This document shows positions 1 through 50,344 of a stretch of 50,344 bases of DNA, piece by piece. The position numbers were made by a program, and so were the translations under genes. How positions within the stretch are numbered: position 1 is the stretch's first letter; every line of letters starts with the position of its first letter. Under the pieces are notes generated by a model. It was not told where the DNA came from. It saw nothing but the letters and a program-made list of their open reading frames with translations, and searched no databases. This DNA comes from Candidatus Desulfatifera sulfidica (lineage in GTDB: Bacteria > Desulfobacterota > Desulfobulbia > Desulfobulbales > Desulfocapsaceae), in assembly GCA_014381505.1 (NCBI GenBank), contig JACNLK010000026.1, positions 1 to 50,344 on the forward strand, given 5' to 3'.

Positions 1-488
1 AATCCTACAGCGAGATTGATGGTGACAGCGCCTCCTGTGCAGAACTCTGCGCCCTGCTTTCTTCTCTGGCCCAAGTCCCCATTAAACAATCATTGGCCAT
101 CACCGGCTCCATCAGTCAGTTGGGCGAAGTCCAGGCCATTGGCGGGGTCAATGAGAAGATAGAAGGCTTTTTTGACCTCTGCCAGCGACGAGGCCTCCGG
201 GAAGGGCAGGGGGTGATCATCCCGGCCACCAATATCCGCCATCTGATGCTCAAACAAGAGGTGGTCGATGCCATCACCGCTGGCACTTTCTCGATTTACG
301 GGGTAGAACAGGTCGACGAGGCCATTGAACTGCTGACCGGCATGCCGGCCGGAAAACGTGATTCGGATGGACAATACAATGAAGGCTCTTTCAATCAGCG
401 AATCGAAGAAACCCTGCTCCGCTTTGCCTCTGATATTCAGGAGTTCAAAAAAAGCACTGACACCGACAACCCGGAAGGAAATGGATAA
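1..488 (+). CDS. Lon-family ATP-dependent protease, C-terminal part (partial)
   Basis: The 5' end lies outside the window; the reading frame enters at base 3. What remains is the serine-lysine peptidase domain of a Lon (S16) protease and its tail. The catalytic serine sits in a GDSAS motif at about bases 21-35, and the catalytic lysine is in the GGVNEKIEGFF segment at about 150-170. The surrounding signature (IDGDSAS, then LAITGSISQLGEVQAIGG) is that of the Lon-like proteins with a divergent AAA module found in many Desulfobacterota, rather than of classical LonA, which has PKDGPSAG. The tail after the protease fold is charged and short. Such proteases degrade damaged or regulatory proteins in the cytoplasm. 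The ATPase half cannot be assessed from this window. The next gene starts 77 bases downstream on the same strand. Confidence 0.88.
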   Translation, partial: SYSEIDGDSASCAELCALLSSLAQVPIKQSLAITGSISQLGEVQAIGGVNEKIEGFFDLCQRRGLREGQGVIIPATNIRHLMLKQEVVDAITAGTFSIYGVEQVDEAIELLTGMPAGKRDSDGQYNEGSFNQRIEETLLRFASDIQEFKKSTDTDNPEGNG

Positions 489-565
489 CTATTCAGTTAC
501 AGCCAGGAGATAATGGTCATTCACAGTTTATGCTCAATAGTTCCGAAAATGGTTAAATAAAGCGA

Positions 566-1096
566 ATGCGCTACACCCTTCTCATCCCTAATTTGCTCTC
601 GGCCAGCCGCTTTGTCCTGGCTGGCTTACTGCCCTTTTCGCCTGAACGCCTGTGGTTGTGGTTCATTCTGGCCAGTGCCTTCAGTGACCTGCTGGACGGT
701 TATCTCGCGCGACGCTGGAAGAGTCAGACCTGGCAGGGCGGACTGCTGGATGCATGCAGCGACAAAGTGTTCATGCTCGTGGCCATACTCACCTTTGCTG
801 CGGCCGGAAAGTTTTCCTATACATGGATTCCACTGCTCCTGAGCCGGGATTTGACAGTAGCTGCCGTTGCCGCCTACGCCGCCTGCAATCGTTCATGGAA
901 CTCTTTCCAAAACATGGGTTCACGATGGCCCGGCAAACTGGCAACCGGGGCACAGCTGCTCTTTCTGGCGTGCGTAGCTGCCTGTCCACAACTGATCCAC
1001 CTGGCCCTTCTTCTGACCATCACGCTCAGCCTGATTGCAGCTATTGATTACGGACGAATTTTCATTCATACCCTCGGTCAGCTCAACAAGGCCTGA
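566..1096 (+). CDS. CDP-alcohol phosphatidyltransferase family membrane protein
   Basis: This 176-residue integral membrane enzyme carries the complete family signature DG-x2-AR-x8-G-x3-D-x3-D, read here as DGYLAR, then G, D and D at about residues 44-66. These residues bind Mg2+ and the CDP-alcohol. The family transfers a phosphatidyl group from a CDP-lipid to an alcohol such as glycerol 3-phosphate, inositol phosphate or serine; the acceptor cannot be told from sequence. Several hydrophobic segments follow the motif, as expected. The ATG follows AT-rich sequence with only a weak ribosome site. The next gene begins 32 bases downstream and encodes a CarS-like CTP:lipid transferase, so the pair could make and then use a CDP-activated lipid. 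Distantly PgsA-like, but too divergent to assign. Confidence 0.85.
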   Translation: MRYTLLIPNLLSASRFVLAGLLPFSPERLWLWFILASAFSDLLDGYLARRWKSQTWQGGLLDACSDKVFMLVAILTFAAAGKFSYTWIPLLLSRDLTVAAVAAYAACNRSWNSFQNMGSRWPGKLATGAQLLFLACVAACPQLIHLALLLTITLSLIAAIDYGRIFIHTLGQLNKA

Positions 1097-1128
1097 CACA
1101 CCAATTCCACACCTCAGGAGGACATAAA

Positions 1129-2595
1129 ATGCAGACAATCATATCTGTACTGCTCTTCCTCCTCTGGCTCAACCTTATGCCCCCCCTGGCAGGACTGATC
1201 TTTGGCAAGCGGGGAAACTTCCCCGTCGACTGTCATCACACCTGGATTGATGGCCGACCTCTCTTCGGGGCCAACAAAACCATGCGCGGGATTCTGGCCA
1301 GTCTGGCTGGCGGGGCCATGGCCGGCCCCCTGATCGGGCTCCACTGGCAGGAAGGAATCATAGTTGCCGCCCTGGCCATGACCGGCGACCTGATTTCCAG
1401 TTTTTGCAAACGACGTTTTAAACGAAAAAGCGGTGAAGGCGTTTTTTTCCTCGACCAGGTCTTCGAAGGCTTGCTCCCACTGCTCTTCCTCAAGGCCATC
1501 CTGGGCTTCTCTATAACCCTGATGCTGGACAGCCTCCTGATCTTTGTCGCCCTGGCCTATGTCAGCTCCCGTTTCTGGCATTACGTCCTCTTTCGTCCCT
1601 CTCCTCAGGACTATCCAAAGACAGTCCGCTCCACGGTACGCCTGAGAGAATGGCGGGCCTGCCATGTCCCCCTGACTCGCTGGAAGACCCTGCTCAATCT
1701 CTCCAGCTTTCTCTCCAATCGCTTCCTTTTCACATGGATTTTCACCCTGGCCGGTCTCTATGATCGAGGAATCAGCAACGCCCTGAATGTACAGGTCAAA
1801 CACCATCATCTGAATTTCACCAATCTGCCGCCGGGCTTTGCCGGTTTCCGTATTCTCCTGCTCACCGACCTCCACCTCGACGGCCTGGACACACTGACAG
1901 AAAATATCATCGACAAGATCAATGGACTCGACTACGACCTCTGTCTCATGGGTGGCGATCTCCGCATGGAACTCTTTGGCCCCGCCGCTCCCTGCCTGCG
2001 TCAGCTGCGCAAACTGATACCAGCCCTCAAGTGTCCATACGGTGTACTGGGCGTACTGGGGAACCACGATTGTATCGAAATGATTCCAGATCTGGAAGAG
2101 GTCGGAATCACCATGCTCGTCAATGACTTCTGGGAAATAAAAAAGAATGGCGAATCAATATGGATCGTTGGTGTCGATGATCCCCATTATTACAAAATGG
2201 CCAATGCAGAAGAGGCCTACAAACACATTCCAGAGGGAGCGTTCTCCATCTTTCTGGCCCATTCTCCCGAAGCCTATGACGAGGCGGCCACGCACGGCGC
2301 CACACTTTACCTTTGCGGACATACACATGGCGGGCAGATCTGCCTGCCAGACAAACAACCACTCATCACAAACAGCCGAGCCCCTCGCCGCACTGCTGCC
2401 GGCCTTTGGCAACACAGGGACATGACAGGCATCACCTCCCGCGGCACAGGAACCTCATCCATTCCCCTGCGTTTCAACTGCCCTGGAGAAATTCTGCTCA
2501 TCACATTACATCAACCGGCCTCATCAACCAACAGAGAGCATCACAATACACCTGCCGAGCCAGACGGACACCGGCAGGAGATTGTCCCGGTCTAA
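1129..2595 (+). CDS. CarS-like CDP-lipid synthase fused to a metallophosphoesterase
   Basis: A 488-residue two-domain protein with a strong ribosome site (CAGGAGG) before its ATG. Residues 1 to about 170 are a multi-membrane-span domain of the CDP-archaeol synthase/DUF46 type: it has an NKTMRG motif near residue 50, and GDLISSFCKRR followed by FFLDQ near 85-112, the conserved cytoplasmic CTP-transfer motifs of CarS. Residues about 190-460 form a YkuE/YaeI-like membrane-anchored calcineurin-type phosphoesterase: a hydrophobic anchor, then DLHLDG, GGDLRME, GNHD, LAHSPEAYD and CGHTHGGQ supply all metal-binding blocks. The two halves are in one uninterrupted frame. By family knowledge the first half would make a CDP-lipid and the second would hydrolyse a phosphomonoester or pyrophosphate at the membrane. 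With the upstream phosphatidyltransferase this suggests a compact phospholipid pathway, which is an inference. Confidence 0.85.
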   Translation: MQTIISVLLFLLWLNLMPPLAGLIFGKRGNFPVDCHHTWIDGRPLFGANKTMRGILASLAGGAMAGPLIGLHWQEGIIVAALAMTGDLISSFCKRRFKRKSGEGVFFLDQVFEGLLPLLFLKAILGFSITLMLDSLLIFVALAYVSSRFWHYVLFRPSPQDYPKTVRSTVRLREWRACHVPLTRWKTLLNLSSFLSNRFLFTWIFTLAGLYDRGISNALNVQVKHHHLNFTNLPPGFAGFRILLLTDLHLDGLDTLTENIIDKINGLDYDLCLMGGDLRMELFGPAAPCLRQLRKLIPALKCPYGVLGVLGNHDCIEMIPDLEEVGITMLVNDFWEIKKNGESIWIVGVDDPHYYKMANAEEAYKHIPEGAFSIFLAHSPEAYDEAATHGATLYLCGHTHGGQICLPDKQPLITNSRAPRRTAAGLWQHRDMTGITSRGTGTSSIPLRFNCPGEILLITLHQPASSTNREHHNTPAEPDGHRQEIVPV

Positions 2596-2603
2596 TCAAA
2601 ATA

Positions 2604-3785
2604 TCACCCCTTGATCACTGCAAGAGGCTTGAGGCTCACCACCACTTCAATCAGATCCAACTGGTTTTCAACCACACGAGCTATCTCTTTATAGGCTCCA
2701 GCGGCCTCATCAAGATCCCGCCGACCACGAATTGCATGGATGATGCCCTGTTTCTCCATGGCCTCCACCTCATCCGCCAAATCCAAACGACGCTGCGCCT
2801 CTCGTCGTCCCATGCGTCGACCTGCTCCATGCGAACAGGACTCGAAACTCTCGGGATTCCCTAATCCCCTGACAATATAGCTGGGCGCGCCCTGTGAGCC
2901 GGGGATGATGCCCAACTCACCCTTACGGGCCCGGGTTGCTCCTTTGCGATGAACAATCACTTCACGCCCAAAATGTTGCTCTCGCGCTGCGTAGTTGTGG
3001 GCAATATTGATTGGTTCATCAAACAAAACCACAGGCAACATATTCCGCAGGGCCGTCTGAATCCTCGCGATGATCAGGTCCCTGTTTGCCTGAGCAAAAG
3101 CTACACAGTACTCCATTTCCAACAGATACTGACGACCCAGAACATTTGACAGGGGGAGATAGGCCAACTGCCACTGCCTGGGGATGACCACACCTGTACT
3201 CAGTTTTTTGTTCATGGCCACTGCCTGCTTGTTGTAGAAATTGGCCACCTGAAAACCGAGGTTACGACTACCGGTATGGACCATTATCCAGATATGCCCA
3301 TCGCTACCCTTCTGGATTTCAATGAAATGATTTCCACCACCCAAAGTACCAAGCTGCGTTCGGGCCCCACCATACAAACGACTGACCACCGGCAGATCAT
3401 CCAGACCCACCCCGGCTGGAGCCGGAGGCATGAGTCGAGCCTCCTGTTTGTTGGCGTGATGCTTGAAGCCCAAGGGAACCATCGTTCGGATTGCCGCCAG
3501 GAGAAAAAGGAGCTGGTCATGACTGATGGCAGTCAGTGAGGTCCGAACCGCGCACATGCCGCAACCGATATCCACTCCTACAGCATTGGGGATGACCACT
3601 TCGTTCGTTGCCATGACTCCACCAATGGGCATTCCATAACCCAGATGAGCATCTGGCATAATTGCCACATGGGAGTGAATAAAGGGGAGATTGGCCAGGT
3701 TCCTGGCCTGGGCCATGGCCCCTTCTTCCATATCATCCAGCCACAATTTTATGGGCTGTCTCTCGCTTGTGACAATCTGACGCAT
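2604..3785 (-). CDS. rtcB: RtcB-type RNA ligase
   Basis: The protein has 393 residues and is convergent with the preceding lipid gene, only 8 bases away. RtcB joins 2',3'-cyclic phosphate or 3'-phosphate RNA ends to 5'-OH ends using GTP and Mn2+. Visible family motifs are PDAHLGYGMPIGG, VGVDIGCGM (metal-binding Asp and Cys), GGGNHFIEI, VHTGSRNLG, HNYA, RKGATRA and, near the C-terminus, SHGAGRRMGR with the histidine that becomes guanylylated. The length is shorter than E. coli RtcB and close to the RtcB2-like bacterial group. There is no rtcA, rtcR or archease gene beside it, so it is a stand-alone RNA-repair gene here. The start codon is the first ATG (3785), followed by MRQIVTSERQ. Confidence 0.93.
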   Translation of the reverse strand: MRQIVTSERQPIKLWLDDMEEGAMAQARNLANLPFIHSHVAIMPDAHLGYGMPIGGVMATNEVVIPNAVGVDIGCGMCAVRTSLTAISHDQLLFLLAAIRTMVPLGFKHHANKQEARLMPPAPAGVGLDDLPVVSRLYGGARTQLGTLGGGNHFIEIQKGSDGHIWIMVHTGSRNLGFQVANFYNKQAVAMNKKLSTGVVIPRQWQLAYLPLSNVLGRQYLLEMEYCVAFAQANRDLIIARIQTALRNMLPVVLFDEPINIAHNYAAREQHFGREVIVHRKGATRARKGELGIIPGSQGAPSYIVRGLGNPESFESCSHGAGRRMGRREAQRRLDLADEVEAMEKQGIIHAIRGRRDLDEAAGAYKEIARVVENQLDLIEVVVSLKPLAVIKG

Positions 3786-3912
3786 GACTCGGCCCTCCCC
3801 TGAAAAACACTTCCCAACAAGATTATTGTGAACTTATTGTATCATGCCTCGACAAAGGTTTCCCCCATGCAAACAAAGTTCTTGTTGAATAGCTGTTTTT
3901 TTTGAACAATCA

Positions 3913-3941
3913 TTCACAATTCCCATTCAGGAGGTTATAAT
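3913..3941 (+). promoter_or_regulatory. Sigma70-type promoter for the nfeD-slipin-hsp20 operon
   Basis: TTCACA at 3913-3918 (five of six consensus bases) is followed by a 17-base spacer and a perfect TATAAT at 3936-3941. It lies 69 bases upstream of the nfeD start in the AT-rich gap between the divergent rtcB and nfeD genes. The hexamers are seen directly; activity is inferred. Confidence 0.65.
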
Positions 3942-4009
3942 AAAAAATACAGGTCAGACATCACCACGACGCCGCACCGTCGGTGTCATAACAAAGCTTT
4001 GGAGCTGTT

Positions 4010-5437
4010 ATGGAGATGTTGAACATCCTTACCCGCAAAACCAGCTCACTCTTTCAAAGCATCGCTCTGTCCATCACCCTGGCACTGTCCCTGTGCCTTT
4101 TACCCCTCTCGGCAACAACTTATGCACAAGCACCACCGCAGGAGAACCAGGCCCTGCTCCTGAGCATCAACGGTGCCATCGGCCCGGCGGTCAGTGACTA
4201 TGTAGGCAAGGGTCTGGAACGGGCCGACAATGAAAACTTCACATTGATCATCCTCCAGATGGATACACCTGGAGGGCTCGACAGCGCCATGCGCTCCATC
4301 ATTAAGAAAATATTGGCCTCACCGATCCCGATCGTCTCCCATGTCTGGCCCGAAGGCTCACGGGCAGCCAGTGCCGGAACATATATCCTCTACGCCTCCC
4401 ATGTGGCCGCCATGGCTCCAGCCACCAATCTGGGCGCGGCCACACCAGTAAGCATTGGCGGTCTGCCCAGCCTGCCCAACCCCGGATCTCAACCGGGTGA
4501 GGAATCAGAAGGGGAGGGCAGCCCCAAAATCCCGGCCACTGACCCCATGAAGGCCAAGGTCCTCAACGATGCCACAGCCTACATCAAGTCTTTGGCCGCC
4601 CGCCACAATCGCAACGAAGAGTGGGCAGAGCAGGCCGTCCGTGAAAGCGTCAGCCTGACCGCCACCGAAGCCCTGGAACTCAACGTTATCGATCTCATGG
4701 CCTCCGACATTGACGACCTCCTGGAGCAGCTCAACGGACGAACAATCCCGATGGATACAGGCCAGGTCCGCCTGAACACCGAACAGATGAAAATCATCCG
4801 CCACGATCCTGACTGGCGCGACCGCCTACTGGCAGCCATCAGTGACCCAAATATCGCCTATATCCTGCTGCTGGTCGGTATCTACGGCCTGATCTTCGAA
4901 GCCACACATCCCGGCGCTCTCCTGCCCGGAATTGTCGGTGCTATTGCCCTGCTCCTGGCCTTCTATACCTTCCAGATCCTGCCGGTCAACTACGCAGGTC
5001 TGGGCTTACTCCTCCTTGGCCTGGCCCTGATGGTGGCCGAGGTCTTTGCCCCCAGCTTCGGAGTCCTTGGCCTGGGTGGAATTGCCGCCTTTGTCTTCGG
5101 CTCAATCATCCTGGTCCAAGATGAACAGCTGCGCATCTCCCTGCATCTCATCGCAAGTACCGCCCTGAGCTCAGCGGCCTTCATCTTCTGGCTGACCACC
5201 CGTATCTATAGACTGCGCCGCCAGAGAGTCCGCACCGGCAGTGAAGAATTGACAAATCTGATTGTCAGGGCCAGTAATGATTTCACAGGCCATGGCTGGG
5301 TTCTTGTCCACGGTGAATCATGGCAGGCTCAAAGCACGACGCCAATCCACAAAAATCAGCAAGTCCGTATTGTCAATCGCGATGGCCTGTACCTGCAGGT
5401 CGAACCGCTCAACAAGAGTCAGCACAAGGAGCCCTGA
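4010..5437 (+). CDS. nfeD: NfeD-family membrane-bound serine protease (ClpP-class)
   Basis: A 475-residue protein with a signal-type hydrophobic stretch (residues about 16-40), a periplasmic ClpP-like protease domain, four C-terminal membrane segments (about 280-400) and an OB-fold NfeD domain at the end. The nucleophile Ser121 lies in AASAG and the general base Lys193 in AYIKSL, matching the Ser-Lys dyad known from archaeal 1510-N; MDTPGG (about 84-89) forms the oxyanion region. A low-complexity Gly/Pro/Glu insert (about 149-178) sits between them. The family cleaves hydrophobic C-termini of stomatin-like proteins, and such a gene follows two bases after the stop codon. The Shine-Dalgarno is GGAG before the ATG. 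Confidence 0.93.
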
Positions 5438-5438
5438 T

Positions 5439-6218
5439 ATGATCACTCTTCCTTATCTCTTACCAGTTGTCATGCTCATCGGCCTGATCGCCGTCTCACT
5501 GAAAATCGTTCCGGAATTCGAACGACTGGTGGTCTTTTTTCTGGGTCGCTTCCAGGTGGTCAAAAAACCTGGTCTGCGCCTGATCATCCCCGGTATCCAG
5601 CAGGCCGTCCGGGTGGATCTCCGGGTGATTACCATGGATGTCCCCAGCCAGGATGTCATCTCCCGCGACAATGTTACGGTCCGGGTCAACGCGGTTCTCT
5701 ACTTCCGGGTCGTGGACCCGGAGCGGGCGATCATCCAGGTGGAAGACTACTACAACGCCACCAGCCAGCTGGCCCAGACCACCCTGCGTTCGGTGCTGGG
5801 ACAGCATGAACTGGACGAGATGCTCTCGGAACGGGAGAAGATGAACCGAGACCTCCAGGAGATCATCGACCTGCAGACCGACGCCTGGGGGATCAAGGTC
5901 AGCAATGTTGAGATCAAGCACGTGGACCTCAACGAGTCCATGATCCGGGCCATCGCCAAGCAGGCCGAGGCCGAACGTGAACGACGGGCCAAGATCATCC
6001 ACGCCGAGGGTGAACTGCAGGCCTCTGAAAAACTGGTGGCCGCGGCCAATGTCCTCTCCACCAATCCCCAGGCCCTGCAGCTCCGCTACCTGCAGACCTT
6101 AAACGATATCTCCAACGAAAACAGCAGCACCATTATTTTCCCTCTGCCCATTGAAACCATCATGACCTTCATGGGCAAAAATGAACAGACAACCCGAACG
6201 ACAAACAAACAGACATAG
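5439..6218 (+). CDS. Slipin / stomatin-like SPFH-domain membrane protein
   Basis: A 259-residue prohibitin/stomatin homologue. A single N-terminal membrane hairpin (residues about 4-22) is followed by the SPFH domain, with the characteristic [22 protein letters not shown] and [20 protein letters not shown] segments, and an Ala/Glu-rich coiled coil ([15 protein letters not shown]). The start chosen is the ATG at 5439, because AAGGA precedes it at 5426-5430 and it lies one base after the nfeD stop; an in-frame upstream extension would run through nfeD. nfeD-slipin pairs form membrane quality-control modules, the slipin forming oligomeric microdomains and being the NfeD protease substrate or partner. 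The last residues are Thr/Asn/Gln-rich and probably disordered. Confidence 0.93.
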
Positions 6219-6249
6219 GGTCTGTTCAACAAGAAACAGGAGGTGCTCC

Positions 6250-6732
6250 ATGGAAAAAAAGAAAGACCAGTTGATCCGGCAGGAAAAGGGCCGCGCCCTG
6301 TCACCCTTTCAGGAGATGGACCGCTATTTCGATGAGTTTTTTCACCATCCCTTTGCTCTCTTCCGCCATCCGCGATGGGGCCGCCCGCCGCTCTTCAGCG
6401 AGACCGATGAGCTCCTGCCGGTGGCCGATGTCTTTGAAGAGAAAAATGAGGTGATCATCAAGCTTGAGATCCCTGGAATTGACAAAAAGGACATCGATAT
6501 CACCATCCACGCGGGGAGCCTGATCATCTCCGGTGAAAAGAAACAGGAAGAGACAGTCGAAGAGAAGAACTACCACCGCACCGAATGCAGCTACGGCTCT
6601 TTCCGGCGCCAGTTTGCCCTGCCGGAAGACGTGGACGGCGATCAGGCCAAGGCCTCATTCAAAAACGGTATCCTGGAGATTCGTATGCCCAGAAGCGAGA
6701 CCGCCCAGAAGAAACAAATCACCATTGACTGA
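6250..6732 (+). CDS. hsp20: Small heat-shock protein, Hsp20/alpha-crystallin family
   Basis: A 160-residue cytoplasmic holdase chaperone. The start is the ATG at 6250, preceded by a strong ACAGGAGG site. The N-terminal arm contains an FQEMDRYFDEFF segment typical of class A bacterial Hsp20 proteins. The alpha-crystallin domain spans about 56-150 (LPVADVFEEKNEVIIKLEIPGI, then the FKNGILEIRMP signature), and the C-terminal IxI-type anchor is present as QITID at the very end. It lies 31 bases behind the slipin gene and ends 26 bases before a strong terminator, so it is likely the last gene of the nfeD operon, linking membrane protein quality control with cytosolic holding activity. No heat-shock CIRCE element is seen. 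Confidence 0.95.
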   Translation: MEKKKDQLIRQEKGRALSPFQEMDRYFDEFFHHPFALFRHPRWGRPPLFSETDELLPVADVFEEKNEVIIKLEIPGIDKKDIDITIHAGSLIISGEKKQEETVEEKNYHRTECSYGSFRRQFALPEDVDGDQAKASFKNGILEIRMPRSETAQKKQITID

Positions 6733-6758
6733 CAGAAAACTGAGCCAGTCGAATATGC

Positions 6759-6793
6759 GGGAGAGGGACCGAAAGCGGCTCTCTCCCTTTTTT
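6759..6793 (+). terminator. Rho-independent terminator after hsp20
   Basis: GGGAGAG (6759-6765) pairs with CTCTCCC (6781-6787). A smaller CCG/CGG pair lies inside the loop, and a T-run directly follows the stem. It closes the nfeD-slipin-hsp20 unit. Confidence 0.85.
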
Positions 6794-6906
6794 ATGGGTA
6801 ACTCGAAAAAGAGCCCCTTCGTCCGATTACTGCGTTGCTCTGGAAATAACACGCCTCACATCTGCCCGAGGTGCTGCGCTTCTTCTTTCCGTCGCGCCCT
6901 ATACTC

Positions 6907-6936
6907 GAACAAAATTTCTTATTTTTCCAGATACCC
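6907..6936 (+). repeat. Dispersed repeat, diverged copy
   Basis: GAACAAAATTTCTTATTTTT followed by CCAGATACCC aligns without gaps to the repeats at 7032 and 8154 with a few substitutions. Confidence 0.6.
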
Positions 6937-7031
6937 TTATCTGCTACGCTCAGGGGGAAAAGTTTGGGTATCGATCTGCCATCAACATGTTTTTCAGGAT
7001 TTTTTCATGAAAATATGACAAGATAAGTGCA

Positions 7032-7062
7032 GGAACAAAATTGCTGATTTTTCAAGATTGCC
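7032..7062 (+). repeat. Dispersed repeat, close copy
   Basis: This 31-base segment differs from 8154-8184 at only about three positions. Both contain AACAAAATTGCTKATTTTTC followed by AAGRTTGCC. Confidence 0.75.
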
Positions 7063-7084
7063 TCAAGGTTGCCTCCAGGTTGCC
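7052..7084 (+). repeat. Three tandem 11-bp repeats (TCAAGGTTGCC)
   Basis: TCAAGATTGCC, TCAAGGTTGCC and TCCAGGTTGCC follow one another head to tail, then a partial fourth unit TCAAGAACC. The unit equals the 3' end of the dispersed repeat. The array lies just upstream of the zinc transporter gene. It could be slippage amplification of a repeat end or a set of operator sites. Confidence 0.8.
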
Positions 7085-7133
7085 TCAAGAACCAGCCATA
7101 TCAGACCCTTAGAAACAAGCCCCCGGAATCAGC

Positions 7134-7955
7134 ATGAACTATGACACAAGCGCTGTCCTTTTCGCCTTTGGCCTGACCCTGTTTGCCGGCATGTCCACCG
7201 GCGTCGGCAGTGCCCTGGCCTTTTTCACCAGACGAACCAACACGACACTGCTCACCACATCCCTCGGTTTTTCGGCCGGGGTGATGATCTATGTCTCCAT
7301 GGTGGAAATCTTTGTCAAGGCCCGGACTTCACTGAGTGCCGTGGCTGGAGAATCACAGGGCTATCTGCTGACCACGCTCGCCTTTTTCGGAGGGATCTTT
7401 CTCATCGCCCTGATCGACAAGCTGGTGCCATCTTTTGAAAACCCCCACGAAATCAGGGGAGTCGAAGACATGAACGATGAGCGCGTTGAGGCCCGTAAAA
7501 AACAGGCCCTCCACCGCATGGGCCTGTTCTCGGCCCTGGCCATCGGCATCCATAATTTTCCGGAGGGATTGGCTACCTTTGTGGGAGGGCTCGAAGACCC
7601 GGCCCTGGGCATCAGCATCGCCGTGGCCATCGCCATTCATAACATCCCGGAAGGAATCGCGGTCTCCGTACCGCTCTATTACGCCACGGGCAACCGAAAA
7701 AAAGCCTTTCTCTACTCCTTTGCTTCGGGCCTGGCAGAACCGGTGGGCGCCATTGTCGGCTATTTCCTCTTCCTGCAATATTTCAACGACTACATCTTCG
7801 GACTCCTGTTTGCCATGGTTGCCGGGATCATGGTCTTTATCTCCCTGGACGAATTACTGCCCACCGCCGAAAAATACGGAGAACACCATCTGGCCATGTA
7901 CGGCGTGGTTGCCGGTATGGCCGTGATGGCCGCCAGCCTGCTCTTGTTTACCTGA
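7134..7955 (+). CDS. zupT: ZIP-family metal transporter, ZupT type
   Basis: A 273-residue protein with eight predicted membrane segments. The two family metal-binding helices are clear: [10 protein letters not shown] (about residues 140-149) and [10 protein letters not shown] (about 169-178). These carry the His, Asn and Glu residues of the binuclear transport site. A cytoplasmic loop between segments three and four (about 105-130) is charged and lacks the His-rich run of eukaryotic ZIPs. ZupT proteins import Zn2+ and other divalent cations (Fe2+, Mn2+, Co2+) across the inner membrane. The gene stands alone between two repeat-containing gaps. The ATG (AGCATGAACTATG) has only a weak ribosome site. 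Confidence 0.95.
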
Positions 7956-8387
7956 ACGATCACAGCCGTGGGGGAAAAATTCATAAAACCGGAGCCGTCT
8001 TTTTTCCCTTCTCCTCAGCACAGCGCCTGTCATATGGCAACCTTGAAAAATGGCTCTGTTGCCCAAGCCCAAAGCCTGCGTTGCCGATAAAATTTAAAAC
8101 GCTCACATATCAAGCACATGCTGTGCTTTTAACTTTCATCAGCGCCTTGTTTTGAAACAAAATTGCTTATTTTTCAAGGTTGCCATATAATAATTTACAT
8201 TCTCACTTGCGGATTGTTCTGGAAGATAGGCTCTCTTCTTTTCATTGCTCAACCGAACAAAAAACGTACTTCCCATTTTTTCTCTAAGCTCTCTCAAGGT
8301 CTTGTCGGCAGGTAAAGACCAGACTTCGACAAGGCTCTTTCCGCCAAAATCGCAGTACCAGATACGACAGTAACAGGAGGATACGGC
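7956..8387. other. Intergenic stretch with a MITE-like element
   Basis: No gene with coding character is visible in these roughly 430 bases. They hold the inverted-repeat element at 8032-8188 and, further on, a spaced inverted repeat CTTGTCG (8301-8307) / CGACAAG (8327-8333) ahead of the next gene. A minus-strand frame crosses the region but its translation matches nothing recognisable. Confidence 0.6.
8032..8188. repeat. MITE-like element with 20-bp perfect inverted termini
   Basis: ATATGGCAACCTTGAAAAAT at 8032-8051 is the exact reverse complement of 8169-8188. The interior contains a perfect hairpin, AAGCACA-TGC-TGTGCTT (8112-8128), and no reading frame of note. The total length of about 157 bp, terminal inverted repeats and non-coding interior are those of a miniature inverted-repeat element. 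No target-site duplication is obvious by eye. The right terminus is extended by the sequence shared with 7032-7062. Confidence 0.7.
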
Positions 8388-8870
8388 ATGGATAAAGGAC
8401 AGTTCGGACGAAGGGACAGGCTGGTTCAGGAAAAAAGCCACGACACCTACAAAGAAGACGGGAAATGGCCCGAGCCGACCCTCTGCACGGGATGCAGCGC
8501 CGTCTTTGCCGGTGGTCGCTGGTCTTGGAAAGACGCCCCTGACAAGGCTAATACCGTGCTTTGCCCCGCCTGCCAGCGCATCAACGATAACTTTCCGGCC
8601 GGAACCATTGACCTGGCGGGGTCGTTCTACGGCAAGCATCGGGAAGAAATCCTCAATCTGATTCGCAATGAAGAAAAACTGGAAAAAGGCGAGCACCCCC
8701 TGGAACGAATCATCCATATCAGCGAAACGGAAGGAGGGGGGAACATCACCACCACAGGGATTCATATTGCCAGCCGCATCGGTAAGGCAATTCATCGGGC
8801 CTATCAGGGTGAATTGTCCGCCAGCTATGGTGACGGCGAAAAAACCATCCGCATCTCATGGAGCAGATGA
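8388..8870 (+). CDS. BCAM0308-like zinc-ribbon protein
   Basis: A 160-residue soluble protein preceded by a strong AGGAGG site. The N-terminal third has a PEPTLCTGCSAVFAGGRWSW segment and, about 30 residues later, CPAC, giving a CxxC...CxxC zinc ribbon (about 34-65). The following NDNFPAGTIDL and HREEILNLIRNEEKLEKGEHPLERI segments match my recollection of the uncharacterised BCAM0308 family, distantly related to the Nmd3/archaeal zinc-ribbon proteins. A basic/acidic C-terminal domain follows. Its molecular role is unknown; nucleic-acid or ribosome binding is a guess from the fold. It is monocistronic, convergent with ktrA, and separated from zupT by repeats. Confidence 0.7.
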   Translation: MDKGQFGRRDRLVQEKSHDTYKEDGKWPEPTLCTGCSAVFAGGRWSWKDAPDKANTVLCPACQRINDNFPAGTIDLAGSFYGKHREEILNLIRNEEKLEKGEHPLERIIHISETEGGGNITTTGIHIASRIGKAIHRAYQGELSASYGDGEKTIRISWSR

Positions 8871-8917
8871 CCGGTTACCGGCCTTGAAAAGAAAGATCCT
8901 GGCAAGCCATCAGGGGA

Positions 8918-9583
8918 TCAAGGGGTTGCAAAGATCTTCTCAATATCAACCTGACGACCGATGACCACCAGACGATCACCCAGCAGAAGGGTCTGGTCGG
9001 GATCTGTGACCACCTGTGGAGACTGATCCCGACGCTTGAGAATCAGGACTGTCACTTTATGGCGGCGACGCAGATCAAGCTCACTGAAACTCTTGCCGGC
9101 CAGGGCCTCGTCCACCAGAATTTCAGCAATATCGATCTCCTGGTCCAGCTTGAGAAAATCCAGAAGATTAGGGACGGTGAGCCGTTCAGCCAGATGCGCG
9201 GCACTCTGTTTTTCGGGCAGGATGACTTCATCGGCACCGATCTTGAGCAGAATCTGTTCCTGGATCAGGCTGCTCGCCCGGGCAATGATCCGGCGAGCTC
9301 CGAGATTGTTGAGACAGGTCACCCCCAGAACCAGCTCTTCAAAATTACTGCCCAGACCGATAATAATCAGATCAAACTGGTCCAGGCCAAGATCGGCCAT
9401 GGCCTCCTCATCGGCAATATTAGCCACCATGGCCTCAGCCACACTGTCCTTGATCCGTTCCACCGCCTGAACACGCACATCCACTGCCACGACTGTATTT
9501 CCTCGAGCGGCCAGCCCCACAGCCACCTCATGGCCAAAGATCCCCAGACCAATCACCGCGATATTTTTTTTCATTCCGCTCAC
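8918..9583 (-). CDS. ktrA: Potassium uptake regulatory subunit KtrA/TrkA
   Basis: A 221-residue cytoplasmic RCK protein. Residues about 5-125 form the RCK_N Rossmann fold (VIGLGIFGHEVAVGLAARG, then VVAVD and ANIADEEAM), which binds NAD(H) or ATP/ADP. Residues about 140-220 are the RCK_C ligand domain (LVGDRLVVIG-like ending). Its single RCK unit, rather than the tandem unit of E. coli TrkA, fits the Ktr system. The GTG start shares four bases (GTGA) with the ktrB stop, indicating coupled translation; the in-frame ATG at 9574 is an alternative. As the last gene of the Mrp-Ktr operon it should gate KtrB in response to nucleotides. Confidence 0.92.
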   Translation of the reverse strand: MSGMKKNIAVIGLGIFGHEVAVGLAARGNTVVAVDVRVQAVERIKDSVAEAMVANIADEEAMADLGLDQFDLIIIGLGSNFEELVLGVTCLNNLGARRIIARASSLIQEQILLKIGADEVILPEKQSAAHLAERLTVPNLLDFLKLDQEIDIAEILVDEALAGKSFSELDLRRRHKVTVLILKRRDQSPQVVTDPDQTLLLGDRLVVIGRQVDIEKIFATP

Positions 9584-10860
9584 CCCAGTATGATTTGTTC
9601 TTCCGGATAATCAATATGACTGACCACAACCAGCCGACACATCTGCATGGCCAGCAGAGCCGGACCTAAGCGACCCACAAGCATGGTTCCGATCAAGACC
9701 AGTTTGCCGGTCGTACCCGCCTCAGCGGTGAGCCCCAGAGTCAGACCAACCGTCCCCATGGCTGAAATCGCCTCAAAGAGCGTGGTCAACAAGTCTGCGC
9801 CCTCAAAAAAGAGAAGAAGCAAGGTGCTGAACCAAACCGCCATCAAATAGCAGGCAAAAAGGACAAAGGCCCGGTTGACCAGGTCCGGTCCCAGTTTTCT
9901 CCTGAATGCCACCACCCTGTTCCGGCCTCTGATCGCGGCAATACAGGCGGCCGCCACCAGAAAGACAGTGGTCAGTTTCATCCCCCCCCCTGTGGATCCG
10001 GGCGCAGCGCCGATGAGCATCAAAAACATGATCAGAACCAGGGCAGCCGGTTGCAGCAGGTCCGGGGAAAGGGTATAAAATCCGGCCGTCCGCGCGGTAA
10101 TCGCCAGAAAAAAGGCGTCAGCCAGACTGATCCGGCCCTGCTCCAGCCAGTACACGACCCCTCCCCCGACCGTAATCAGCACCAGGCTGCCCAACAGGGT
10201 TACACGGCTGTGCAGTGAGGGGCGGCGGCGATCACGACACCAGCAGACACAATCATAGGCGATATAGGCACCCAGGCCGCCAAAAACGATCAACAATGCC
10301 ACACCGGTTTGTACCAGGACATGACTTTGAACCAGGCTCTGATCCAGGGGTGAAAAGCCGGCATTACAAAAGGCTGACACTGCATGAAAACATCCAAGAT
10401 AGAGACTCTCGCTCAGGGAGGCGCCGTCCAGACGGAAACCCGCCGCCAACACCAGCGTCCCAAGGAATTCAACCACCAGGGTATAGACAAGTATGGTCCA
10501 GAGGACCATGGGGACCTGGGCCAGCCGAACCCCTTCCAGAACCTGGGCCGTATGCAGACGAGTCGGCAGATCAAGCTTTCCTCGAATCAGCAGGATCACG
10601 CTGGAGGTCAAGGTCATGATCCCGATGCCGCCCAGCTGGATCATGAACAGAATCAAGATCTGACCGGGACGATCAAAGGTGGAAAGAGGCTGTGTCATCA
10701 AACCGGTGACACAGACCGCCGAGGTGGCCGTAAACAGACGGTCCACCAGACTCAGGCCGTTGACCGGAACAAACGGCGCCTGTCCCATGAGCAGGGCCCC
10801 GGCCAGGATCAACACACAAAAGGTCAGGCTCAGCAGCCATTCAATGGGCCATTTTTTCAT
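9580..10860 (-). CDS. ktrB: Potassium uptake channel subunit KtrB/TrkH
   Basis: A 426-residue membrane protein of the SKT family with four M1-P-M2 repeats. Selectivity-loop segments are visible, for example ATSAVCVTGL in the first repeat, HAVSAFCNAGFS in the second, GAAPGSTGGGMKLTT in the third and EAISAMGTVGLTLG in the fourth. It imports K+ (often Na+-coupled) together with KtrA. The start is the ATG at 10860: it follows GGGGGGAG and overlaps the upstream stop as ATGA. An apparent upstream extension would read back into the antiporter gene. Its position behind Mrp genes suggests that Na+ extrusion and K+ uptake are expressed together. Confidence 0.94.
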   Translation of the reverse strand: MKKWPIEWLLSLTFCVLILAGALLMGQAPFVPVNGLSLVDRLFTATSAVCVTGLMTQPLSTFDRPGQILILFMIQLGGIGIMTLTSSVILLIRGKLDLPTRLHTAQVLEGVRLAQVPMVLWTILVYTLVVEFLGTLVLAAGFRLDGASLSESLYLGCFHAVSAFCNAGFSPLDQSLVQSHVLVQTGVALLIVFGGLGAYIAYDCVCWCRDRRRPSLHSRVTLLGSLVLITVGGGVVYWLEQGRISLADAFFLAITARTAGFYTLSPDLLQPAALVLIMFLMLIGAAPGSTGGGMKLTTVFLVAAACIAAIRGRNRVVAFRRKLGPDLVNRAFVLFACYLMAVWFSTLLLLFFEGADLLTTLFEAISAMGTVGLTLGLTAEAGTTGKLVLIGTMLVGRLGPALLAMQMCRLVVVSHIDYPEEQIILG

Positions 10861-12596
10861 GCTCCCCCCAGCACCGCCAGCAATAGCAGACACAAAGCCG
10901 TATAGGCAATGCCCACCGTCAGCCAGCGCTCAAAAATGCGTTCCCGGCCGGGAAGTTGTTGCGCGGCAAGACGAAGAATCGTCCACCACTGTCTGCGCAC
11001 ACGCCTGAACAATCCATCTGTCCAGGCCCGAACAACCGCCAGCAGGGTCAGACAGGAAGGGCCAAGCTCTGACCAGAACCTTCCCTGCCTTCTGGTCGGG
11101 CTCTGCTCTCTGCGCAATCGCGCAAAAACAGGATAACTGAATGCCCCCAGGAGGATGGGCCAGGATCCGTGGATGATGCCGGGCAGGGCCAGGGAATAGA
11201 GAAGCTCTGATCGAGCCACTGACCACAGCCAGGGCGCGAAAATCACCAGTCCCACCCCTGAGATCCAAGGCCAGGGAAAAAGATTCTCTCTCCTCTCCTG
11301 ACCGGGAGTCCGGCCGGCCATCACCTCCTCTCGAACCCGGACCAATAAATGGACCATCAGCAGGGTGGTCGCCGCGGATGACAGACCCAGAAAGAAGGGC
11401 GCTAATCCGGCCCAGGAGGGCATCAGAGCAGAGAGCAGCCCCTTCAGGGCCCCTTTGGCCGCCAGACCGCTGCTCAAGGGAAGACCAGCCAGGACCAGGG
11501 CCGGAATAAAAAACAGAACCAGCCACCAGAAGGAACAGAATCTGCCCCGAGTCAAGGCATCCAGGCCGAGAAAGAGTGAGGCCTTGGCCAGTCCGTGGTG
11601 AACGACAAAGAAAAGAAGAACCGGCAGGGCCTCTCCACCGGCCAGGGGAGAGGAGATTCCAACTCCGAAAATAATGGTCATGAGTCCCAGCTGACTGATA
11701 CTGGATCCGGCCAGAATTCCGGCCGGTCGGGTCTCACGGAGCCCGAGTACAACCCCGTACAGGGCCGCCAGGCCACCAACAGTTACAAGGACGAGACCCG
11801 CAGCAGGAATGGCAACCTGACCCAGTGGTAAAAATCGCAGCCAACCCAGAAGACCTGCATTGACCATGGCTCCGGCAAGGGCCACAGCCGCGGGCAGGGG
11901 AATTTCCCGGTAGACCCGAATCATCCAGCGATGAAAGGGCAGGGCGCCGATCTTGATCCCAAAACCCACAAAGAGCATCAACAAAAACAAACTGTTCTGC
12001 CAGCCAGACTGAGCCAGGCCATCCAAGTCAACGACCTCACCAGACATCAAGAGCAGGGCCAGAAAAATGGCAATCTCGCCGAGCATGACCATCACCAGAT
12101 AGAGGCGCCCAGCCCGACGCGAACCTGGATGACGATCATAGATCACCAGACCGTAGACAGCAAAACTCATCAGGGCGAAAAAAAGATAAAAACCGAGCAG
12201 TTCCTGAGCCAGAATCAGGCCAAAATTGCCCGCCATGGCCGTCAGATAAAAAGCGGAAAATCGAGGCCGCAAGAAACCCAGCAGCCCCTGACCGCTGGCG
12301 CTGAACCCTGCCAGCAGCCACACAACAGCGCTGAGAGTCAAAAAGACCCGACCGGAAGAATCAAGCCCCATTCGACCGCCCATGAAAAACCAGGGCGCCT
12401 CAACCACCACATCTGGCGGTACCAACCAGACCGTGAGCAGAGCCGGCAGTGGTGCCCAGGCAAAAAAAGGACTCAATATCCGTCTGGGAGACAGAGAGAG
12501 AGGCAGAGAAAGGCTGGCAGCAAGAACGAGCGGGACCCCTGCCACCAAGGAAAGGATTACCAGATACATGTCAAGAGTCAGTCCGCTCGGCATCAT
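10857..12596 (-). CDS. Mrp antiporter-like subunit (NuoL/M/N family), third copy
   Basis: A 579-residue polytopic protein of the proton-conducting membrane transporter family (Proton_antipo_M), the most divergent of three such subunits in the operon. The conserved lysine-bearing helix appears as GIKIGALPFHRWMIRVYREIP (about residues 223-240), followed by the VNAGLLGWLRF and SISQLGLM helices; a longer hydrophilic-hydrophobic C-terminal tail distinguishes it. In complex I and Mrp antiporters these subunits form half-channels that move H+ or Na+. ATG at 12596 overlaps the previous stop (ATGA); the next codon is also ATG. A MrpA N-terminal-like role is possible since no long MrpA is encoded here. 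Confidence 0.8.
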   Translation of the reverse strand: MMPSGLTLDMYLVILSLVAGVPLVLAASLSLPLSLSPRRILSPFFAWAPLPALLTVWLVPPDVVVEAPWFFMGGRMGLDSSGRVFLTLSAVVWLLAGFSASGQGLLGFLRPRFSAFYLTAMAGNFGLILAQELLGFYLFFALMSFAVYGLVIYDRHPGSRRAGRLYLVMVMLGEIAIFLALLLMSGEVVDLDGLAQSGWQNSLFLLMLFVGFGIKIGALPFHRWMIRVYREIPLPAAVALAGAMVNAGLLGWLRFLPLGQVAIPAAGLVLVTVGGLAALYGVVLGLRETRPAGILAGSSISQLGLMTIIFGVGISSPLAGGEALPVLLFFVVHHGLAKASLFLGLDALTRGRFCSFWWLVLFFIPALVLAGLPLSSGLAAKGALKGLLSALMPSWAGLAPFFLGLSSAATTLLMVHLLVRVREEVMAGRTPGQERRENLFPWPWISGVGLVIFAPWLWSVARSELLYSLALPGIIHGSWPILLGAFSYPVFARLRREQSPTRRQGRFWSELGPSCLTLLAVVRAWTDGLFRRVRRQWWTILRLAAQQLPGRERIFERWLTVGIAYTALCLLLLAVLGGA

Positions 12597-14089
12597 GGCA
12601 GATATCCCTCAACAATGAAGCGTACCCAGGCCAAAGGACTGATCTGAGCCTCTGCCAGAACACCAATCAGGAGAACGACAGCTGCGGTTAACAATGGTGG
12701 ACAAAGAAGCATGAGCCGAGTCTCAAAACGACCAAAGTTTTTCTCATCGGGCCAGGGCCCCACTGGCCGATCAAACCAGGCAGTAATCAGAATTGGTAAA
12801 AAATAAGCCGCATTCAACAGGCTGCTGAGCATCAGTACCGCCACCACGACCCAGTTGCTGGCCGAGAGAGCGCCCAGCCCCAGAAACCATTTACTGACAA
12901 AACCGGCGGTGGGCGGCAGACCAATCATCCCCAGGGCCCCGACGGTAAAGGCCCCCATGGTCCAGGGCATGCGTCTGGCAATGCCCCGCATCTCACTGAT
13001 TCGATGCACACCCAGCGTCTCAGCCAGATTCCCGGCACAGAAGAAAAGAGTGATCTTCATAATCCCCTGATGGACCAGATGAACCAGGCCGCCAATCAGG
13101 GCCAGTCGATGATCGGCCAGACTGATGCCCAGCCCAATGTAGGAGATTTGACTGATCGTAGAAAAAGCCAGTCGCCGCTTGAGATCATCCTGCTGCAGAG
13201 CCCGAAACGACCCCCAGAGAATAGTCAAGGTGGCCACAAATGTGAGCAGAGGCAGCAGGCCTAAAACAATCATGTTTTCCAGCCCATAGACATCCAAAAC
13301 AATACGAACTATGCCAAAAGCCCCAGCCTTGACCACGGCCACGGCATGAAGCAGGGCGCTGACCGGAGCCGGTGCAATCATGGCCTGTGGCAGCCAGCCA
13401 TGCAGGGGAACCAGAGCCGCTTTAACGCCAACGCCTGCTATCAATAAAACAAAGAGCAGACTGAGCAAAGGACCATGTTCAACGACAAGATGGGATGCAA
13501 AACCGTCAGAACCAAAATCCATGGGTCCGGTCAAAACCTGAAGCCAGGCTGCAGCCAGAAAAAACAGCGCTCCGCCCCCCAGGGTATACACCAGATAATT
13601 ACGCCCGGCCCTGAGCGACTGCGGGGTGCCGCGATGAACAATCAGCGGATAAGTACTCAAGGTCAGCATTTCATAAAAAAGAATAAAGGTGATCAGGTTC
13701 CCGGCCAGGGCAATGCCAATGGTCACTGTCACACAGAGGCTGAAATAGCCAAAAAAATGACTCCGATTGGGCGAATCCTCAAGATATCCCACGGCATAAA
13801 TAGTTGTTAAGAGCCAGAGAACACTCGACAGCGTGGTAAACAGGGCCGAGAGAGGATCTGCATGGAGGTAGACCTCCATGCCAGCCACGAGGGGGAGGCG
13901 AATTTCGTAGCTGTACCCCAGATAAATGCCAACATTCAGAACCACGATCAAACCAATCTTGATCAGGGAACCGCAGAGGTTCAGGGTCGTACGCAGGCGC
14001 ACCCGATCCTCCGGCAGACCGAAAATAATAATCCCCGGGACAAAAGAACTGAGCATGATCAGGACCAGCAGCCAACCCGAGCCATTCAT
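12593..14089 (-). CDS. mrpD: Mrp antiporter subunit D-like protein, second copy
   Basis: A 498-residue membrane protein with the antiporter core motifs: a glutamate on the FYEMLTLSTYPLIV helix (about 135-150), the lysine in GVGVKAALVPLHGWLPQAM (about 225-243), HAVAVVKAGAFGI (about 252-264) and STISQISYIGLG. It belongs to the MrpD/NuoM/NuoN family and would translocate cations as part of the Mrp complex. The start is the ATG at 14089 because GGAGG precedes it and it shares ATGA with the upstream gene; a longer open frame to 14200 lies inside the neighbour and is not credible. Paralogous to both flanking genes. Confidence 0.87.
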   Translation of the reverse strand: MNGSGWLLVLIMLSSFVPGIIIFGLPEDRVRLRTTLNLCGSLIKIGLIVVLNVGIYLGYSYEIRLPLVAGMEVYLHADPLSALFTTLSSVLWLLTTIYAVGYLEDSPNRSHFFGYFSLCVTVTIGIALAGNLITFILFYEMLTLSTYPLIVHRGTPQSLRAGRNYLVYTLGGGALFFLAAAWLQVLTGPMDFGSDGFASHLVVEHGPLLSLLFVLLIAGVGVKAALVPLHGWLPQAMIAPAPVSALLHAVAVVKAGAFGIVRIVLDVYGLENMIVLGLLPLLTFVATLTILWGSFRALQQDDLKRRLAFSTISQISYIGLGISLADHRLALIGGLVHLVHQGIMKITLFFCAGNLAETLGVHRISEMRGIARRMPWTMGAFTVGALGMIGLPPTAGFVSKWFLGLGALSASNWVVVAVLMLSSLLNAAYFLPILITAWFDRPVGPWPDEKNFGRFETRLMLLCPPLLTAAVVLLIGVLAEAQISPLAWVRFIVEGYLP

Positions 14090-15591
14090 GGCAGACCTCC
14101 CGAAATAACCGCGCCACCATTCGCCGTCAGCAGGGCCATGATACCCGGTGCAAACAGCCCGAGTAAGAGGGCGATCAGAGACAGGACAAGGGGCGGCCAC
14201 TCAAGCAGGGCAGGGGTGGGCCGGCCATCAAAAATTGACGCTCCCACCGGTGCCTGAAACAAAGGCGACATGACACGGAAGACATAGGCCGCAGCCAGCA
14301 GACCTCCAGCCATGATTGCCACGGACCACCACCACTGACCATCATCAAAGGCTCCGGTCAAAAGCAACCATTTACCGACAAAACCTCCGGATGGCGGGAG
14401 TCCCATCAGATTAACCCCGGCCATACCATATGCAAAAACCGTCAGTGGCATGACCAGCCTTATTCCATGGAGATCTCTCATTCGATCATGACCGCTGTGG
14501 AGATACATTGTGCCTGCGGCCATAAACATGGCCACCTTGGCACAGCCATGGGCCAGGATCATAAAGAGAAATGCGGTCCAGACAGAAAGCGTCGCATCAT
14601 GGTAAGCCAGAGGGAAGGCGATCAGAAAATAACCAACCTGTGAAACCGTAGAATAGGCCACCAGCAATTTGAGCCGCTGCTGGAGCAGGGCCAGAATTCC
14701 ACCCCAAAATACGGCAAGGATCCCAAGCATGCCGATCACGTTCAAAGCTGCGGGACTGATCAGGGACGCGAAGGTATCAAACCAGAACCGAAAAAGAAGA
14801 TACAGCGATCCTTTGATGACCAGACCTGAAAGGATGGCACTGACCGGGGCCAGGGCATTGGCATGGGCCGGGGGCAGCCAGAAATGCAGAGGAAAAGCAG
14901 CGCTCTTGAGGAGCAGGCCACAACTCATGAGAACCAGACCGGCAGTCATGGACGATCCGGGTTCAACCACTGCCCGAAGCAGACCCAGGTCGAGGACGCC
15001 GTGGCTGCGATAAATAAAAAAAATGCCCAGGAGATAGCTGAGCGAACCAAGCAAACTGGCCAGCAAGTACCGAAAACTGGCCAACTGGGCCACCGGCTTA
15101 CCGGAGAGGGCGGCCAGAGCTACAGCCGAGATGCTGAGCAGCTCCAGGGTAACATAAATATTAAAGATATCACCCGAGAGAAACAAACCATTCAGAGCTG
15201 CCAGGAGCATCAGCCACAGGGGCCAGAAAAAACGTTCCTGCCGTTCATGTCGACCGGGTTGTTTCTGGGCCGATATCCGATAGGCAAAATAACCGCGGGC
15301 ATAGCAGGTGACTCCTGCACCGCAGAGTGCAGTGAGCAGGAGCATGAGCAAGGCCGGACCATCGAGTACCAGAACGATCCCCAGAGGGGTCTCCCAGCCG
15401 CCAATCTGATAATGCAAGGGGCCCTGGATCAGGAGGAGACGAGTCAACCGGATCACAACAATCAGATTGACCAAAGCAAAGGCCAGCGGTAACCACAGAC
15501 TCCGTTGTCGCCAGAGAAAGCAGAGCAGGCCACCGGCCAGGGGCAGAACCACGGGCAAAACCATCCAGAAAGACGCAGAAACCGTCGGCAT
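14086..15591 (-). CDS. mrpD: Mrp antiporter subunit D, first copy
   Basis: A 501-residue membrane protein. MrpD features include the GDIFNIYVTLELLSISAVAL helix with its essential glutamate (about 145-165), KSAAFPLHFWLPPAHANALAP (about 225-245), SGLVIKGSLYLLFRFWF, and STVSQVGYFLIA. The family exchanges Na+ (or K+) for H+ as a subunit of the multi-protein Mrp complex. It sits directly downstream of mrpC (stop and start share one base, TGATG), the order seen in classical Mrp operons, so this copy is the most likely genuine MrpD. About 14 membrane helices are apparent. Confidence 0.92.
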   Translation of the reverse strand: MPTVSASFWMVLPVVLPLAGGLLCFLWRQRSLWLPLAFALVNLIVVIRLTRLLLIQGPLHYQIGGWETPLGIVLVLDGPALLMLLLTALCGAGVTCYARGYFAYRISAQKQPGRHERQERFFWPLWLMLLAALNGLFLSGDIFNIYVTLELLSISAVALAALSGKPVAQLASFRYLLASLLGSLSYLLGIFFIYRSHGVLDLGLLRAVVEPGSSMTAGLVLMSCGLLLKSAAFPLHFWLPPAHANALAPVSAILSGLVIKGSLYLLFRFWFDTFASLISPAALNVIGMLGILAVFWGGILALLQQRLKLLVAYSTVSQVGYFLIAFPLAYHDATLSVWTAFLFMILAHGCAKVAMFMAAGTMYLHSGHDRMRDLHGIRLVMPLTVFAYGMAGVNLMGLPPSGGFVGKWLLLTGAFDDGQWWWSVAIMAGGLLAAAYVFRVMSPLFQAPVGASIFDGRPTPALLEWPPLVLSLIALLLGLFAPGIMALLTANGGAVISGGLP

Positions 15592-15917
15592 CAGGAGTCT
15601 CCCTGTGGAGGATGCTCCCCTTCAGACGACCCGGCCCCCCCTGACGTCTCCTGTATCCGGCAGGCCAGCACCAAAGCCAGGGCTGTAACGCTGACCGAGA
15701 CGACAATCCCGGTCAGAACCATGGCCTGAGGCACGGGATCAATGGCGACACCAACCCGACCATGACAGGCCATGGCAATAAAAAGAAGAAAAACCCCGGC
15801 CGCCATGACATTAACGGCCATAATCTTTTTCAGGGGATGGGAACGCAGGATCAGAGCGGTAAAACCCATGAAAAACAGACAGAGCCCGCCCAATTTATAA
15901 GCAAAGAGGACGGTCAT
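15591..15917 (-). CDS. mrpC: Mrp antiporter subunit C (NuoK-like)
   Basis: A 108-residue protein with three membrane helices. The MrpC hallmark DPVPQAMVLTGIVVSVSVTAL occupies about residues 60-82. The C-terminal 25 residues are hydrophilic and Gly/Ser/Glu-rich. MrpC is the counterpart of NuoK in complex I and helps form the ion path between antiporter subunits. ATG overlaps the upstream stop by four bases (ATGA at 15914-15917). Confidence 0.93.
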   Translation of the reverse strand: MTVLFAYKLGGLCLFFMGFTALILRSHPLKKIMAVNVMAAGVFLLFIAMACHGRVGVAIDPVPQAMVLTGIVVSVSVTALALVLACRIQETSGGAGSSEGEHPPQGDS

Positions 15918-16936
15918 GACCCCTCCTCCAGCTGCCCGCGATCAACAAGATCATCCACGGGCCGACCACCGACAAAGAGACAGGCCAGGGTCAGTCCAAT
16001 GGACAACCCACAGGCAAGCTCAATGAGAAGAATCAAAAACCCGGCCAGTTCTCCGGGATATTCCAGGAACCGTCCATCGGCCAGACAACTCACACCAAGT
16101 CCGAGGAAAACCAAGGGACCAAAGACCAGCATCAGGCGCACGGGCAACGAAGGAATGAGCCTCAGCCAGGGCAGCTCCGAAACCATCATCAGAACCCCGG
16201 CCGCAGCAAGGACCGCCCCACCCTGAAAGGCGCCACCAGCCAGATGCGTACCTTGCCAGATTAGCGAAACGGCTACGAGAATCATCAGCGGGGCCAAAAT
16301 ACGCACCACCCCCTGTTGGATGGGACTGACCTGACCACTTTTCTCTGAAAATCGAACAGTCGCCAGAGACCAGACCGCAACCACCGCCACAAAGAGAACC
16401 ATGATCTCCAGCAGAGTATCATAGCCCCTGAAATTAAGAAGGACTGCTGTCACCGGGCTGATCACACCACTTTCTTCCTGCTGTTCCGCCACAAATACAC
16501 CCAGGCCCGGATTTTCATATTCCACATGCAGCAGGATCGTGGCCAGGTGCACCAACAGAGTCAGGAGCAGACCAGCAAAGAGTATCCGCAACAGCAGATA
16601 TATGATTCTGCCACTGGTACGCTGAGTTACTTTTTCTATTTTCCCCCTGTGTTCTATGCTGTCAAGCTGCTGTCGACGCTCACCCTTACGAGTTCCCCTG
16701 AGGCGATGCAGGGCCGAAAGAAACAAAGGGCCTGTCAGACCAGCACCGAGCGCGGCCTCGGCCAGGGCCACATCTGGTGCCGCCAGTCGAACCCAGGCAA
16801 GCGCCATGACCAGACCAAAAGACATGAACAGCACCATGGCCTTAAAAAGATCTGGAGTGGCCAGCAATTGCCAAGCCAGGCCAAGAAGAGTAACCAGCAC
16901 CACACAATCAAAGAGAGTCAGCGAAAGGCTGTTCAT
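15914..16936 (-). CDS. mrpB: MrpA C-terminal domains fused to MrpB
   Basis: A 340-residue membrane protein combining parts usually found in two subunits. Residues about 5-80 form a DUF4040/MbhD-like unit (VRLAAPDVALAEAALGAGL). Residues about 115-200 resemble MbhE, the segment at the end of long MrpA (NFRGYDTLLEIMVLFVAVVA). Residues about 205-320 are an MnhB domain (GTHLAGGAFQGGAVLAA). The N-terminal antiporter part of MrpA is absent and must be supplied by one of the three NuoL/M/N-like genes. The ATG at 16936 is preferred because it forms the ATGA overlap seen throughout this operon; an ATG at 16948 would add four residues. A basic, charged loop near 80-105 separates the first two units. Confidence 0.85.
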   Translation of the reverse strand: MNSLSLTLFDCVVLVTLLGLAWQLLATPDLFKAMVLFMSFGLVMALAWVRLAAPDVALAEAALGAGLTGPLFLSALHRLRGTRKGERRQQLDSIEHRGKIEKVTQRTSGRIIYLLLRILFAGLLLTLLVHLATILLHVEYENPGLGVFVAEQQEESGVISPVTAVLLNFRGYDTLLEIMVLFVAVVAVWSLATVRFSEKSGQVSPIQQGVVRILAPLMILVAVSLIWQGTHLAGGAFQGGAVLAAAGVLMMVSELPWLRLIPSLPVRLMLVFGPLVFLGLGVSCLADGRFLEYPGELAGFLILLIELACGLSIGLTLACLFVGGRPVDDLVDRGQLEEGS

Positions 16937-17238
16937 GACCGCATCCATGGTTTAATATTTTTCTCCAGGGCACTGCGGGCAATCAGATGGCAGGAGGCGG
17001 AACTGGCGATCAGGACCAGTAACCAGACCATGAGCAGGCGCAAGGCTTCGAACAGGCTCCCGGCCTGACAGATCAGCCCGAGAACAATCAAACCGAGACC
17101 CACATTATCGGCCTTGGTCAAGGCATGCAGACGAGTAAAAATATCAGGGAAGCGAAGCAGCCCCAGACTGCCGGAAAGAAAAAAAGGCAGCCCACAGACA
17201 ATCAGAACAATCCCTGTCAAATCCAGAACCTCACGCAT
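16933..17238 (-). CDS. mrpG: Mrp antiporter subunit G
   Basis: A 101-residue membrane protein with three helices. The MnhG signature GLLRFPDIFTRLHALTKADN lies at about residues 26-45. MrpG is a small subunit with no complex I counterpart, needed for assembly and activity of the Mrp antiporter. It starts three bases after the mrpF stop and its own stop overlaps the next start. Confidence 0.94.
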   Translation of the reverse strand: MREVLDLTGIVLIVCGLPFFLSGSLGLLRFPDIFTRLHALTKADNVGLGLIVLGLICQAGSLFEALRLLMVWLLVLIASSASCHLIARSALEKNIKPWMRS

Positions 17239-17241
17239 CAG

Positions 17242-17502
17242 TCACCTCCGCCCCTGCCAGGTTCGCAATATAAAGGTCATGACCGCAAGGACAGCGAGGA
17301 GGGCAAAAACCAGGGCGACATGAACCAGAATGCTCCGCTCCAGGGCCTGGGCCAAAAGGAGAAGAATAGCGACACCACAGGTCGTCAGTAACTGGATCGC
17401 CAACATCCGATCAGCCGCGGTGGGACCAATCAGAATTCGCACCATGCCACCACTCACAGCAATAAGCAGAACCAGGACAGCCAGGAGAGTCACACCGCTC
17501 AT
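17242..17502 (-). CDS. mrpF: Mrp antiporter subunit F
   Basis: An 86-residue, three-helix membrane protein with the family motif RILIGPTAADRMLAIQLL (about residues 22-39). MrpF is an essential small subunit of the Mrp Na+/H+ antiporter. ATG overlaps the mrpE stop (ATGA, 17499-17502). Confidence 0.94.
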   Translation of the reverse strand: MSGVTLLAVLVLLIAVSGGMVRILIGPTAADRMLAIQLLTTCGVAILLLLAQALERSILVHVALVFALLAVLAVMTFILRTWQGRR

Positions 17503-18035
17503 GAATCACCTCCAGGAGCAGAAAACTGACAAAAGAGATACGCAACCCGGCTTTCCATCTCCTGCACCTGCTCAAGGGCTGATCCGGAGCAATCCAGGCA
17601 GTGAATGGTCAGCTGATTTTCGCGCAATTCCGCACTCAAAGTTCCAGGCAGCAGACTGATCACATTGGCAAAAAAAGTCTGCGCCGGTCCAGGGGCAAGG
17701 CGAGTCGTATACGTCAAAAAACCGGGATCAATACGAGGGCCTGGTGAACAAACACGAATCATGACATCCAGACCACTCACAAAAGACTGGCCGAGAAAAT
17801 AAGGGAAAAAGCGGAGAAATCCTCTGACGCTCAGGAAAAATGCAGGACCGGCGAGGAAAAGACTCAAGGCCGTAGCCAGAAAAACAGCGGGCAGGCCCAC
17901 AAACCAGCTCATGGTTTCCTGACCGGCCAACACCAGCCAGACTGAGGCAAAAAACAGCAATCGCGGCCAGACCCGCGGCCAGAATTGAGACCGGAGCGGC
18001 CTTATTCCCTGCAACCACCCTGTCCCATTATCCAT
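17499..18035 (-). CDS. mrpE: Mrp antiporter subunit E
   Basis: A 178-residue membrane protein of the MnhE family and the first gene of the Mrp-Ktr operon. Two or three N-terminal helices (about 22-95) precede a cytoplasmic domain containing the conserved ANVISLLPGTLSAEL stretch (about 120-134). The ATG follows a purine-rich GGAAAGGAAGG site. Upstream, a TATAAT on the minus strand (18056-18061) is only about 20 bases away and has no clear -35 partner, so the promoter is uncertain. Confidence 0.92.
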   Translation of the reverse strand: MDNGTGWLQGIRPLRSQFWPRVWPRLLFFASVWLVLAGQETMSWFVGLPAVFLATALSLFLAGPAFFLSVRGFLRFFPYFLGQSFVSGLDVMIRVCSPGPRIDPGFLTYTTRLAPGPAQTFFANVISLLPGTLSAELRENQLTIHCLDCSGSALEQVQEMESRVAYLFCQFSAPGGDS

Positions 18036-18335
18036 GGCACCTTCCTTTCCCAGGGATTATAACGGTATGATCCTCCATCATTTATTTTCGGCTGTTCAGG
18101 GTCTGGAAGTCAAGTTTTTTCATGGCCCAATGTTTCACGATCAACAATATCAGGACAGTCAAAATTGATTTTTCATCTTTCGTGGCTGATCGTCCTCGGG
18201 TAGTATATCATCAAAGAAGCAACGACCGACCAGGGGCTCGATCACCACAGGGACCTCGCGAGCCAATAAATTCAGGCTCCTTTGATAAGTTCTCTTTTCA
18301 AGGGAACCTTTAATTAACAACCACAAGGAACAACC
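18036..18335. other. Divergent intergenic region, mrp operon / nitroreductase
   Basis: This 300-base gap should hold both promoters. A TATAAT on the minus strand lies at 18056-18061. An inverted repeat GAGCC-N10-GGCTC occurs about 80 bases ahead of the nitroreductase. No convincing hexamer pair, small gene or RNA is seen. Confidence 0.5.
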
Positions 18336-18998
18336 ATGGAAGCGATAGAGTGCATCACCACCCGTAAGAGTATCCGCAAATTCCTCGACCAGCCTGTCTC
18401 CAAAGAACTGATCATGGAGGTCATCCGGACAGCCCAGCAGAGCCCATCCTACAAAAACAGCCAACCCTGGGAAGTTGCAGTGGTCAGTGGGGCCAAAAAA
18501 GAAGGTTTAAGCACATTAATGATCGATCTTCTGACAGCGGACCAGCCCCCCTGTCCTGATCTGCCTGCACCTTCCTCCTGGCCTGAGGCCGAGGGTGACC
18601 GAATCAAGGATTTATTACGGATGCGCAAGGAGGCCACGGGCATTGATCTCGGCGACCCGGCAATCATCAAAAAAGCCAAAAAGGCCAATTTTTCCTTTTA
18701 TGGGGCCCCCCTGGCTGTCTATCTCTATCAGGACAGCTCTCTTTCGGAATGGTCACTCTTTGATCTGGGCCTCTTTGCCCAAAGTCTGATGCTGGCCGCC
18801 CACGGCAAGGGTCTTGGCAGTGTCCCCCAGGCCTTTGCCACCGATTATTCCGCCCAGGTTAAAGAGTATTTGGGAATCCCGGCCACTAAACGACTGGTTC
18901 TGGGCCTGAGCATGGGCTATCCGGACATGGACTCCTCGCTCAACAAGCTGACCACCAGCCGCTCACCAGTGGAAGAGATCAGCACCTGGATCGAGTAA
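18336..18998 (+). CDS. Nitroreductase-family FMN oxidoreductase
   Basis: A 220-residue protein with the nitroreductase fold. The N-terminal FMN-phosphate motif is CITTRKSIRKFLDQPV (residues about 6-21) and the NSQPWE segment (about 45-50) contacts the flavin. GLGSVPQAF (about 155-163) and VLGLSMGYPD (near 188-197) are the usual C-terminal FMN-binding blocks. The family reduces nitro compounds, quinones or enones with NAD(P)H; the substrate cannot be inferred. An AAGGA site precedes the ATG. The first 30 or so bases of this gene and its leader recur in degraded form at 21351-21385, evidence of a past duplication. Confidence 0.9.
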   Translation: MEAIECITTRKSIRKFLDQPVSKELIMEVIRTAQQSPSYKNSQPWEVAVVSGAKKEGLSTLMIDLLTADQPPCPDLPAPSSWPEAEGDRIKDLLRMRKEATGIDLGDPAIIKKAKKANFSFYGAPLAVYLYQDSSLSEWSLFDLGLFAQSLMLAAHGKGLGSVPQAFATDYSAQVKEYLGIPATKRLVLGLSMGYPDMDSSLNKLTTSRSPVEEISTWIE

Positions 18999-19133
18999 AC
19001 CAGCAACAGCTCGTGTCCTGAACGTTGCTTTGCGCTCCGGGCAGGCCCTGCAAAAAAACAGACAGGTTCAAGCACCCTGTCGCAGAACAGCTGAATCATC
19101 CGGCCAACCACAAAGAGACAGGGAGCGACAATA

Positions 19134-19733
19134 ATGATGAAGACATTTGAAGAAGTGGTCCGCTTTCACGGACATGCCTGTCCCGGTCTGGCCTTTGGCT
19201 TCCGGGTTGCCGAAGCAACCCTGACCACTCTGGGGGACCGGGCTCAGGACGAAGAACTGGTGGCAATCGTTGAAAACCGCTCCTGTGCCGTGGATGCCAT
19301 TCAGGCGGTCTGCGGCTGCACCCTGGGCAAGGGCAACCTGGTGGTCAGGGATTATGGCAAACAGGTCTACACCTTTCTCAAAAGACCAGACGGTGCAGGC
19401 ATACGGATCAGTGTCATTTGGAACGGACCCACCGAGGATGCTGCAACGACTGCACTCTGGCAACAATTTTTCAAAGGAGACCGGACACCTGAAGTCATGC
19501 GGGGGATCAGGGCTGCCAAGGGGCGCAAGATGCAGGCCATTCTCAAGGCTGAGCTCAATGAATTATTTGAGATCCGTGAAATACAAGAAACACTGCCCGA
19601 GGCCGCCCGGGTCTGGCCCAGCATCCGTTGCGCCGCCTGCGGCGAAAAGACCATGGAGCCCATGATCCAGACCGTGGCCGAGCAACCACTCTGCATCCCC
19701 TGCGCCGAAGCGAACAAACATCCAACACGTTAA
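19134..19733 (+). CDS. FmdE-family protein with C-terminal zinc finger
   Basis: A 199-residue protein. Residues about 5-140 are the FmdE domain, with FHGHACPGLAFGFRVAE (about 10-26) and CAVDAIQAVCGCTLGKGNL (about 51-70); these Cys/His residues bind metal in structurally known relatives. The last 35 residues carry a CAAC...CIPC zinc finger. FmdE was named from formylmethanofuran dehydrogenase operons, but none of the catalytic subunits is nearby, as is common for bacterial FmdE homologues, some of which sit in molybdopterin contexts. Function here is unknown. ATGATG gives two possible starts three bases apart. It is transcribed with, or shortly after, the nitroreductase. Confidence 0.87.
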   Translation: MMKTFEEVVRFHGHACPGLAFGFRVAEATLTTLGDRAQDEELVAIVENRSCAVDAIQAVCGCTLGKGNLVVRDYGKQVYTFLKRPDGAGIRISVIWNGPTEDAATTALWQQFFKGDRTPEVMRGIRAAKGRKMQAILKAELNELFEIREIQETLPEAARVWPSIRCAACGEKTMEPMIQTVAEQPLCIPCAEANKHPTR

Positions 19734-19800
19734 TCTGACTTACCATGCGCATGGTCAGCCACTGTCACCACAGACAGAACGTCACTCTTCAGTACTCGAT

Positions 19801-19837
19801 TTCATGTTCATTTCCGGCATCAAGCTGAAGTGACAGC
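19801..19837 (+). repeat. Copy A of the duplication relic beside kamA
   Basis: ATTTCCGGCATCAAGC and its flanks (ATGTTSA before, AGTRACAG after) match 21469-21502 in the same orientation. About 50 bases upstream, GGTCAGCCACTGTCACC also matches 21438-21454 (GGCCAGCCATTGCCACC), so homology extends over about 85 bases. Confidence 0.7.
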
Positions 19838-19848
19838 AGAGCACGTAA

Positions 19849-21033
19849 TCAGTGCATCAGATCCAGATCTTCGAGCCAGCCGGCATTTTCAGTCAGACGG
19901 CCCATGAGAATACGCGAGGCTTCTTCCGGGTGTTCCGGGCGGGAGTGAATCTGGCTCATCACCAGAATGTCATCTTTTCGTCCGCAGATCTCAATTTTTC
20001 CGATGTCATGCCCCATAATGAACTTGAAGCGCTTGGCATAGCCATCTAAACGACGCTTGGCCTCTGACACAATATCTACACCGCGCTTAAGAGGCACCTG
20101 GAAGTGATGGCGCACCCGCGCAACAGGCATGCACTGGTACAGATAGTAGGGGTTTACGCCGATGCGAACCAGTCCGTTCATCAAATCTTCAAGATCTGCA
20201 ACTGTGTCATTGACACCCTTGAGGAATACAGTCTGGTTGTTGACGGTAATGCCAGCACTGCGAATACGTCTCACCGCCTCCCTAGATATATCTGTGATCT
20301 CGTTGGCGTGATTGAAATGGGTTGGGACATAGAGGGTCTTGTGCCGGTTGAAATCCCGCAACACTTCGATCAGTTCATCATCAAAATAACGCAGGGGATA
20401 CACCACTGGAGTACGGGTTCCAATGCGGACATAATTCACATGATCTATATTCTTTAAGGCCTCCAGCATCTTGGCGATGACCTTGGTGGGCAGCATCATG
20501 GGATCACCACCAGAAATGATTACATTGGTGATTTCCTTGTGTCTGGCAATGTACTTGGCGGCATTCTGGAAGTTATCAACGGTCTTGTCACCGGGGAGTC
20601 CCACCAAGCGCTTGCGGAAGCAGTGGCGACAGTACATGGAACAGTATTCGGTGGCAACCACCAGGGCTGAATAAGGATACTTATGCAGGATCCCGTTTCC
20701 CTTATTATGTTTATCGTCACCATAGGGATCCCCTGTTGTTTCACCCATTTGACCAACAACAACAAGTTCCTCGACTGAGGGGATTGCCAGTTTCCTGACA
20801 GGGTCGTTGGGGTCATCAGCGTTGATGAGACTGAGGTAATAGCGTGGTATGTTCATGGGGTGCCTGTCAAGCACATCTTGCATGGACAACCGCTCCTCTT
20901 CGCTCAGGGGAAAATATTGACTCAGTTTGTCAAGAGAATTCAAGTTATTAGAAAGTTCGACCTTCCAGTCTAATTTCTGAAAATCAATACTATCCAGTTT
21001 CTCGAATGGTTCATTGATACTCAATCTACCCAT
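19849..21033 (-). CDS. kamA: KamA-family radical SAM aminomutase (lysine 2,3-aminomutase-like)
   Basis: A 394-residue radical SAM enzyme. The [4Fe-4S] motif CSMYCRHC (CxxxCxxC) lies at about residues 133-140 and is followed by FRKRLVG, typical of the lysine 2,3-aminomutase group. ISGGDPMML (near 174-182) is the SAM-binding GGE-like block, and PLP-binding family residues occur further on. The enzymes shift the alpha-amino group of lysine or glutamate to the beta position, for osmolyte (N-acetyl-beta-lysine), antibiotic or EF-P modification. No acetyltransferase (AblB) or epmA gene is visible beside it, so the substrate stays open. An AAGGAG site lies 12 bases before the ATG. Confidence 0.92.
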   Translation of the reverse strand: MGRLSINEPFEKLDSIDFQKLDWKVELSNNLNSLDKLSQYFPLSEEERLSMQDVLDRHPMNIPRYYLSLINADDPNDPVRKLAIPSVEELVVVGQMGETTGDPYGDDKHNKGNGILHKYPYSALVVATEYCSMYCRHCFRKRLVGLPGDKTVDNFQNAAKYIARHKEITNVIISGGDPMMLPTKVIAKMLEALKNIDHVNYVRIGTRTPVVYPLRYFDDELIEVLRDFNRHKTLYVPTHFNHANEITDISREAVRRIRSAGITVNNQTVFLKGVNDTVADLEDLMNGLVRIGVNPYYLYQCMPVARVRHHFQVPLKRGVDIVSEAKRRLDGYAKRFKFIMGHDIGKIEICGRKDDILVMSQIHSRPEHPEEASRILMGRLTENAGWLEDLDLMH

Positions 21034-21072
21034 ACTCTGTTTTTATCTCCTTCAATTTGTGGAATTTATATT

Positions 21073-21117
21073 AATAGTATTATACGAAATAGTATTATGC
21101 AAAATAGTATTGTACAA
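21073..21117 (-). repeat. Three tandem 15-bp repeats upstream of kamA
   Basis: AATAGTATTATACGA (21073-21087), AATAGTATTATGCAA (21088-21102) and AATAGTATTGTACAA (21103-21117) are head-to-tail units with few changes. Read on the minus strand they place TACTAT and TATAAT-like hexamers and TTGYAY-like hexamers at 17-base spacing about 40-85 bases before the kamA ATG. They therefore overlap its likely promoter. Confidence 0.85.
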
Positions 21118-21350
21118 TAATATATTCCCTCCCAAATATCAAGGCGAGGAACGCCCGACACACTGACAGCGAGAACCTGCAGGTATTTACGGCAAGGAAC
21201 ATAACACAAAAAAAACCCATTAATATTGAATCATTATAAACAAGCACACACTCGGAAGAGTAAAGATTCCAAAAAATGTGGCAAAGAAGACAATCAGGTT
21301 TGTTAGTTGAGGCGTTCACCTCTTACGGAGAAGCCCTTTAACAAATGAAA

Positions 21351-21418
21351 AAGGAACAAGCATGGAAGCGATTGAGTGTCATCCGGCCACTCCTCCTTAC
21401 TCGGACATTCTGGACTAA
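21351..21418 (+). pseudogene. Degraded 5' end of a nitroreductase gene
   Basis: AAGGAACAAGCATGGAAGCG here matches AAGGAACAACCATGGAAGCG at the live nitroreductase start (18326-18345), and the match runs on through GATWGAGTG. The frame begins MEAIEC like the intact gene, then loses similarity (HPATPPYSDILD) and stops at 21416-21418. It has a ribosome site but no domain, so it is a relic rather than a gene. Confidence 0.75.
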
Positions 21419-21437
21419 TGCACAAAATATTCCTTGA

Positions 21438-21502
21438 CGGCCAGCCATTGCCACCGTAAAAATGGGTCTTATGTTGATTTCCGGCATCAAGCGGGAGTAA
21501 CA
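21438..21502 (+). repeat. Copy B of the duplication relic beside kamA
   Basis: Homologous to 19752-19837 downstream of fmdE: GGYCAGCCAYTGYCACC at the start and ATTTCCGGCATCAAGC near the end. The interior is shorter by about 20 bases. Confidence 0.65.
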
Positions 21503-21555
21503 GAAAGAGTAGAAAAAGCTCCCCGCCCTTCTTATCTCTTCTTCAGGAGCCTGTC

Positions 21556-22302
21556 ATGGCCACTTACAAAATCCACCCCATCGTCATGGGCACCAAAGTC
21601 TTCGACAAGGGAATGATGACCTACCAGCACGACTACGGCACCCCCTACACCATCCCCATCTACTGCTGGTACATCGAAGGCGGTGACAAGAAGATCCTGG
21701 TGGACACCGGTGAGCTGCGCCCCATCCAATCAGCGGACCGAGAGGCGAACATCGGTGGTAAAATTTATACATTTGAAGAAGGGTTGGCCAAATGGGGATT
21801 AACCCCGGCCGACATTGATCTGGTTATCCACACCCATCTCCACGCCGATCATTGCGAAAACGACTACAAGTGTGAAAACGCGGTCTTTCACGTCCACAAG
21901 GAAGAACTGGCCACCATCCACAACTGCCACCCTCTGGACTACCGCTATGTGGAAGACTATATCTACGAGATCGAACAGAACAAACAGATCCGAATCGTCA
22001 GCAGGGACTGCGAAATCGTCCCGGGGATCTCTGTCATGCACACCCCGGCCCACACCCCAGGCGGACTCACCGTGCTTATCGATACTGAACAGGGCAGGGC
22101 GGCAATCACCGGTTTCTGCGTCATCCGCGAAAACTTTGAGCCGCCGACCGCAATCCGCGCCATGGAGATGGAAGTGATTCCACCCGGAACCTGCCTCAAC
22201 ACCTACGAGGCCTACAACATCCTTCTCCGGGTAAAAGACCTGGCCGATATCGTCCTGCCTCTGCACGAACCTGAGTTCGCCGCTATCGACACCATCGACT
22301 GA
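21556..22302 (+). CDS. MBL-fold metallo-hydrolase (lactonase-like)
   Basis: A 248-residue metallo-beta-lactamase-fold protein. The dinuclear zinc motif HTHLHADHCEN (HxHxDH) lies at about residues 93-103; further ligands are His in MHTPAHTPGG (about 160-169) and the final His in LPLHEPEF. The overall layout (VDTGE, HTHLHADH, long middle segment with IEQNKQIRIV) is closest to the N-acyl-homoserine-lactonase/quorum-quenching subgroup, but that group contains many unrelated hydrolases. The substrate is not assignable. A CAGGAG site precedes the ATG. An MFS transporter follows 140 bases later, so a hydrolase-plus-exporter unit is possible but not shown. Confidence 0.9.
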   Translation: MATYKIHPIVMGTKVFDKGMMTYQHDYGTPYTIPIYCWYIEGGDKKILVDTGELRPIQSADREANIGGKIYTFEEGLAKWGLTPADIDLVIHTHLHADHCENDYKCENAVFHVHKEELATIHNCHPLDYRYVEDYIYEIEQNKQIRIVSRDCEIVPGISVMHTPAHTPGGLTVLIDTEQGRAAITGFCVIRENFEPPTAIRAMEMEVIPPGTCLNTYEAYNILLRVKDLADIVLPLHEPEFAAIDTID

Positions 22303-22442
22303 CCAGGATTTTCCGCCTCACTCAATTTTCCCCCTACACAGGGAAATCAAACATCACACGCACAGATGCGCCTTCCTGTTCTCCGCAGGCAAGAAATCTT
22401 CCCTGTATTGCGTGAAAAGAATAGACCTTTCAATCAACGCCG

Positions 22443-23600
22443 ATGATTAACAAACAGCAACAGCCCATGTTTCGCTTCCTCTTGATCATGACCATCGCCG
22501 CAGTGGTCGGCCTGCAGACCTGGATGATCCTGTTCAACAATTTCGCCGTTGAAATCGCCGGCTTGAACGGCAACCACATTGGTCTGCTCCAGTCCATACG
22601 CGAAATCCCAGGATTTCTGGCCCTGCTGGCCATCTATATAATGCTGGTCATCAGAGAACATCGACTGGCCGCCATGTCCATACTCCTGCTGGGACTGGGC
22701 ACCATGATCGCCGGCTTTTTCCCGACCCTGAGCGGCCTGATCTGCACCACCCTGATCATGAGCTTCGGCTTCCACTATTACGAAACCTGCAACCAGTCCC
22801 TGACCCTGCAGTACTTTGATAAAACCACCACCCCTCTGGTCCTGGGCCGTCTGCGCAGCCTGGGGGCTGCAGCCAATATTTTGGCCGCGGCCCTGCTCTT
22901 TACCCTGGGGTTTTTCCTCGACTACAAGGCCACCTATCTGGTGATGGGCAGTTTAGTCATGGCCGCCGGAATCTGGGCCCTGTTTCAGGACCCGACCCAT
23001 ACCGAGATCATCCCCCAGCACCGGAAGATGATCTTTCGCCGCCGCTACCTGCTCTATTACTTTCTCACCTTCATGGCCGGGGCCAGACGCCAGATCTTCA
23101 TCGCCTTTTCCGTCCTCCTGCTGGTCAAGGTCTTCCACTTCAGCCTGCGTGAAGTGGCCATCCTCTTTGTCCTCAACAACGTGATCAATTATTTCTTAAG
23201 TCCCATGATCGGGCGGGCCATCAACCACTTTGGTGAACGCAGGATCCTGACCATTGAGTACGCGGGCCTGGTCCTGGTCTTTCTCATCTACGCCTTCACC
23301 CAGTCAAAAACAGTGGTCATTGCCATGTACATCCTCGACCACATCCTCTTCAACTTTGCCATGGCCATCCGCACCTATTTCCAGAAGGTGGCCGATCCCC
23401 AGGACATCGCCCCAAGCATGGCCATGGGCTTCACCATCAACCACATTGCGGCCGTGGTCCTACCGGTTCTGGGCGGACTGGCCTGGATGATTGATCACCG
23501 CATCCCCTTCATCGCCGGAGCGGCCATGAGCCTGGTGTCGCTGGTGGCGGTCCAGTGGATTCCTGATTTTCGCAACACAACCCACACTCCCAGACATTAA
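22443..23600 (+). CDS. Major facilitator superfamily transporter
   Basis: A 385-residue polytopic protein with about 12 hydrophobic segments in two six-helix halves. The central loop (about 180-205) is short, charged and rich in Arg/Lys (HRKMIFRRRYLL). The N-terminus has no cleavable signal. The family moves small solutes by uniport, symport or antiport; no substrate signature is recognised. GRLRSLGAAANI (about 138-149) and the INHFGERR-type loops fit the MFS fold. The gene runs in the same direction as the preceding MBL hydrolase and the following purE, but gaps of 140 and 226 bases make separate transcription likely. Confidence 0.88.
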   Translation: MINKQQQPMFRFLLIMTIAAVVGLQTWMILFNNFAVEIAGLNGNHIGLLQSIREIPGFLALLAIYIMLVIREHRLAAMSILLLGLGTMIAGFFPTLSGLICTTLIMSFGFHYYETCNQSLTLQYFDKTTTPLVLGRLRSLGAAANILAAALLFTLGFFLDYKATYLVMGSLVMAAGIWALFQDPTHTEIIPQHRKMIFRRRYLLYYFLTFMAGARRQIFIAFSVLLLVKVFHFSLREVAILFVLNNVINYFLSPMIGRAINHFGERRILTIEYAGLVLVFLIYAFTQSKTVVIAMYILDHILFNFAMAIRTYFQKVADPQDIAPSMAMGFTINHIAAVVLPVLGGLAWMIDHRIPFIAGAAMSLVSLVAVQWIPDFRNTTHTPRH

Positions 23601-23627
23601 CCGCCCCCCGTTTTTCCTGATGTTCTA

Positions 23628-23656
23628 TTGACAAAGGTGTCGGACGGACACATTTT
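23628..23656 (+). promoter_or_regulatory. Putative promoter with internal TetR-like operator, upstream of purE
   Basis: A perfect -35 TTGACA (23628-23633) is followed by the dyad GTGTC-GGACG-GACAC (23637-23651), placed where a repressor would block RNA polymerase. The -10 is poor (CATTTT at 17-base spacing). The next gene, purE, starts about 170 bases downstream. No regulator gene adjoins. Confidence 0.45.
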
Positions 23657-23826
23657 AAACAGACAAATTCATCATCCCGGGGTGACCCTGAAAGATGGAC
23701 AGGCCCACTGAAAAGTGGCCGAAAATAACGCCTGCAACGAACCTGAACAACTTGGAATAATACAAAATATTCAGCTGAACGTGGCGGCAAACAACACACC
23801 AACCAGACAACAAAAGAGGAACAACA

Positions 23827-24324
23827 ATGGATCAGAACAAACCCCTCGTCGGAATCCTGATGGGCAGCGAGAGTGACCTGCCGGTCATGACCAAGGCCAC
23901 CACCGTCCTGAAAGAAATGGGCGTCCCCTTTGAAATGGACATCAGCTCCGCCCACCGGATGCCGGACAAGACGGCTGAATACGCCAGGACAGCCAGAGAA
24001 CGGGGTATTGAAATCCTCATTGCCGGAGCCGGCATGGCGGCCCACCTGGCCGGGGTCATCGCCGCCCACACCACGTTGCCCGTCATCGGCGTACCGCTTG
24101 CCTCAGGCGCCATGAGCGGCGTGGACGCCCTCCACTCAACCGTACAGATGCCTCCCGGTATTCCTGTAGCCACCGTTGCCATTGACGGTTCAAAAAACGC
24201 CGCCTACCTGGCCTGTGAGATTCTGTCCATCAAATATCCGGAAATGGCGGATAAACTGGAGCAGTTCAGAGAAGAGACCCGGCAGGCCCTGATGGAAAAA
24301 TCAGCGCAACTGCGCCAGGGATAA
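23827..24324 (+). CDS. purE: N5-carboxyaminoimidazole ribonucleotide mutase PurE
   Basis: A 165-residue cytoplasmic enzyme of de novo purine synthesis that rearranges N5-CAIR to CAIR. Class I PurE signatures are clear: [13 protein letters not shown] (about 10-22), [10 protein letters not shown] (about 40-49, with the catalytic His), [18 protein letters not shown] (about 64-81), PVIGVPL and [19 protein letters not shown] (about 99-117). No purK is adjacent, and other purine genes are not in the window. The gene is followed by a strong terminator, so it is probably transcribed alone. ATG is preceded by AGAGGA. Confidence 0.97.
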
Positions 24325-24682
24325 AATCGCCCCGAAAACGAGGGGACCCAAAGAACATCAATACAGCAACACAGCGGCAGTGTCCCAACAACGATCCGGC
24401 ATGGATTGAAACGACGTGCGGTCTCTGAAAAAAAACGGACTGTCGGGCATCCCCCTGACTGTCCGTTTTTTTATGGATACCTTGAACGAATCGGATGTTC
24501 ATTCAAGATCAGGGCAGACAAAAAGTGCTTGATCAGAAGAATGACCATCACTGTCTTGATAATTTTCGCCATAAAGCCTACACTACAAAAAAAGACTAAA
24601 TACCATTCCCGGATGCCATCGTGGACTTGATCAATTCGTCCGACAGACTCAGATCAGCTCTATGGACAGCAGAGGAAACATC
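24325..24682. other. Intergenic region between purE and the first hybrid kinase
   Basis: It holds the purE terminator (24431-24472) and about 190 further bases of AT-rich DNA leading to the kinase. No promoter hexamers or small genes could be supported. Confidence 0.5.
24431..24472. terminator. Rho-independent terminator after purE, bidirectional
   Basis: AAAAACGGAC (24431-24440) pairs perfectly with GTCCGTTTTT (24461-24470), with GTCGGG/CCC-GAC pairing inside. The A-rich and T-rich flanks would allow termination in both directions. Confidence 0.88.
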
Positions 24683-27600
24683 ATGACCACGCAAGAACTT
24701 CCCAGCTCCGCACCGCTGCGCATATTGCTCGTGGAAGATTCAAAGCATGACGCCATTGCCTTCCAAAGGGCTCTGGATAAGGGTCGTCTGGCCGCAGAAA
24801 TAACCCATTGCTGGACCGCCGAGGAGGCCATGAAGTCGCTGCACCTCCTGCCTCTGCCCTATGACCTGGTAGTTAGCGACCATAAACTGCCCGGCCAGAC
24901 CGGTCTGGAACTCTGCCAGCAGATCTTTGAAGAGAAGATCCCCGTCCCCTGCGTGATCGTAACCGGGGCCGGCACAGAGTACATTGCCGTAGAGGCCCTC
25001 AAGGCCGGAGTCTTTGACTATCTGGTCAAGGATTTCCAGCAGCATTATCTGGAAATCCTCCCCCTTCTGCTGCCCGAGATCGTCCGCAAGTACCAAGACG
25101 AGAAACTCGCCCGCATTCTTACACAAGAAAAACAGACCATTGCCGCCATCTCGGAACTCTTTCTGGCCCAGGACGGTACGCCGGACCTGATGTATGAAAA
25201 ACTGCCGCAGATCCTGGCCGCAGAATTTTCCTTTCCCATCTCCATGGTCATGCTGCTGACGGATGACAAAAAGGCAATGGTGGTCAAGGGGATCGCCGGC
25301 GATGTGGACCAGAAGTTTGTGGGAACACGCCTCCCCCTGGACCAGAGTGCCTGCAGTTCGACCATTCTCGCAGGAGAGCCAACCCTGCTGACTGATCTTG
25401 CAAGCAGTCCCGAACTCCATTGTTTCCTGAAGGGCTACGCCATCCAGACCTGTCTGTCCATCCCCATAAAGGCTAACAGAAGTGGCACCCTCGGCAGCCT
25501 AACCCTTAACGATACCCGGAACCGTTTTGATGCTGATCTCCATATTCAGGCCCTGCAGGTCATTGCCAACCACCTGGGCCAGGAGCTTGAACGGGAGTTG
25601 CTCATCAAGAAACTGAAAGCCTCCGAGGAGAGATACGAAGATCTCTATGAGAATGCGCCGGGCATGTTTGCCTCGGTGGAGGCGAAAAGCGCAACCATCA
25701 TTCAGTGCAACCAGACGATCGCAAGAAATCTTGGTTATACCAAGGAAGAGATCGTCGGCCGATCCATCAAAGAACTCTATCCCCCCGCGGATGAGGAGAA
25801 GAAACGGCAGGTCTTCAAGACCTTTACCGAAAAAGGCACTGTCCGTGATGCGGAGCTCCAGTTGCTCCGCAAAGACGGCAGCCGCCTGGACGTGATCCTG
25901 AATGTATCATCGGTCCGGGATGAGCAGGGTAATATCTTATACAGCCGATCCATCTGGCACGACAATACCAATGCCAAGCTGGCTGAACGCTCGCAGCGAG
26001 AGTGGTCAGCGGCCATGGATGCCTCAGAAGATGCCGTCTACATCCTTGATGTCCACCGTCATCTCCTCACGGCCAACAAGGCCTTTTACGGCATGACCGG
26101 CACCACACCGGAAACAGCACTCGGCCACCATGTTGAACCTCTTGTCCACCCCCAGGGAGAGGTTGTGCCATGCCCTGTCTGTCAGGCTCAGAATGAACTC
26201 CGTGATACCAGAATCATTATGGAACCGGAGCATCCGGATAACCCCACCGGACGCCCCATTGAAATTACAGTGACCATCGTGCGCGACGATCAGGGGCAGC
26301 CCTTGAGTATTCTCATGAGGCTTCATGACCTGACCGCTCAGCGAAAAATTGAAGGGGATATTCGCAGGGCCAAGCGGGAATGGGAAAAGACATTTGACGC
26401 CATGAGCGACATTGTCACCATTCAGGACACAGATATGCGCATAATCCGGGCCAACCGGGCAGCCCATCTGTTTTTTCAGGTACAACCGGGAGAGTTGACA
26501 GGCAAACTCTGTTACGAAATCTTCACCGGCAGGACAGAACCCTGCCCAGGCTGTCCACTGCTGGACAGCCTGCATGACTCTGGCCATCATGCCGCAATCA
26601 TGAAACATGAGAATCTGGGAAAGACCTTCCATATCTCTTCTTCCATCATCGCTGTGGACAAAAATCACAACGAGGATATTCAGTATCTGATCCATGTGGC
26701 CCGGGACATCACCGATCAGAAAAAAATGGAAGAAGAACTTTTTCAGTCCCATAAAATGGAGGCCATCGGCACCCTGGCAGGTGGTATTGCCCATGATTTC
26801 AACAATATTCTTTCGGCCATTATCGGTTTCACCGAACTGGCACGGCTGGGGTTGGATCCGGACAGCCATCCGGCTGCCGATCTGGCCATGGTCCTGCAGG
26901 CATCCAAGCGAGCCACAGGGCTGGTCAGTCAGATTCTGGCCTTCAGTCGAAAGGGAAATCAGAGAAGAGAGGCACTCCAGCCCCATCTGATCGTCAAGGA
27001 GGCCCTTAAACTGATCAGAGCCTCTCTACCGACGACCATCGAGATACGGGAAGATATTGACCCTGAAAGTGGTGCCATTCTGGCAAATCCCACCAGTATC
27101 CATCAAATTATCATAAACCTCTGCACCAATGCCCTCCAGGCCATGGAGGACGAGACCGGTATCCTCAAGGTCACACTGACACGCCGGACACTCAATACTG
27201 ATGAACTCCTGGGCCATCCCGGCATTGCACCCGGTCCATTTCTTGAACTCTCGGTGAGTGATACCGGCTGCGGCATGGACCAGGAGACGCAAAAACGAAT
27301 TTTTGAACCCTACTTTACGACCAAGGAGGTGGGAAAGGGATCCGGGCTCGGCCTGGCCGTTGTTCTTGGCATCGTTCAGGACTATGGAGGCATGATCAGG
27401 GTTGAGAGTCAACCGGGACAAGGGGCAACTTTCCATGTCTATTTTCCGGCAATCCTTGAAGAGAGCGGGAAGGCAGAGAGTACAGAGGGAGCACAACCAC
27501 TGCCCGGCGGGACAGAAAAAATTCTGACCGTTGATGATGAAAGCGCAATTGTCAGCCTGCACAAAGCTGCCCTGTCCCGTCTCGGTTATGAGGTCACGAC

Positions 27601-27880
27601 CATGACCAACAGCCAGGAGGCACTTTCGGCGTTCAAGAAGAACCCAGATGCGTTTGACCTGCTCATCACCGACCAGACCATGCCCTTTTTATCCGGGGCA
27701 AAACTGGCCCGGGAGGTCATGGCCATCCGGCCCGATTTACCGATCATCCTGTGTACCGGCTACAGCACAGTGCTCTCGGAGGAGCAGGCATTGGCGATCG
27801 GCATCAAAAAATACCTCTTCAAACCGGTCGACTACAGAGATCTGGCGCGACAGGTCAGAACGATCTTGGACGGGAACTAA
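24683..27880 (+). CDS. Hybrid sensor histidine kinase: REC-GAF-PAS-PAS-PAS-HisKA-HATPase-REC
   Basis: About 1065 residues, with no membrane segment, hence cytoplasmic. An N-terminal receiver (phospho-acceptor Asp in VVSDHKLPG) precedes a GAF domain (about 150-310) and three PAS domains (about 320-440, 445-570 and 575-700). The second and third PAS domains carry CPVC and EPCPGCPL motifs that could bind a metal cluster or form a redox disulfide. The HisKA box is GGIAHDFNNILSAI of the NtrB-like group, followed by ATPase motifs (NLCTNALQAM, DTGCGM, GKGSGLGLAV) and a C-terminal receiver (ITDQTMP). The ATG at 24683 follows AGAGGAA and is preferred over 24662, which adds seven residues. It lacks a DNA-binding partner gene nearby. 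Confidence 0.93.
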   Translation: MTTQELPSSAPLRILLVEDSKHDAIAFQRALDKGRLAAEITHCWTAEEAMKSLHLLPLPYDLVVSDHKLPGQTGLELCQQIFEEKIPVPCVIVTGAGTEYIAVEALKAGVFDYLVKDFQQHYLEILPLLLPEIVRKYQDEKLARILTQEKQTIAAISELFLAQDGTPDLMYEKLPQILAAEFSFPISMVMLLTDDKKAMVVKGIAGDVDQKFVGTRLPLDQSACSSTILAGEPTLLTDLASSPELHCFLKGYAIQTCLSIPIKANRSGTLGSLTLNDTRNRFDADLHIQALQVIANHLGQELERELLIKKLKASEERYEDLYENAPGMFASVEAKSATIIQCNQTIARNLGYTKEEIVGRSIKELYPPADEEKKRQVFKTFTEKGTVRDAELQLLRKDGSRLDVILNVSSVRDEQGNILYSRSIWHDNTNAKLAERSQREWSAAMDASEDAVYILDVHRHLLTANKAFYGMTGTTPETALGHHVEPLVHPQGEVVPCPVCQAQNELRDTRIIMEPEHPDNPTGRPIEITVTIVRDDQGQPLSILMRLHDLTAQRKIEGDIRRAKREWEKTFDAMSDIVTIQDTDMRIIRANRAAHLFFQVQPGELTGKLCYEIFTGRTEPCPGCPLLDSLHDSGHHAAIMKHENLGKTFHISSSIIAVDKNHNEDIQYLIHVARDITDQKKMEEELFQSHKMEAIGTLAGGIAHDFNNILSAIIGFTELARLGLDPDSHPAADLAMVLQASKRATGLVSQILAFSRKGNQRREALQPHLIVKEALKLIRASLPTTIEIREDIDPESGAILANPTSIHQIIINLCTNALQAMEDETGILKVTLTRRTLNTDELLGHPGIAPGPFLELSVSDTGCGMDQETQKRIFEPYFTTKEVGKGSGLGLAVVLGIVQDYGGMIRVESQPGQGATFHVYFPAILEESGKAESTEGAQPLPGGTEKILTVDDESAIVSLHKAALSRLGYEVTTMTNSQEALSAFKKNPDAFDLLITDQTMPFLSGAKLAREVMAIRPDLPIILCTGYSTVLSEEQALAIGIKKYLFKPVDYRDLARQVRTILDGN

Positions 27881-28006
27881 TCCCGTTTTCTGATCAATCA
27901 GCAAAACAGCCCCACCCTCCCCTTCACCAACATTTCAAGACGAAATGAACACGTTCGCTGGCCGCTCCAATGGACGCTGGAACAGCTGTGACCAACATTA
28001 TAATTA

Positions 28007-28035
28007 TTGACACTTCAGGTTAAAAGTATGACAAT
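28007..28035 (+). promoter_or_regulatory. Possible promoter for the cheR-cheB signalling cluster
   Basis: TTGACA (28007-28012), a 17-base spacer and GACAAT (28030-28035, four of six) lie about 86 bases before the cheR ATG in notably AT-rich sequence. The -35 is perfect, the -10 weak. Confidence 0.5.
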
Positions 28036-28120
28036 TAAGTAATTATTTGAAATTTATTCTCAATACTAAAGGAAATCCACGGGAAAATCCGTCTCTTTTC
28101 TCTTTCATAGTGCCAGCACA

Positions 28121-28942
28121 ATGAACCGAGTCGAAATTGAAAGTGTTGAAATTGAATTACTGCTGCAGGCAATTACCAAGCGCTATGGTTACGATTTTCA
28201 CAACTACTCAAAGGCCTCTCTCAAACGCCGAATCATCGGCTTCCTCCATAAATCCAATCTCGAGCAGATTTCAGAGCTGATCCCGCGTCTGCTGCACGAC
28301 AAAGGAATGTTCCGTTCCTTCCTTTTGTCCCTTTCCGTCACCGTCACCGAGATGTTCCGCGATCCGAACGTTTATGTCGTTCTGCGGGAACGGGTGATTC
28401 CCTTTTTAAAGACCTTCCCATTCTGCAAAATCTGGTGTGCCGGCTGCGCGACGGGCGAAGAGGTCTATTCAATCGCGATCCTGCTAAGCGAGTCAGGACT
28501 GCTGGACAAAGTGCAGATCTACGCAACAGATATCAACGACGAATCTCTGCAAAAAGCTGAACTTGGCATCTATAGCCGTACTCAAATCCAGGAATACACC
28601 AGAAACTATCAATTAACCGGACTTGAGGGCTCTTTTTCAGACTATTATCACGCCAGTTTTGACTCGGTGGTGATGGATGCTTCCCTTAAAAAGAATATTG
28701 TTTTTGCAAATCACAATCTGGTGAGTGACGAATCCTTCGGCAAAATGCAGTTGATTCTCTGTCGCAACACCTTGATCTATTTCAACAGTGAACTGCAGGG
28801 CAGGGTTTTTTCTCTTTTCAGCGAATCCCTTGTGAATAAAGGGTTTCTGTGCCTCGGAACCAAAGAGGATATTCAATTTTCAAGTGTCAGCAACAAATTT
28901 CGCAGCATCAGACAAAACGAGAAACTTTTTCAATTACGCTAA
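28121..28942 (+). CDS. cheR: CheR-family protein-glutamate methyltransferase
   Basis: A 273-residue CheR homologue. The N-terminal helical CheR_N domain (YGYDFHNYSKASLKRRI, about 22-38) precedes the SAM-dependent methyltransferase domain: SVTVTEMFRDP (about 73-83), WCAGCATGEEVYSIAIL (about 105-121), IYATDINDESL (about 130-140) and CRNTLIYF (about 214-221). CheR methylates glutamates of chemoreceptors using S-adenosylmethionine, but no MCP or CheA gene occurs in the window; stand-alone CheR/CheB pairs are also linked to hybrid kinases in stress or biofilm signalling. cheB begins two bases after its stop. Confidence 0.93.
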   Translation: MNRVEIESVEIELLLQAITKRYGYDFHNYSKASLKRRIIGFLHKSNLEQISELIPRLLHDKGMFRSFLLSLSVTVTEMFRDPNVYVVLRERVIPFLKTFPFCKIWCAGCATGEEVYSIAILLSESGLLDKVQIYATDINDESLQKAELGIYSRTQIQEYTRNYQLTGLEGSFSDYYHASFDSVVMDASLKKNIVFANHNLVSDESFGKMQLILCRNTLIYFNSELQGRVFSLFSESLVNKGFLCLGTKEDIQFSSVSNKFRSIRQNEKLFQLR

Positions 28943-28944
28943 AC

Positions 28945-29571
28945 ATGTCATCGGAAAGTCGCATGGAAAAATGCCAGGAGAGACAGCATCGAATCCGGGC
29001 TGTTGTCATCGGCGCCTCGGCTGGTGGTGCCAAGGCGCTGAGCGAAATTTTTTCCCGTCTATCGAGTGACTTTCCAGCTGCGATCCTGGTTGTCAACCAT
29101 CTCCATCCGCATTCGAAAACCATGCAAATGGTCGATTACCTCGGTCACCGCTGCAAGTTGCGGATGAAGGCCGCCGATGACAAAGAAACGATCAAGCCGG
29201 GCACCATTTATCTGGCACCAGCTAATTATCATCTGCTCGTAGAGGCTGATCTCAGTCTGTCTCTGACCATCGATGAGAAGGTGAATTTCAGCCGACCGTC
29301 AATTGATGTTCTGTTTGAAACGGCAGCCGAAGCTTATCAGGATGAGCTGATCGGCATCGTGCTGACCGGTGGATCGAAAGATGGCGCTGCCGGTTTAAAA
29401 AAAATCAGCGATTTCGGCGGCCGCGTGATTGTTCAGGATCCCAAGACTGCCGAGGCGGTTATCATGCCGCAGAGTGCACTCCGGGAGTGCGAGGATGCCC
29501 AGGTCATGTCTTTGGCCAGGATCGGCGATTTTTTGCGGGATGCTGTACAGGTGGAGCCCTTGGCACCCTGA
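28945..29571 (+). CDS. cheB: CheB-type protein-glutamate methylesterase without receiver domain
   Basis: About 208 residues, consisting only of the CheB catalytic domain; the N-terminal receiver domain of chemotaxis CheB is missing. The Ser-His-Asp triad is present as VVIGASAGGAKAL (Ser), VVNHLHPH (His) and GIVLTGGSKDGAAGL (Asp). The enzyme would remove methyl groups added by CheR or deamidate glutamines. Two starts are possible: ATG at 28945, two bases after the cheR stop, or ATG at 28963, which has a slightly better purine-rich leader. The cheR-cheB coupling and absence of a receiver suggest regulation by partner proteins rather than by phosphorylation. Confidence 0.92.
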   Translation: MSSESRMEKCQERQHRIRAVVIGASAGGAKALSEIFSRLSSDFPAAILVVNHLHPHSKTMQMVDYLGHRCKLRMKAADDKETIKPGTIYLAPANYHLLVEADLSLSLTIDEKVNFSRPSIDVLFETAAEAYQDELIGIVLTGGSKDGAAGLKKISDFGGRVIVQDPKTAEAVIMPQSALRECEDAQVMSLARIGDFLRDAVQVEPLAP

Positions 29572-29668
29572 GCGGAGAGCGGAAGCTTGAACTGACTGTA
29601 ATTCTTCAGCTAGATGCCGAAAATAAACATAAAGCCATAGACCGTAACTCTTCAGTTTGGAGGTCGCA

Positions 29669-30736
29669 ATGAGACTGCCGTTTAGACAAAAAAATCCAAA
29701 TTTGGTGTGCCCGATTCGCCGGACGCGGCCAAACTGGAGGAGATCAGTCGCTTTTCTGCTGACGATGCTGGCGACCCTGCTGCTGGGTGCTCCGGTGGTG
29801 TGGTCCGACGACCAGCATGCCAACGAAGTACGGATTGGCGTACTGATGTACTGCGAACATCGGCAGCCATCGCTCGACGGGTTCAAAAAAGGGATGATGG
29901 CTCACGGTAAGTTCAAGGGTATGGTCTATCATTACGATATCCGAAACACCTCACATGACCGGAGCAAGCTGCTGCCCCTGGCAGAAGAGATCATCTCCAC
30001 CCGGCCCGATATTGCCATTGCCACCGGTGCCATTGAAGCAGATGCGTTAAAAATCGCATCCCAGGGCAGCGGTGTGCCGGTGGTGTTCCTGGCAGGATCC
30101 AACGCAGTAGAACGGGGCTTGGCGGAGAGCGTAATCCGGCCCGGCGGTAATGTGACCGGGATCGAGACCAACGATGCCGCCCTGACCGAAAAGCGCCTCT
30201 GGTACATCACCAAGCTGCTGCCCAAGGCGCGTCAGGTCACCTGCCTCAATTACCCGACGATCTCCTCCTCAAAAGATGCTGCTGAAATCGCCAGACGAGT
30301 CGCCCCGACGCTGGGCCTGGAACTCAGGGTGATAGATGTGAGCTCACTGGAGGAGGCCAAAAGTGCTGCCGCTTCAATTTCCCAGGACAACACCGATGTA
30401 ATATTACTACTGCCAGGGATACCGCTGGACCAGATTGAGCGCGAGGTGCTGCGACCGATTTCCCTGGCGCACAAGATTCCGATACTGGGTTACCATTATG
30501 GCAGTATCCTCAACGGCGCTTTTGCCGCTTTTGGCGCATCACGCTATGCCGCAGGCGCTCAGGGCGCCCGTCTGACGGTTAAGGTGCTGCATGGCGCGGA
30601 CCCGGCGAACACACCGCTGGAATCTCCAGAGCAGCTTGACCTGACAATTAATCGCTGGATGGTGAATCAGCTTGATCTCCGCCTGCCAAGCCGGGTTTGG
30701 CGTTTGGCAAGCAAGTTGGTCGATATTAAATTCTAG
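29669..30736 (+). CDS. ABC-type substrate-binding protein, ABC_sub_bind family
   Basis: About 355 residues. The ATG at 29669 follows a TTGGAGG ribosome site. A basic N-region and hydrophobic core (SVAFLLTMLATLLLGAPVVW) form an export signal, so the protein should be periplasmic. The two-lobed periplasmic-binding fold of the ABC_sub_bind family shows motifs such as DIAIATGAIEADALK, VPVVFLAGSNAVERGL, GGNVTGIETNDAALTEKRL and HKIPILGYHYGSI. Relatives bind tryptophan or other small amphipathic ligands. No permease or ATPase gene is present. The next gene, six or so bases downstream after AGGAG, is a membrane hybrid kinase, so a sensory ligand-presenting role is a reasonable inference. Confidence 0.9.
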   Translation: MRLPFRQKNPNLVCPIRRTRPNWRRSVAFLLTMLATLLLGAPVVWSDDQHANEVRIGVLMYCEHRQPSLDGFKKGMMAHGKFKGMVYHYDIRNTSHDRSKLLPLAEEIISTRPDIAIATGAIEADALKIASQGSGVPVVFLAGSNAVERGLAESVIRPGGNVTGIETNDAALTEKRLWYITKLLPKARQVTCLNYPTISSSKDAAEIARRVAPTLGLELRVIDVSSLEEAKSAAASISQDNTDVILLLPGIPLDQIEREVLRPISLAHKIPILGYHYGSILNGAFAAFGASRYAAGAQGARLTVKVLHGADPANTPLESPEQLDLTINRWMVNQLDLRLPSRVWRLASKLVDIKF

Positions 30737-30748
30737 GAGTCTGTGTCA

Positions 30749-33700
30749 ATGACCGTACGCTGGAAAGACCTCAGTTTCAAATTGCCCCTGATCGTTCTGC
30801 TCATCGGTCTTGTCCCTCTGGCCGGCTTCGGGCTGTTTTCGATCCGTTATGAAGCGGATGCCTTACTCAAGGTTCGGGGCCAGGGGGTTCGGCGCAGTGC
30901 TGTGCTGACGGCCAGCGCCATTGAACGGACCATACAGGGTGTCAAACAAGGTTTCCAACGGTCAGCCGAAAACCTGGACCTGCTCGCTCTTGATAAAACC
31001 GATCAGGAATGGGCATTGATGACCTTGCTGATCCAATGGCCGAATTTCAAGTCTCTGGCTCTGCTCGATGCTCAGGGGCAGGAGCAGATCAAAGTGGCCA
31101 ATAATCAAAACTTTCTTCCCAGCGACCTGCAGAGCCGGGCGCATGATCCGGCTTTTCGTGAAACACTCGAGGGACATCACTATCTTGATGCGGGCCGACG
31201 TCTTGAAAACGGCGAATATGTCTCCAGTCTGTCCATTCCCATGCTGAATCCGGCGACACAAGAGGTAGAGGCGGTGCTGATTGCAGATTTTCATCTCAAG
31301 GGCATTATGGATGTCGCCACTTCGATCAAGATCGGTCAAACAGGACAGACCTATGTCATTGACAAGCAAGGGCTGTTGATTGCCCATAATGACATGAGTC
31401 TGGCTCTGCGCGGCGAACGGCTACAAAGCTTGGCGATGCTCAATCAGCCCGTCCGTTTTATCAGCGTTGAAGGGCACGAAGTTCTTGGTAGCGCCATTGC
31501 TATTAACGGCACAGACTGGCTAATGGTGGCAGAGGTGCCCATGACCGAGATCACCGCCGTGGCCAATAAGCTGATGCGGATTTTGTACGGAATATTGATT
31601 GCATCAGCCTTGCTCCTGGTCTTTCCCATGGCATTCTATCTGATTTTGCGCATCAGCCGGCCCCTGCAGCGCCTGGAAAAGGGTGCGGTCAAGATCGGTG
31701 CAGGGAAGTTTGGAGAGCCACTGCCGGTTAAAAACGATGATGAAATCGGTCGCATGTCCCACGCATTCAATGATATGGCCGGTAAACTCCAGCATTTTTC
31801 TGAGGAAACCGAACGCATCAACTGGCTGAAGGCTGGGTTGAGCGGACTGGATGAGCAATTGCGCGGTACGCCAAGCCTTAAGGAGTTGGCCAGCAGGACC
31901 AGCAGTTTTCTTGCAGAGTATGTCGGGGCACCCGTCGGGGCTTTTTACGTCCAAAATACAAAGGGAAATTTCGTTCTGACCGGGGGCTATGCCCATGCTG
32001 CCGGGCCGGAATCGGTCAAGACTTTTGCACCCGGCCAAGGGCTGGTCGGGCAGGCTGCACTCGAGCAAAAGATGCTCGTCATTGATGCAATCCCCGAAGG
32101 CTATCTCAGTGTAAGCTCCAGTCTTGGCTCGCAAAAGCCAGTAACGATTCTGGTGATTCCGTTAATCCACGATGGGATCGTGGTGGCAGTTCTGGAACTC
32201 GGCAAGTTCAAACCGTTTTCTGGCCGGGAGAAAATGTTTATCGAACAGGCGGCGGCACCCTTGGCCGTCACGGTCAATTCTGCCAATGCACGCCATGAGC
32301 TGAACGTTTCTCTTGAAAAATCTCAAAAGCTCACCGAAAAACTGCAGGTCCAGCAGGAGGAGTTGCGGATTGCGAACGAGGAGCTCGCAGAACAAACCCA
32401 GGAACTTCAGGCTTCAGAGGAACAGCTCCGCGTTCAGCAGGAGGAACTGCGGATTTCCAATGAAGAGCTCGAAGAAAAAAGCATCTCTCTTACCGAGCAG
32501 AAAAAAGACTTGGTCGACAAAAATATTGAACTTCAGAATACAAAGACCCATCTGGAACAGAAGTCGATCGAAGTGGAACGTGCCAGCCGGTATAAATCAG
32601 AGTTCTTGGCCAACATGTCGCACGAACTCCGCACGCCGCTGAACAGCCTCCTGATTCTCTCGCAGGATCTGGCAAACAACGGCAAAGGGAATCTCCTCCC
32701 TGAGCAGGTTGAAGCAGCCGAAATCGTTTATAACAGCGGCAACGACCTGCTTAAGCTGATCAATGAAATTCTTGATCTGGCCAAGATTGAGTCTGGCAAG
32801 CTGTCGCTGGCAGTCAGTGATGTTCCCATCTCTGACATTATCGGCAGACTGGAGAAAAGCTTTCAACATATAGCCAAAGAACAACGGCTTGGGTTAGAGA
32901 TTTCGTGTGATGACGCGGTTCCGGAAACCATTCGTACCGACCCGGCCCGGCTCGATCAGATTCTGAAAAATCTTGTCTCCAATGCCTTGAAGTTTACCGA
33001 AGAAGGGCAGGTGACGATTTCTGTTACGCCAGTCAAAAACGGGGACGGTGCCATCTCTATTGCCGTGACTGATACCGGTATCGGAATAGCGCAGGAAAGT
33101 CTGGAAGGGATATTCAACGCATTCCAGCAAATCGATGGATCAATTTCCAGAAAATTCAGTGGAACCGGACTCGGCCTTTCAATATCCCGCGAGCTGACTA
33201 AACTGCTTGGTGGAGAATTGCAGGCCACCAGCCAGCCCGGTATTGGCTCGACCTTTACCCTGATTCTCCCCCCCTACAGGGAAACAGTCGAGACGGCCCC
33301 TGCGAGTCCCCCAGAGACAACCAAACAGCAATCGCCTCAGGTTACAGCTCCGGCAAAAAATACAGATGCGTCCTCCATCGCCGATGAGCGTGACGAACTG
33401 CAACCAGAGGACAAGCGAATTCTTATTATTGAGGATGACCTGTCGTTTGCCAAAATCCTGGCGGAACGCTGTCAGAAACGCGGATTCAAATTTTTACATG
33501 CCGGCGATGGCGAAACGGGTCTGGAGCTGGTGGAAAGATATTCTCCTGACGCCATTATCCTTGATATGCGACTTCCTGGAATTCAGGGGATGGAGGTTCT
33601 CGATGCCATTAAGGACAACCCGCAGATTCGACACATCCCGGTGCATATTATGTCAGCCTATGAAAACACCGGGGAGGCCTTTGCCCATGGTGCAATCGGT

Positions 33701-34585
33701 TTTTTACAGAAACCCATCAACCAGGAGCAACTTGGTCAGGCGTTCACCAAATTGGAGGAAATGATCTCCGGAAAAATCCGTAACCTCTTGATCGTTGAAG
33801 ACAATATAGATCAGCAAAAAAGTATTCAGACGCTGATCGGCAATGGCGATGTCAACACCCTCATCGCTGGAACCGGCGAGGAGGCACTGACAATCTATAA
33901 CGAGGAGCAGATCGACTGTATCATTCTCGATCTGAACCTGCCGGAAATGACCGGACTGCAGTTTCTTGAGCGGCTGAGCACACTGACCCAAAATTCGCTT
34001 CCCCCGGTTATCATTTATTCGGCGCGGGAGTTAACGCGTGAAGAGGTTGAAGAACTGAACGAATATACCCAGTCGATCGTTATCAAAGGGGCAGAAGCTC
34101 CGGCCCGATTGCTGGATGAAGCGTCACTCTTTCTGCACCGCGTTGTGGGTAATTTGCCTCAACAGAAGCAGCAGATGATCAACGAACTTTACGATCAAAG
34201 CAATCTGTTTCAGGGTAAAAAAATTCTTCTGGTCGACGATGATATGCGTAACATTTTTGCTATTGCAAAAATTCTGGAAGAGAAAGGCGCCCAGGTTTTA
34301 AAAGCGGCAAACGGCCAGAAGGCACTCGATTTGCTGGCAACTACCGAGAAGGTCGGGCTGGTGTTGATGGATATCATGATGCCGGTGATGGACGGGCTTA
34401 CGGCCATGAAACAGATTCGTGCCCAGAAGCAATTTGAGAGCTTACCAATCATAGCACTGACCGCCAAAGCCATGGAGGAAGATCGCAAGCAATGTATTGC
34501 GGCCGGGGCCAATGACTATCTGTCCAAGCCGGTGGATATCAATCGTCTGCTTTCATTGATCAGAGTCTGGATCCTGCGCAAATGA
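30749..34585 (+). CDS. Transmembrane hybrid histidine kinase with three receiver domains
   Basis: About 1278 residues. Two membrane segments (about 8-30 and 275-298) bracket a periplasmic dCache-like sensor. Then come HAMP (about 300-352), GAF (about 375-520), a long coiled coil with repeated QQEELRI(A/S)NEELEE units (about 530-610), HisKA with FLANMSHELRTPLNSLL, HATPase (NLVSNALKFTEEG, DTGIGI, GTGLGLSI), and three receivers. Each receiver retains its Asp (IILDMRLPG, IILDLNLPE, VLMDIMMP) and a matching Lys. The ATG at 30749 is chosen because AGGAG lies nine bases upstream; GTG at 30743 is too close. It lies directly behind the binding-protein gene and in the same orientation as cheR and cheB. 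Confidence 0.93.
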   Translation: MTVRWKDLSFKLPLIVLLIGLVPLAGFGLFSIRYEADALLKVRGQGVRRSAVLTASAIERTIQGVKQGFQRSAENLDLLALDKTDQEWALMTLLIQWPNFKSLALLDAQGQEQIKVANNQNFLPSDLQSRAHDPAFRETLEGHHYLDAGRRLENGEYVSSLSIPMLNPATQEVEAVLIADFHLKGIMDVATSIKIGQTGQTYVIDKQGLLIAHNDMSLALRGERLQSLAMLNQPVRFISVEGHEVLGSAIAINGTDWLMVAEVPMTEITAVANKLMRILYGILIASALLLVFPMAFYLILRISRPLQRLEKGAVKIGAGKFGEPLPVKNDDEIGRMSHAFNDMAGKLQHFSEETERINWLKAGLSGLDEQLRGTPSLKELASRTSSFLAEYVGAPVGAFYVQNTKGNFVLTGGYAHAAGPESVKTFAPGQGLVGQAALEQKMLVIDAIPEGYLSVSSSLGSQKPVTILVIPLIHDGIVVAVLELGKFKPFSGREKMFIEQAAAPLAVTVNSANARHELNVSLEKSQKLTEKLQVQQEELRIANEELAEQTQELQASEEQLRVQQEELRISNEELEEKSISLTEQKKDLVDKNIELQNTKTHLEQKSIEVERASRYKSEFLANMSHELRTPLNSLLILSQDLANNGKGNLLPEQVEAAEIVYNSGNDLLKLINEILDLAKIESGKLSLAVSDVPISDIIGRLEKSFQHIAKEQRLGLEISCDDAVPETIRTDPARLDQILKNLVSNALKFTEEGQVTISVTPVKNGDGAISIAVTDTGIGIAQESLEGIFNAFQQIDGSISRKFSGTGLGLSISRELTKLLGGELQATSQPGIGSTFTLILPPYRETVETAPASPPETTKQQSPQVTAPAKNTDASSIADERDELQPEDKRILIIEDDLSFAKILAERCQKRGFKFLHAGDGETGLELVERYSPDAIILDMRLPGIQGMEVLDAIKDNPQIRHIPVHIMSAYENTGEAFAHGAIGFLQKPINQEQLGQAFTKLEEMISGKIRNLLIVEDNIDQQKSIQTLIGNGDVNTLIAGTGEEALTIYNEEQIDCIILDLNLPEMTGLQFLERLSTLTQNSLPPVIIYSARELTREEVEELNEYTQSIVIKGAEAPARLLDEASLFLHRVVGNLPQQKQQMINELYDQSNLFQGKKILLVDDDMRNIFAIAKILEEKGAQVLKAANGQKALDLLATTEKVGLVLMDIMMPVMDGLTAMKQIRAQKQFESLPIIALTAKAMEEDRKQCIAAGANDYLSKPVDINRLLSLIRVWILRK

Positions 34586-34653
34586 TGAGCGATACAATGA
34601 CCAGGGTGAGCGTGGGAGCAAAAAATTTTGAGCGCAACGCAGATCTAGGGTGA

Positions 34654-34676
34654 AAAGACAATTTTTCAAGGTAGCC
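34654..34676 (+). repeat. Dispersed repeat copy between two kinase genes
   Basis: AAAGACAATTTTTCAAGGTA followed by GCC. It is 22 of 23 identical to 42313-42335 and shares the ATTTTTCAAGGT core with copies at 8036, 8169 and 47931. Confidence 0.75.
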
Positions 34677-34701
34677 TACTTAACAGGAAAAGAGATTGCT
34701 T

Positions 34702-36576
34702 ATGGCATGGCCAAAAATATTGATTGTTGATGACCGAATCGAGAATCTGGTGTCCCTGGAGACGCTGCTCGCTGATCTGCCGACACAGACTGTACGGGCA
34801 ACCTCCGGCAACGAGGCCCTGGCCCTGACCCTGGAACATGATTTCGCCCTGGTATTGCTGGATGTCCAGATGCCGGGTATGGATGGTTTTGAAGTTGCCC
34901 GTCTGCTGCACGAAAGCTCCAACACCAGGCATCTACCGATCATCTTTATTTCGGCGGTTTATTCGGGCGATGTGTTTCAAATCAAGGGGGTTGAATCCGG
35001 GGCTGTCGATTTTATCGAAAAGCCGATTATCCCGGAACTGCTGCGCGGCAAAGTTCGCCTGTTTCTTGAACTGCACGAATACCGCCAGCAGATGATAGAT
35101 CTGTCTACACGCGAAATCGTTTCCCAGATCTCTGACGGGATGCTGATCGTTAACCACAATGCCGAAATTCTGTTGGCAAACCCCGCCGCCGAAAAAATAT
35201 TAGGGAAAGAAGCTTCGCAACTGCTTGGTTCACATTTCGATACCACCCCGATACCGAAAAAACTTCAGGAAATATCCATTCCAACGGCTTCCGGTGAGAA
35301 ACTCTCCGTAGAGCTGAATGTTGCATCAATGAAATGGTCCGGAGAGGATGTGTACATCATCTCCATGCGCGACATCACCGAGCGCAAAAAAGCCGAAGAA
35401 CAGCACCTCAATCTTGAAACCCAGCTCCGGCAGAAGCACAAAATGGAAGCGCTCGGTTACATGGCTGGCGGCATGGCACACAACTTCAACAACAATCTGT
35501 CAATTATCCTCGGCAATATCGAACTCAGCCTGATGATACTGCCCCCCGACAGCGAGGTCATCCCCTTACTGAGAAACACCATAACAGCCATTAATCGCTC
35601 CAGTGATCTCATTCTGAAAATCGTCAGCTACAGCCGCAAGCAAGTTCAGCAGAAAGCCCCAATGCAGTTGACAACGATTATCGACGAAACCATTGACTTA
35701 CTCCGGTCGACCTTGCCATCCACCATCACTTTACAAAAAATCACCAGTCCCGAGTGTGATTCAACCTTTATTGATGCCGATGCCTCCCAGATCCAGGAAG
35801 CCCTGATCAACCTGTGTAATAACGCGATTCAGGCGATGAATGAAAAAGGGGAATTAAAGATCCTCCTTGAATCGGTTGACCTGCAACAACAGGACATCCC
35901 CGCACAGTACGATTGCCCCCCCGGACACTATGCCAAACTCAGCGTACAAGATAGCGGCTCTGGCATCTCTCCGGAAATACTCGACAAGATATTTGATCCC
36001 TTCTTCTCCACCAAAGAAGAACACGAAGGCGCCGGCATGGGACTGGCGACCGTTCAGGGGATGGTTGCGCAACATGGGGGAGTCATCACAGTCAACAGTA
36101 TCCTCGATCAGGGGACCGTGTTTAATCTCTACTTTCCGATCATTGAAGAGCCACACAGAGAAGAGCCAACCCCTGAAAATACAACTCTGCCAAGAGGAAC
36201 CGAACATATTCTCTTCGTTGACGATGATAAGATGTTGGCCTGCCTGGGTGAAAAACTACTGACCAAAATGGGTTATCAGGTCAGCACAATGACAGAGAGT
36301 ACCGAAGCCTTAAAAAGGTTTGCGGACAATGCCGAACAGTTCAATCTGGTCATCACCGATCAGACCATGCCGCAACTCAGCGGCAAAGAACTGATTCAAA
36401 AGATTAAAAAAATAAGACCTGACATTCCCACCATCCTTTGCACTGGCTACAGCAGCCAGATCAATAAAGAAGATGCCCAAGAACTGGGCATCAATGCCTT
36501 CATGATGAAGCCGTTGGATCTGCCCAACTTGGCTCAGACCGTAAGGCGAGTATTGAATGGAGAAAAAAACGAGTAG
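34702..36576 (+). CDS. Cytoplasmic hybrid kinase: REC-PAS-HisKA-HATPase-REC
   Basis: About 624 residues with no membrane segment. The N-terminal receiver (VLLDVQMPGMDGFEVARLL, acceptor Asp near residue 53; Lys in FIEKPI) is followed by a PAS domain (about 135-225), then HisKA with GGMAHNFNNNLSIILG, HATPase (NLCNNAIQAM, DSGSGIS, GAGMGLATV) and a C-terminal receiver (VITDQTMPQLSG). The kinase histidine is followed by Asn where most relatives, including the kinase at 24683, have Asp (AHDFNN). The receiver at the front suggests it accepts phosphate from the upstream three-receiver kinase. ATG at 34702 is used; a TTG at 34696 is possible. A dispersed repeat sits 26 bases before it. Confidence 0.92.
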   Translation: MAWPKILIVDDRIENLVSLETLLADLPTQTVRATSGNEALALTLEHDFALVLLDVQMPGMDGFEVARLLHESSNTRHLPIIFISAVYSGDVFQIKGVESGAVDFIEKPIIPELLRGKVRLFLELHEYRQQMIDLSTREIVSQISDGMLIVNHNAEILLANPAAEKILGKEASQLLGSHFDTTPIPKKLQEISIPTASGEKLSVELNVASMKWSGEDVYIISMRDITERKKAEEQHLNLETQLRQKHKMEALGYMAGGMAHNFNNNLSIILGNIELSLMILPPDSEVIPLLRNTITAINRSSDLILKIVSYSRKQVQQKAPMQLTTIIDETIDLLRSTLPSTITLQKITSPECDSTFIDADASQIQEALINLCNNAIQAMNEKGELKILLESVDLQQQDIPAQYDCPPGHYAKLSVQDSGSGISPEILDKIFDPFFSTKEEHEGAGMGLATVQGMVAQHGGVITVNSILDQGTVFNLYFPIIEEPHREEPTPENTTLPRGTEHILFVDDDKMLACLGEKLLTKMGYQVSTMTESTEALKRFADNAEQFNLVITDQTMPQLSGKELIQKIKKIRPDIPTILCTGYSSQINKEDAQELGINAFMMKPLDLPNLAQTVRRVLNGEKNE

Positions 36577-36915
36577 CCGCAGCAGGTTACCGAGATACGA
36601 CTTGTGAGGAAGCAGGCTTTTACCTACGAGGGCGGCTACGTTCAACGGTGTATAAAAAATATCATTTTAAAATACAAGAAGTTGTCAGTATCCTTGACAC
36701 ACAAAGCTTCATTCCTTACAACAAGGAAGACAAGATAAAAAAGTATTTAAATTTCAGCTTGTTGAACTGGTCAGACAATCAATCAAGGCTACCTTGACGT
36801 GACAGAATACAGGAATAATACTTGACTGACTGGTCAGTCGATCGCAAATCCAGATAAGGCCGCAACAGCTTTGGCGCTTGGAAACAAGGTTGGAAATGAT
36901 TTTTAACCCACAACG
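36577..36915. other. Non-coding region with operator-like palindromes
   Basis: About 340 bases after the last kinase. It contains a TTGACA (36694-36699), two related ACTGGTCAG elements, the palindrome TCAAGG-CTA-CCTTGA (36783-36797), and no supported gene. It may be the left-over control region of a lost gene. Confidence 0.55.
36766..36840. promoter_or_regulatory. TetR-like operator palindromes
   Basis: GACTGAC-TG-GTCAGTC at 36824-36839 is a perfect 7-2-7 palindrome that overlaps a TTGACT hexamer, a typical TetR-family operator form. A related half-degenerate copy, GAACTGGTCAGACAATC, lies about 63 bases upstream. No TetR gene or plus-strand target gene follows before the oppositely oriented tRNAs. 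Confidence 0.5.
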
Positions 36916-36956
36916 AAAAAAAGCGGGCACTTAGATTAGTTCTAAGTGCCCGCTTT
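36916..36956 (-). terminator. Terminator of the tRNA-Lys/tRNA-Glu transcript
   Basis: AAGCGGGCACTTAGA (36921-36935) pairs perfectly with 36941-36955. On the minus strand the hairpin is followed by a T-run (36916-36922), eight bases beyond the tRNA-Glu 3' end. Confidence 0.93.
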
Positions 36957-36963
36957 CATTATA

Positions 36964-37041
36964 TGGCGTCCCCAACCGGATTTGAACCGGTGTTGCCGGC
37001 GTGAAAGGCCGGTGTCCTGGACCTGACTAGACGATGGGGAC
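36964..37041 (-). tRNA. tRNA-Glu (anticodon UUC)
   Basis: A full cloverleaf of 78 nucleotides with encoded CCA. The acceptor stem GTCCCCA pairs with TGGGGAC. The anticodon arm CCGGC-CUUUCAC-GCCGG carries UUC, and the T arm contains GGTTCAAATCC. It lies 14 bases behind tRNA-Lys in the same transcript. Confidence 0.96.
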
Positions 37042-37055
37042 GGGTATGTATTTAC

Positions 37056-37131
37056 TGGTGGGTCGTGTGCGACTCGAACGCACGACTCTCTGCTTAAAAG
37101 GCAGATACTCTACCGACTGAGTTAACGACCC
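37056..37131 (-). tRNA. tRNA-Lys (anticodon UUU)
   Basis: A 76-nucleotide cloverleaf with encoded CCA. The acceptor stem GGGTCGT pairs with ACGACCC. The anticodon arm TCTGC-CTTTTAA-GCAGA carries UUU, and the T arm contains CGTTCGAGTCG. First gene of a two-tRNA operon. Confidence 0.96.
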
Positions 37132-37145
37132 TCCTAAAGCGATTT

Positions 37146-37174
37146 TTTATACCGATTTTCTCAGAAGGTGTCAA
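37146..37174 (-). promoter_or_regulatory. Promoter of the tRNA-Lys/tRNA-Glu operon
   Basis: On the minus strand a perfect TTGACA (37169-37174), a 17-base spacer and TATAAA (37146-37151, five of six) lie 15 bases ahead of the tRNA-Lys 5' end. This is the best promoter in the window. Confidence 0.85.
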
Positions 37175-37303
37175 GCCGAAAGAAACATTAATCGCAATTT
37201 ATCATTTGCTTTTCTGACCGTCAAGCACGAAAGAGCACGCAAACGGCTTTATTGGCGCACTGCACCGGACAACAAGGCAAGCTTGATGAAAGGCTAAAAT
37301 CAG

Positions 37304-37332
37304 TTGTAGGGGCAGGACAGGAATGCTATATA
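37304..37332 (+). promoter_or_regulatory. Likely promoter of the rdgC-like pair
   Basis: TTGTAG (37304-37309, four of six), a 17-base spacer and TATATA (37327-37332) lie about 65 bases before the rdgC-like ATG. Confidence 0.5.
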
Positions 37333-37397
37333 TTGAACCCTGAAGATGCCCACTCACGGGTACGCCAGTTTCTCAATGTTTTAAAGGATGAACACAG

Positions 37398-38003
37398 ATG
37401 GGTTTTTTAAAAGGTACCGCGGGCTTTGTCCGTTTCTCAACCGAAGGTGAGCTGCCCGAACCGTTTTGGGACTTTGTGGCCGAACGAGTGGCGGCCTTCT
37501 CCTTTAAGGACATCGACGACACCTATGACGAGTTTTCCATTGGCTGGGTCTCAATCCACAACATGTTCGACTCCGAGTTCAATTTTGCCGCCTATGCCAA
37601 TGGCGATTACGTGACCCTCGCCCTGCGCATCGATGAGCGCAAGGTCGCACCGGCCATCCTTAAAAAATTCATAGACAAGGAAGAGGAACGGATCAAAAAA
37701 GAAAAGCAGATCCACAAGATCAGCCGATCCATGCGCACCGAGATCAAGGAGAGAATGCGAGTGGAACTCATGCGTCGCGCCATACCAATCCCGTCTGTCT
37801 ACGAACTGTGCTGGAATGTGGCTGACTCAACCCTGCTTTTTTTCAACACCAGCAGCAAGGCCCACACCCTGCTGGAAGATCTGTTCAAAGAGACCTTCGG
37901 CCTGACCCTGACCCAACAGATTCCTTACAACACAGCCGAACATCTCCTGGACGGCGATGACATCACCAGCCTGGCCCGAATCAGCCCCGCTGTCTTCGTC
38001 TGA
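37398..38003 (+). CDS. rdgC: RdgC-like protein, N-terminal half
   Basis: A 201-residue protein that resembles the first two thirds of the recombination-associated protein RdgC. Visible features are IGWVSIHNMFDSEF (about 49-62), a charged helical segment rich in Glu/Lys (about 90-120) with the KERMRVELMRRAIP stretch, and LLFFNTSSKAHTLLEDLFKETFG (about 148-170). E. coli RdgC has about 303 residues and forms a ring around DNA that limits RecA action. Here the similarity stops after about 200 residues and the following gene appears to supply the rest, so the protein may be split. Start: AAAGGATG then ATG at 37398 with AAAGGA in the leader. Confidence 0.78.
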   Translation: MGFLKGTAGFVRFSTEGELPEPFWDFVAERVAAFSFKDIDDTYDEFSIGWVSIHNMFDSEFNFAAYANGDYVTLALRIDERKVAPAILKKFIDKEEERIKKEKQIHKISRSMRTEIKERMRVELMRRAIPIPSVYELCWNVADSTLLFFNTSSKAHTLLEDLFKETFGLTLTQQIPYNTAEHLLDGDDITSLARISPAVFV

Positions 38004-38055
38004 TAATCTGCTGCAGTTACAGTCACACCCCTTTTACTATACGGACCCCATACCC

Positions 38056-38610
38056 ATGGATCTTGTTGACCTCATAGTTGAAAAACGTTTTCTCGGCCAG
38101 GAATTTCTCACCTGGCTGTGGTGGAAGAGTGAAGAGCGCGGTGGCAGTATTGAGCTGCCCGGCCAGGGCGATATCCTGGTGATCTTTGAAAAGCATATGC
38201 TCCTGGAATTTGGCGAGGGCGAGGCCAGCGAAAAGCTGATCTGCAGCGGCCTGCAATCCGAACTCCAGGAGGCACGAACCGGCCTGACCATGGGAAAAAA
38301 ACTAGAACAGGCCCGAATCCGTCTGGCCCAAAACGAGCACGAATGGAACGTGACCCTGACGGCCACACTCATGGAGTTTCGCAGTGTGCGCCTGCCCAAA
38401 ACCGAGGGCACCGAACAGGGCAGCAATAATCCTGAGGAGCTCGAGGGCATGGTCCTTGAACGAATCTTCCTCTTTGAAGAACTGGTCCGCCTGATCAATG
38501 ATCTCTTCCGCATCTTCCTGGCAATCCGGGTTGGCGAACAATGGCGCGGAGAAGTTCTCAAGATCAAAACCTGGATTGACCACACCCGCATCGCCCATAC
38601 AGAGACCTGA
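38056..38610 (+). CDS. Partner of the RdgC-like protein, possible C-terminal half
   Basis: A 184-residue soluble protein that I do not recognise with certainty. It begins [27 protein letters not shown], then has two beta-rich stretches ([20 protein letters not shown]) and a long helical region. In order and spacing its [12 protein letters not shown] and [18 protein letters not shown] segments look like the C-terminal portion of E. coli RdgC (the SEEITNHIEAGKVVTKLAL...KRLKF part). The chosen ATG lies 53 bases after the rdgC stop; an in-frame ATG at 37957 inside rdgC would give 217 residues but adds low-complexity sequence. Co-transcription with rdgC and gatB is likely. Confidence 0.6.
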
Positions 38611-38638
38611 ACAAAAAAGGCAAGCAAACGGTATTATT

Positions 38639-40063
38639 ATGGAATTTGAAACAGTTATCGGCCTGGAAATTCACGCCCAGCTCAAAACCAAGACCAAGAT
38701 TTTCTGCGGCTGCGCCACCACCTTTGGAGAGGCGCCAAACACCCAAACCTGTCCGGTCTGTCTCGGTATGCCCGGGGTTTTGCCTGTTCTGAACAGTCAG
38801 GTGGTGGAATTTTCCATCAAGATGGGGCTGGCCACCGACTCCCGGATCAACCGTGTCAACCAGTTCGCCCGCAAAAACTACTTCTACCCCGACCTGCCCA
38901 AGGGCTACCAGACCTCACAGTTTGACCTGCCGATTGTCGAACAGGGCCAGATCGAGATCGAGGTGGACGGCAAGACCAAGACTATCGGCATCACCCGTAT
39001 GCACATGGAAGAAGATGCCGGCAAGCTGATCCACGACGAGCGCGAGCCCCTCTCCTATGTGGACCTCAACCGCACCGGCACGCCACTCCTCGAGATCGTC
39101 TCGGAACCGGACCTGCGCTCCCCGGAAGAGGCCTATGCCTATCTGCGCAAGATCCACGCCATCCTCCGCTACCTCGATATCTGCGACGGCAACATGCAGG
39201 AGGGCAGCTTCCGCTGTGATGCCAATATCTCCCTGAGACCCATGGGCCAGGAAGAGCTTGGTACCCGGACTGAACTCAAAAACATGAACTCCTTCCGCAA
39301 TGTCCAGAACGCCCTGGAATACGAAGTACGGCGTCAGCGCGACATCCTTCTCGACGGCGGCACGATCACCCAGGCCACCCTGCTCTGGGATCCGGACCGC
39401 AACCGCACCGAGTCCATGCGCAGCAAGGAAGAGGCCCATGATTACCGTTATTTTCCCTGCCCGGACCTGGTCCCCATCGAGATCGACGATGAGTGGATTG
39501 AGCGAGTACGCACCACCCTGCCCGAGCTGCCGGATCAACGCAAAGCGCGCTTCACCAGCGACTACGAACTACCCGAGTACGATGCCGGTCTGCTCACCGC
39601 CTCGCGCGAACTGGCCGACTATTTCGAAACCACGGTCCAGGCCGGAGCCCAGGCCAAAAAGACTTCCAACTGGATCATGTCCGAGCTGCTGCGCGAACTC
39701 AAGGGTGAGGAGATCTCCAGTTGCCCAGTCAAGCCCGAGCAACTGGGCGCGTTGCTGATCATGGTTGACCAGGGAACCATCAATGGCAAAATCGCCAAGA
39801 CCGTATTTCAGGAGATGATGCAAAGCGGCAAAGATCCGGAAGTGGTGGTGAAAGAAAAAAATCTCGTTCAGGTCTCAGACGAGGGTGAAATCCTGGTTAT
39901 GGTCAGGGAAATCATTGCCGACAATCCCGGACAGGTCGAAGAGTTCAAGGGCGGCAAGACCAAGCTCATGGGCTTCTTTGTTGGTCAGTTGATGCAGAAG
40001 AGTAAGGGCAAGGCCAACCCCAAGATGGCCAACGACCTGTTCAGCAAGGAACTCGAGGCCTGA
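38639..40063 (+). CDS. gatB: Aspartyl/glutamyl-tRNA amidotransferase subunit B
   Basis: A 474-residue cytoplasmic enzyme subunit that phosphorylates and amidates Glu-tRNA-Gln (and Asp-tRNA-Asn). The start at 38639 gives the canonical [25 protein letters not shown]; a longer frame begins inside the preceding gene and is rejected. Conserved blocks are [19 protein letters not shown] (about 77-95), [13 protein letters not shown] (about 121-133), [40 protein letters not shown] and the C-terminal tail domain (YqeY-like, from about 330). gatA and gatC are not in the window. The weak ribosome site suggests moderate expression or coupling. Confidence 0.97.
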
Positions 40064-40077
40064 TGGAGCCCTAAGCC

Positions 40078-40809
40078 ATGGACAAGGAGCAGTGGCAGGA
40101 AAAAGGGCAGGGACACCGACAACGACTTCGAGACCGTTTTCTTGAGCGTGGCCTGGAGGGGTTCACAGATGCCGAAGTTCTGGAACTGCTGCTCACCTTT
40201 GGCACGCCGCGCAGTGACTGCAAAGAACCCGCCCGGGCCGCCCTGCAGGAGTTCGGTTCTCTGGCCGCAGTCCTTGAAGCGCCACTCACTGCCCTGCAGA
40301 AGATTAAGGGGATCGGCCCCAAAAACAGTTTTGCCATCCACTTTGCCCAGGCAACCGCCCGCCGCTACCTGGCAGCCAGGCTGCAGGGCAAGCGCTACCT
40401 CCACTCATCGGGTGAGGTGCGCGATTTCCTGCTCCATTCCCTGCGCGGCCTGAAAAAAGAGGTCTTTCAGGTCATCTTTCTCGACACGGCCCATGCCATC
40501 ATCGACACCAGGACCGTGGCCGAGGGAACCATCAACGTCAACACCATCTACCCGCGTGAACTCCTGCAGCAGGCCATGGAACTGAACGCCGCCGCTCTGA
40601 TCCTCGCCCACAATCACCCATCCGGCAGTCTGCAACCCTCCTCACAGGACCTTCAATTGACCCGAAGCCTGTGTCTGGTGGGCTCATTCATGCACATCCA
40701 GATTCTCGACCACCTGATCATCGGCGACGGATGTTACTCCATGGCGGATCACGGCCTCATGGAAGAGTTGCGCCAGGATGCCGTTCGCGCAGCCGAGACC
40801 CTGCGCTGA
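40078..40809 (+). CDS. radC: RadC-family JAB1 domain protein
   Basis: A 243-residue protein. The N-terminal helix-hairpin-helix region (IKGIGPKNSFAIHFAQA, about 78-94) is followed by the JAB1/MPN+ domain from about 120. The zinc motif HNHPSGSLQPSSQD (HxHx10D, about 183-196) and the upstream glutamate (KEVFQVIFLD) are conserved, so the metalloprotease-like site appears intact. Despite its name, RadC's role in DNA repair is not established. It starts 14 bases after the gatB stop. Immediately after its stop codon lies a 110-bp palindromic element whose left arm begins two bases after radC ends. Confidence 0.93.
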   Translation: MDKEQWQEKGQGHRQRLRDRFLERGLEGFTDAEVLELLLTFGTPRSDCKEPARAALQEFGSLAAVLEAPLTALQKIKGIGPKNSFAIHFAQATARRYLAARLQGKRYLHSSGEVRDFLLHSLRGLKKEVFQVIFLDTAHAIIDTRTVAEGTINVNTIYPRELLQQAMELNAAALILAHNHPSGSLQPSSQDLQLTRSLCLVGSFMHIQILDHLIIGDGCYSMADHGLMEELRQDAVRAAETLR

Positions 40810-40919
40810 CGTAACTGTCCAGCAGTACCACATCTGCTTTGTCATCGGCCTGCTCGTGTACCGATCGGTACACTTCGCAGACCTCTTTCGCGCATCTGCG
40901 GCACTGCTGGACAGTTACG
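40810..40919. repeat. 110-bp palindromic element downstream of radC
   Basis: The terminal 17 bases CGTAACTGTCCAGCAGT (40810-40826) are perfectly inverted at 40903-40919. At the centre is the perfect palindrome GTGTACCGATCGGTACAC (40856-40873). The two 53-base halves align without gaps with mismatches in between. A third copy of the arm sequence (TGCTGGACAGTTACCG) occurs at 41055-41070 and a weaker one at 41081-41098. Such structure suits a miniature mobile element or remnant of an IS end. Confidence 0.7.
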
Positions 40920-41172
40920 GTCTTAAACTTAATACCTGCTTCCGACATATTTTAAGACAAAAACCAATCACACCTCTTGGCGTCCGAGTAAGCCTGAAAA
41001 GACTTCGGAGTCTGTTGTTGCTGTGCAAATAAATACCGTGGGCCCCGGTTGCCTTGCTGGACAGTTACCGAATTTGAACCGCTGTGGAACAGTTACACAC
41101 GACGAAGGGGATCGGAATTGTTACAACACCATCAAGCGTATTGCGTGTTATGAAATCTCGCTGGACAAACTC
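40920..41172. other. Non-coding spacer between the palindrome and hemW
   Basis: It carries a further arm copy (41055-41070) and GTGGAACAGTTACAC (41084-41098), but no supported gene. A frame open from 41023 joins hemW in phase; its first 50 residues look non-coding. Confidence 0.55.
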
Positions 41173-42300
41173 ATGAGCTGTCTATATATCCACATTCCGT
41201 TCTGTCTGCAGAAATGCGCCTATTGCTCCTTTGTCTCCTTTGGCGGGCGAGAAGAACTCTTTGGTCGTTACGTGGCGACCCTCTGCCGGGAGGCTGAACA
41301 GACTGCAGCCCGAGCGGCCCATACACCGCTGAGCACCCTGTTCTTTGGCGGCGGCACCCCCAGTCTGCTCCCTGCTGCATCAATCAGCAAGATCATCGAC
41401 TGTTGCCACGACCTGCTTGGCTTTACTTCCGGGATTGAAATTTCACTCGAGGCCAATCCCGGAACCATCGACTATGCAAAACTTGCTGAACTGCGCCGGG
41501 CCGGGGTCAACCGCTTGTCCATCGGAGTCCAGAGCTTTGATGACCATGAACTGCACAGATTAGGGCGCGCCCACAACGGCGAGCAGGCCCTGACGACTGT
41601 CAGGCATGCCAGAAAGGCAGGGTTTGACAATCTCAGCCTGGATCTGATGTCAGGTCTGCCCGGCCAGTCAGCGGATGCCTGGCGTCGGAATCTGGAACAG
41701 GCCCTGGCCCTCAATCCGGAGCACCTCTCCTGCTACCAGCTGACCATTGAAGAGGACACACCTTTTGGCCGCCTCCAGAATCAAGGCCTCCTGGAGCTGC
41801 CCCATGAAGATGCAATTGTAGCCATGGATGAGATAACCCACACTCTCTGTCCTGCAGCCGGACTCGAACGCTACGAGATCTCCAACTTTGCCCGCCCCGG
41901 TCAGGAATGCCGGCACAACCTCAACTACTGGCACAATCGCCCCTATCTTGCGCTTGGGGCCGGAGCGGTCTCCTACGACACCAAGCGACGGCAGCGACGG
42001 CTCAGTGACCCTCAACGCTACTGCGAGCTCATGGAGTCAGGGGATTCTATTGTTATTGACGAGGAAAATCTGGGCACTGAGGCCAGCTTCCGCGAGACTA
42101 TCATCATGGGCCTGCGCCTGATCCAAGGTGTTTCAATCAACGAACTGCAGCACCGTTTCCACCTCAATCCAGGCAGCTATTACGGCGAGACACTTGATCG
42201 CCTGATCAGCCGGAATCTGCTGATCATCGAGCAGGACAGACTCCGCCTCACCCCCCACGGCCTCACCTTTGCCAACAGAGTCATGGCCGAACTGGTCTGA
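41173..42300 (+). CDS. hemW: Radical SAM heme chaperone HemW
   Basis: A 375-residue protein. The start at 41173 gives MSCLYIHIPFCLQKCAYCSF, with the CxxxCxxC [4Fe-4S] motif (C11, C15, C18 region) very close to the N-terminus. FFGGGTPSLL (about 57-66), ISLEANPGT, VNRLSIGVQSFDD, LDLMSGLPGQ and YQLTIEEDTPFG are HemW blocks. The usual C-terminal HemN-like winged-helix region follows (LTPHGLTFANRVMAEL). HemW has the fold of oxygen-independent coproporphyrinogen oxidase HemN but inserts heme into proteins rather than oxidising porphyrin. No other heme genes are adjacent, and the sequence upstream is the mobile-like palindrome region. Confidence 0.94.
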   Translation: MSCLYIHIPFCLQKCAYCSFVSFGGREELFGRYVATLCREAEQTAARAAHTPLSTLFFGGGTPSLLPAASISKIIDCCHDLLGFTSGIEISLEANPGTIDYAKLAELRRAGVNRLSIGVQSFDDHELHRLGRAHNGEQALTTVRHARKAGFDNLSLDLMSGLPGQSADAWRRNLEQALALNPEHLSCYQLTIEEDTPFGRLQNQGLLELPHEDAIVAMDEITHTLCPAAGLERYEISNFARPGQECRHNLNYWHNRPYLALGAGAVSYDTKRRQRRLSDPQRYCELMESGDSIVIDEENLGTEASFRETIIMGLRLIQGVSINELQHRFHLNPGSYYGETLDRLISRNLLIIEQDRLRLTPHGLTFANRVMAELV

Positions 42301-42312
42301 ATCCCCACCCGC

Positions 42313-42335
42313 AAAGACAATTTTTCAAGGTACCC
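42313..42335 (+). repeat. Dispersed repeat copy overlapping the EI24-protein stop codon
   Basis: AAAGACAATTTTTCAAGGTA followed by CCC; 22 of 23 identical to 34654-34676. The minus-strand stop codon of the membrane protein (42325-42327) lies within it. Confidence 0.75.
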
Positions 42336-43113
42336 TCGGACCGGGCTGGCCATCAAGGACCATGAAGTTGAGGGTCGTATGGACCGTAAACAGGGGAAAG
42401 AGAAAGGCAATAAGAAAGATATTCACCAGTGGAATCATGCCCAGGAGGGCCGCCAGAAGACCAAGACGCAAGGTGGCCAGCCAATGACGTTTGAGCCAGG
42501 CCATCTTGCGGCCCAGGGTCCAGCGGCGCCGGGCAGTGGGATAATCAAGAAACATCAGGGCCGAACACCAGCTGTAAATGAGAATGACCAGAATTTGGCC
42601 GATAATGGGGATGAAGTTGAGGCCAAAGGCCAGAACTGATAGCAGCAGTCCGACCAGGGCGATCTTCAGCCCCTCGCGCAGATCAACCAATACCCCGATC
42701 AGGGTGAAGGGCGCGTCCTCTTCAAAGTCATGTCCGGCCTTTTTCTTTTCCACGGCAACGCTCAGGAAGACATAACTGGGCGTGGTCAGGGTATAGGCAA
42801 CAAAAAAAGCGAGATAAAAGGCGATCAGTCGGCTCAGGAGGAGAAAGATCCATTTCAGAATCCACCAGCCCTGGAATTTGATCCAGCCCCAGATTCCGAC
42901 CACCTCCGGTCCCTGCTGAAAAAAATTCCCGGTCAGTTGATCCATGAGGGCCGTGGTCAGCTGATAGCCCCCCCAGGTCAGCCCAAGGGTCACAGCCACC
43001 AGCAGCAGACTCCAGCCCATGAGACGACCACTGCTGAACAGAAACCGGGTGGCCTGACCCAAGGTGACCCAGGTCTTGACTGATGATGGCAGGGCAGGGG
43101 AACGGGACATCAT
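42325..43113 (-). CDS. EI24/CysZ-like multi-span membrane protein
   Basis: A 262-residue protein with about five hydrophobic segments and the EI24 domain layout: PALPSSVKTWVTLGQATRFL at the start, a long loop (about 125-150, KKKAGHDFEEDAPF), ALVGLLLSVLAFGLNFIPIIGQI (about 170-192) and SALMFLDYPTARRRWTLGRKM (about 200-220). CysZ relatives import sulfate, but many EI24 proteins have other unknown roles; in a sulfate-utilising organism a sulfate or metabolite transport function is plausible though not shown. It runs convergent with hemW and divergent from radA. Its last codons and stop overlap a copy of the dispersed repeat, so the repeat shaped its C-terminus. Confidence 0.85.
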   Translation of the reverse strand: MMSRSPALPSSVKTWVTLGQATRFLFSSGRLMGWSLLLVAVTLGLTWGGYQLTTALMDQLTGNFFQQGPEVVGIWGWIKFQGWWILKWIFLLLSRLIAFYLAFFVAYTLTTPSYVFLSVAVEKKKAGHDFEEDAPFTLIGVLVDLREGLKIALVGLLLSVLAFGLNFIPIIGQILVILIYSWCSALMFLDYPTARRRWTLGRKMAWLKRHWLATLRLGLLAALLGMIPLVNIFLIAFLFPLFTVHTTLNFMVLDGQPGPRVP

Positions 43114-43309
43114 GAGGACCTCAAAAAAGTAAAAAACAGTCGTGACAGCCGTAGATCGCTGGCAATTTCATCCAACTCTCGGTATTCTCTTTACAGGAAT
43201 AAGAAATATTTTTCAAGATGGGGCCAGGACCACTCCGGGCTCCCCAACGTCCATCTTTCAACATGGACGCAAGACCAGACAGCCTTCGGTTCTTCCATTC
43301 TTCCAGCCC

Positions 43310-44674
43310 ATGAACAAGAGCAAAAAACCAAAAACCAGCTACAGCTGCCGGGAATGTGGCTTCCAGAGTCGAAAATGGCTGGGCCGCTGCACTCAATGCG
43401 GTGAGTGGGAAAGCATGGTAGAAGAGATCGAGCTCCCCCCCACTGCCAAACCCGGCATCGCCGTTTCCGGCAGACCGCAGCCTCTGCATCTGGCCCCGGA
43501 CAACGAAGAAGAGCGGATCATCAGCAACATTGCCGAACTTGACCGGGCCCTGGGCGGTGGTATTGTCCCCGGTTCGGTCATCCTCATCGGCGGCGATCCA
43601 GGAATTGGTAAATCGACCCTGCTCCTCCACCTCCTGAACGCCGTAGCACGCGAGGACAAACCTGTCCTGTATGTCACAGGCGAAGAGTCCGCCAGCCAGA
43701 TCAAGATGCGGGCAAAACGCTTGGGTACTCTGCATCCGGCCACTTATCTGGCCTGCGAAAATCAGGTCGAGTCGATCTCGGCCATGACCCTGGAGATGCG
43801 TCCCGGTCTCCTGGCCGTGGACTCGATCCAGACCCTCTCCTGTACTGATATCGGTTCAGCTCCGGGCTCGGTGACCCAGGTCAGAGAATCCGCGGCCCGC
43901 CTCCTGCACCTGGCCAAACGGGAAAACATCCCCCTGGTCCTCATCGGCCATGTGACCAAGGATGGGGGGCTGGCCGGGCCCAAGATTCTGGAGCACATGG
44001 TCGACACGGTCCTCTCCTTTGAAGGCGAGCGCAGCCATGCCTTCCGCATCCTGCGAGCCACCAAGAACCGTTTCGGCTCCACCAACGAGATAGGTGTCTT
44101 TGAGATGAAAGAAGAGGGGTTGGTTGAAGTGAGTAACCCCTCGGAGATTTTTCTGGCCGAACGTCCCCTGAATACCGCAGGCTCTGTGGTCCTGCCAAGC
44201 ATTGAAGGGACCCGCCCGATTTTAGTCGAGGTTCAGGCCCTGGTCAGCCCCAGCAATCTGGGCACGGCCCGACGTACGGCCATCGGTGCGGACCCTCAGC
44301 GCCTGGCCCTGCTCTGCGCAGTCCTTGAAAAAAAGGCAGGGCTGAACCTTTACGGCCACGACATCTTTCTCAATATCGCCGGCGGCATCCGTATTGACGA
44401 ACCCGCCCTGGATCTGGGGGTCATCTCAGCTTTGGCCTCAAGCTTCCTGGACAGACCCATCCCCTCAACCACCGTGGTTTGCGGCGAGATAGGCCTGGCC
44501 GGAGAAGTTCGAGCCACAGGGCAGATTGAATCGCGCATCAGAGAGGCCGAGCGTCTGGGTTTCACCCGCTTCATCCTGCCCCGGGGCAACCGCGAACGAT
44601 TGACCAGTTCCTTTACCATAAAATTGCTCGGGATTAATACTCTCCAGGAACTCCTTGAACATCTCTTTCAGTAA
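43310..44674 (+). CDS. radA: DNA repair protein RadA (Sms)
   Basis: A 454-residue protein. Start at 43310 gives MNKSKKPKTSYSCRECGFQS, with the CxxC...CxxC zinc finger (about 13-30, ending CTQCGEWESM). The Walker A is GGDPGIGKSTLLL (about 95-107), the RadA-specific KNRFGSTNEIGVFEM motif follows (about 250-264), and the C-terminal Lon-like domain (from about 290) lacks the protease serine. RadA helps branch migration during recombination. The long in-frame extension back to 43142 looks non-coding, and the ribosome site is weak. The preceding gap contains a partial dispersed repeat at 43205-43222. Confidence 0.95.
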   Translation: MNKSKKPKTSYSCRECGFQSRKWLGRCTQCGEWESMVEEIELPPTAKPGIAVSGRPQPLHLAPDNEEERIISNIAELDRALGGGIVPGSVILIGGDPGIGKSTLLLHLLNAVAREDKPVLYVTGEESASQIKMRAKRLGTLHPATYLACENQVESISAMTLEMRPGLLAVDSIQTLSCTDIGSAPGSVTQVRESAARLLHLAKRENIPLVLIGHVTKDGGLAGPKILEHMVDTVLSFEGERSHAFRILRATKNRFGSTNEIGVFEMKEEGLVEVSNPSEIFLAERPLNTAGSVVLPSIEGTRPILVEVQALVSPSNLGTARRTAIGADPQRLALLCAVLEKKAGLNLYGHDIFLNIAGGIRIDEPALDLGVISALASSFLDRPIPSTTVVCGEIGLAGEVRATGQIESRIREAERLGFTRFILPRGNRERLTSSFTIKLLGINTLQELLEHLFQ

Positions 44675-44737
44675 AATCAAAAGCCAACATATTACAGAAA
44701 TTCCACATAAATACAGACAGACAAACAGCAATCCACC

Positions 44738-47700
44738 ATGAACATCAAAGTAGATCTCCCCCAATCCGCCACCTCCCGGCAATCCTGGCAGCGTCTGGAT
44801 CACAACAATACCCCTGTCTATATCCAGCCGGAAGGCCCGGATTGGATCGTCCCCACCAGCCACGGCGACCGTCTCCTGCGCACGCTGCTCAGCCATCCCG
44901 ATCCAGCCAGAGCTGCTGCTATTCTGGCCCCGGCCAAGGAAGACAAAGACCGCGCACGACTTTTCTACGATCTCAGCCGTCTGGAACACAGCCTGAACAG
45001 CCACCCAGCAACACCCTATTCCGGTCGCACGGACGAACTGCAGCTGGGCAGCCTCCGGGAATGCTGGTTTCATGTCACTGACCAGTGCAACCTCAGCTGC
45101 CGCCACTGTCTGTTTTCCGCATCCCCGGCCCAAAAAAGAAGCCTCTCTCTGGCGGAGCTGCAATCTGCCACCGATCAGGCTCTGGCACTTGGCTGCCGTA
45201 TCTTTTATTACACGGGCGGTGAGCCCCTGATCTATCCCGGCCTGTTCGACTACCTGCGCCGCCTTTTGGGCCAATACCCGGACGCGCACGCAGTCATCCT
45301 CACCAACGGCCTGCTCATGAATGAACTTCTGCCGCAGTTCCAGGACCTGGAACGCCTCCATCTCCAGGTGAGTCTTGACGGCCTGGAAGAGAGCCACGAT
45401 CAAATCCGTGGCCGTGGCAGCTTCAAGGCCCTGATGCAGAACCTGACCGCCCTGCGCAAGGCCGGTCGCACAACGACCCTCTCTGTGGCCGTGAGTCGGG
45501 AGAACATCGCCGACCTCCCGCAATTAATAGATATTGCAGCAGAAAAAGGCGCCAGCAACATTCACCTGCTCTACCATTTCATCCGCGGCAAGGGCAGCGC
45601 CCAACAATTCATCACTCCAGACGAGATTTTTCCGCAACTGTTGGCCGCCTGGGAACGAGCCGACGAGTTGGGCATCGTCATCGACAATATCGAGACCATC
45701 CGCAGCCAGGTCATGGCCAGCCCCGGCACTCGACATGACTTATCCAACACGGCCTGGGAATCTCTTGCCGTAGGGCCAGATGCGGTCATCTATCCTTCAC
45801 CGGCTCTGGTGGGCCTTGAAAAGACGGCCTGTGGCCCGCTCAGCAAAGGCCTAGAACACGTCTGGCGCCAGAGCCCGGTCATGAACGAGCTGCGCGCAAG
45901 CTCACTTGTCCACAGCCCTGAAGCCCAGACCAATCCATTAAAATTCCTCATCGGTGGCGGTGATATCGACCACAGCTTCATGAACGGCGGAGCCTGGGCT
46001 GGACATGACCCCTATGTGGAGCTCTACAACCTGATCGCCCTGGAACTGATCACCCGGCAGGCGCAGCAATACAGTAACAACAACCTGGGCCTGATCAACC
46101 TGCGCATGGGTGATGTCCGTCAGGACTGTCTGGATGAGGACTCAGGAGAGCAGGGTGTGGCACTGACCCACTGTAACTGCGTGATCTCCATCAGCAGCGA
46201 TGATGGCCATGGCCAGGTGAAAGAGTTTTACGGACAGGCGGCCCTTGCTGCCAACGAGGAGATCGTCAATCCTCTTGCCCCGGCCCAGGCCGAGGCTGAT
46301 TTTATTCCCGCTGAATCACGTCAGCGATCCTACGGCTGTGGCAGTCCGGTCACCGACGCCAACCCCCAGACGGGCGAGACCGTGATTGATCTTGGTTCCG
46401 GATCCGGGGTCGAATGTTTCATGGCCGCGGACAGCGTGGGCGCGCAGGGCCACGTGATCGGCATCGACATGACCGATGAGATGCTGGCCCTGGCCCGTGA
46501 CGCGCAGAGCGAGGTTGCGGCCCGGCTTGGTTATGACAATGTCGAGTTCCGCAAAGGTCTGCTGGAAGAAATCCCGCTGACCGATAATACAGCCGATGCA
46601 ATCATCTCCAACTGCGTCATCAATCTCAGCCCGGACAAACGGATGACCTATCAGGAAATCGTCCGGGTTCTGAAACCCGGCGGCCGACTGGTGGTCTCCG
46701 ACATCGTCACCGACAGCGCTATTCCGCCACGAATCCGCAACAATGTCCGCTATCGCGGCGAATGTCTGGGCGGGGCCATGCAGCAGGAAGAGCTGGTCAT
46801 GATGATGGAGAGCGCCGGGCTGATCAATATCCGCCAGCTCAAGCGTTTTCCATACCGACGAGTTGAGGGGATGGATTTTTTCTCGCTCACCTACGAGGCC
46901 CAGAAACCCCAAAGTTCAACGGATGCAGGGCAAGAGGTGGACGTCATCTACCGCGGTCCGCACGGCGCCATCTACAGCGAAACAGGGACCCTGCTCCTCA
47001 AAGGACGTCGGTGCAGAATCAGCGCCGATGAGGCGGCCAGCTTCGATGAATCCGTTTTCATCCTGGGCAAGCAGGGGGAAGTCACCAATCTGGTCATGGA
47101 GAACAGCTGCTGTACCCCTTTGAGCCTCATCCATCCCGCGCCCTCTGCCACCGAAGAGAAACAAACTGAGCAGGTGGAACCAGCTCCCCGACTGAAATCC
47201 GGCTGTATGCTCTGCGGTGCAGATGTCGGTTATTTCACAGACCCGCAGGAGATGGCCTGCAGTTACTGCGGAACCCTCTCCGCCGCCGATGGCTGCTGCA
47301 CCAACAACCATTTTGTCTGCGACCGCTGCCATCAGGAAAACGGTCTGGCCATCATCAAATCAGTCTGCCGGACCAGCCGGGAGAACGATATGATCCGCCT
47401 GCTCCAATCCATCCGCAGCCAGCCGGCCTTGCCCACCCACGGCCCGGAACACCATGCCATGATCCCCGGAGTTATTCTTGCCAGCTATCGCAACTGCGGT
47501 GGCCGGGTCGATGACGAAACCCTGCTTGGTGCCATTGAACGCGGGGCCTCGGTGCCCGGCGGAGTCTGTGGATTCTGGGGGACTTGCGGCGCGGCCATTG
47601 GCGCCGGAATTGGTGTTGCGGCAATCCTTGAGGCCACGCCCCTGACCCCGGGACCACGACAGCTGGCCCAAAGACTCAGCGGCCAAATTCTCAAAGAGGT

Positions 47701-47929
47701 CAGTCAGTACCGGGGCGGTCGATGTTGTCAGCGGGAAAGCTTTATCGCCCTGCGTGAAACGGCCCGCATGTCCGAGGAGATTCTGGGAATCAGCCTGCCC
47801 GCACAGGAGCAGATTCACTGTGATCAGTACCTGCACAACCGGGAATGCATCCGCAAACAATGTCCACTCTGGGAACAGCGCAAGACCGATCTCAACAAGG
47901 AGGGGAACAGTCCATTCAAAATGATCTAA
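44738..47929 (+). CDS. Radical SAM / ArsM-like methyltransferase / DUF5714 fusion protein
   Basis: A single 1063-residue frame with three recognisable units. Residues about 105-350: radical SAM domain, with CNLSCRHC (C117, C121, C124) and TGGEP (159-163). Residues about 490-720: SAM methyltransferase of the arsenite methyltransferase type, with VIDLGSGSGVECF, the acceptor-binding cysteines of ArsM at YGCGSP (C534), SNCVINLSPDK (C626) and GECLGGA (C676), and GIDMTDEML. Residues about 820-1045: DUF5714, with CMLCG, CSYCG, CDRC, NCGG and GGVCGFWGTCG cysteine/glycine motifs. A SPASM-like remnant (CGPLSKGLEHVW) and a Cys-rich linker (C464, C479, C481) join the first two. Likely an anaerobic metalloid or thiol-linked modifying enzyme, substrate unknown. 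It begins 63 bases after radA. Confidence 0.85.
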   Translation: MNIKVDLPQSATSRQSWQRLDHNNTPVYIQPEGPDWIVPTSHGDRLLRTLLSHPDPARAAAILAPAKEDKDRARLFYDLSRLEHSLNSHPATPYSGRTDELQLGSLRECWFHVTDQCNLSCRHCLFSASPAQKRSLSLAELQSATDQALALGCRIFYYTGGEPLIYPGLFDYLRRLLGQYPDAHAVILTNGLLMNELLPQFQDLERLHLQVSLDGLEESHDQIRGRGSFKALMQNLTALRKAGRTTTLSVAVSRENIADLPQLIDIAAEKGASNIHLLYHFIRGKGSAQQFITPDEIFPQLLAAWERADELGIVIDNIETIRSQVMASPGTRHDLSNTAWESLAVGPDAVIYPSPALVGLEKTACGPLSKGLEHVWRQSPVMNELRASSLVHSPEAQTNPLKFLIGGGDIDHSFMNGGAWAGHDPYVELYNLIALELITRQAQQYSNNNLGLINLRMGDVRQDCLDEDSGEQGVALTHCNCVISISSDDGHGQVKEFYGQAALAANEEIVNPLAPAQAEADFIPAESRQRSYGCGSPVTDANPQTGETVIDLGSGSGVECFMAADSVGAQGHVIGIDMTDEMLALARDAQSEVAARLGYDNVEFRKGLLEEIPLTDNTADAIISNCVINLSPDKRMTYQEIVRVLKPGGRLVVSDIVTDSAIPPRIRNNVRYRGECLGGAMQQEELVMMMESAGLINIRQLKRFPYRRVEGMDFFSLTYEAQKPQSSTDAGQEVDVIYRGPHGAIYSETGTLLLKGRRCRISADEAASFDESVFILGKQGEVTNLVMENSCCTPLSLIHPAPSATEEKQTEQVEPAPRLKSGCMLCGADVGYFTDPQEMACSYCGTLSAADGCCTNNHFVCDRCHQENGLAIIKSVCRTSRENDMIRLLQSIRSQPALPTHGPEHHAMIPGVILASYRNCGGRVDDETLLGAIERGASVPGGVCGFWGTCGAAIGAGIGVAAILEATPLTPGPRQLAQRLSGQILKEVSQYRGGRCCQRESFIALRETARMSEEILGISLPAQEQIHCDQYLHNRECIRKQCPLWEQRKTDLNKEGNSPFKMI

Positions 47930-47930
47930 G

Positions 47931-47947
47931 GGCTACCTTGAAAAATT
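47931..47947 (-). repeat. Dispersed repeat copy after the radical SAM fusion gene
   Basis: AATTTTTCAAGGTAGCC on the minus strand, starting one base after the fusion gene's stop codon. It is the same core as 34654-34676 and 42313-42335. Confidence 0.7.
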
Positions 47948-47974
47948 AACCCAACCTCAGCTCAGGAGACACCC

Positions 47975-48319
47975 ATGCTCACCAGACTCAGATCAACTCA
48001 GCTCATTCTGCCCCTGGCCTTTGCCCTCCTCCTGCCGCTGGGCACCGCCCAGGCCAAAGTCAAGGCCGAAATCCCCCAGAGCCTGCCACAGGGCGAAGCT
48101 CTCAAGCTCGAATGCAGACCCCTGCTGGAAAATCAATGCCAGAGCTGCCATTACCTGTCCCGCATCTGCCGCAAGGTAGGCAAGAGAAGTGCGCGCGGCT
48201 GGAAGGCCACCATGCGCGTCATGGTCCGCCGTGGCGCCCAGATCAGCAAGGAGGACCAGGGCCAGCTCATTGACTGCCTGGCCAAACCGACGGCTGGGAT
48301 TGTGGAAGCGTGTAAATAA
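47975..48319 (+). CDS. Small periplasmic CxxCH protein, putative c-type cytochrome
   Basis: A 114-residue protein with a signal peptide (MLTRLRSTQLILPLAFALLLPLGTAQA cleaved near residue 27). The single heme-type motif CQSCH lies at about residues 54-58, followed by YLSRICRKVGKRSARGW, a basic stretch rich in Arg/Lys, and ending in CLAKP. A met or His distal ligand cannot be chosen with confidence; candidate Met residues lie in MRVMVRRG. The CxxCH suggests covalent heme, but a zinc-binding role is not excluded. The ATG follows AGGAG. The role is unknown; electron transfer in the periplasm is the default inference. Confidence 0.72.
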   Translation: MLTRLRSTQLILPLAFALLLPLGTAQAKVKAEIPQSLPQGEALKLECRPLLENQCQSCHYLSRICRKVGKRSARGWKATMRVMVRRGAQISKEDQGQLIDCLAKPTAGIVEACK

Positions 48320-48444
48320 GGTAATAAAAAGAGAGCCGGGGCACAAAAAGCTATCGACAAGGACAGAAAAAATTGTTCATATGTTCAGATTGATACTGAT
48401 AGAGAGTGTTACCATCATCAATTAATGTGCATCAGGAGGAAACA

Positions 48445-48558
48445 ATGGAAGATCACGGACACGAAAGACCGGAAGAAGATCACTCTGTTACCGTCAAAGT
48501 TGGGATTTTTTTTGTCGCAGTGCTCATCTCACTGTTTATCATCGGCGCGATTAATTAA
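48445..48558 (+). CDS. 37-residue single-span membrane protein
   Basis: A short frame not listed among longer candidates but well supported: a strong CAGGAGGAAACA site precedes ATG. The product has an acidic, His-containing N-terminus (MEDHGHERPEEDHS) and one membrane helix (VGIFFVAVLISLFIIGAI). Such small proteins are often subunits of cytochrome oxidases or other membrane complexes; the His-rich head hints at metal or proton handling, but there is no partner gene here to test this. A terminator-like hairpin follows 50 bases later. Confidence 0.7.
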   Translation: MEDHGHERPEEDHSVTVKVGIFFVAVLISLFIIGAIN

Positions 48559-48605
48559 TCCGTCCCGATCGCACGATCCGATCACACGATCACAAGATAG
48601 CCATG

Positions 48606-48651
48606 AGCCGCTCGGAGTCATCGACTCCCGGCGGTTTTGTTTTTTGCTTTT
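48606..48651 (+). terminator. Rho-independent terminator after the small membrane protein
   Basis: CCGCTCGGAGT (48608-48618) pairs imperfectly with ACTCCCGGCGG (48624-48634), followed by a T-rich run. It lies just before rnhA. Confidence 0.65.
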
Positions 48652-48666
48652 GACAATCAGGGGAAA

Positions 48667-49428
48667 ATGGCCAGGAAAAAAACCTATGCCGTGGCCCGCG
48701 GGCGCAAGACCGGACTGTTTACCAACTGGCCCGAAGCCGAGGCCCAGGTCAAAGGATTTGCCGGAGCGCGATTTAAGGGTTTCAGCAGCAGCCGGGAGGC
48801 AGAAGAATGGCTGCAGCTGCACAAGAAAAGCGGCGGGGCTGCGGCCAGTTCGAGCCCCCCGACCAGCAGACCGGTCTCAAAAAAACCAGTCACTGCCACA
48901 ACTCAGCCACGCACAGCCGGACAAGCCCCCCATGATGATTTCCAGGGGATTCTCATCTATACCGACGGTGGCTGTTCAGGGAATCCCGGCCCCGGCGGCT
49001 ACGGTGCAGTCATCCGCCAACAGGGACAGGAAACAGAACTCAGTGGCGGCTACCGGCTGACCACCAATAACCGCATGGAAATGATGGCCTGTATTGCGGC
49101 CCTCCGTTCCGTCAAGGGCAGCAGAGAGCCCATCATGCTCTATTCAGATTCCAGCTATGTGGTCAACGCCATAACCAAAGGCTGGGCCAAATCGTGGCAA
49201 CGACGAGGCTGGGTCAAATCTGACCGCAAACCCGCCCTCAATCCCGATCTCTGGCAGGAGCTCCTGCAGCTCATCGAAGCCCTTCATATCGACTTTCGCT
49301 GGGTCAAAGGACATTCTGGCAACCCGCTCAATGAACGCTGCGACCGACTGGCCGTAACCGCCGGCAAGGGTGACAATCTGCCCCCGGACACAGCCTACGA
49401 ACTCCACAAAAGCCAGGCTGACGAGTGA
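48667..49428 (+). CDS. rnhA: Ribonuclease HI with N-terminal viroplasmin-like domain
   Basis: A 253-residue protein. Residues about 1-50 (YAVARGRKTGLFTNWPEAEAQVKGFAGARFKGFSS, written in part) form a caulimovirus VI/viroplasmin-type nucleic-acid-binding domain that binds RNA-DNA hybrids. A Ser/Pro/Thr linker (about 57-95) leads to the RNase H fold: the catalytic carboxylates lie in YTDGGCSGNPGPGGYGAV (Asp), NNRMEMMACIAAL (Glu), LYSDSSYVV (Asp) and the RCDRLAV end (Asp). VKGHSGNPLNERCD carries the usual His loop. It removes RNA from RNA-DNA hybrids during replication. The start at 48667 follows GGGGAAA; a frame extending back to 48637 is rejected. Confidence 0.95.
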   Translation: MARKKTYAVARGRKTGLFTNWPEAEAQVKGFAGARFKGFSSSREAEEWLQLHKKSGGAAASSSPPTSRPVSKKPVTATTQPRTAGQAPHDDFQGILIYTDGGCSGNPGPGGYGAVIRQQGQETELSGGYRLTTNNRMEMMACIAALRSVKGSREPIMLYSDSSYVVNAITKGWAKSWQRRGWVKSDRKPALNPDLWQELLQLIEALHIDFRWVKGHSGNPLNERCDRLAVTAGKGDNLPPDTAYELHKSQADE

Positions 49429-49438
49429 TTGACGCCTT

Positions 49439-50248
49439 TTACTTCTCCGGCTCCAGCTCTTTCAGGGCAGTACGAATATGCTCACAAAATATCTCAGCAA
49501 TCCCTGGAAGCAGACCAAGACCCTCCTCGATCAGTTCAACATCCAGCCCGGCCCGGTGTAGACGACTCAACCAGGAAGTTGCCTCAGCACCAACCAGATC
49601 ACGGTTGAAGTGCATCCCGGCCGACAGTAAAAGGGGAACGAGGCAGACCCGCTGATACTCGCCAGCAGCAATCCTGGTCACCATCTCCTCTGTTCCTCCG
49701 GGAAACTTTTCCACCACTCCAACAAAAACGCGCTGACCAAACCGTCGGCGCAGATACAACTCCAAAGCCGGAAAGGCAGTCCAGGCCGGGTGATAAGTGC
49801 CATGACCGACCAGCAGAATTGCCTGCCCTGGCCGGGCTTCGATCAACGGAGCCAGACAATCCGCAACGGCCTGGAAATCAGCAGGGCCATAGAGTAAAGG
49901 CGCGCCCACCGCCGTCACCAGATCAGCACGCAAACAGAGATGCCTCAGACGCACATATCCAGCAGCAGGCAGGACATGGAGCGACTGAACCACCGCCCGC
50001 TCAATTCCCTGACGGGCCAACTGCTCCAGAACCACAGACGGTTCAGGAAAACACTCCCGCCCTTGGGATCTGGCCAGCGCCCGAACCCGATCCGACGTTC
50101 CCACCCAGAAAAGCGGGTGATTGGTCAACTGATCGCTGACCACCCGCTCAAGGTGATCATAGACAGCCTGGGTAGCGCTTGTACTGCCAGAATTTCCTGA
50201 GCTTCCTAGACTTCCGTAGGCGGCCAAAACAATCGGAGCCAGCTTCAC
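49439..50248 (-). CDS. cbiK: Sirohydrochlorin cobaltochelatase CbiK
   Basis: A 269-residue protein of the anaerobic CbiK family, which inserts Co2+ (or Fe2+) into sirohydrochlorin for cobalamin or siroheme. The metal-handling residues correspond to His in LLVGHGTYHPAW (about residues 146-157), Glu in VVEKFPGGTEEM (about 178-189) and His in LLLSAGMHFNRDL (about 210-222). The last block reads AGMHFNRD instead of the commoner AGDHANND, so one acidic residue is missing. The start is a GTG preceded by GAGGT with good spacing. No cobalamin riboswitch is seen in the 96 bases upstream. Periplasmic CbiK variants exist, but no signal peptide is visible here. Confidence 0.9.
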   Translation of the reverse strand: MKLAPIVLAAYGSLGSSGNSGSTSATQAVYDHLERVVSDQLTNHPLFWVGTSDRVRALARSQGRECFPEPSVVLEQLARQGIERAVVQSLHVLPAAGYVRLRHLCLRADLVTAVGAPLLYGPADFQAVADCLAPLIEARPGQAILLVGHGTYHPAWTAFPALELYLRRRFGQRVFVGVVEKFPGGTEEMVTRIAAGEYQRVCLVPLLLSAGMHFNRDLVGAEATSWLSRLHRAGLDVELIEEGLGLLPGIAEIFCEHIRTALKELEPEK

Positions 50249-50344
50249 TGGGATACCTCATTGATTTAAAGAATGAAACAATCATTTACGCACTTACTTT
50301 AAATGATCTCAAACCTGGATGCTCTTTTTTTTTAAAAATACCAC
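50249..50344. other. End of the window, AT-rich non-coding
   Basis: The final 96 bases contain an AT-rich run and no supported feature. They would be the cbiK leader on the minus strand. Confidence 0.5.

Follow-up and report, generated by a model that had tools for sequence, protein, structure and literature searches.

CarS has been regarded as one of the enzymes separating archaeal from bacterial membranes. The locus considered here is situated near the left end of the window (the whole analyzed stretch of 50,344 nt from Candidatus Desulfatifera sulfidica). It encodes a CarS-like CTP-transferase joined in one polypeptide with a metallophosphoesterase (MPE), next to a gene for a CDP-alcohol phosphatidyltransferase (CDP-AP), and the question is which lipid chemistry such a combination performs in a bacterium. 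The two ORFs are co-directional and separated by 32 nt (Table 1). An earlier note on this DNA treated positions 566-2595 as one feature; the ORFs lie where it placed them, but the span lumps two genes, the fused protein alone occupying 1129-2595. Given the short gap and the strong ribosome-binding site CAGGAGG before the fusion gene, the two genes are likely co-transcribed.

Table 1. Features of the CDP-AP/fusion locus (positions in the window).
Feature	Positions	Strand	Details
CDP-alcohol phosphatidyltransferase (CDP-AP), PgsA/ClsA-like subfamily	566-1096	+	176 aa; PF01066
Ribosome-binding site CAGGAGG and spacer, inside the 32-nt intergenic gap	1115-1128	+	sequence read directly
Fused CarS-like CTP-transferase/metallophosphoesterase (MPE)	1129-2595	+	488 aa; PF01864 and PF00149
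CarS-like domain, residues 1-160	1129-1608	+	PF01864; 5guf match; five predicted membrane helices
Linker, residues 161-217	1609-1779	+	basic stretch, then helix 183-207
Calcineurin-type metallophosphoesterase domain, residues 218-462	1780-2514	+	PF00149; motifs

The N-terminal half of the fused protein is a CarS-type domain, as the earlier note had proposed: PF01864 matches residues 4-142 (Pfam, E 2e-11, 44.6 bits, cut-off 22), so that a failure of this region to match CarS profiles, named there as grounds for dropping the idea, was not observed. The same half matches the sequence of the solved archaeal CarS, 5guf (E 1.7e-8). In the AlphaFold model of the fusion (six homologues as input, mean pLDDT 73, below 50 in the linker 154-197), the CarS half has 5guf as its best Foldseek match (TM-score 0.74, normalised by target length), and the superposition of this predicted model on 5guf (Z 14.9, rmsd 2.5 A, 143 residues, 30% identity) reproduces the five-helix CarS fold. 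The motifs of this half are DGRPLFGxxKTxRG, GDLxSSFxKRR and LDQxFE; the CTP/Mg-binding motifs among them (GD..SF.KRR, LDQ, KT.RG) align to those of 5guf and are kept throughout the family alignments. In particular, residues D34, D41, K50, T51, D87, S91, K94, R95, R96, D109 and E113 are invariant in 22 fusions aligned end to end (the window's protein plus 21 homologues sharing 39-75% identity with it), and the same residues are invariant in 16 bacterial CarS, both fused and free-standing.

Thus, the bacterial proteins share with the archaeal CDP-archaeol synthase CarS (PF01864, PRK04032/NF003114; 5guf) the five-helix fold and the motifs DGR..G..KT.(R)G, GD..SF.KRR and LDQ. Unlike it, they fall below the archaeal CarS equivalog cut-off (NF003114, 62.6 bits with the cut-off 148), come with a phosphohydrolase, either fused or as a separate partner, and reside in hosts lacking the archaeal lipid precursor pathway. 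Moreover, the motif LDQLD of 5guf is replaced in the bacterial proteins by LDQxxE, with the glutamate one position later, and this shifted acidic residue may hint at a substrate different from that of archaeal CarS.

The C-terminal half, read in the earlier note as a complete calcineurin-type phosphatase, is indeed one. PF00149 matches residues 240-401 above the cut-off (Pfam, E 2.6e-8, 35 bits, cut-off 21.5), the motifs TDLHL, GGDLR, GNHD, HSPE and GHTHGGQ are all present, and the metal-binding residues D247, H249, D277, N312, H313, H378, H398 and H400 are invariant in the 22 fusions. As the active-site residues of both halves are invariant in these proteins, both halves are selected as enzymes. 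The motif set TDLHL, GD, GNHD, HSPE, GHTHGGQ is shared with the YaeI/YkuE/LpxG branch, from which the fused MPE differs in having no evident signal peptide, in being joined to CarS, and in scoring below the NCBIfam equivalog cut-offs of both YaeI (82.3 bits, cut-off 188) and LpxG, the UDP-2,3-diacylglucosamine diphosphatase (68.5 bits, cut-off 350). The structural neighbours of the predicted MPE model (Mre11, GpdQ, Rv0805, 5'-nucleotidases) do not discriminate between monoester, diester and pyrophosphate substrates.

The side of the membrane on which the MPE resides is suggested by several features. CarS has five membrane helices, with two active loops on the cytosolic side (PMC9385802), so that its C terminus would lie in the cytosol. 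The linker that follows is basic (the 40 residues 150-190 have a net charge of about +6), its residues R171, E174 and C178 being invariant in the 22 fusions. Helix 183-207, preceding the MPE, is weakly hydrophobic, with the family-mean hydropathy of 0.22 compared to 0.66-1.51 for the CarS helices, and is probably amphipathic. The free-standing MPE relatives start with a charged N terminus and have no signal sequence evident by eye. Based on the cytosolic CarS terminus, the basic linker, the weakly hydrophobic helix and the relatives without evident signals, the MPE is most likely cytosolic and membrane-associated. YaeI-like proteins can bear export signals, and so a sixth membrane helix, with the MPE following it in the periplasm, was considered as well; prediction speaks against it, since the segment is weakly hydrophobic on the family average and the relatives carry no evident signal.

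A bacterial CarS profile was run on 395 genomes of the phylum, fused and free-standing proteins being sorted by open-frame length. CarS-like proteins are encoded in 36 genomes, 22 of them fused to the MPE and 14 free-standing (the latter count includes G156, which has a longer frame). As the fusion recurs as a single open frame in 22 of the 395 genomes, it is not an assembly artefact. The genome counts ignore kinship, and since the carriers group in families f87, f80, f99 and f47, independent events are fewer than genomes. The survey covers these 395 genomes plus a small number of plasmids from proteobacteria, and a single genome scan returned only close relatives. The closest named fusion carriers comprise, besides a MAG of the Desulfobulbaceae, the culturable Desulfogranum marinum DSM 2058 (locus L006; a genus placed in Desulfobulbales, Thermodesulfobacteriota) and other 'Deltaproteobacteria' MAGs, and the host of the window is very probably related to these sulfate reducers. 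The other observation that the earlier note held to be adverse was a wide bacterial occurrence of the fusion together with a known role of another kind; the fusion is indeed common in the phylum, but no role of it is known.

The free-standing CarS genes have a partner of their own. A gene encoding a PHP-fold phosphohydrolase is located directly downstream of CarS in 13 of the 14 genomes, and in the remaining one (G253) it follows at about 1.5 kb (CarS ends at 40519, PHP starts at 41979). It is found in all 14 genomes with free-standing CarS, in none of the 14 fusion genomes tested and in none of the 12 tested genomes without CarS. The assignment of these proteins as CehA/McbA-like relies on a weak profile match (67 bits, cut-off 80). 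Like the fused MPE, the CehA/McbA-like PHP metallohydrolase is a metal-dependent phosphohydrolase linked to CarS, but it has an unrelated fold and is encoded by a separate gene.

A third arrangement is observed in Methylobacterium nodulans and Bosea sp., on whose plasmids a RefSeq 'CDP-archaeol synthase' of the same CarS-like family lies beside an MPE of the same subfamily, about 46% identical to the fused one; in contrast to the window's fusion, these CarS and MPE are separate convergent neighbours. In the CarS tree (whose archaeal root is unusable, the branch length being 4.1), fused and free-standing proteins part on one well-supported branch, while the proteobacterial CarS cluster with the PHP-linked ones, and hence the MPE partner occurs with both kinds of CarS. 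On a Variovorax plasmid, neither MPE nor PHP is found within 8 kb of CarS. Family f64 has close relatives of the MPE, but CarS was not detected in those stretches that were examined. Four free-standing MPEs (L094, L095, L096 and L097, from G249, G124, G226 and G129, respectively), 39-45% identical to the fused MPE, have a different N-terminal extension, and no CarS was found in the stretches examined around them.

The functional link between the CarS and MPE domains, suggested earlier from the window's protein, is strengthened by these data, as the two are fused, neighbouring, or have the MPE replaced by an unrelated PHP enzyme. That the CTP-transferase is retained with phosphohydrolases whose two folds are unrelated provides good evidence for a hydrolysis step within the pathway. 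Judging from gene content, the conserved unit is the CTP-transferase plus a phosphohydrolase. Every genome of the phylum examined that has CarS keeps this gene fused to, or near, a phosphohydrolase, which points to an accessory lipid pathway and not to membranes of the archaeal type.

The CDP-AP does not share this distribution. The gene product upstream of the fusion matches PF01066 (Pfam, E 1e-17, 65.4 bits, cut-off 22) and its translation contains the complete motif (DLLDGYLAR...GGLLDACSD, fitting D-x2-D-G-x2-A-R-x8-G-x3-D-x3-D), and so a CDP-alcohol transferase does adjoin the fusion, as had been claimed. It is not a canonical PgsA: its best NCBIfam match, TIGR00560 pgsA, scores 66.8 bits, not reaching the cut-off of 109.1, whereas the other copy in the genome scores 138.9. 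Within the window's family, six genomes (G000, G001, G005, G013, G018, G004) encode its orthologues, with 44-75% identity; these are all five fusion-bearing genomes tested and one (G004) of the 12 fusion-less ones. In four of the five (G000, G001, G005, G013) the gene adjoins the fusion, while in G018 the two are on different contigs; it is also adjacent to the fusion in G399, a later detected genome of the same family, and, in the reversed order, in the 'Deltaproteobacteria' MAG L002. The pair is flanked by different genes, with a Lon-like protease upstream in the window and in G001, and, in G005, an S49 peptidase together with a protein bearing a Gate domain; hence mere inheritance of gene order does not account for the adjacency.

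Beyond the window's family, the search of fusion genomes yielded only distant, housekeeping-like CDP-APs and no dedicated orthologue, and it detected none in the three tested genomes of the PHP type either, which sets the transfer step outside the conserved core. The CDP-AP is thus not a part of the core, but a specialised partner restricted to the window's family and a single other MAG.

The window's genome (2.08 Mb, 101 contigs, 94% complete) has a full set of housekeeping lipid enzymes: canonical CdsA (on C43, between uppS and dxr), PgsA (on C84, over the TIGR00560 cut-off with the above 138.9 bits), PssA (on C2), PgpA (on C89) and LpxI (on C27). Elsewhere, CdsA is present in all 26 further CarS-bearing genomes tested, PgpA in 41 of the 43 and LpxI in 29 of the 30 genomes tested. 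With these enzymes in place, the CarS-MPE system is accessory. The earlier proposal that the fusion and the CDP-AP form a route from PGP to PG is not supported as that of the cell, as separate PgsA and PgpA are encoded in the genome. Two further candidate roles were rejected, that of the main PG pathway or a CdsA replacement, since canonical CdsA, PgsA, PssA and PgpA exist, and that of a missing lipid A hydrolase for the MPE, since LpxI is present. A fourth CDP-AP of this genome is encoded on C3 at about 33458-34099 (L123:459-1100, minus strand, 214 aa), between an aminotransferase-like ORF and another ORF; it resembles PssA/archaetidylserine synthase, with scores below the cut-offs, and possibly serves a separate head-group pathway, e.g. 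that of a phosphonolipid.

We tentatively propose, as the reading with the best support but giving it close to but less than an even chance, that the fusion acts at the membrane with two active sites and serves an accessory pathway of the phospholipid type, comprising CTP activation, CDP-AP transfer and phosphate removal. The CarS-like half would use CTP and Mg2+ at the cytosolic face of the membrane to convert a lipid phosphomonoester to a CDP-lipid. The middle step would be performed, in the window's family, by the PgsA-like CDP-AP encoded next to the fusion, which would displace CMP with a phosphorylated alcohol, e.g. glycerol- or inositol-phosphate. The fused MPE, anchored at the same cytosolic face by the putative amphipathic helix, would finally strip the remaining phosphate of the lipid product as a phosphomonoesterase, pulling the sequence forward. 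The proposed order of reactions is that of bacterial PG synthesis by CdsA, PgsA and PgpA; the difference is that the window's enzymes are CarS-like, PgsA-like and MPE, that they are clustered, and that the genome has its own CdsA, PgsA and PgpA.

The three-step model is favoured by the intact CarS and MPE sites, the pairing counts, the split plasmid neighbours and the CDP-AP orthologues in the window's family. Against it, we count the lack of a dedicated CDP-AP orthologue outside the window's family and in the three PHP-type genomes, the frequency of PgpA given above, due to which a PGP phosphatase is not needed, the f64 MPE relatives without detected CarS, and the Variovorax CarS with no MPE or PHP nearby. 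A broader formulation, possible if somewhat doubtful, would be a lipid-modification module in which a CarS-family CDP-lipid synthase is obligatorily coupled to a phosphohydrolase, enzymes of the calcineurin type and of the PHP fold having taken the latter role independently, and the head group or lipid lying outside the CdsA-PgsA-PgpA route.

The phosphohydrolase may instead act on the CDP-lipid or another nucleotide-diphospho-lipid as a pyrophosphatase, similar to LpxH/LpxG or ADPRibase-Mn/CDP-alcohol diphosphatase, the fusion then controlling the CDP-lipid level or recycling lipid phosphate. This would require no CDP-AP, and so fits the genomes without a linked one, and it is in line with the matches of the MPE to the LpxG (68 bits) and YaeI (82 bits) models, both below the cut-off, with LpxH among the lower Foldseek matches, and with the CDP-alcohol diphosphatases described in the MPE superfamily (PMC4334965, PMC3407115). 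However, one polypeptide making and breaking the same bond would run a futile cycle unless regulated, the CDP-AP neighbour is left unexplained, and, with LpxI in 29 of the 30 genomes, the MPE is not needed as a lipid A enzyme; overall, we regard this explanation as unlikely.

The reverse order, with the phosphohydrolase acting first on a diphosphate- or nucleotide-linked lipid to yield the lipid monophosphate, and the CarS half then activating it with CTP for housekeeping CDP-APs, agrees with the conserved core consisting of only the CTP-transferase and the phosphohydrolase and with the canonical CDP-APs available in the window's genome; still, the neighbouring genes vary by lineage and indicate no substrate for it, and we consider it quite unlikely. 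Related CTP-using membrane families include lipid-alcohol kinases, and the CarS-like half could be such a CTP-dependent kinase (dolichol- or phytol-kinase-like) opposed by the phosphohydrolase, but this is improbable, as the match is specifically to CarS (PF01864, PRK04032, 5guf).

Archaeal-type isoprenoid ether lipids, which the earlier note considered since the CTP-transferase is archaeal-like, have in their favour the homology to CDP-archaeol synthase, but they are hardly credible here: GGGP synthase (PF01884) has no match in the window's genome and none over the cut-off in the 29 CarS-bearing genomes, while archaeal and Bacillus control sequences were detected in the same search, and the equivalog score (62.6 bits, cut-off 148) is likewise adverse. 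Such lipids are therefore not supported, and archaeal DGGGP is an unlikely substrate.

Returning to the accessory pathway proposed above, a bacterial CarS-like clade that is accompanied by a phosphohydrolase, in genomes with CdsA and without GGGP synthase, suggests that the CarS family performs other lipid chemistry in bacteria. The 'CDP-archaeol synthase' labels in bacterial records, which, like the single domains, are already known, should not be taken as evidence for archaeal lipids. In the literature searched, we found no description of the fusion, of the constant CarS-phosphohydrolase pairing or of the swap between two folds, which we consider new, although the search was limited in its reach and its outcome is weak evidence. 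The exchange of one phosphohydrolase fold for another renders the coupled step directly testable.

The neighbouring genes, considered as a hint at the substrate, have nothing in common between lineages. They encode, depending on the lineage, a Lon-like protease, S49 peptidase, GidB, ABC exporter, carbonic anhydrase or aminopeptidase. In L086, L087 and L093 (from G230, G315 and G295), CarS and PHP directly follow a long ORF of 574-599 aa, which in L087 encodes an ABC exporter of the ABC_membrane/ABC_tran type. CarS is located behind the GidB gene in L088, L089, L090 and L092 and, by eye, also in L145; the gene that comes after PHP in L089 is LptD. In the window itself, an ordinary pair is recognised by eye in the translations at 4010-6218, where the gene of an NfeD-like membrane protease precedes an SPFH/stomatin-like gene.

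Follow-up and report, generated by a model that had tools for sequence, protein, structure and literature searches.

A ktrBA pair at the end of a putative group-3-type mrp operon in Candidatus Desulfatifera sulfidica

Genes and predicted products of the run

The window analysed here is the whole stretch of 50,344 nucleotides (positions 1 to 50,344 of contig JACNLK010000026.1, assembly GCA_014381505.1, Candidatus Desulfatifera sulfidica). It includes ten open reading frames on the minus strand, extending from 18035 down to 8918, which in order of transcription are mrpE, mrpF, mrpG, mrpB, mrpC, mrpD1, mrpD2, mrpD3, ktrB and ktrA (Table 1). The gene names are backed by Pfam and NCBIfam matches.

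Table 1. Features of the mrp-ktr region; the last column gives the junction with the next gene in the direction of transcription
Feature	Position	Strand	Details	Junction with next gene
Weak promoter-like site upstream of mrpE	18084..18113	-	TTGACT-18-GAAAAT, 9 of 12; consensus scan only	
mrpE	17499..18035	-	178 aa; PF01899 MNHE, E 2.8e-26	ATGA (-4)
mrpF	17242..17502	-	86 aa; PF04066, E 7.2e-09	3-nt gap
mrpG	16933..17238	-	101 aa; PF03334, E 1.1e-25; TIGR01300 above cut-off	-4 (ATG at 16936) or -16 (ATG at 16948, 12 bases further upstream)
mrpB (fused MrpA-C-terminal/MrpB)	15914..16948	-	344 aa; alternative start 16936; PF13244 and PF04039 above cut-off	ATGA
mrpC	15591..15917	-	108 aa; PF00420, E 1.2e-15	TGATG (-1)
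mrpD1, first antiporter-like subunit	14086..15591	-	501 aa; PF00361, E 2.5e-51	ATGA with ATG 14089
mrpD2, second antiporter-like subunit	12593..14089	-	498 aa; PF00361, E 7e-53	ATGA
mrpD3, distal MrpA-N/NuoL-like subunit, C-terminal helical extension	10857..12596	-	579 aa; PF00361, E 2.7e-31	ATGA with ATG 10860
ktrB, K+ channel-like transporter subunit	9580..10860	-	426 aa; PF02386, E 1.5e-49	GTGA (-4), or 5-nt gap if ktrA starts at ATG 9574
ktrA, single-RCK regulatory subunit	8918..9574	-	218 aa; GTG start 9583 also possible; PF02254 and PF02080	
MITE-like element	8032..8188		157 bp, inverted ends of 20 nt that match perfectly; flanked by the ZIP transporter gene and ORF 8388-8870; related stretches in same genome (69-87 percent identity) and one in the sister genome	

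Subunits B, C, D, E, F and G are encoded in a cluster, and the first eight genes were identified by Pfam and NCBIfam as those of an Mrp antiporter (CPA3). Neither the single long MrpA polypeptide of group 1 nor the MrpA-MrpB fusion of group 2 was found; instead, D3, a gene of its own, encodes the MrpA-N/NuoL-like part and the C-terminal domains of MrpA lie within mrpB, a fusion of MbhD, MbhE and MnhB domains in which the MbhE match (PF20501, 26.8 bits) falls just under the cut-off of 27. Group 3 Mrp are described as irregular in gene order in the available part of PMC5703873, and the predicted window Mrp fits group 3 in this loose sense. A redox-driven complex (MBH or complex I) was considered, but no redox-module genes of MBH, MBS or complex I were found among the ten products using Pfam.

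The E-F-G-B-C-D1-D2-D3 order is that of the MrpEFGBCD1D2D3 module, which has three antiporter-like subunits. The available text of PMC7419157 explains the solved Mrp with two such subunits, and discusses an extension to three or four for complex-I-like enzymes. Examination of residue columns revealed the Glu of TMH5 and the Lys of TMH7, TMH8 and TMH12 in both mrpD1 (Glu150, Lys229, Lys260 and Lys407; 89 sequences) and mrpD2 (Glu140, Lys223, Lys254 and Lys400; 96 sequences). In mrpD3 the TMH5 Glu is absent from all 100 loci, with Ala, Thr, Ser and others in its place, and Asn replaces the TMH8 Lys at 28 of the 100 loci, the window among them. An invariant Glu174 lies in the next helix after TMH5, and Lys215, His334, Lys338 and Lys381 are also invariant (100 loci, helices taken from the model); one idea is that Glu174 could be a relocated acid of the proton path. 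The structure model of D3 (mb292a16753ae, built with 28 sequences) has a mean pLDDT of 84.5, with low confidence in the C-terminal helices past residue 500, and its top aligned chains are the Dietzia MrpA (7d3u_A, Z 38.7, rmsd 3.9, 483 aligned) and Escherichia coli NuoL (Z 38.6), tied within 1 Z.

The last two genes encode proteins of the KtrB and KtrA types. The five solved chains closest to KtrB are all KtrB (E 1.8e-53), placing it with the KtrB-type members of the TrkH family, and its TIGR00933 score of 276 bits is below the cut-off of 331. KtrA includes one TrkA_N and one TrkA_C domain, a single RCK unit, and is closest to solved KtrA/KtrC chains (E 4e-40). The TrkA of TrkAH systems is a dual-RCK protein of about 450 aa (446-475 aa for the proteins of that size in the f22 loci described below), and the window protein, at 218 aa with one unit, is not of this kind. 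The pair thus resembles the KtrAB complexes 4j7c and 8k1s in consisting of KtrB plus a single-RCK KtrA, but differs in that it sits in an mrp operon. The GC and GC3 values of ktrA (0.543 and 0.589) and ktrB (0.572 and 0.667) are inside the range of the neighbouring genes. A second TrkH with a full score is encoded elsewhere in the same genome (G000:C16:21331-22608, L001) and, hence, KtrBA is probably not its sole K+ uptake system.

Junction spacing, transcription and translation

The spacings can be read as seven junctions at -4, one at -1 and one at +3, which is the pattern of seven 4-nt overlaps, one TGATG and one 3-base gap that the first-pass annotation had described, though two of the seven (those at the starts of mrpB and ktrA) hinge on which start codon is chosen. 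For ktrA, ATG 9574, which has the Shine-Dalgarno (SD)-like stretch GGGGTGAGCGGA upstream, appears more likely than GTG 9583. The starts in the ten-gene run have purine-rich SD-like stretches of their own, and the ktrB start, at an exact ATGA junction, is preceded by the strong SD-like stretch GGGGGGAG.

To set these spacings against the host genome, a background was assembled from the window plus 20 stretches of other contigs, 310,718 bases in all, in which a simple codon-usage script called 255 genes. A possible ATG or GTG overlap of -4 is available at 7/9 junctions in the run and at 12/163 other same-strand pairs (Fisher p 2e-6), and a start between -4 and +5 at 9/9 versus 27/163 (Fisher p 3e-7). 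Elsewhere in this sample, close junctions follow one another in chains of two at most. As all nine junctions are close and on one strand, the ten genes are likely to form one operon, as was originally suggested. Matches to promoter- and terminator-like patterns were also recovered within the run, so internal starts or stops are possible: promoter-like sites in the region number 6 versus 3.0 +/- 1.5 in shuffled sequence, including a 10 of 12 match inside mrpB (16665-16638), and terminator-like matches within the run number 26 versus 16.9 +/- 4.9. The mrpD3-ktrB junction is known from one contig of a metagenome-assembled genome. A chimeric contig was considered, but two full-length genes, mrpD3 and ktrB, meet exactly at a stop/start overlap in this single assembly.

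The overlaps had been taken to mean strict translational coupling, with Na+ export and K+ import made in a fixed ratio, a reading to which their presence at nearly all nine junctions lends itself. However, in 99 other D3-type mrp loci a 4- or 1-nt overlap is possible at 428 of 654 junctions (398 at -4 and 30 at -1), and mrp operons that lack ktr have the same overlaps. Dense overlap is thus a trait of the whole mrp family and, being common to it, is uninformative about any particular Na+/K+ linkage; the view that it specifically marks mrp-ktr coupling was rejected. According to the available portion of PMC10666635, -4 and -1 are by far the commonest unidirectional spacings, couple neighbouring genes by termination-reinitiation, and are enriched among subunits of one complex. 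That coupling need not fix a ratio is illustrated in the accessible text of PMC6728339 by three operons in which downstream proteins can exceed upstream proteins several-fold. Moreover, KtrA and KtrB are present as 8:4 chains in the solved complex 4j7c, not 1:1, the starts have their own SD-like stretches, and the ktrB-ktrA junction may be a 5-nt gap. Hence, these overlaps support probable coupled translation of neighbours and not a fixed ratio of Na+ to K+ transporters, and a Mrp:Ktr ratio set by strict coupling, against which these observations speak, is highly improbable.

Distribution of the ktrBA tail

D3 loci were collected from a search of the phylum (11), from named genomes (80, the best 80 of 536 confirmed) and from a census of the family (18, with D3 found in 20/93 genomes), and the window was added; removal of 10 duplicates from the 110 left 100 distinct loci. 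One locus (L058, genome G401) was left out of the counts, as it is a weak 30 percent match and the E-F-G-B-C genes were not found. The plain E-F-G-B-C-D1-D2-D3 series, with B in one or two open reading frames, is present in 75 of the 100, and most of the other 25 are cut by contig ends or have mrpE after D3.

Among the 91 D3 loci with at least 1.5 kb of downstream sequence, ktrB and ktrA follow D3 only in the window, and the other 90 lack KtrBA there. In a search of 58 relatives, MnhE was found in 29 and TrkH in 49 but, when compared by eye, the two were within 10 kb of one another only in the window. Several candidates were examined and set aside. TrkH and MnhE are separated by 11.8 kb in G052, where TrkH belongs to a separate trkA-trkH pair, and by about 30 kb in G040. 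An RCK-bearing open reading frame of 563 aa located 182 bp after D3 in L129, which presumably encodes a CPA2-type exchanger, as judged by the resemblance from its start, was not counted as Ktr; an RCK-like open reading frame of 675 aa in L257, at 44 bits, was not counted as K+ uptake; and weak ktrA- or ktrB-like open reading frames roughly 11-12 kb upstream of the D3 end in L133, L139 and L136 were not counted as a tail. Two tandem D3 genes were seen in the mrp operons of L133 and L139, both from Thiobacillus-titled records.

The mrp-ktr order, when looked for in related genomes, was found only in part, the eight-gene mrp portion being kept and the ktrBA tail being confined to the window. A conserved mrp-ktr operon was rejected for the loci and relatives sampled, and the original remark that such a linkage is unusual holds, at 1/91 D3-type loci.

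The nearest genome in the sample, from the same genus and 92 percent complete (G001, here the sister genome), lacks MnhE and encodes one TrkH. Its contig C151 carries the SPFH orthologue (of window 5439-6218, 91 percent identity) directly before that of the nitroreductase gene (window 18336-18998, 84 percent), the nitroreductase frame starting approximately 140 bases after the SPFH frame ends. Hence, a block of about 12 kb, from approximately 6219 to 18166 in the window, is missing there, and the difference could be due to either gain in the window or loss in the sister genome. An FmdE-domain gene and a radical-SAM gene (Pfam Radical_SAM), the latter presumably related to lysine 2,3-aminomutase, at 19134-21033 in the window are also missing from the syntenic site. 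In the sister genome that site encodes an RCK-domain protein resembling K+ channels (Ion_trans_2, TrkA_N and TrkA_C; L228:4722-5711), and the spot therefore varies in K+-related genes. A tree of D2 groups the window with members of the order and Desulfobulbales-titled records in a 19-locus clade (support 0.999), which fits either vertical inheritance of the mrp part in the order, together with its loss from the sister genome, or transfer among close relatives.

These observations bear on whether ktrBA reached the operon end by neutral insertion or rearrangement and is passively carried on the transcript. The tail is in one genome only, the block is absent from the sister genome, the region varies to either side of the nitroreductase gene, and a MITE-like element with further copies in the genome lies within the block. 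The circumstance that would have undone the first-pass proposal, namely that ktr is there by local accident in one strain, is thus largely what the 1/91 count and the sister genome indicate. However, the exact ATGA junction, the strong SD-like stretch before ktrB and the intact frames point to an arrangement that is used, and we regard purely passive carriage as somewhat unlikely.

Pairing of mrp with K+ uptake genes and its significance

To look for other pairings, the places of MnhE in 395 genomes from the phylum, 132 of which gave a match, were crossed by eye with those of KtrB, matched in 185. Among the matches listed, KtrB adjoins MnhE in one family (f22). In five of its nine genomes with MnhE (G064, G195, G268, G351 and G388; L237-L241), ktrB is divergent from an mrp of another type and in four of these (all but G388) it is followed by ktrA, a trkA of dual-RCK size and trkH. 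Of the remainder, two (G136 and G423) have ktrB on another contig, G101 has no ktrB near mrp, and in G166 the mrp locus ends at the contig edge. A further 59 MnhE loci from 57 other families, mostly one per family, were examined; in 45 the mrp block is flanked by 1.5 kb on each side, and 58 gave a match to mrpE. In 57 of these 58 no Ktr or TrkH match was found in the stretch examined, the exception being G177 (family f33), where trkA-trkH is divergent and 50 bp from the mrpE frame (L268:9554-13084). If 2 K+ uptake loci per 3.2-Mb genome are assumed, the crude chance expectation over 60 families, with the window left out, is 0.15, and the probability of at least two is 0.010. The pairing of mrp with K+ uptake may therefore be selected.

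Both the f22 mrp-ktrBA-trkAH loci and the G177 mrp-trkAH locus resemble the window in that K+ uptake genes adjoin those of a Na+ antiporter, but they are divergent, have another Mrp type and are not one transcript; among the loci examined, mrp and K+ uptake are joined co-directionally into one operon only in the window. A dedicated, selected unit for Na+ out and K+ in, favoured because shared control is advantageous and with the ktrB overlap belonging to the design, would be in keeping with these recurrent neighbourhoods and their low chance expectation. However, the f22 and f33 cases share neither Mrp type, orientation nor a promoter with the window, and the great majority of mrp loci lack a K+ uptake partner, whether counted over the mrpE loci (57/58) or downstream of D3 (90/91), making such a unit unlikely. 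It is rather doubtful that the ten genes make a three-antiporter-subunit Mrp and a KtrBA importer that together form a single unit for Na+/K+ exchange, as the co-directional extreme of a pairing with three or more independent origins in the phylum (window, f22 and f33).

The explanation we favour, and hold to be probable, is that the locus encodes a complete group-3-type Mrp (MrpEFGBCD1D2D3) whose operon, probably driven by a single promoter ahead of mrpE, has the KtrBA pair as a lineage-specific tail. KtrB with a KtrA ring lets K+ in. The window proteins would have putative Na+(K+)/H+ antiport (Mrp) and K+ import (KtrBA) activities: Mrp would use the proton gradient to drive Na+ expulsion, and KtrB, gated by the KtrA ring, would admit K+. 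Co-transcription could raise Mrp and Ktr together under salt or alkaline stress, K+ replacing the expelled Na+, and the overlaps may help neighbouring cistrons to be translated and the Mrp complex to assemble, without setting a fixed Mrp:Ktr ratio.

The eight-gene module is already in print under the name MrpEFGBCD1D2D3, as the available text of PMC13274419 shows for Verruconatronum alginivorum, whose eight subunits and their named order match those here; there TrkAH is elsewhere (locus tags 4400/4402 versus 3463-3473), whereas the window has KtrBA after D3 in the operon. In the group 3 Mrp of Candidatus Nitrospira alkalitolerans two NuoM/NuoL-like genes follow mrpD, and the window too has extra antiporter-like genes at this position, but in the accessible part of PMC7784846 that Mrp clusters with nhaB, bicA and motB, unlike the window, and TrkAH is named as a separate system. 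Spiribacter salinus has, as in the window, an enlarged ten-gene mrp operon, but the Trk tags (SPISAL_06570/06575) are separate from those of mrp (SPISAL_06635-06680) and a shared operon is not described in the available portion of PMC5818414. The mrp/mnh genes of Pelobacter, D. gigas, Thermodesulfovibrio N1, Methanohalophilus and Futiania are likewise described without linkage to ktr or trk in the parts of those sources that were available, and no description of ktr or trk genes inside an mrp operon was found in the literature searched, most of it at listing level.

Most likely, the KtrBA tail is the only unusual part, a fresh arrangement of known parts, and the dense overlaps are normal for mrp operons; the ordinary part, the overlaps inside mrp, can thus be told apart from the unusual one, the ktr tail. 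The locus provides a natural case where genes for Na+ export and K+ import probably share one message, making their co-regulation testable, and draws attention to mrp and K+ uptake genes recurring as neighbours in the phylum.
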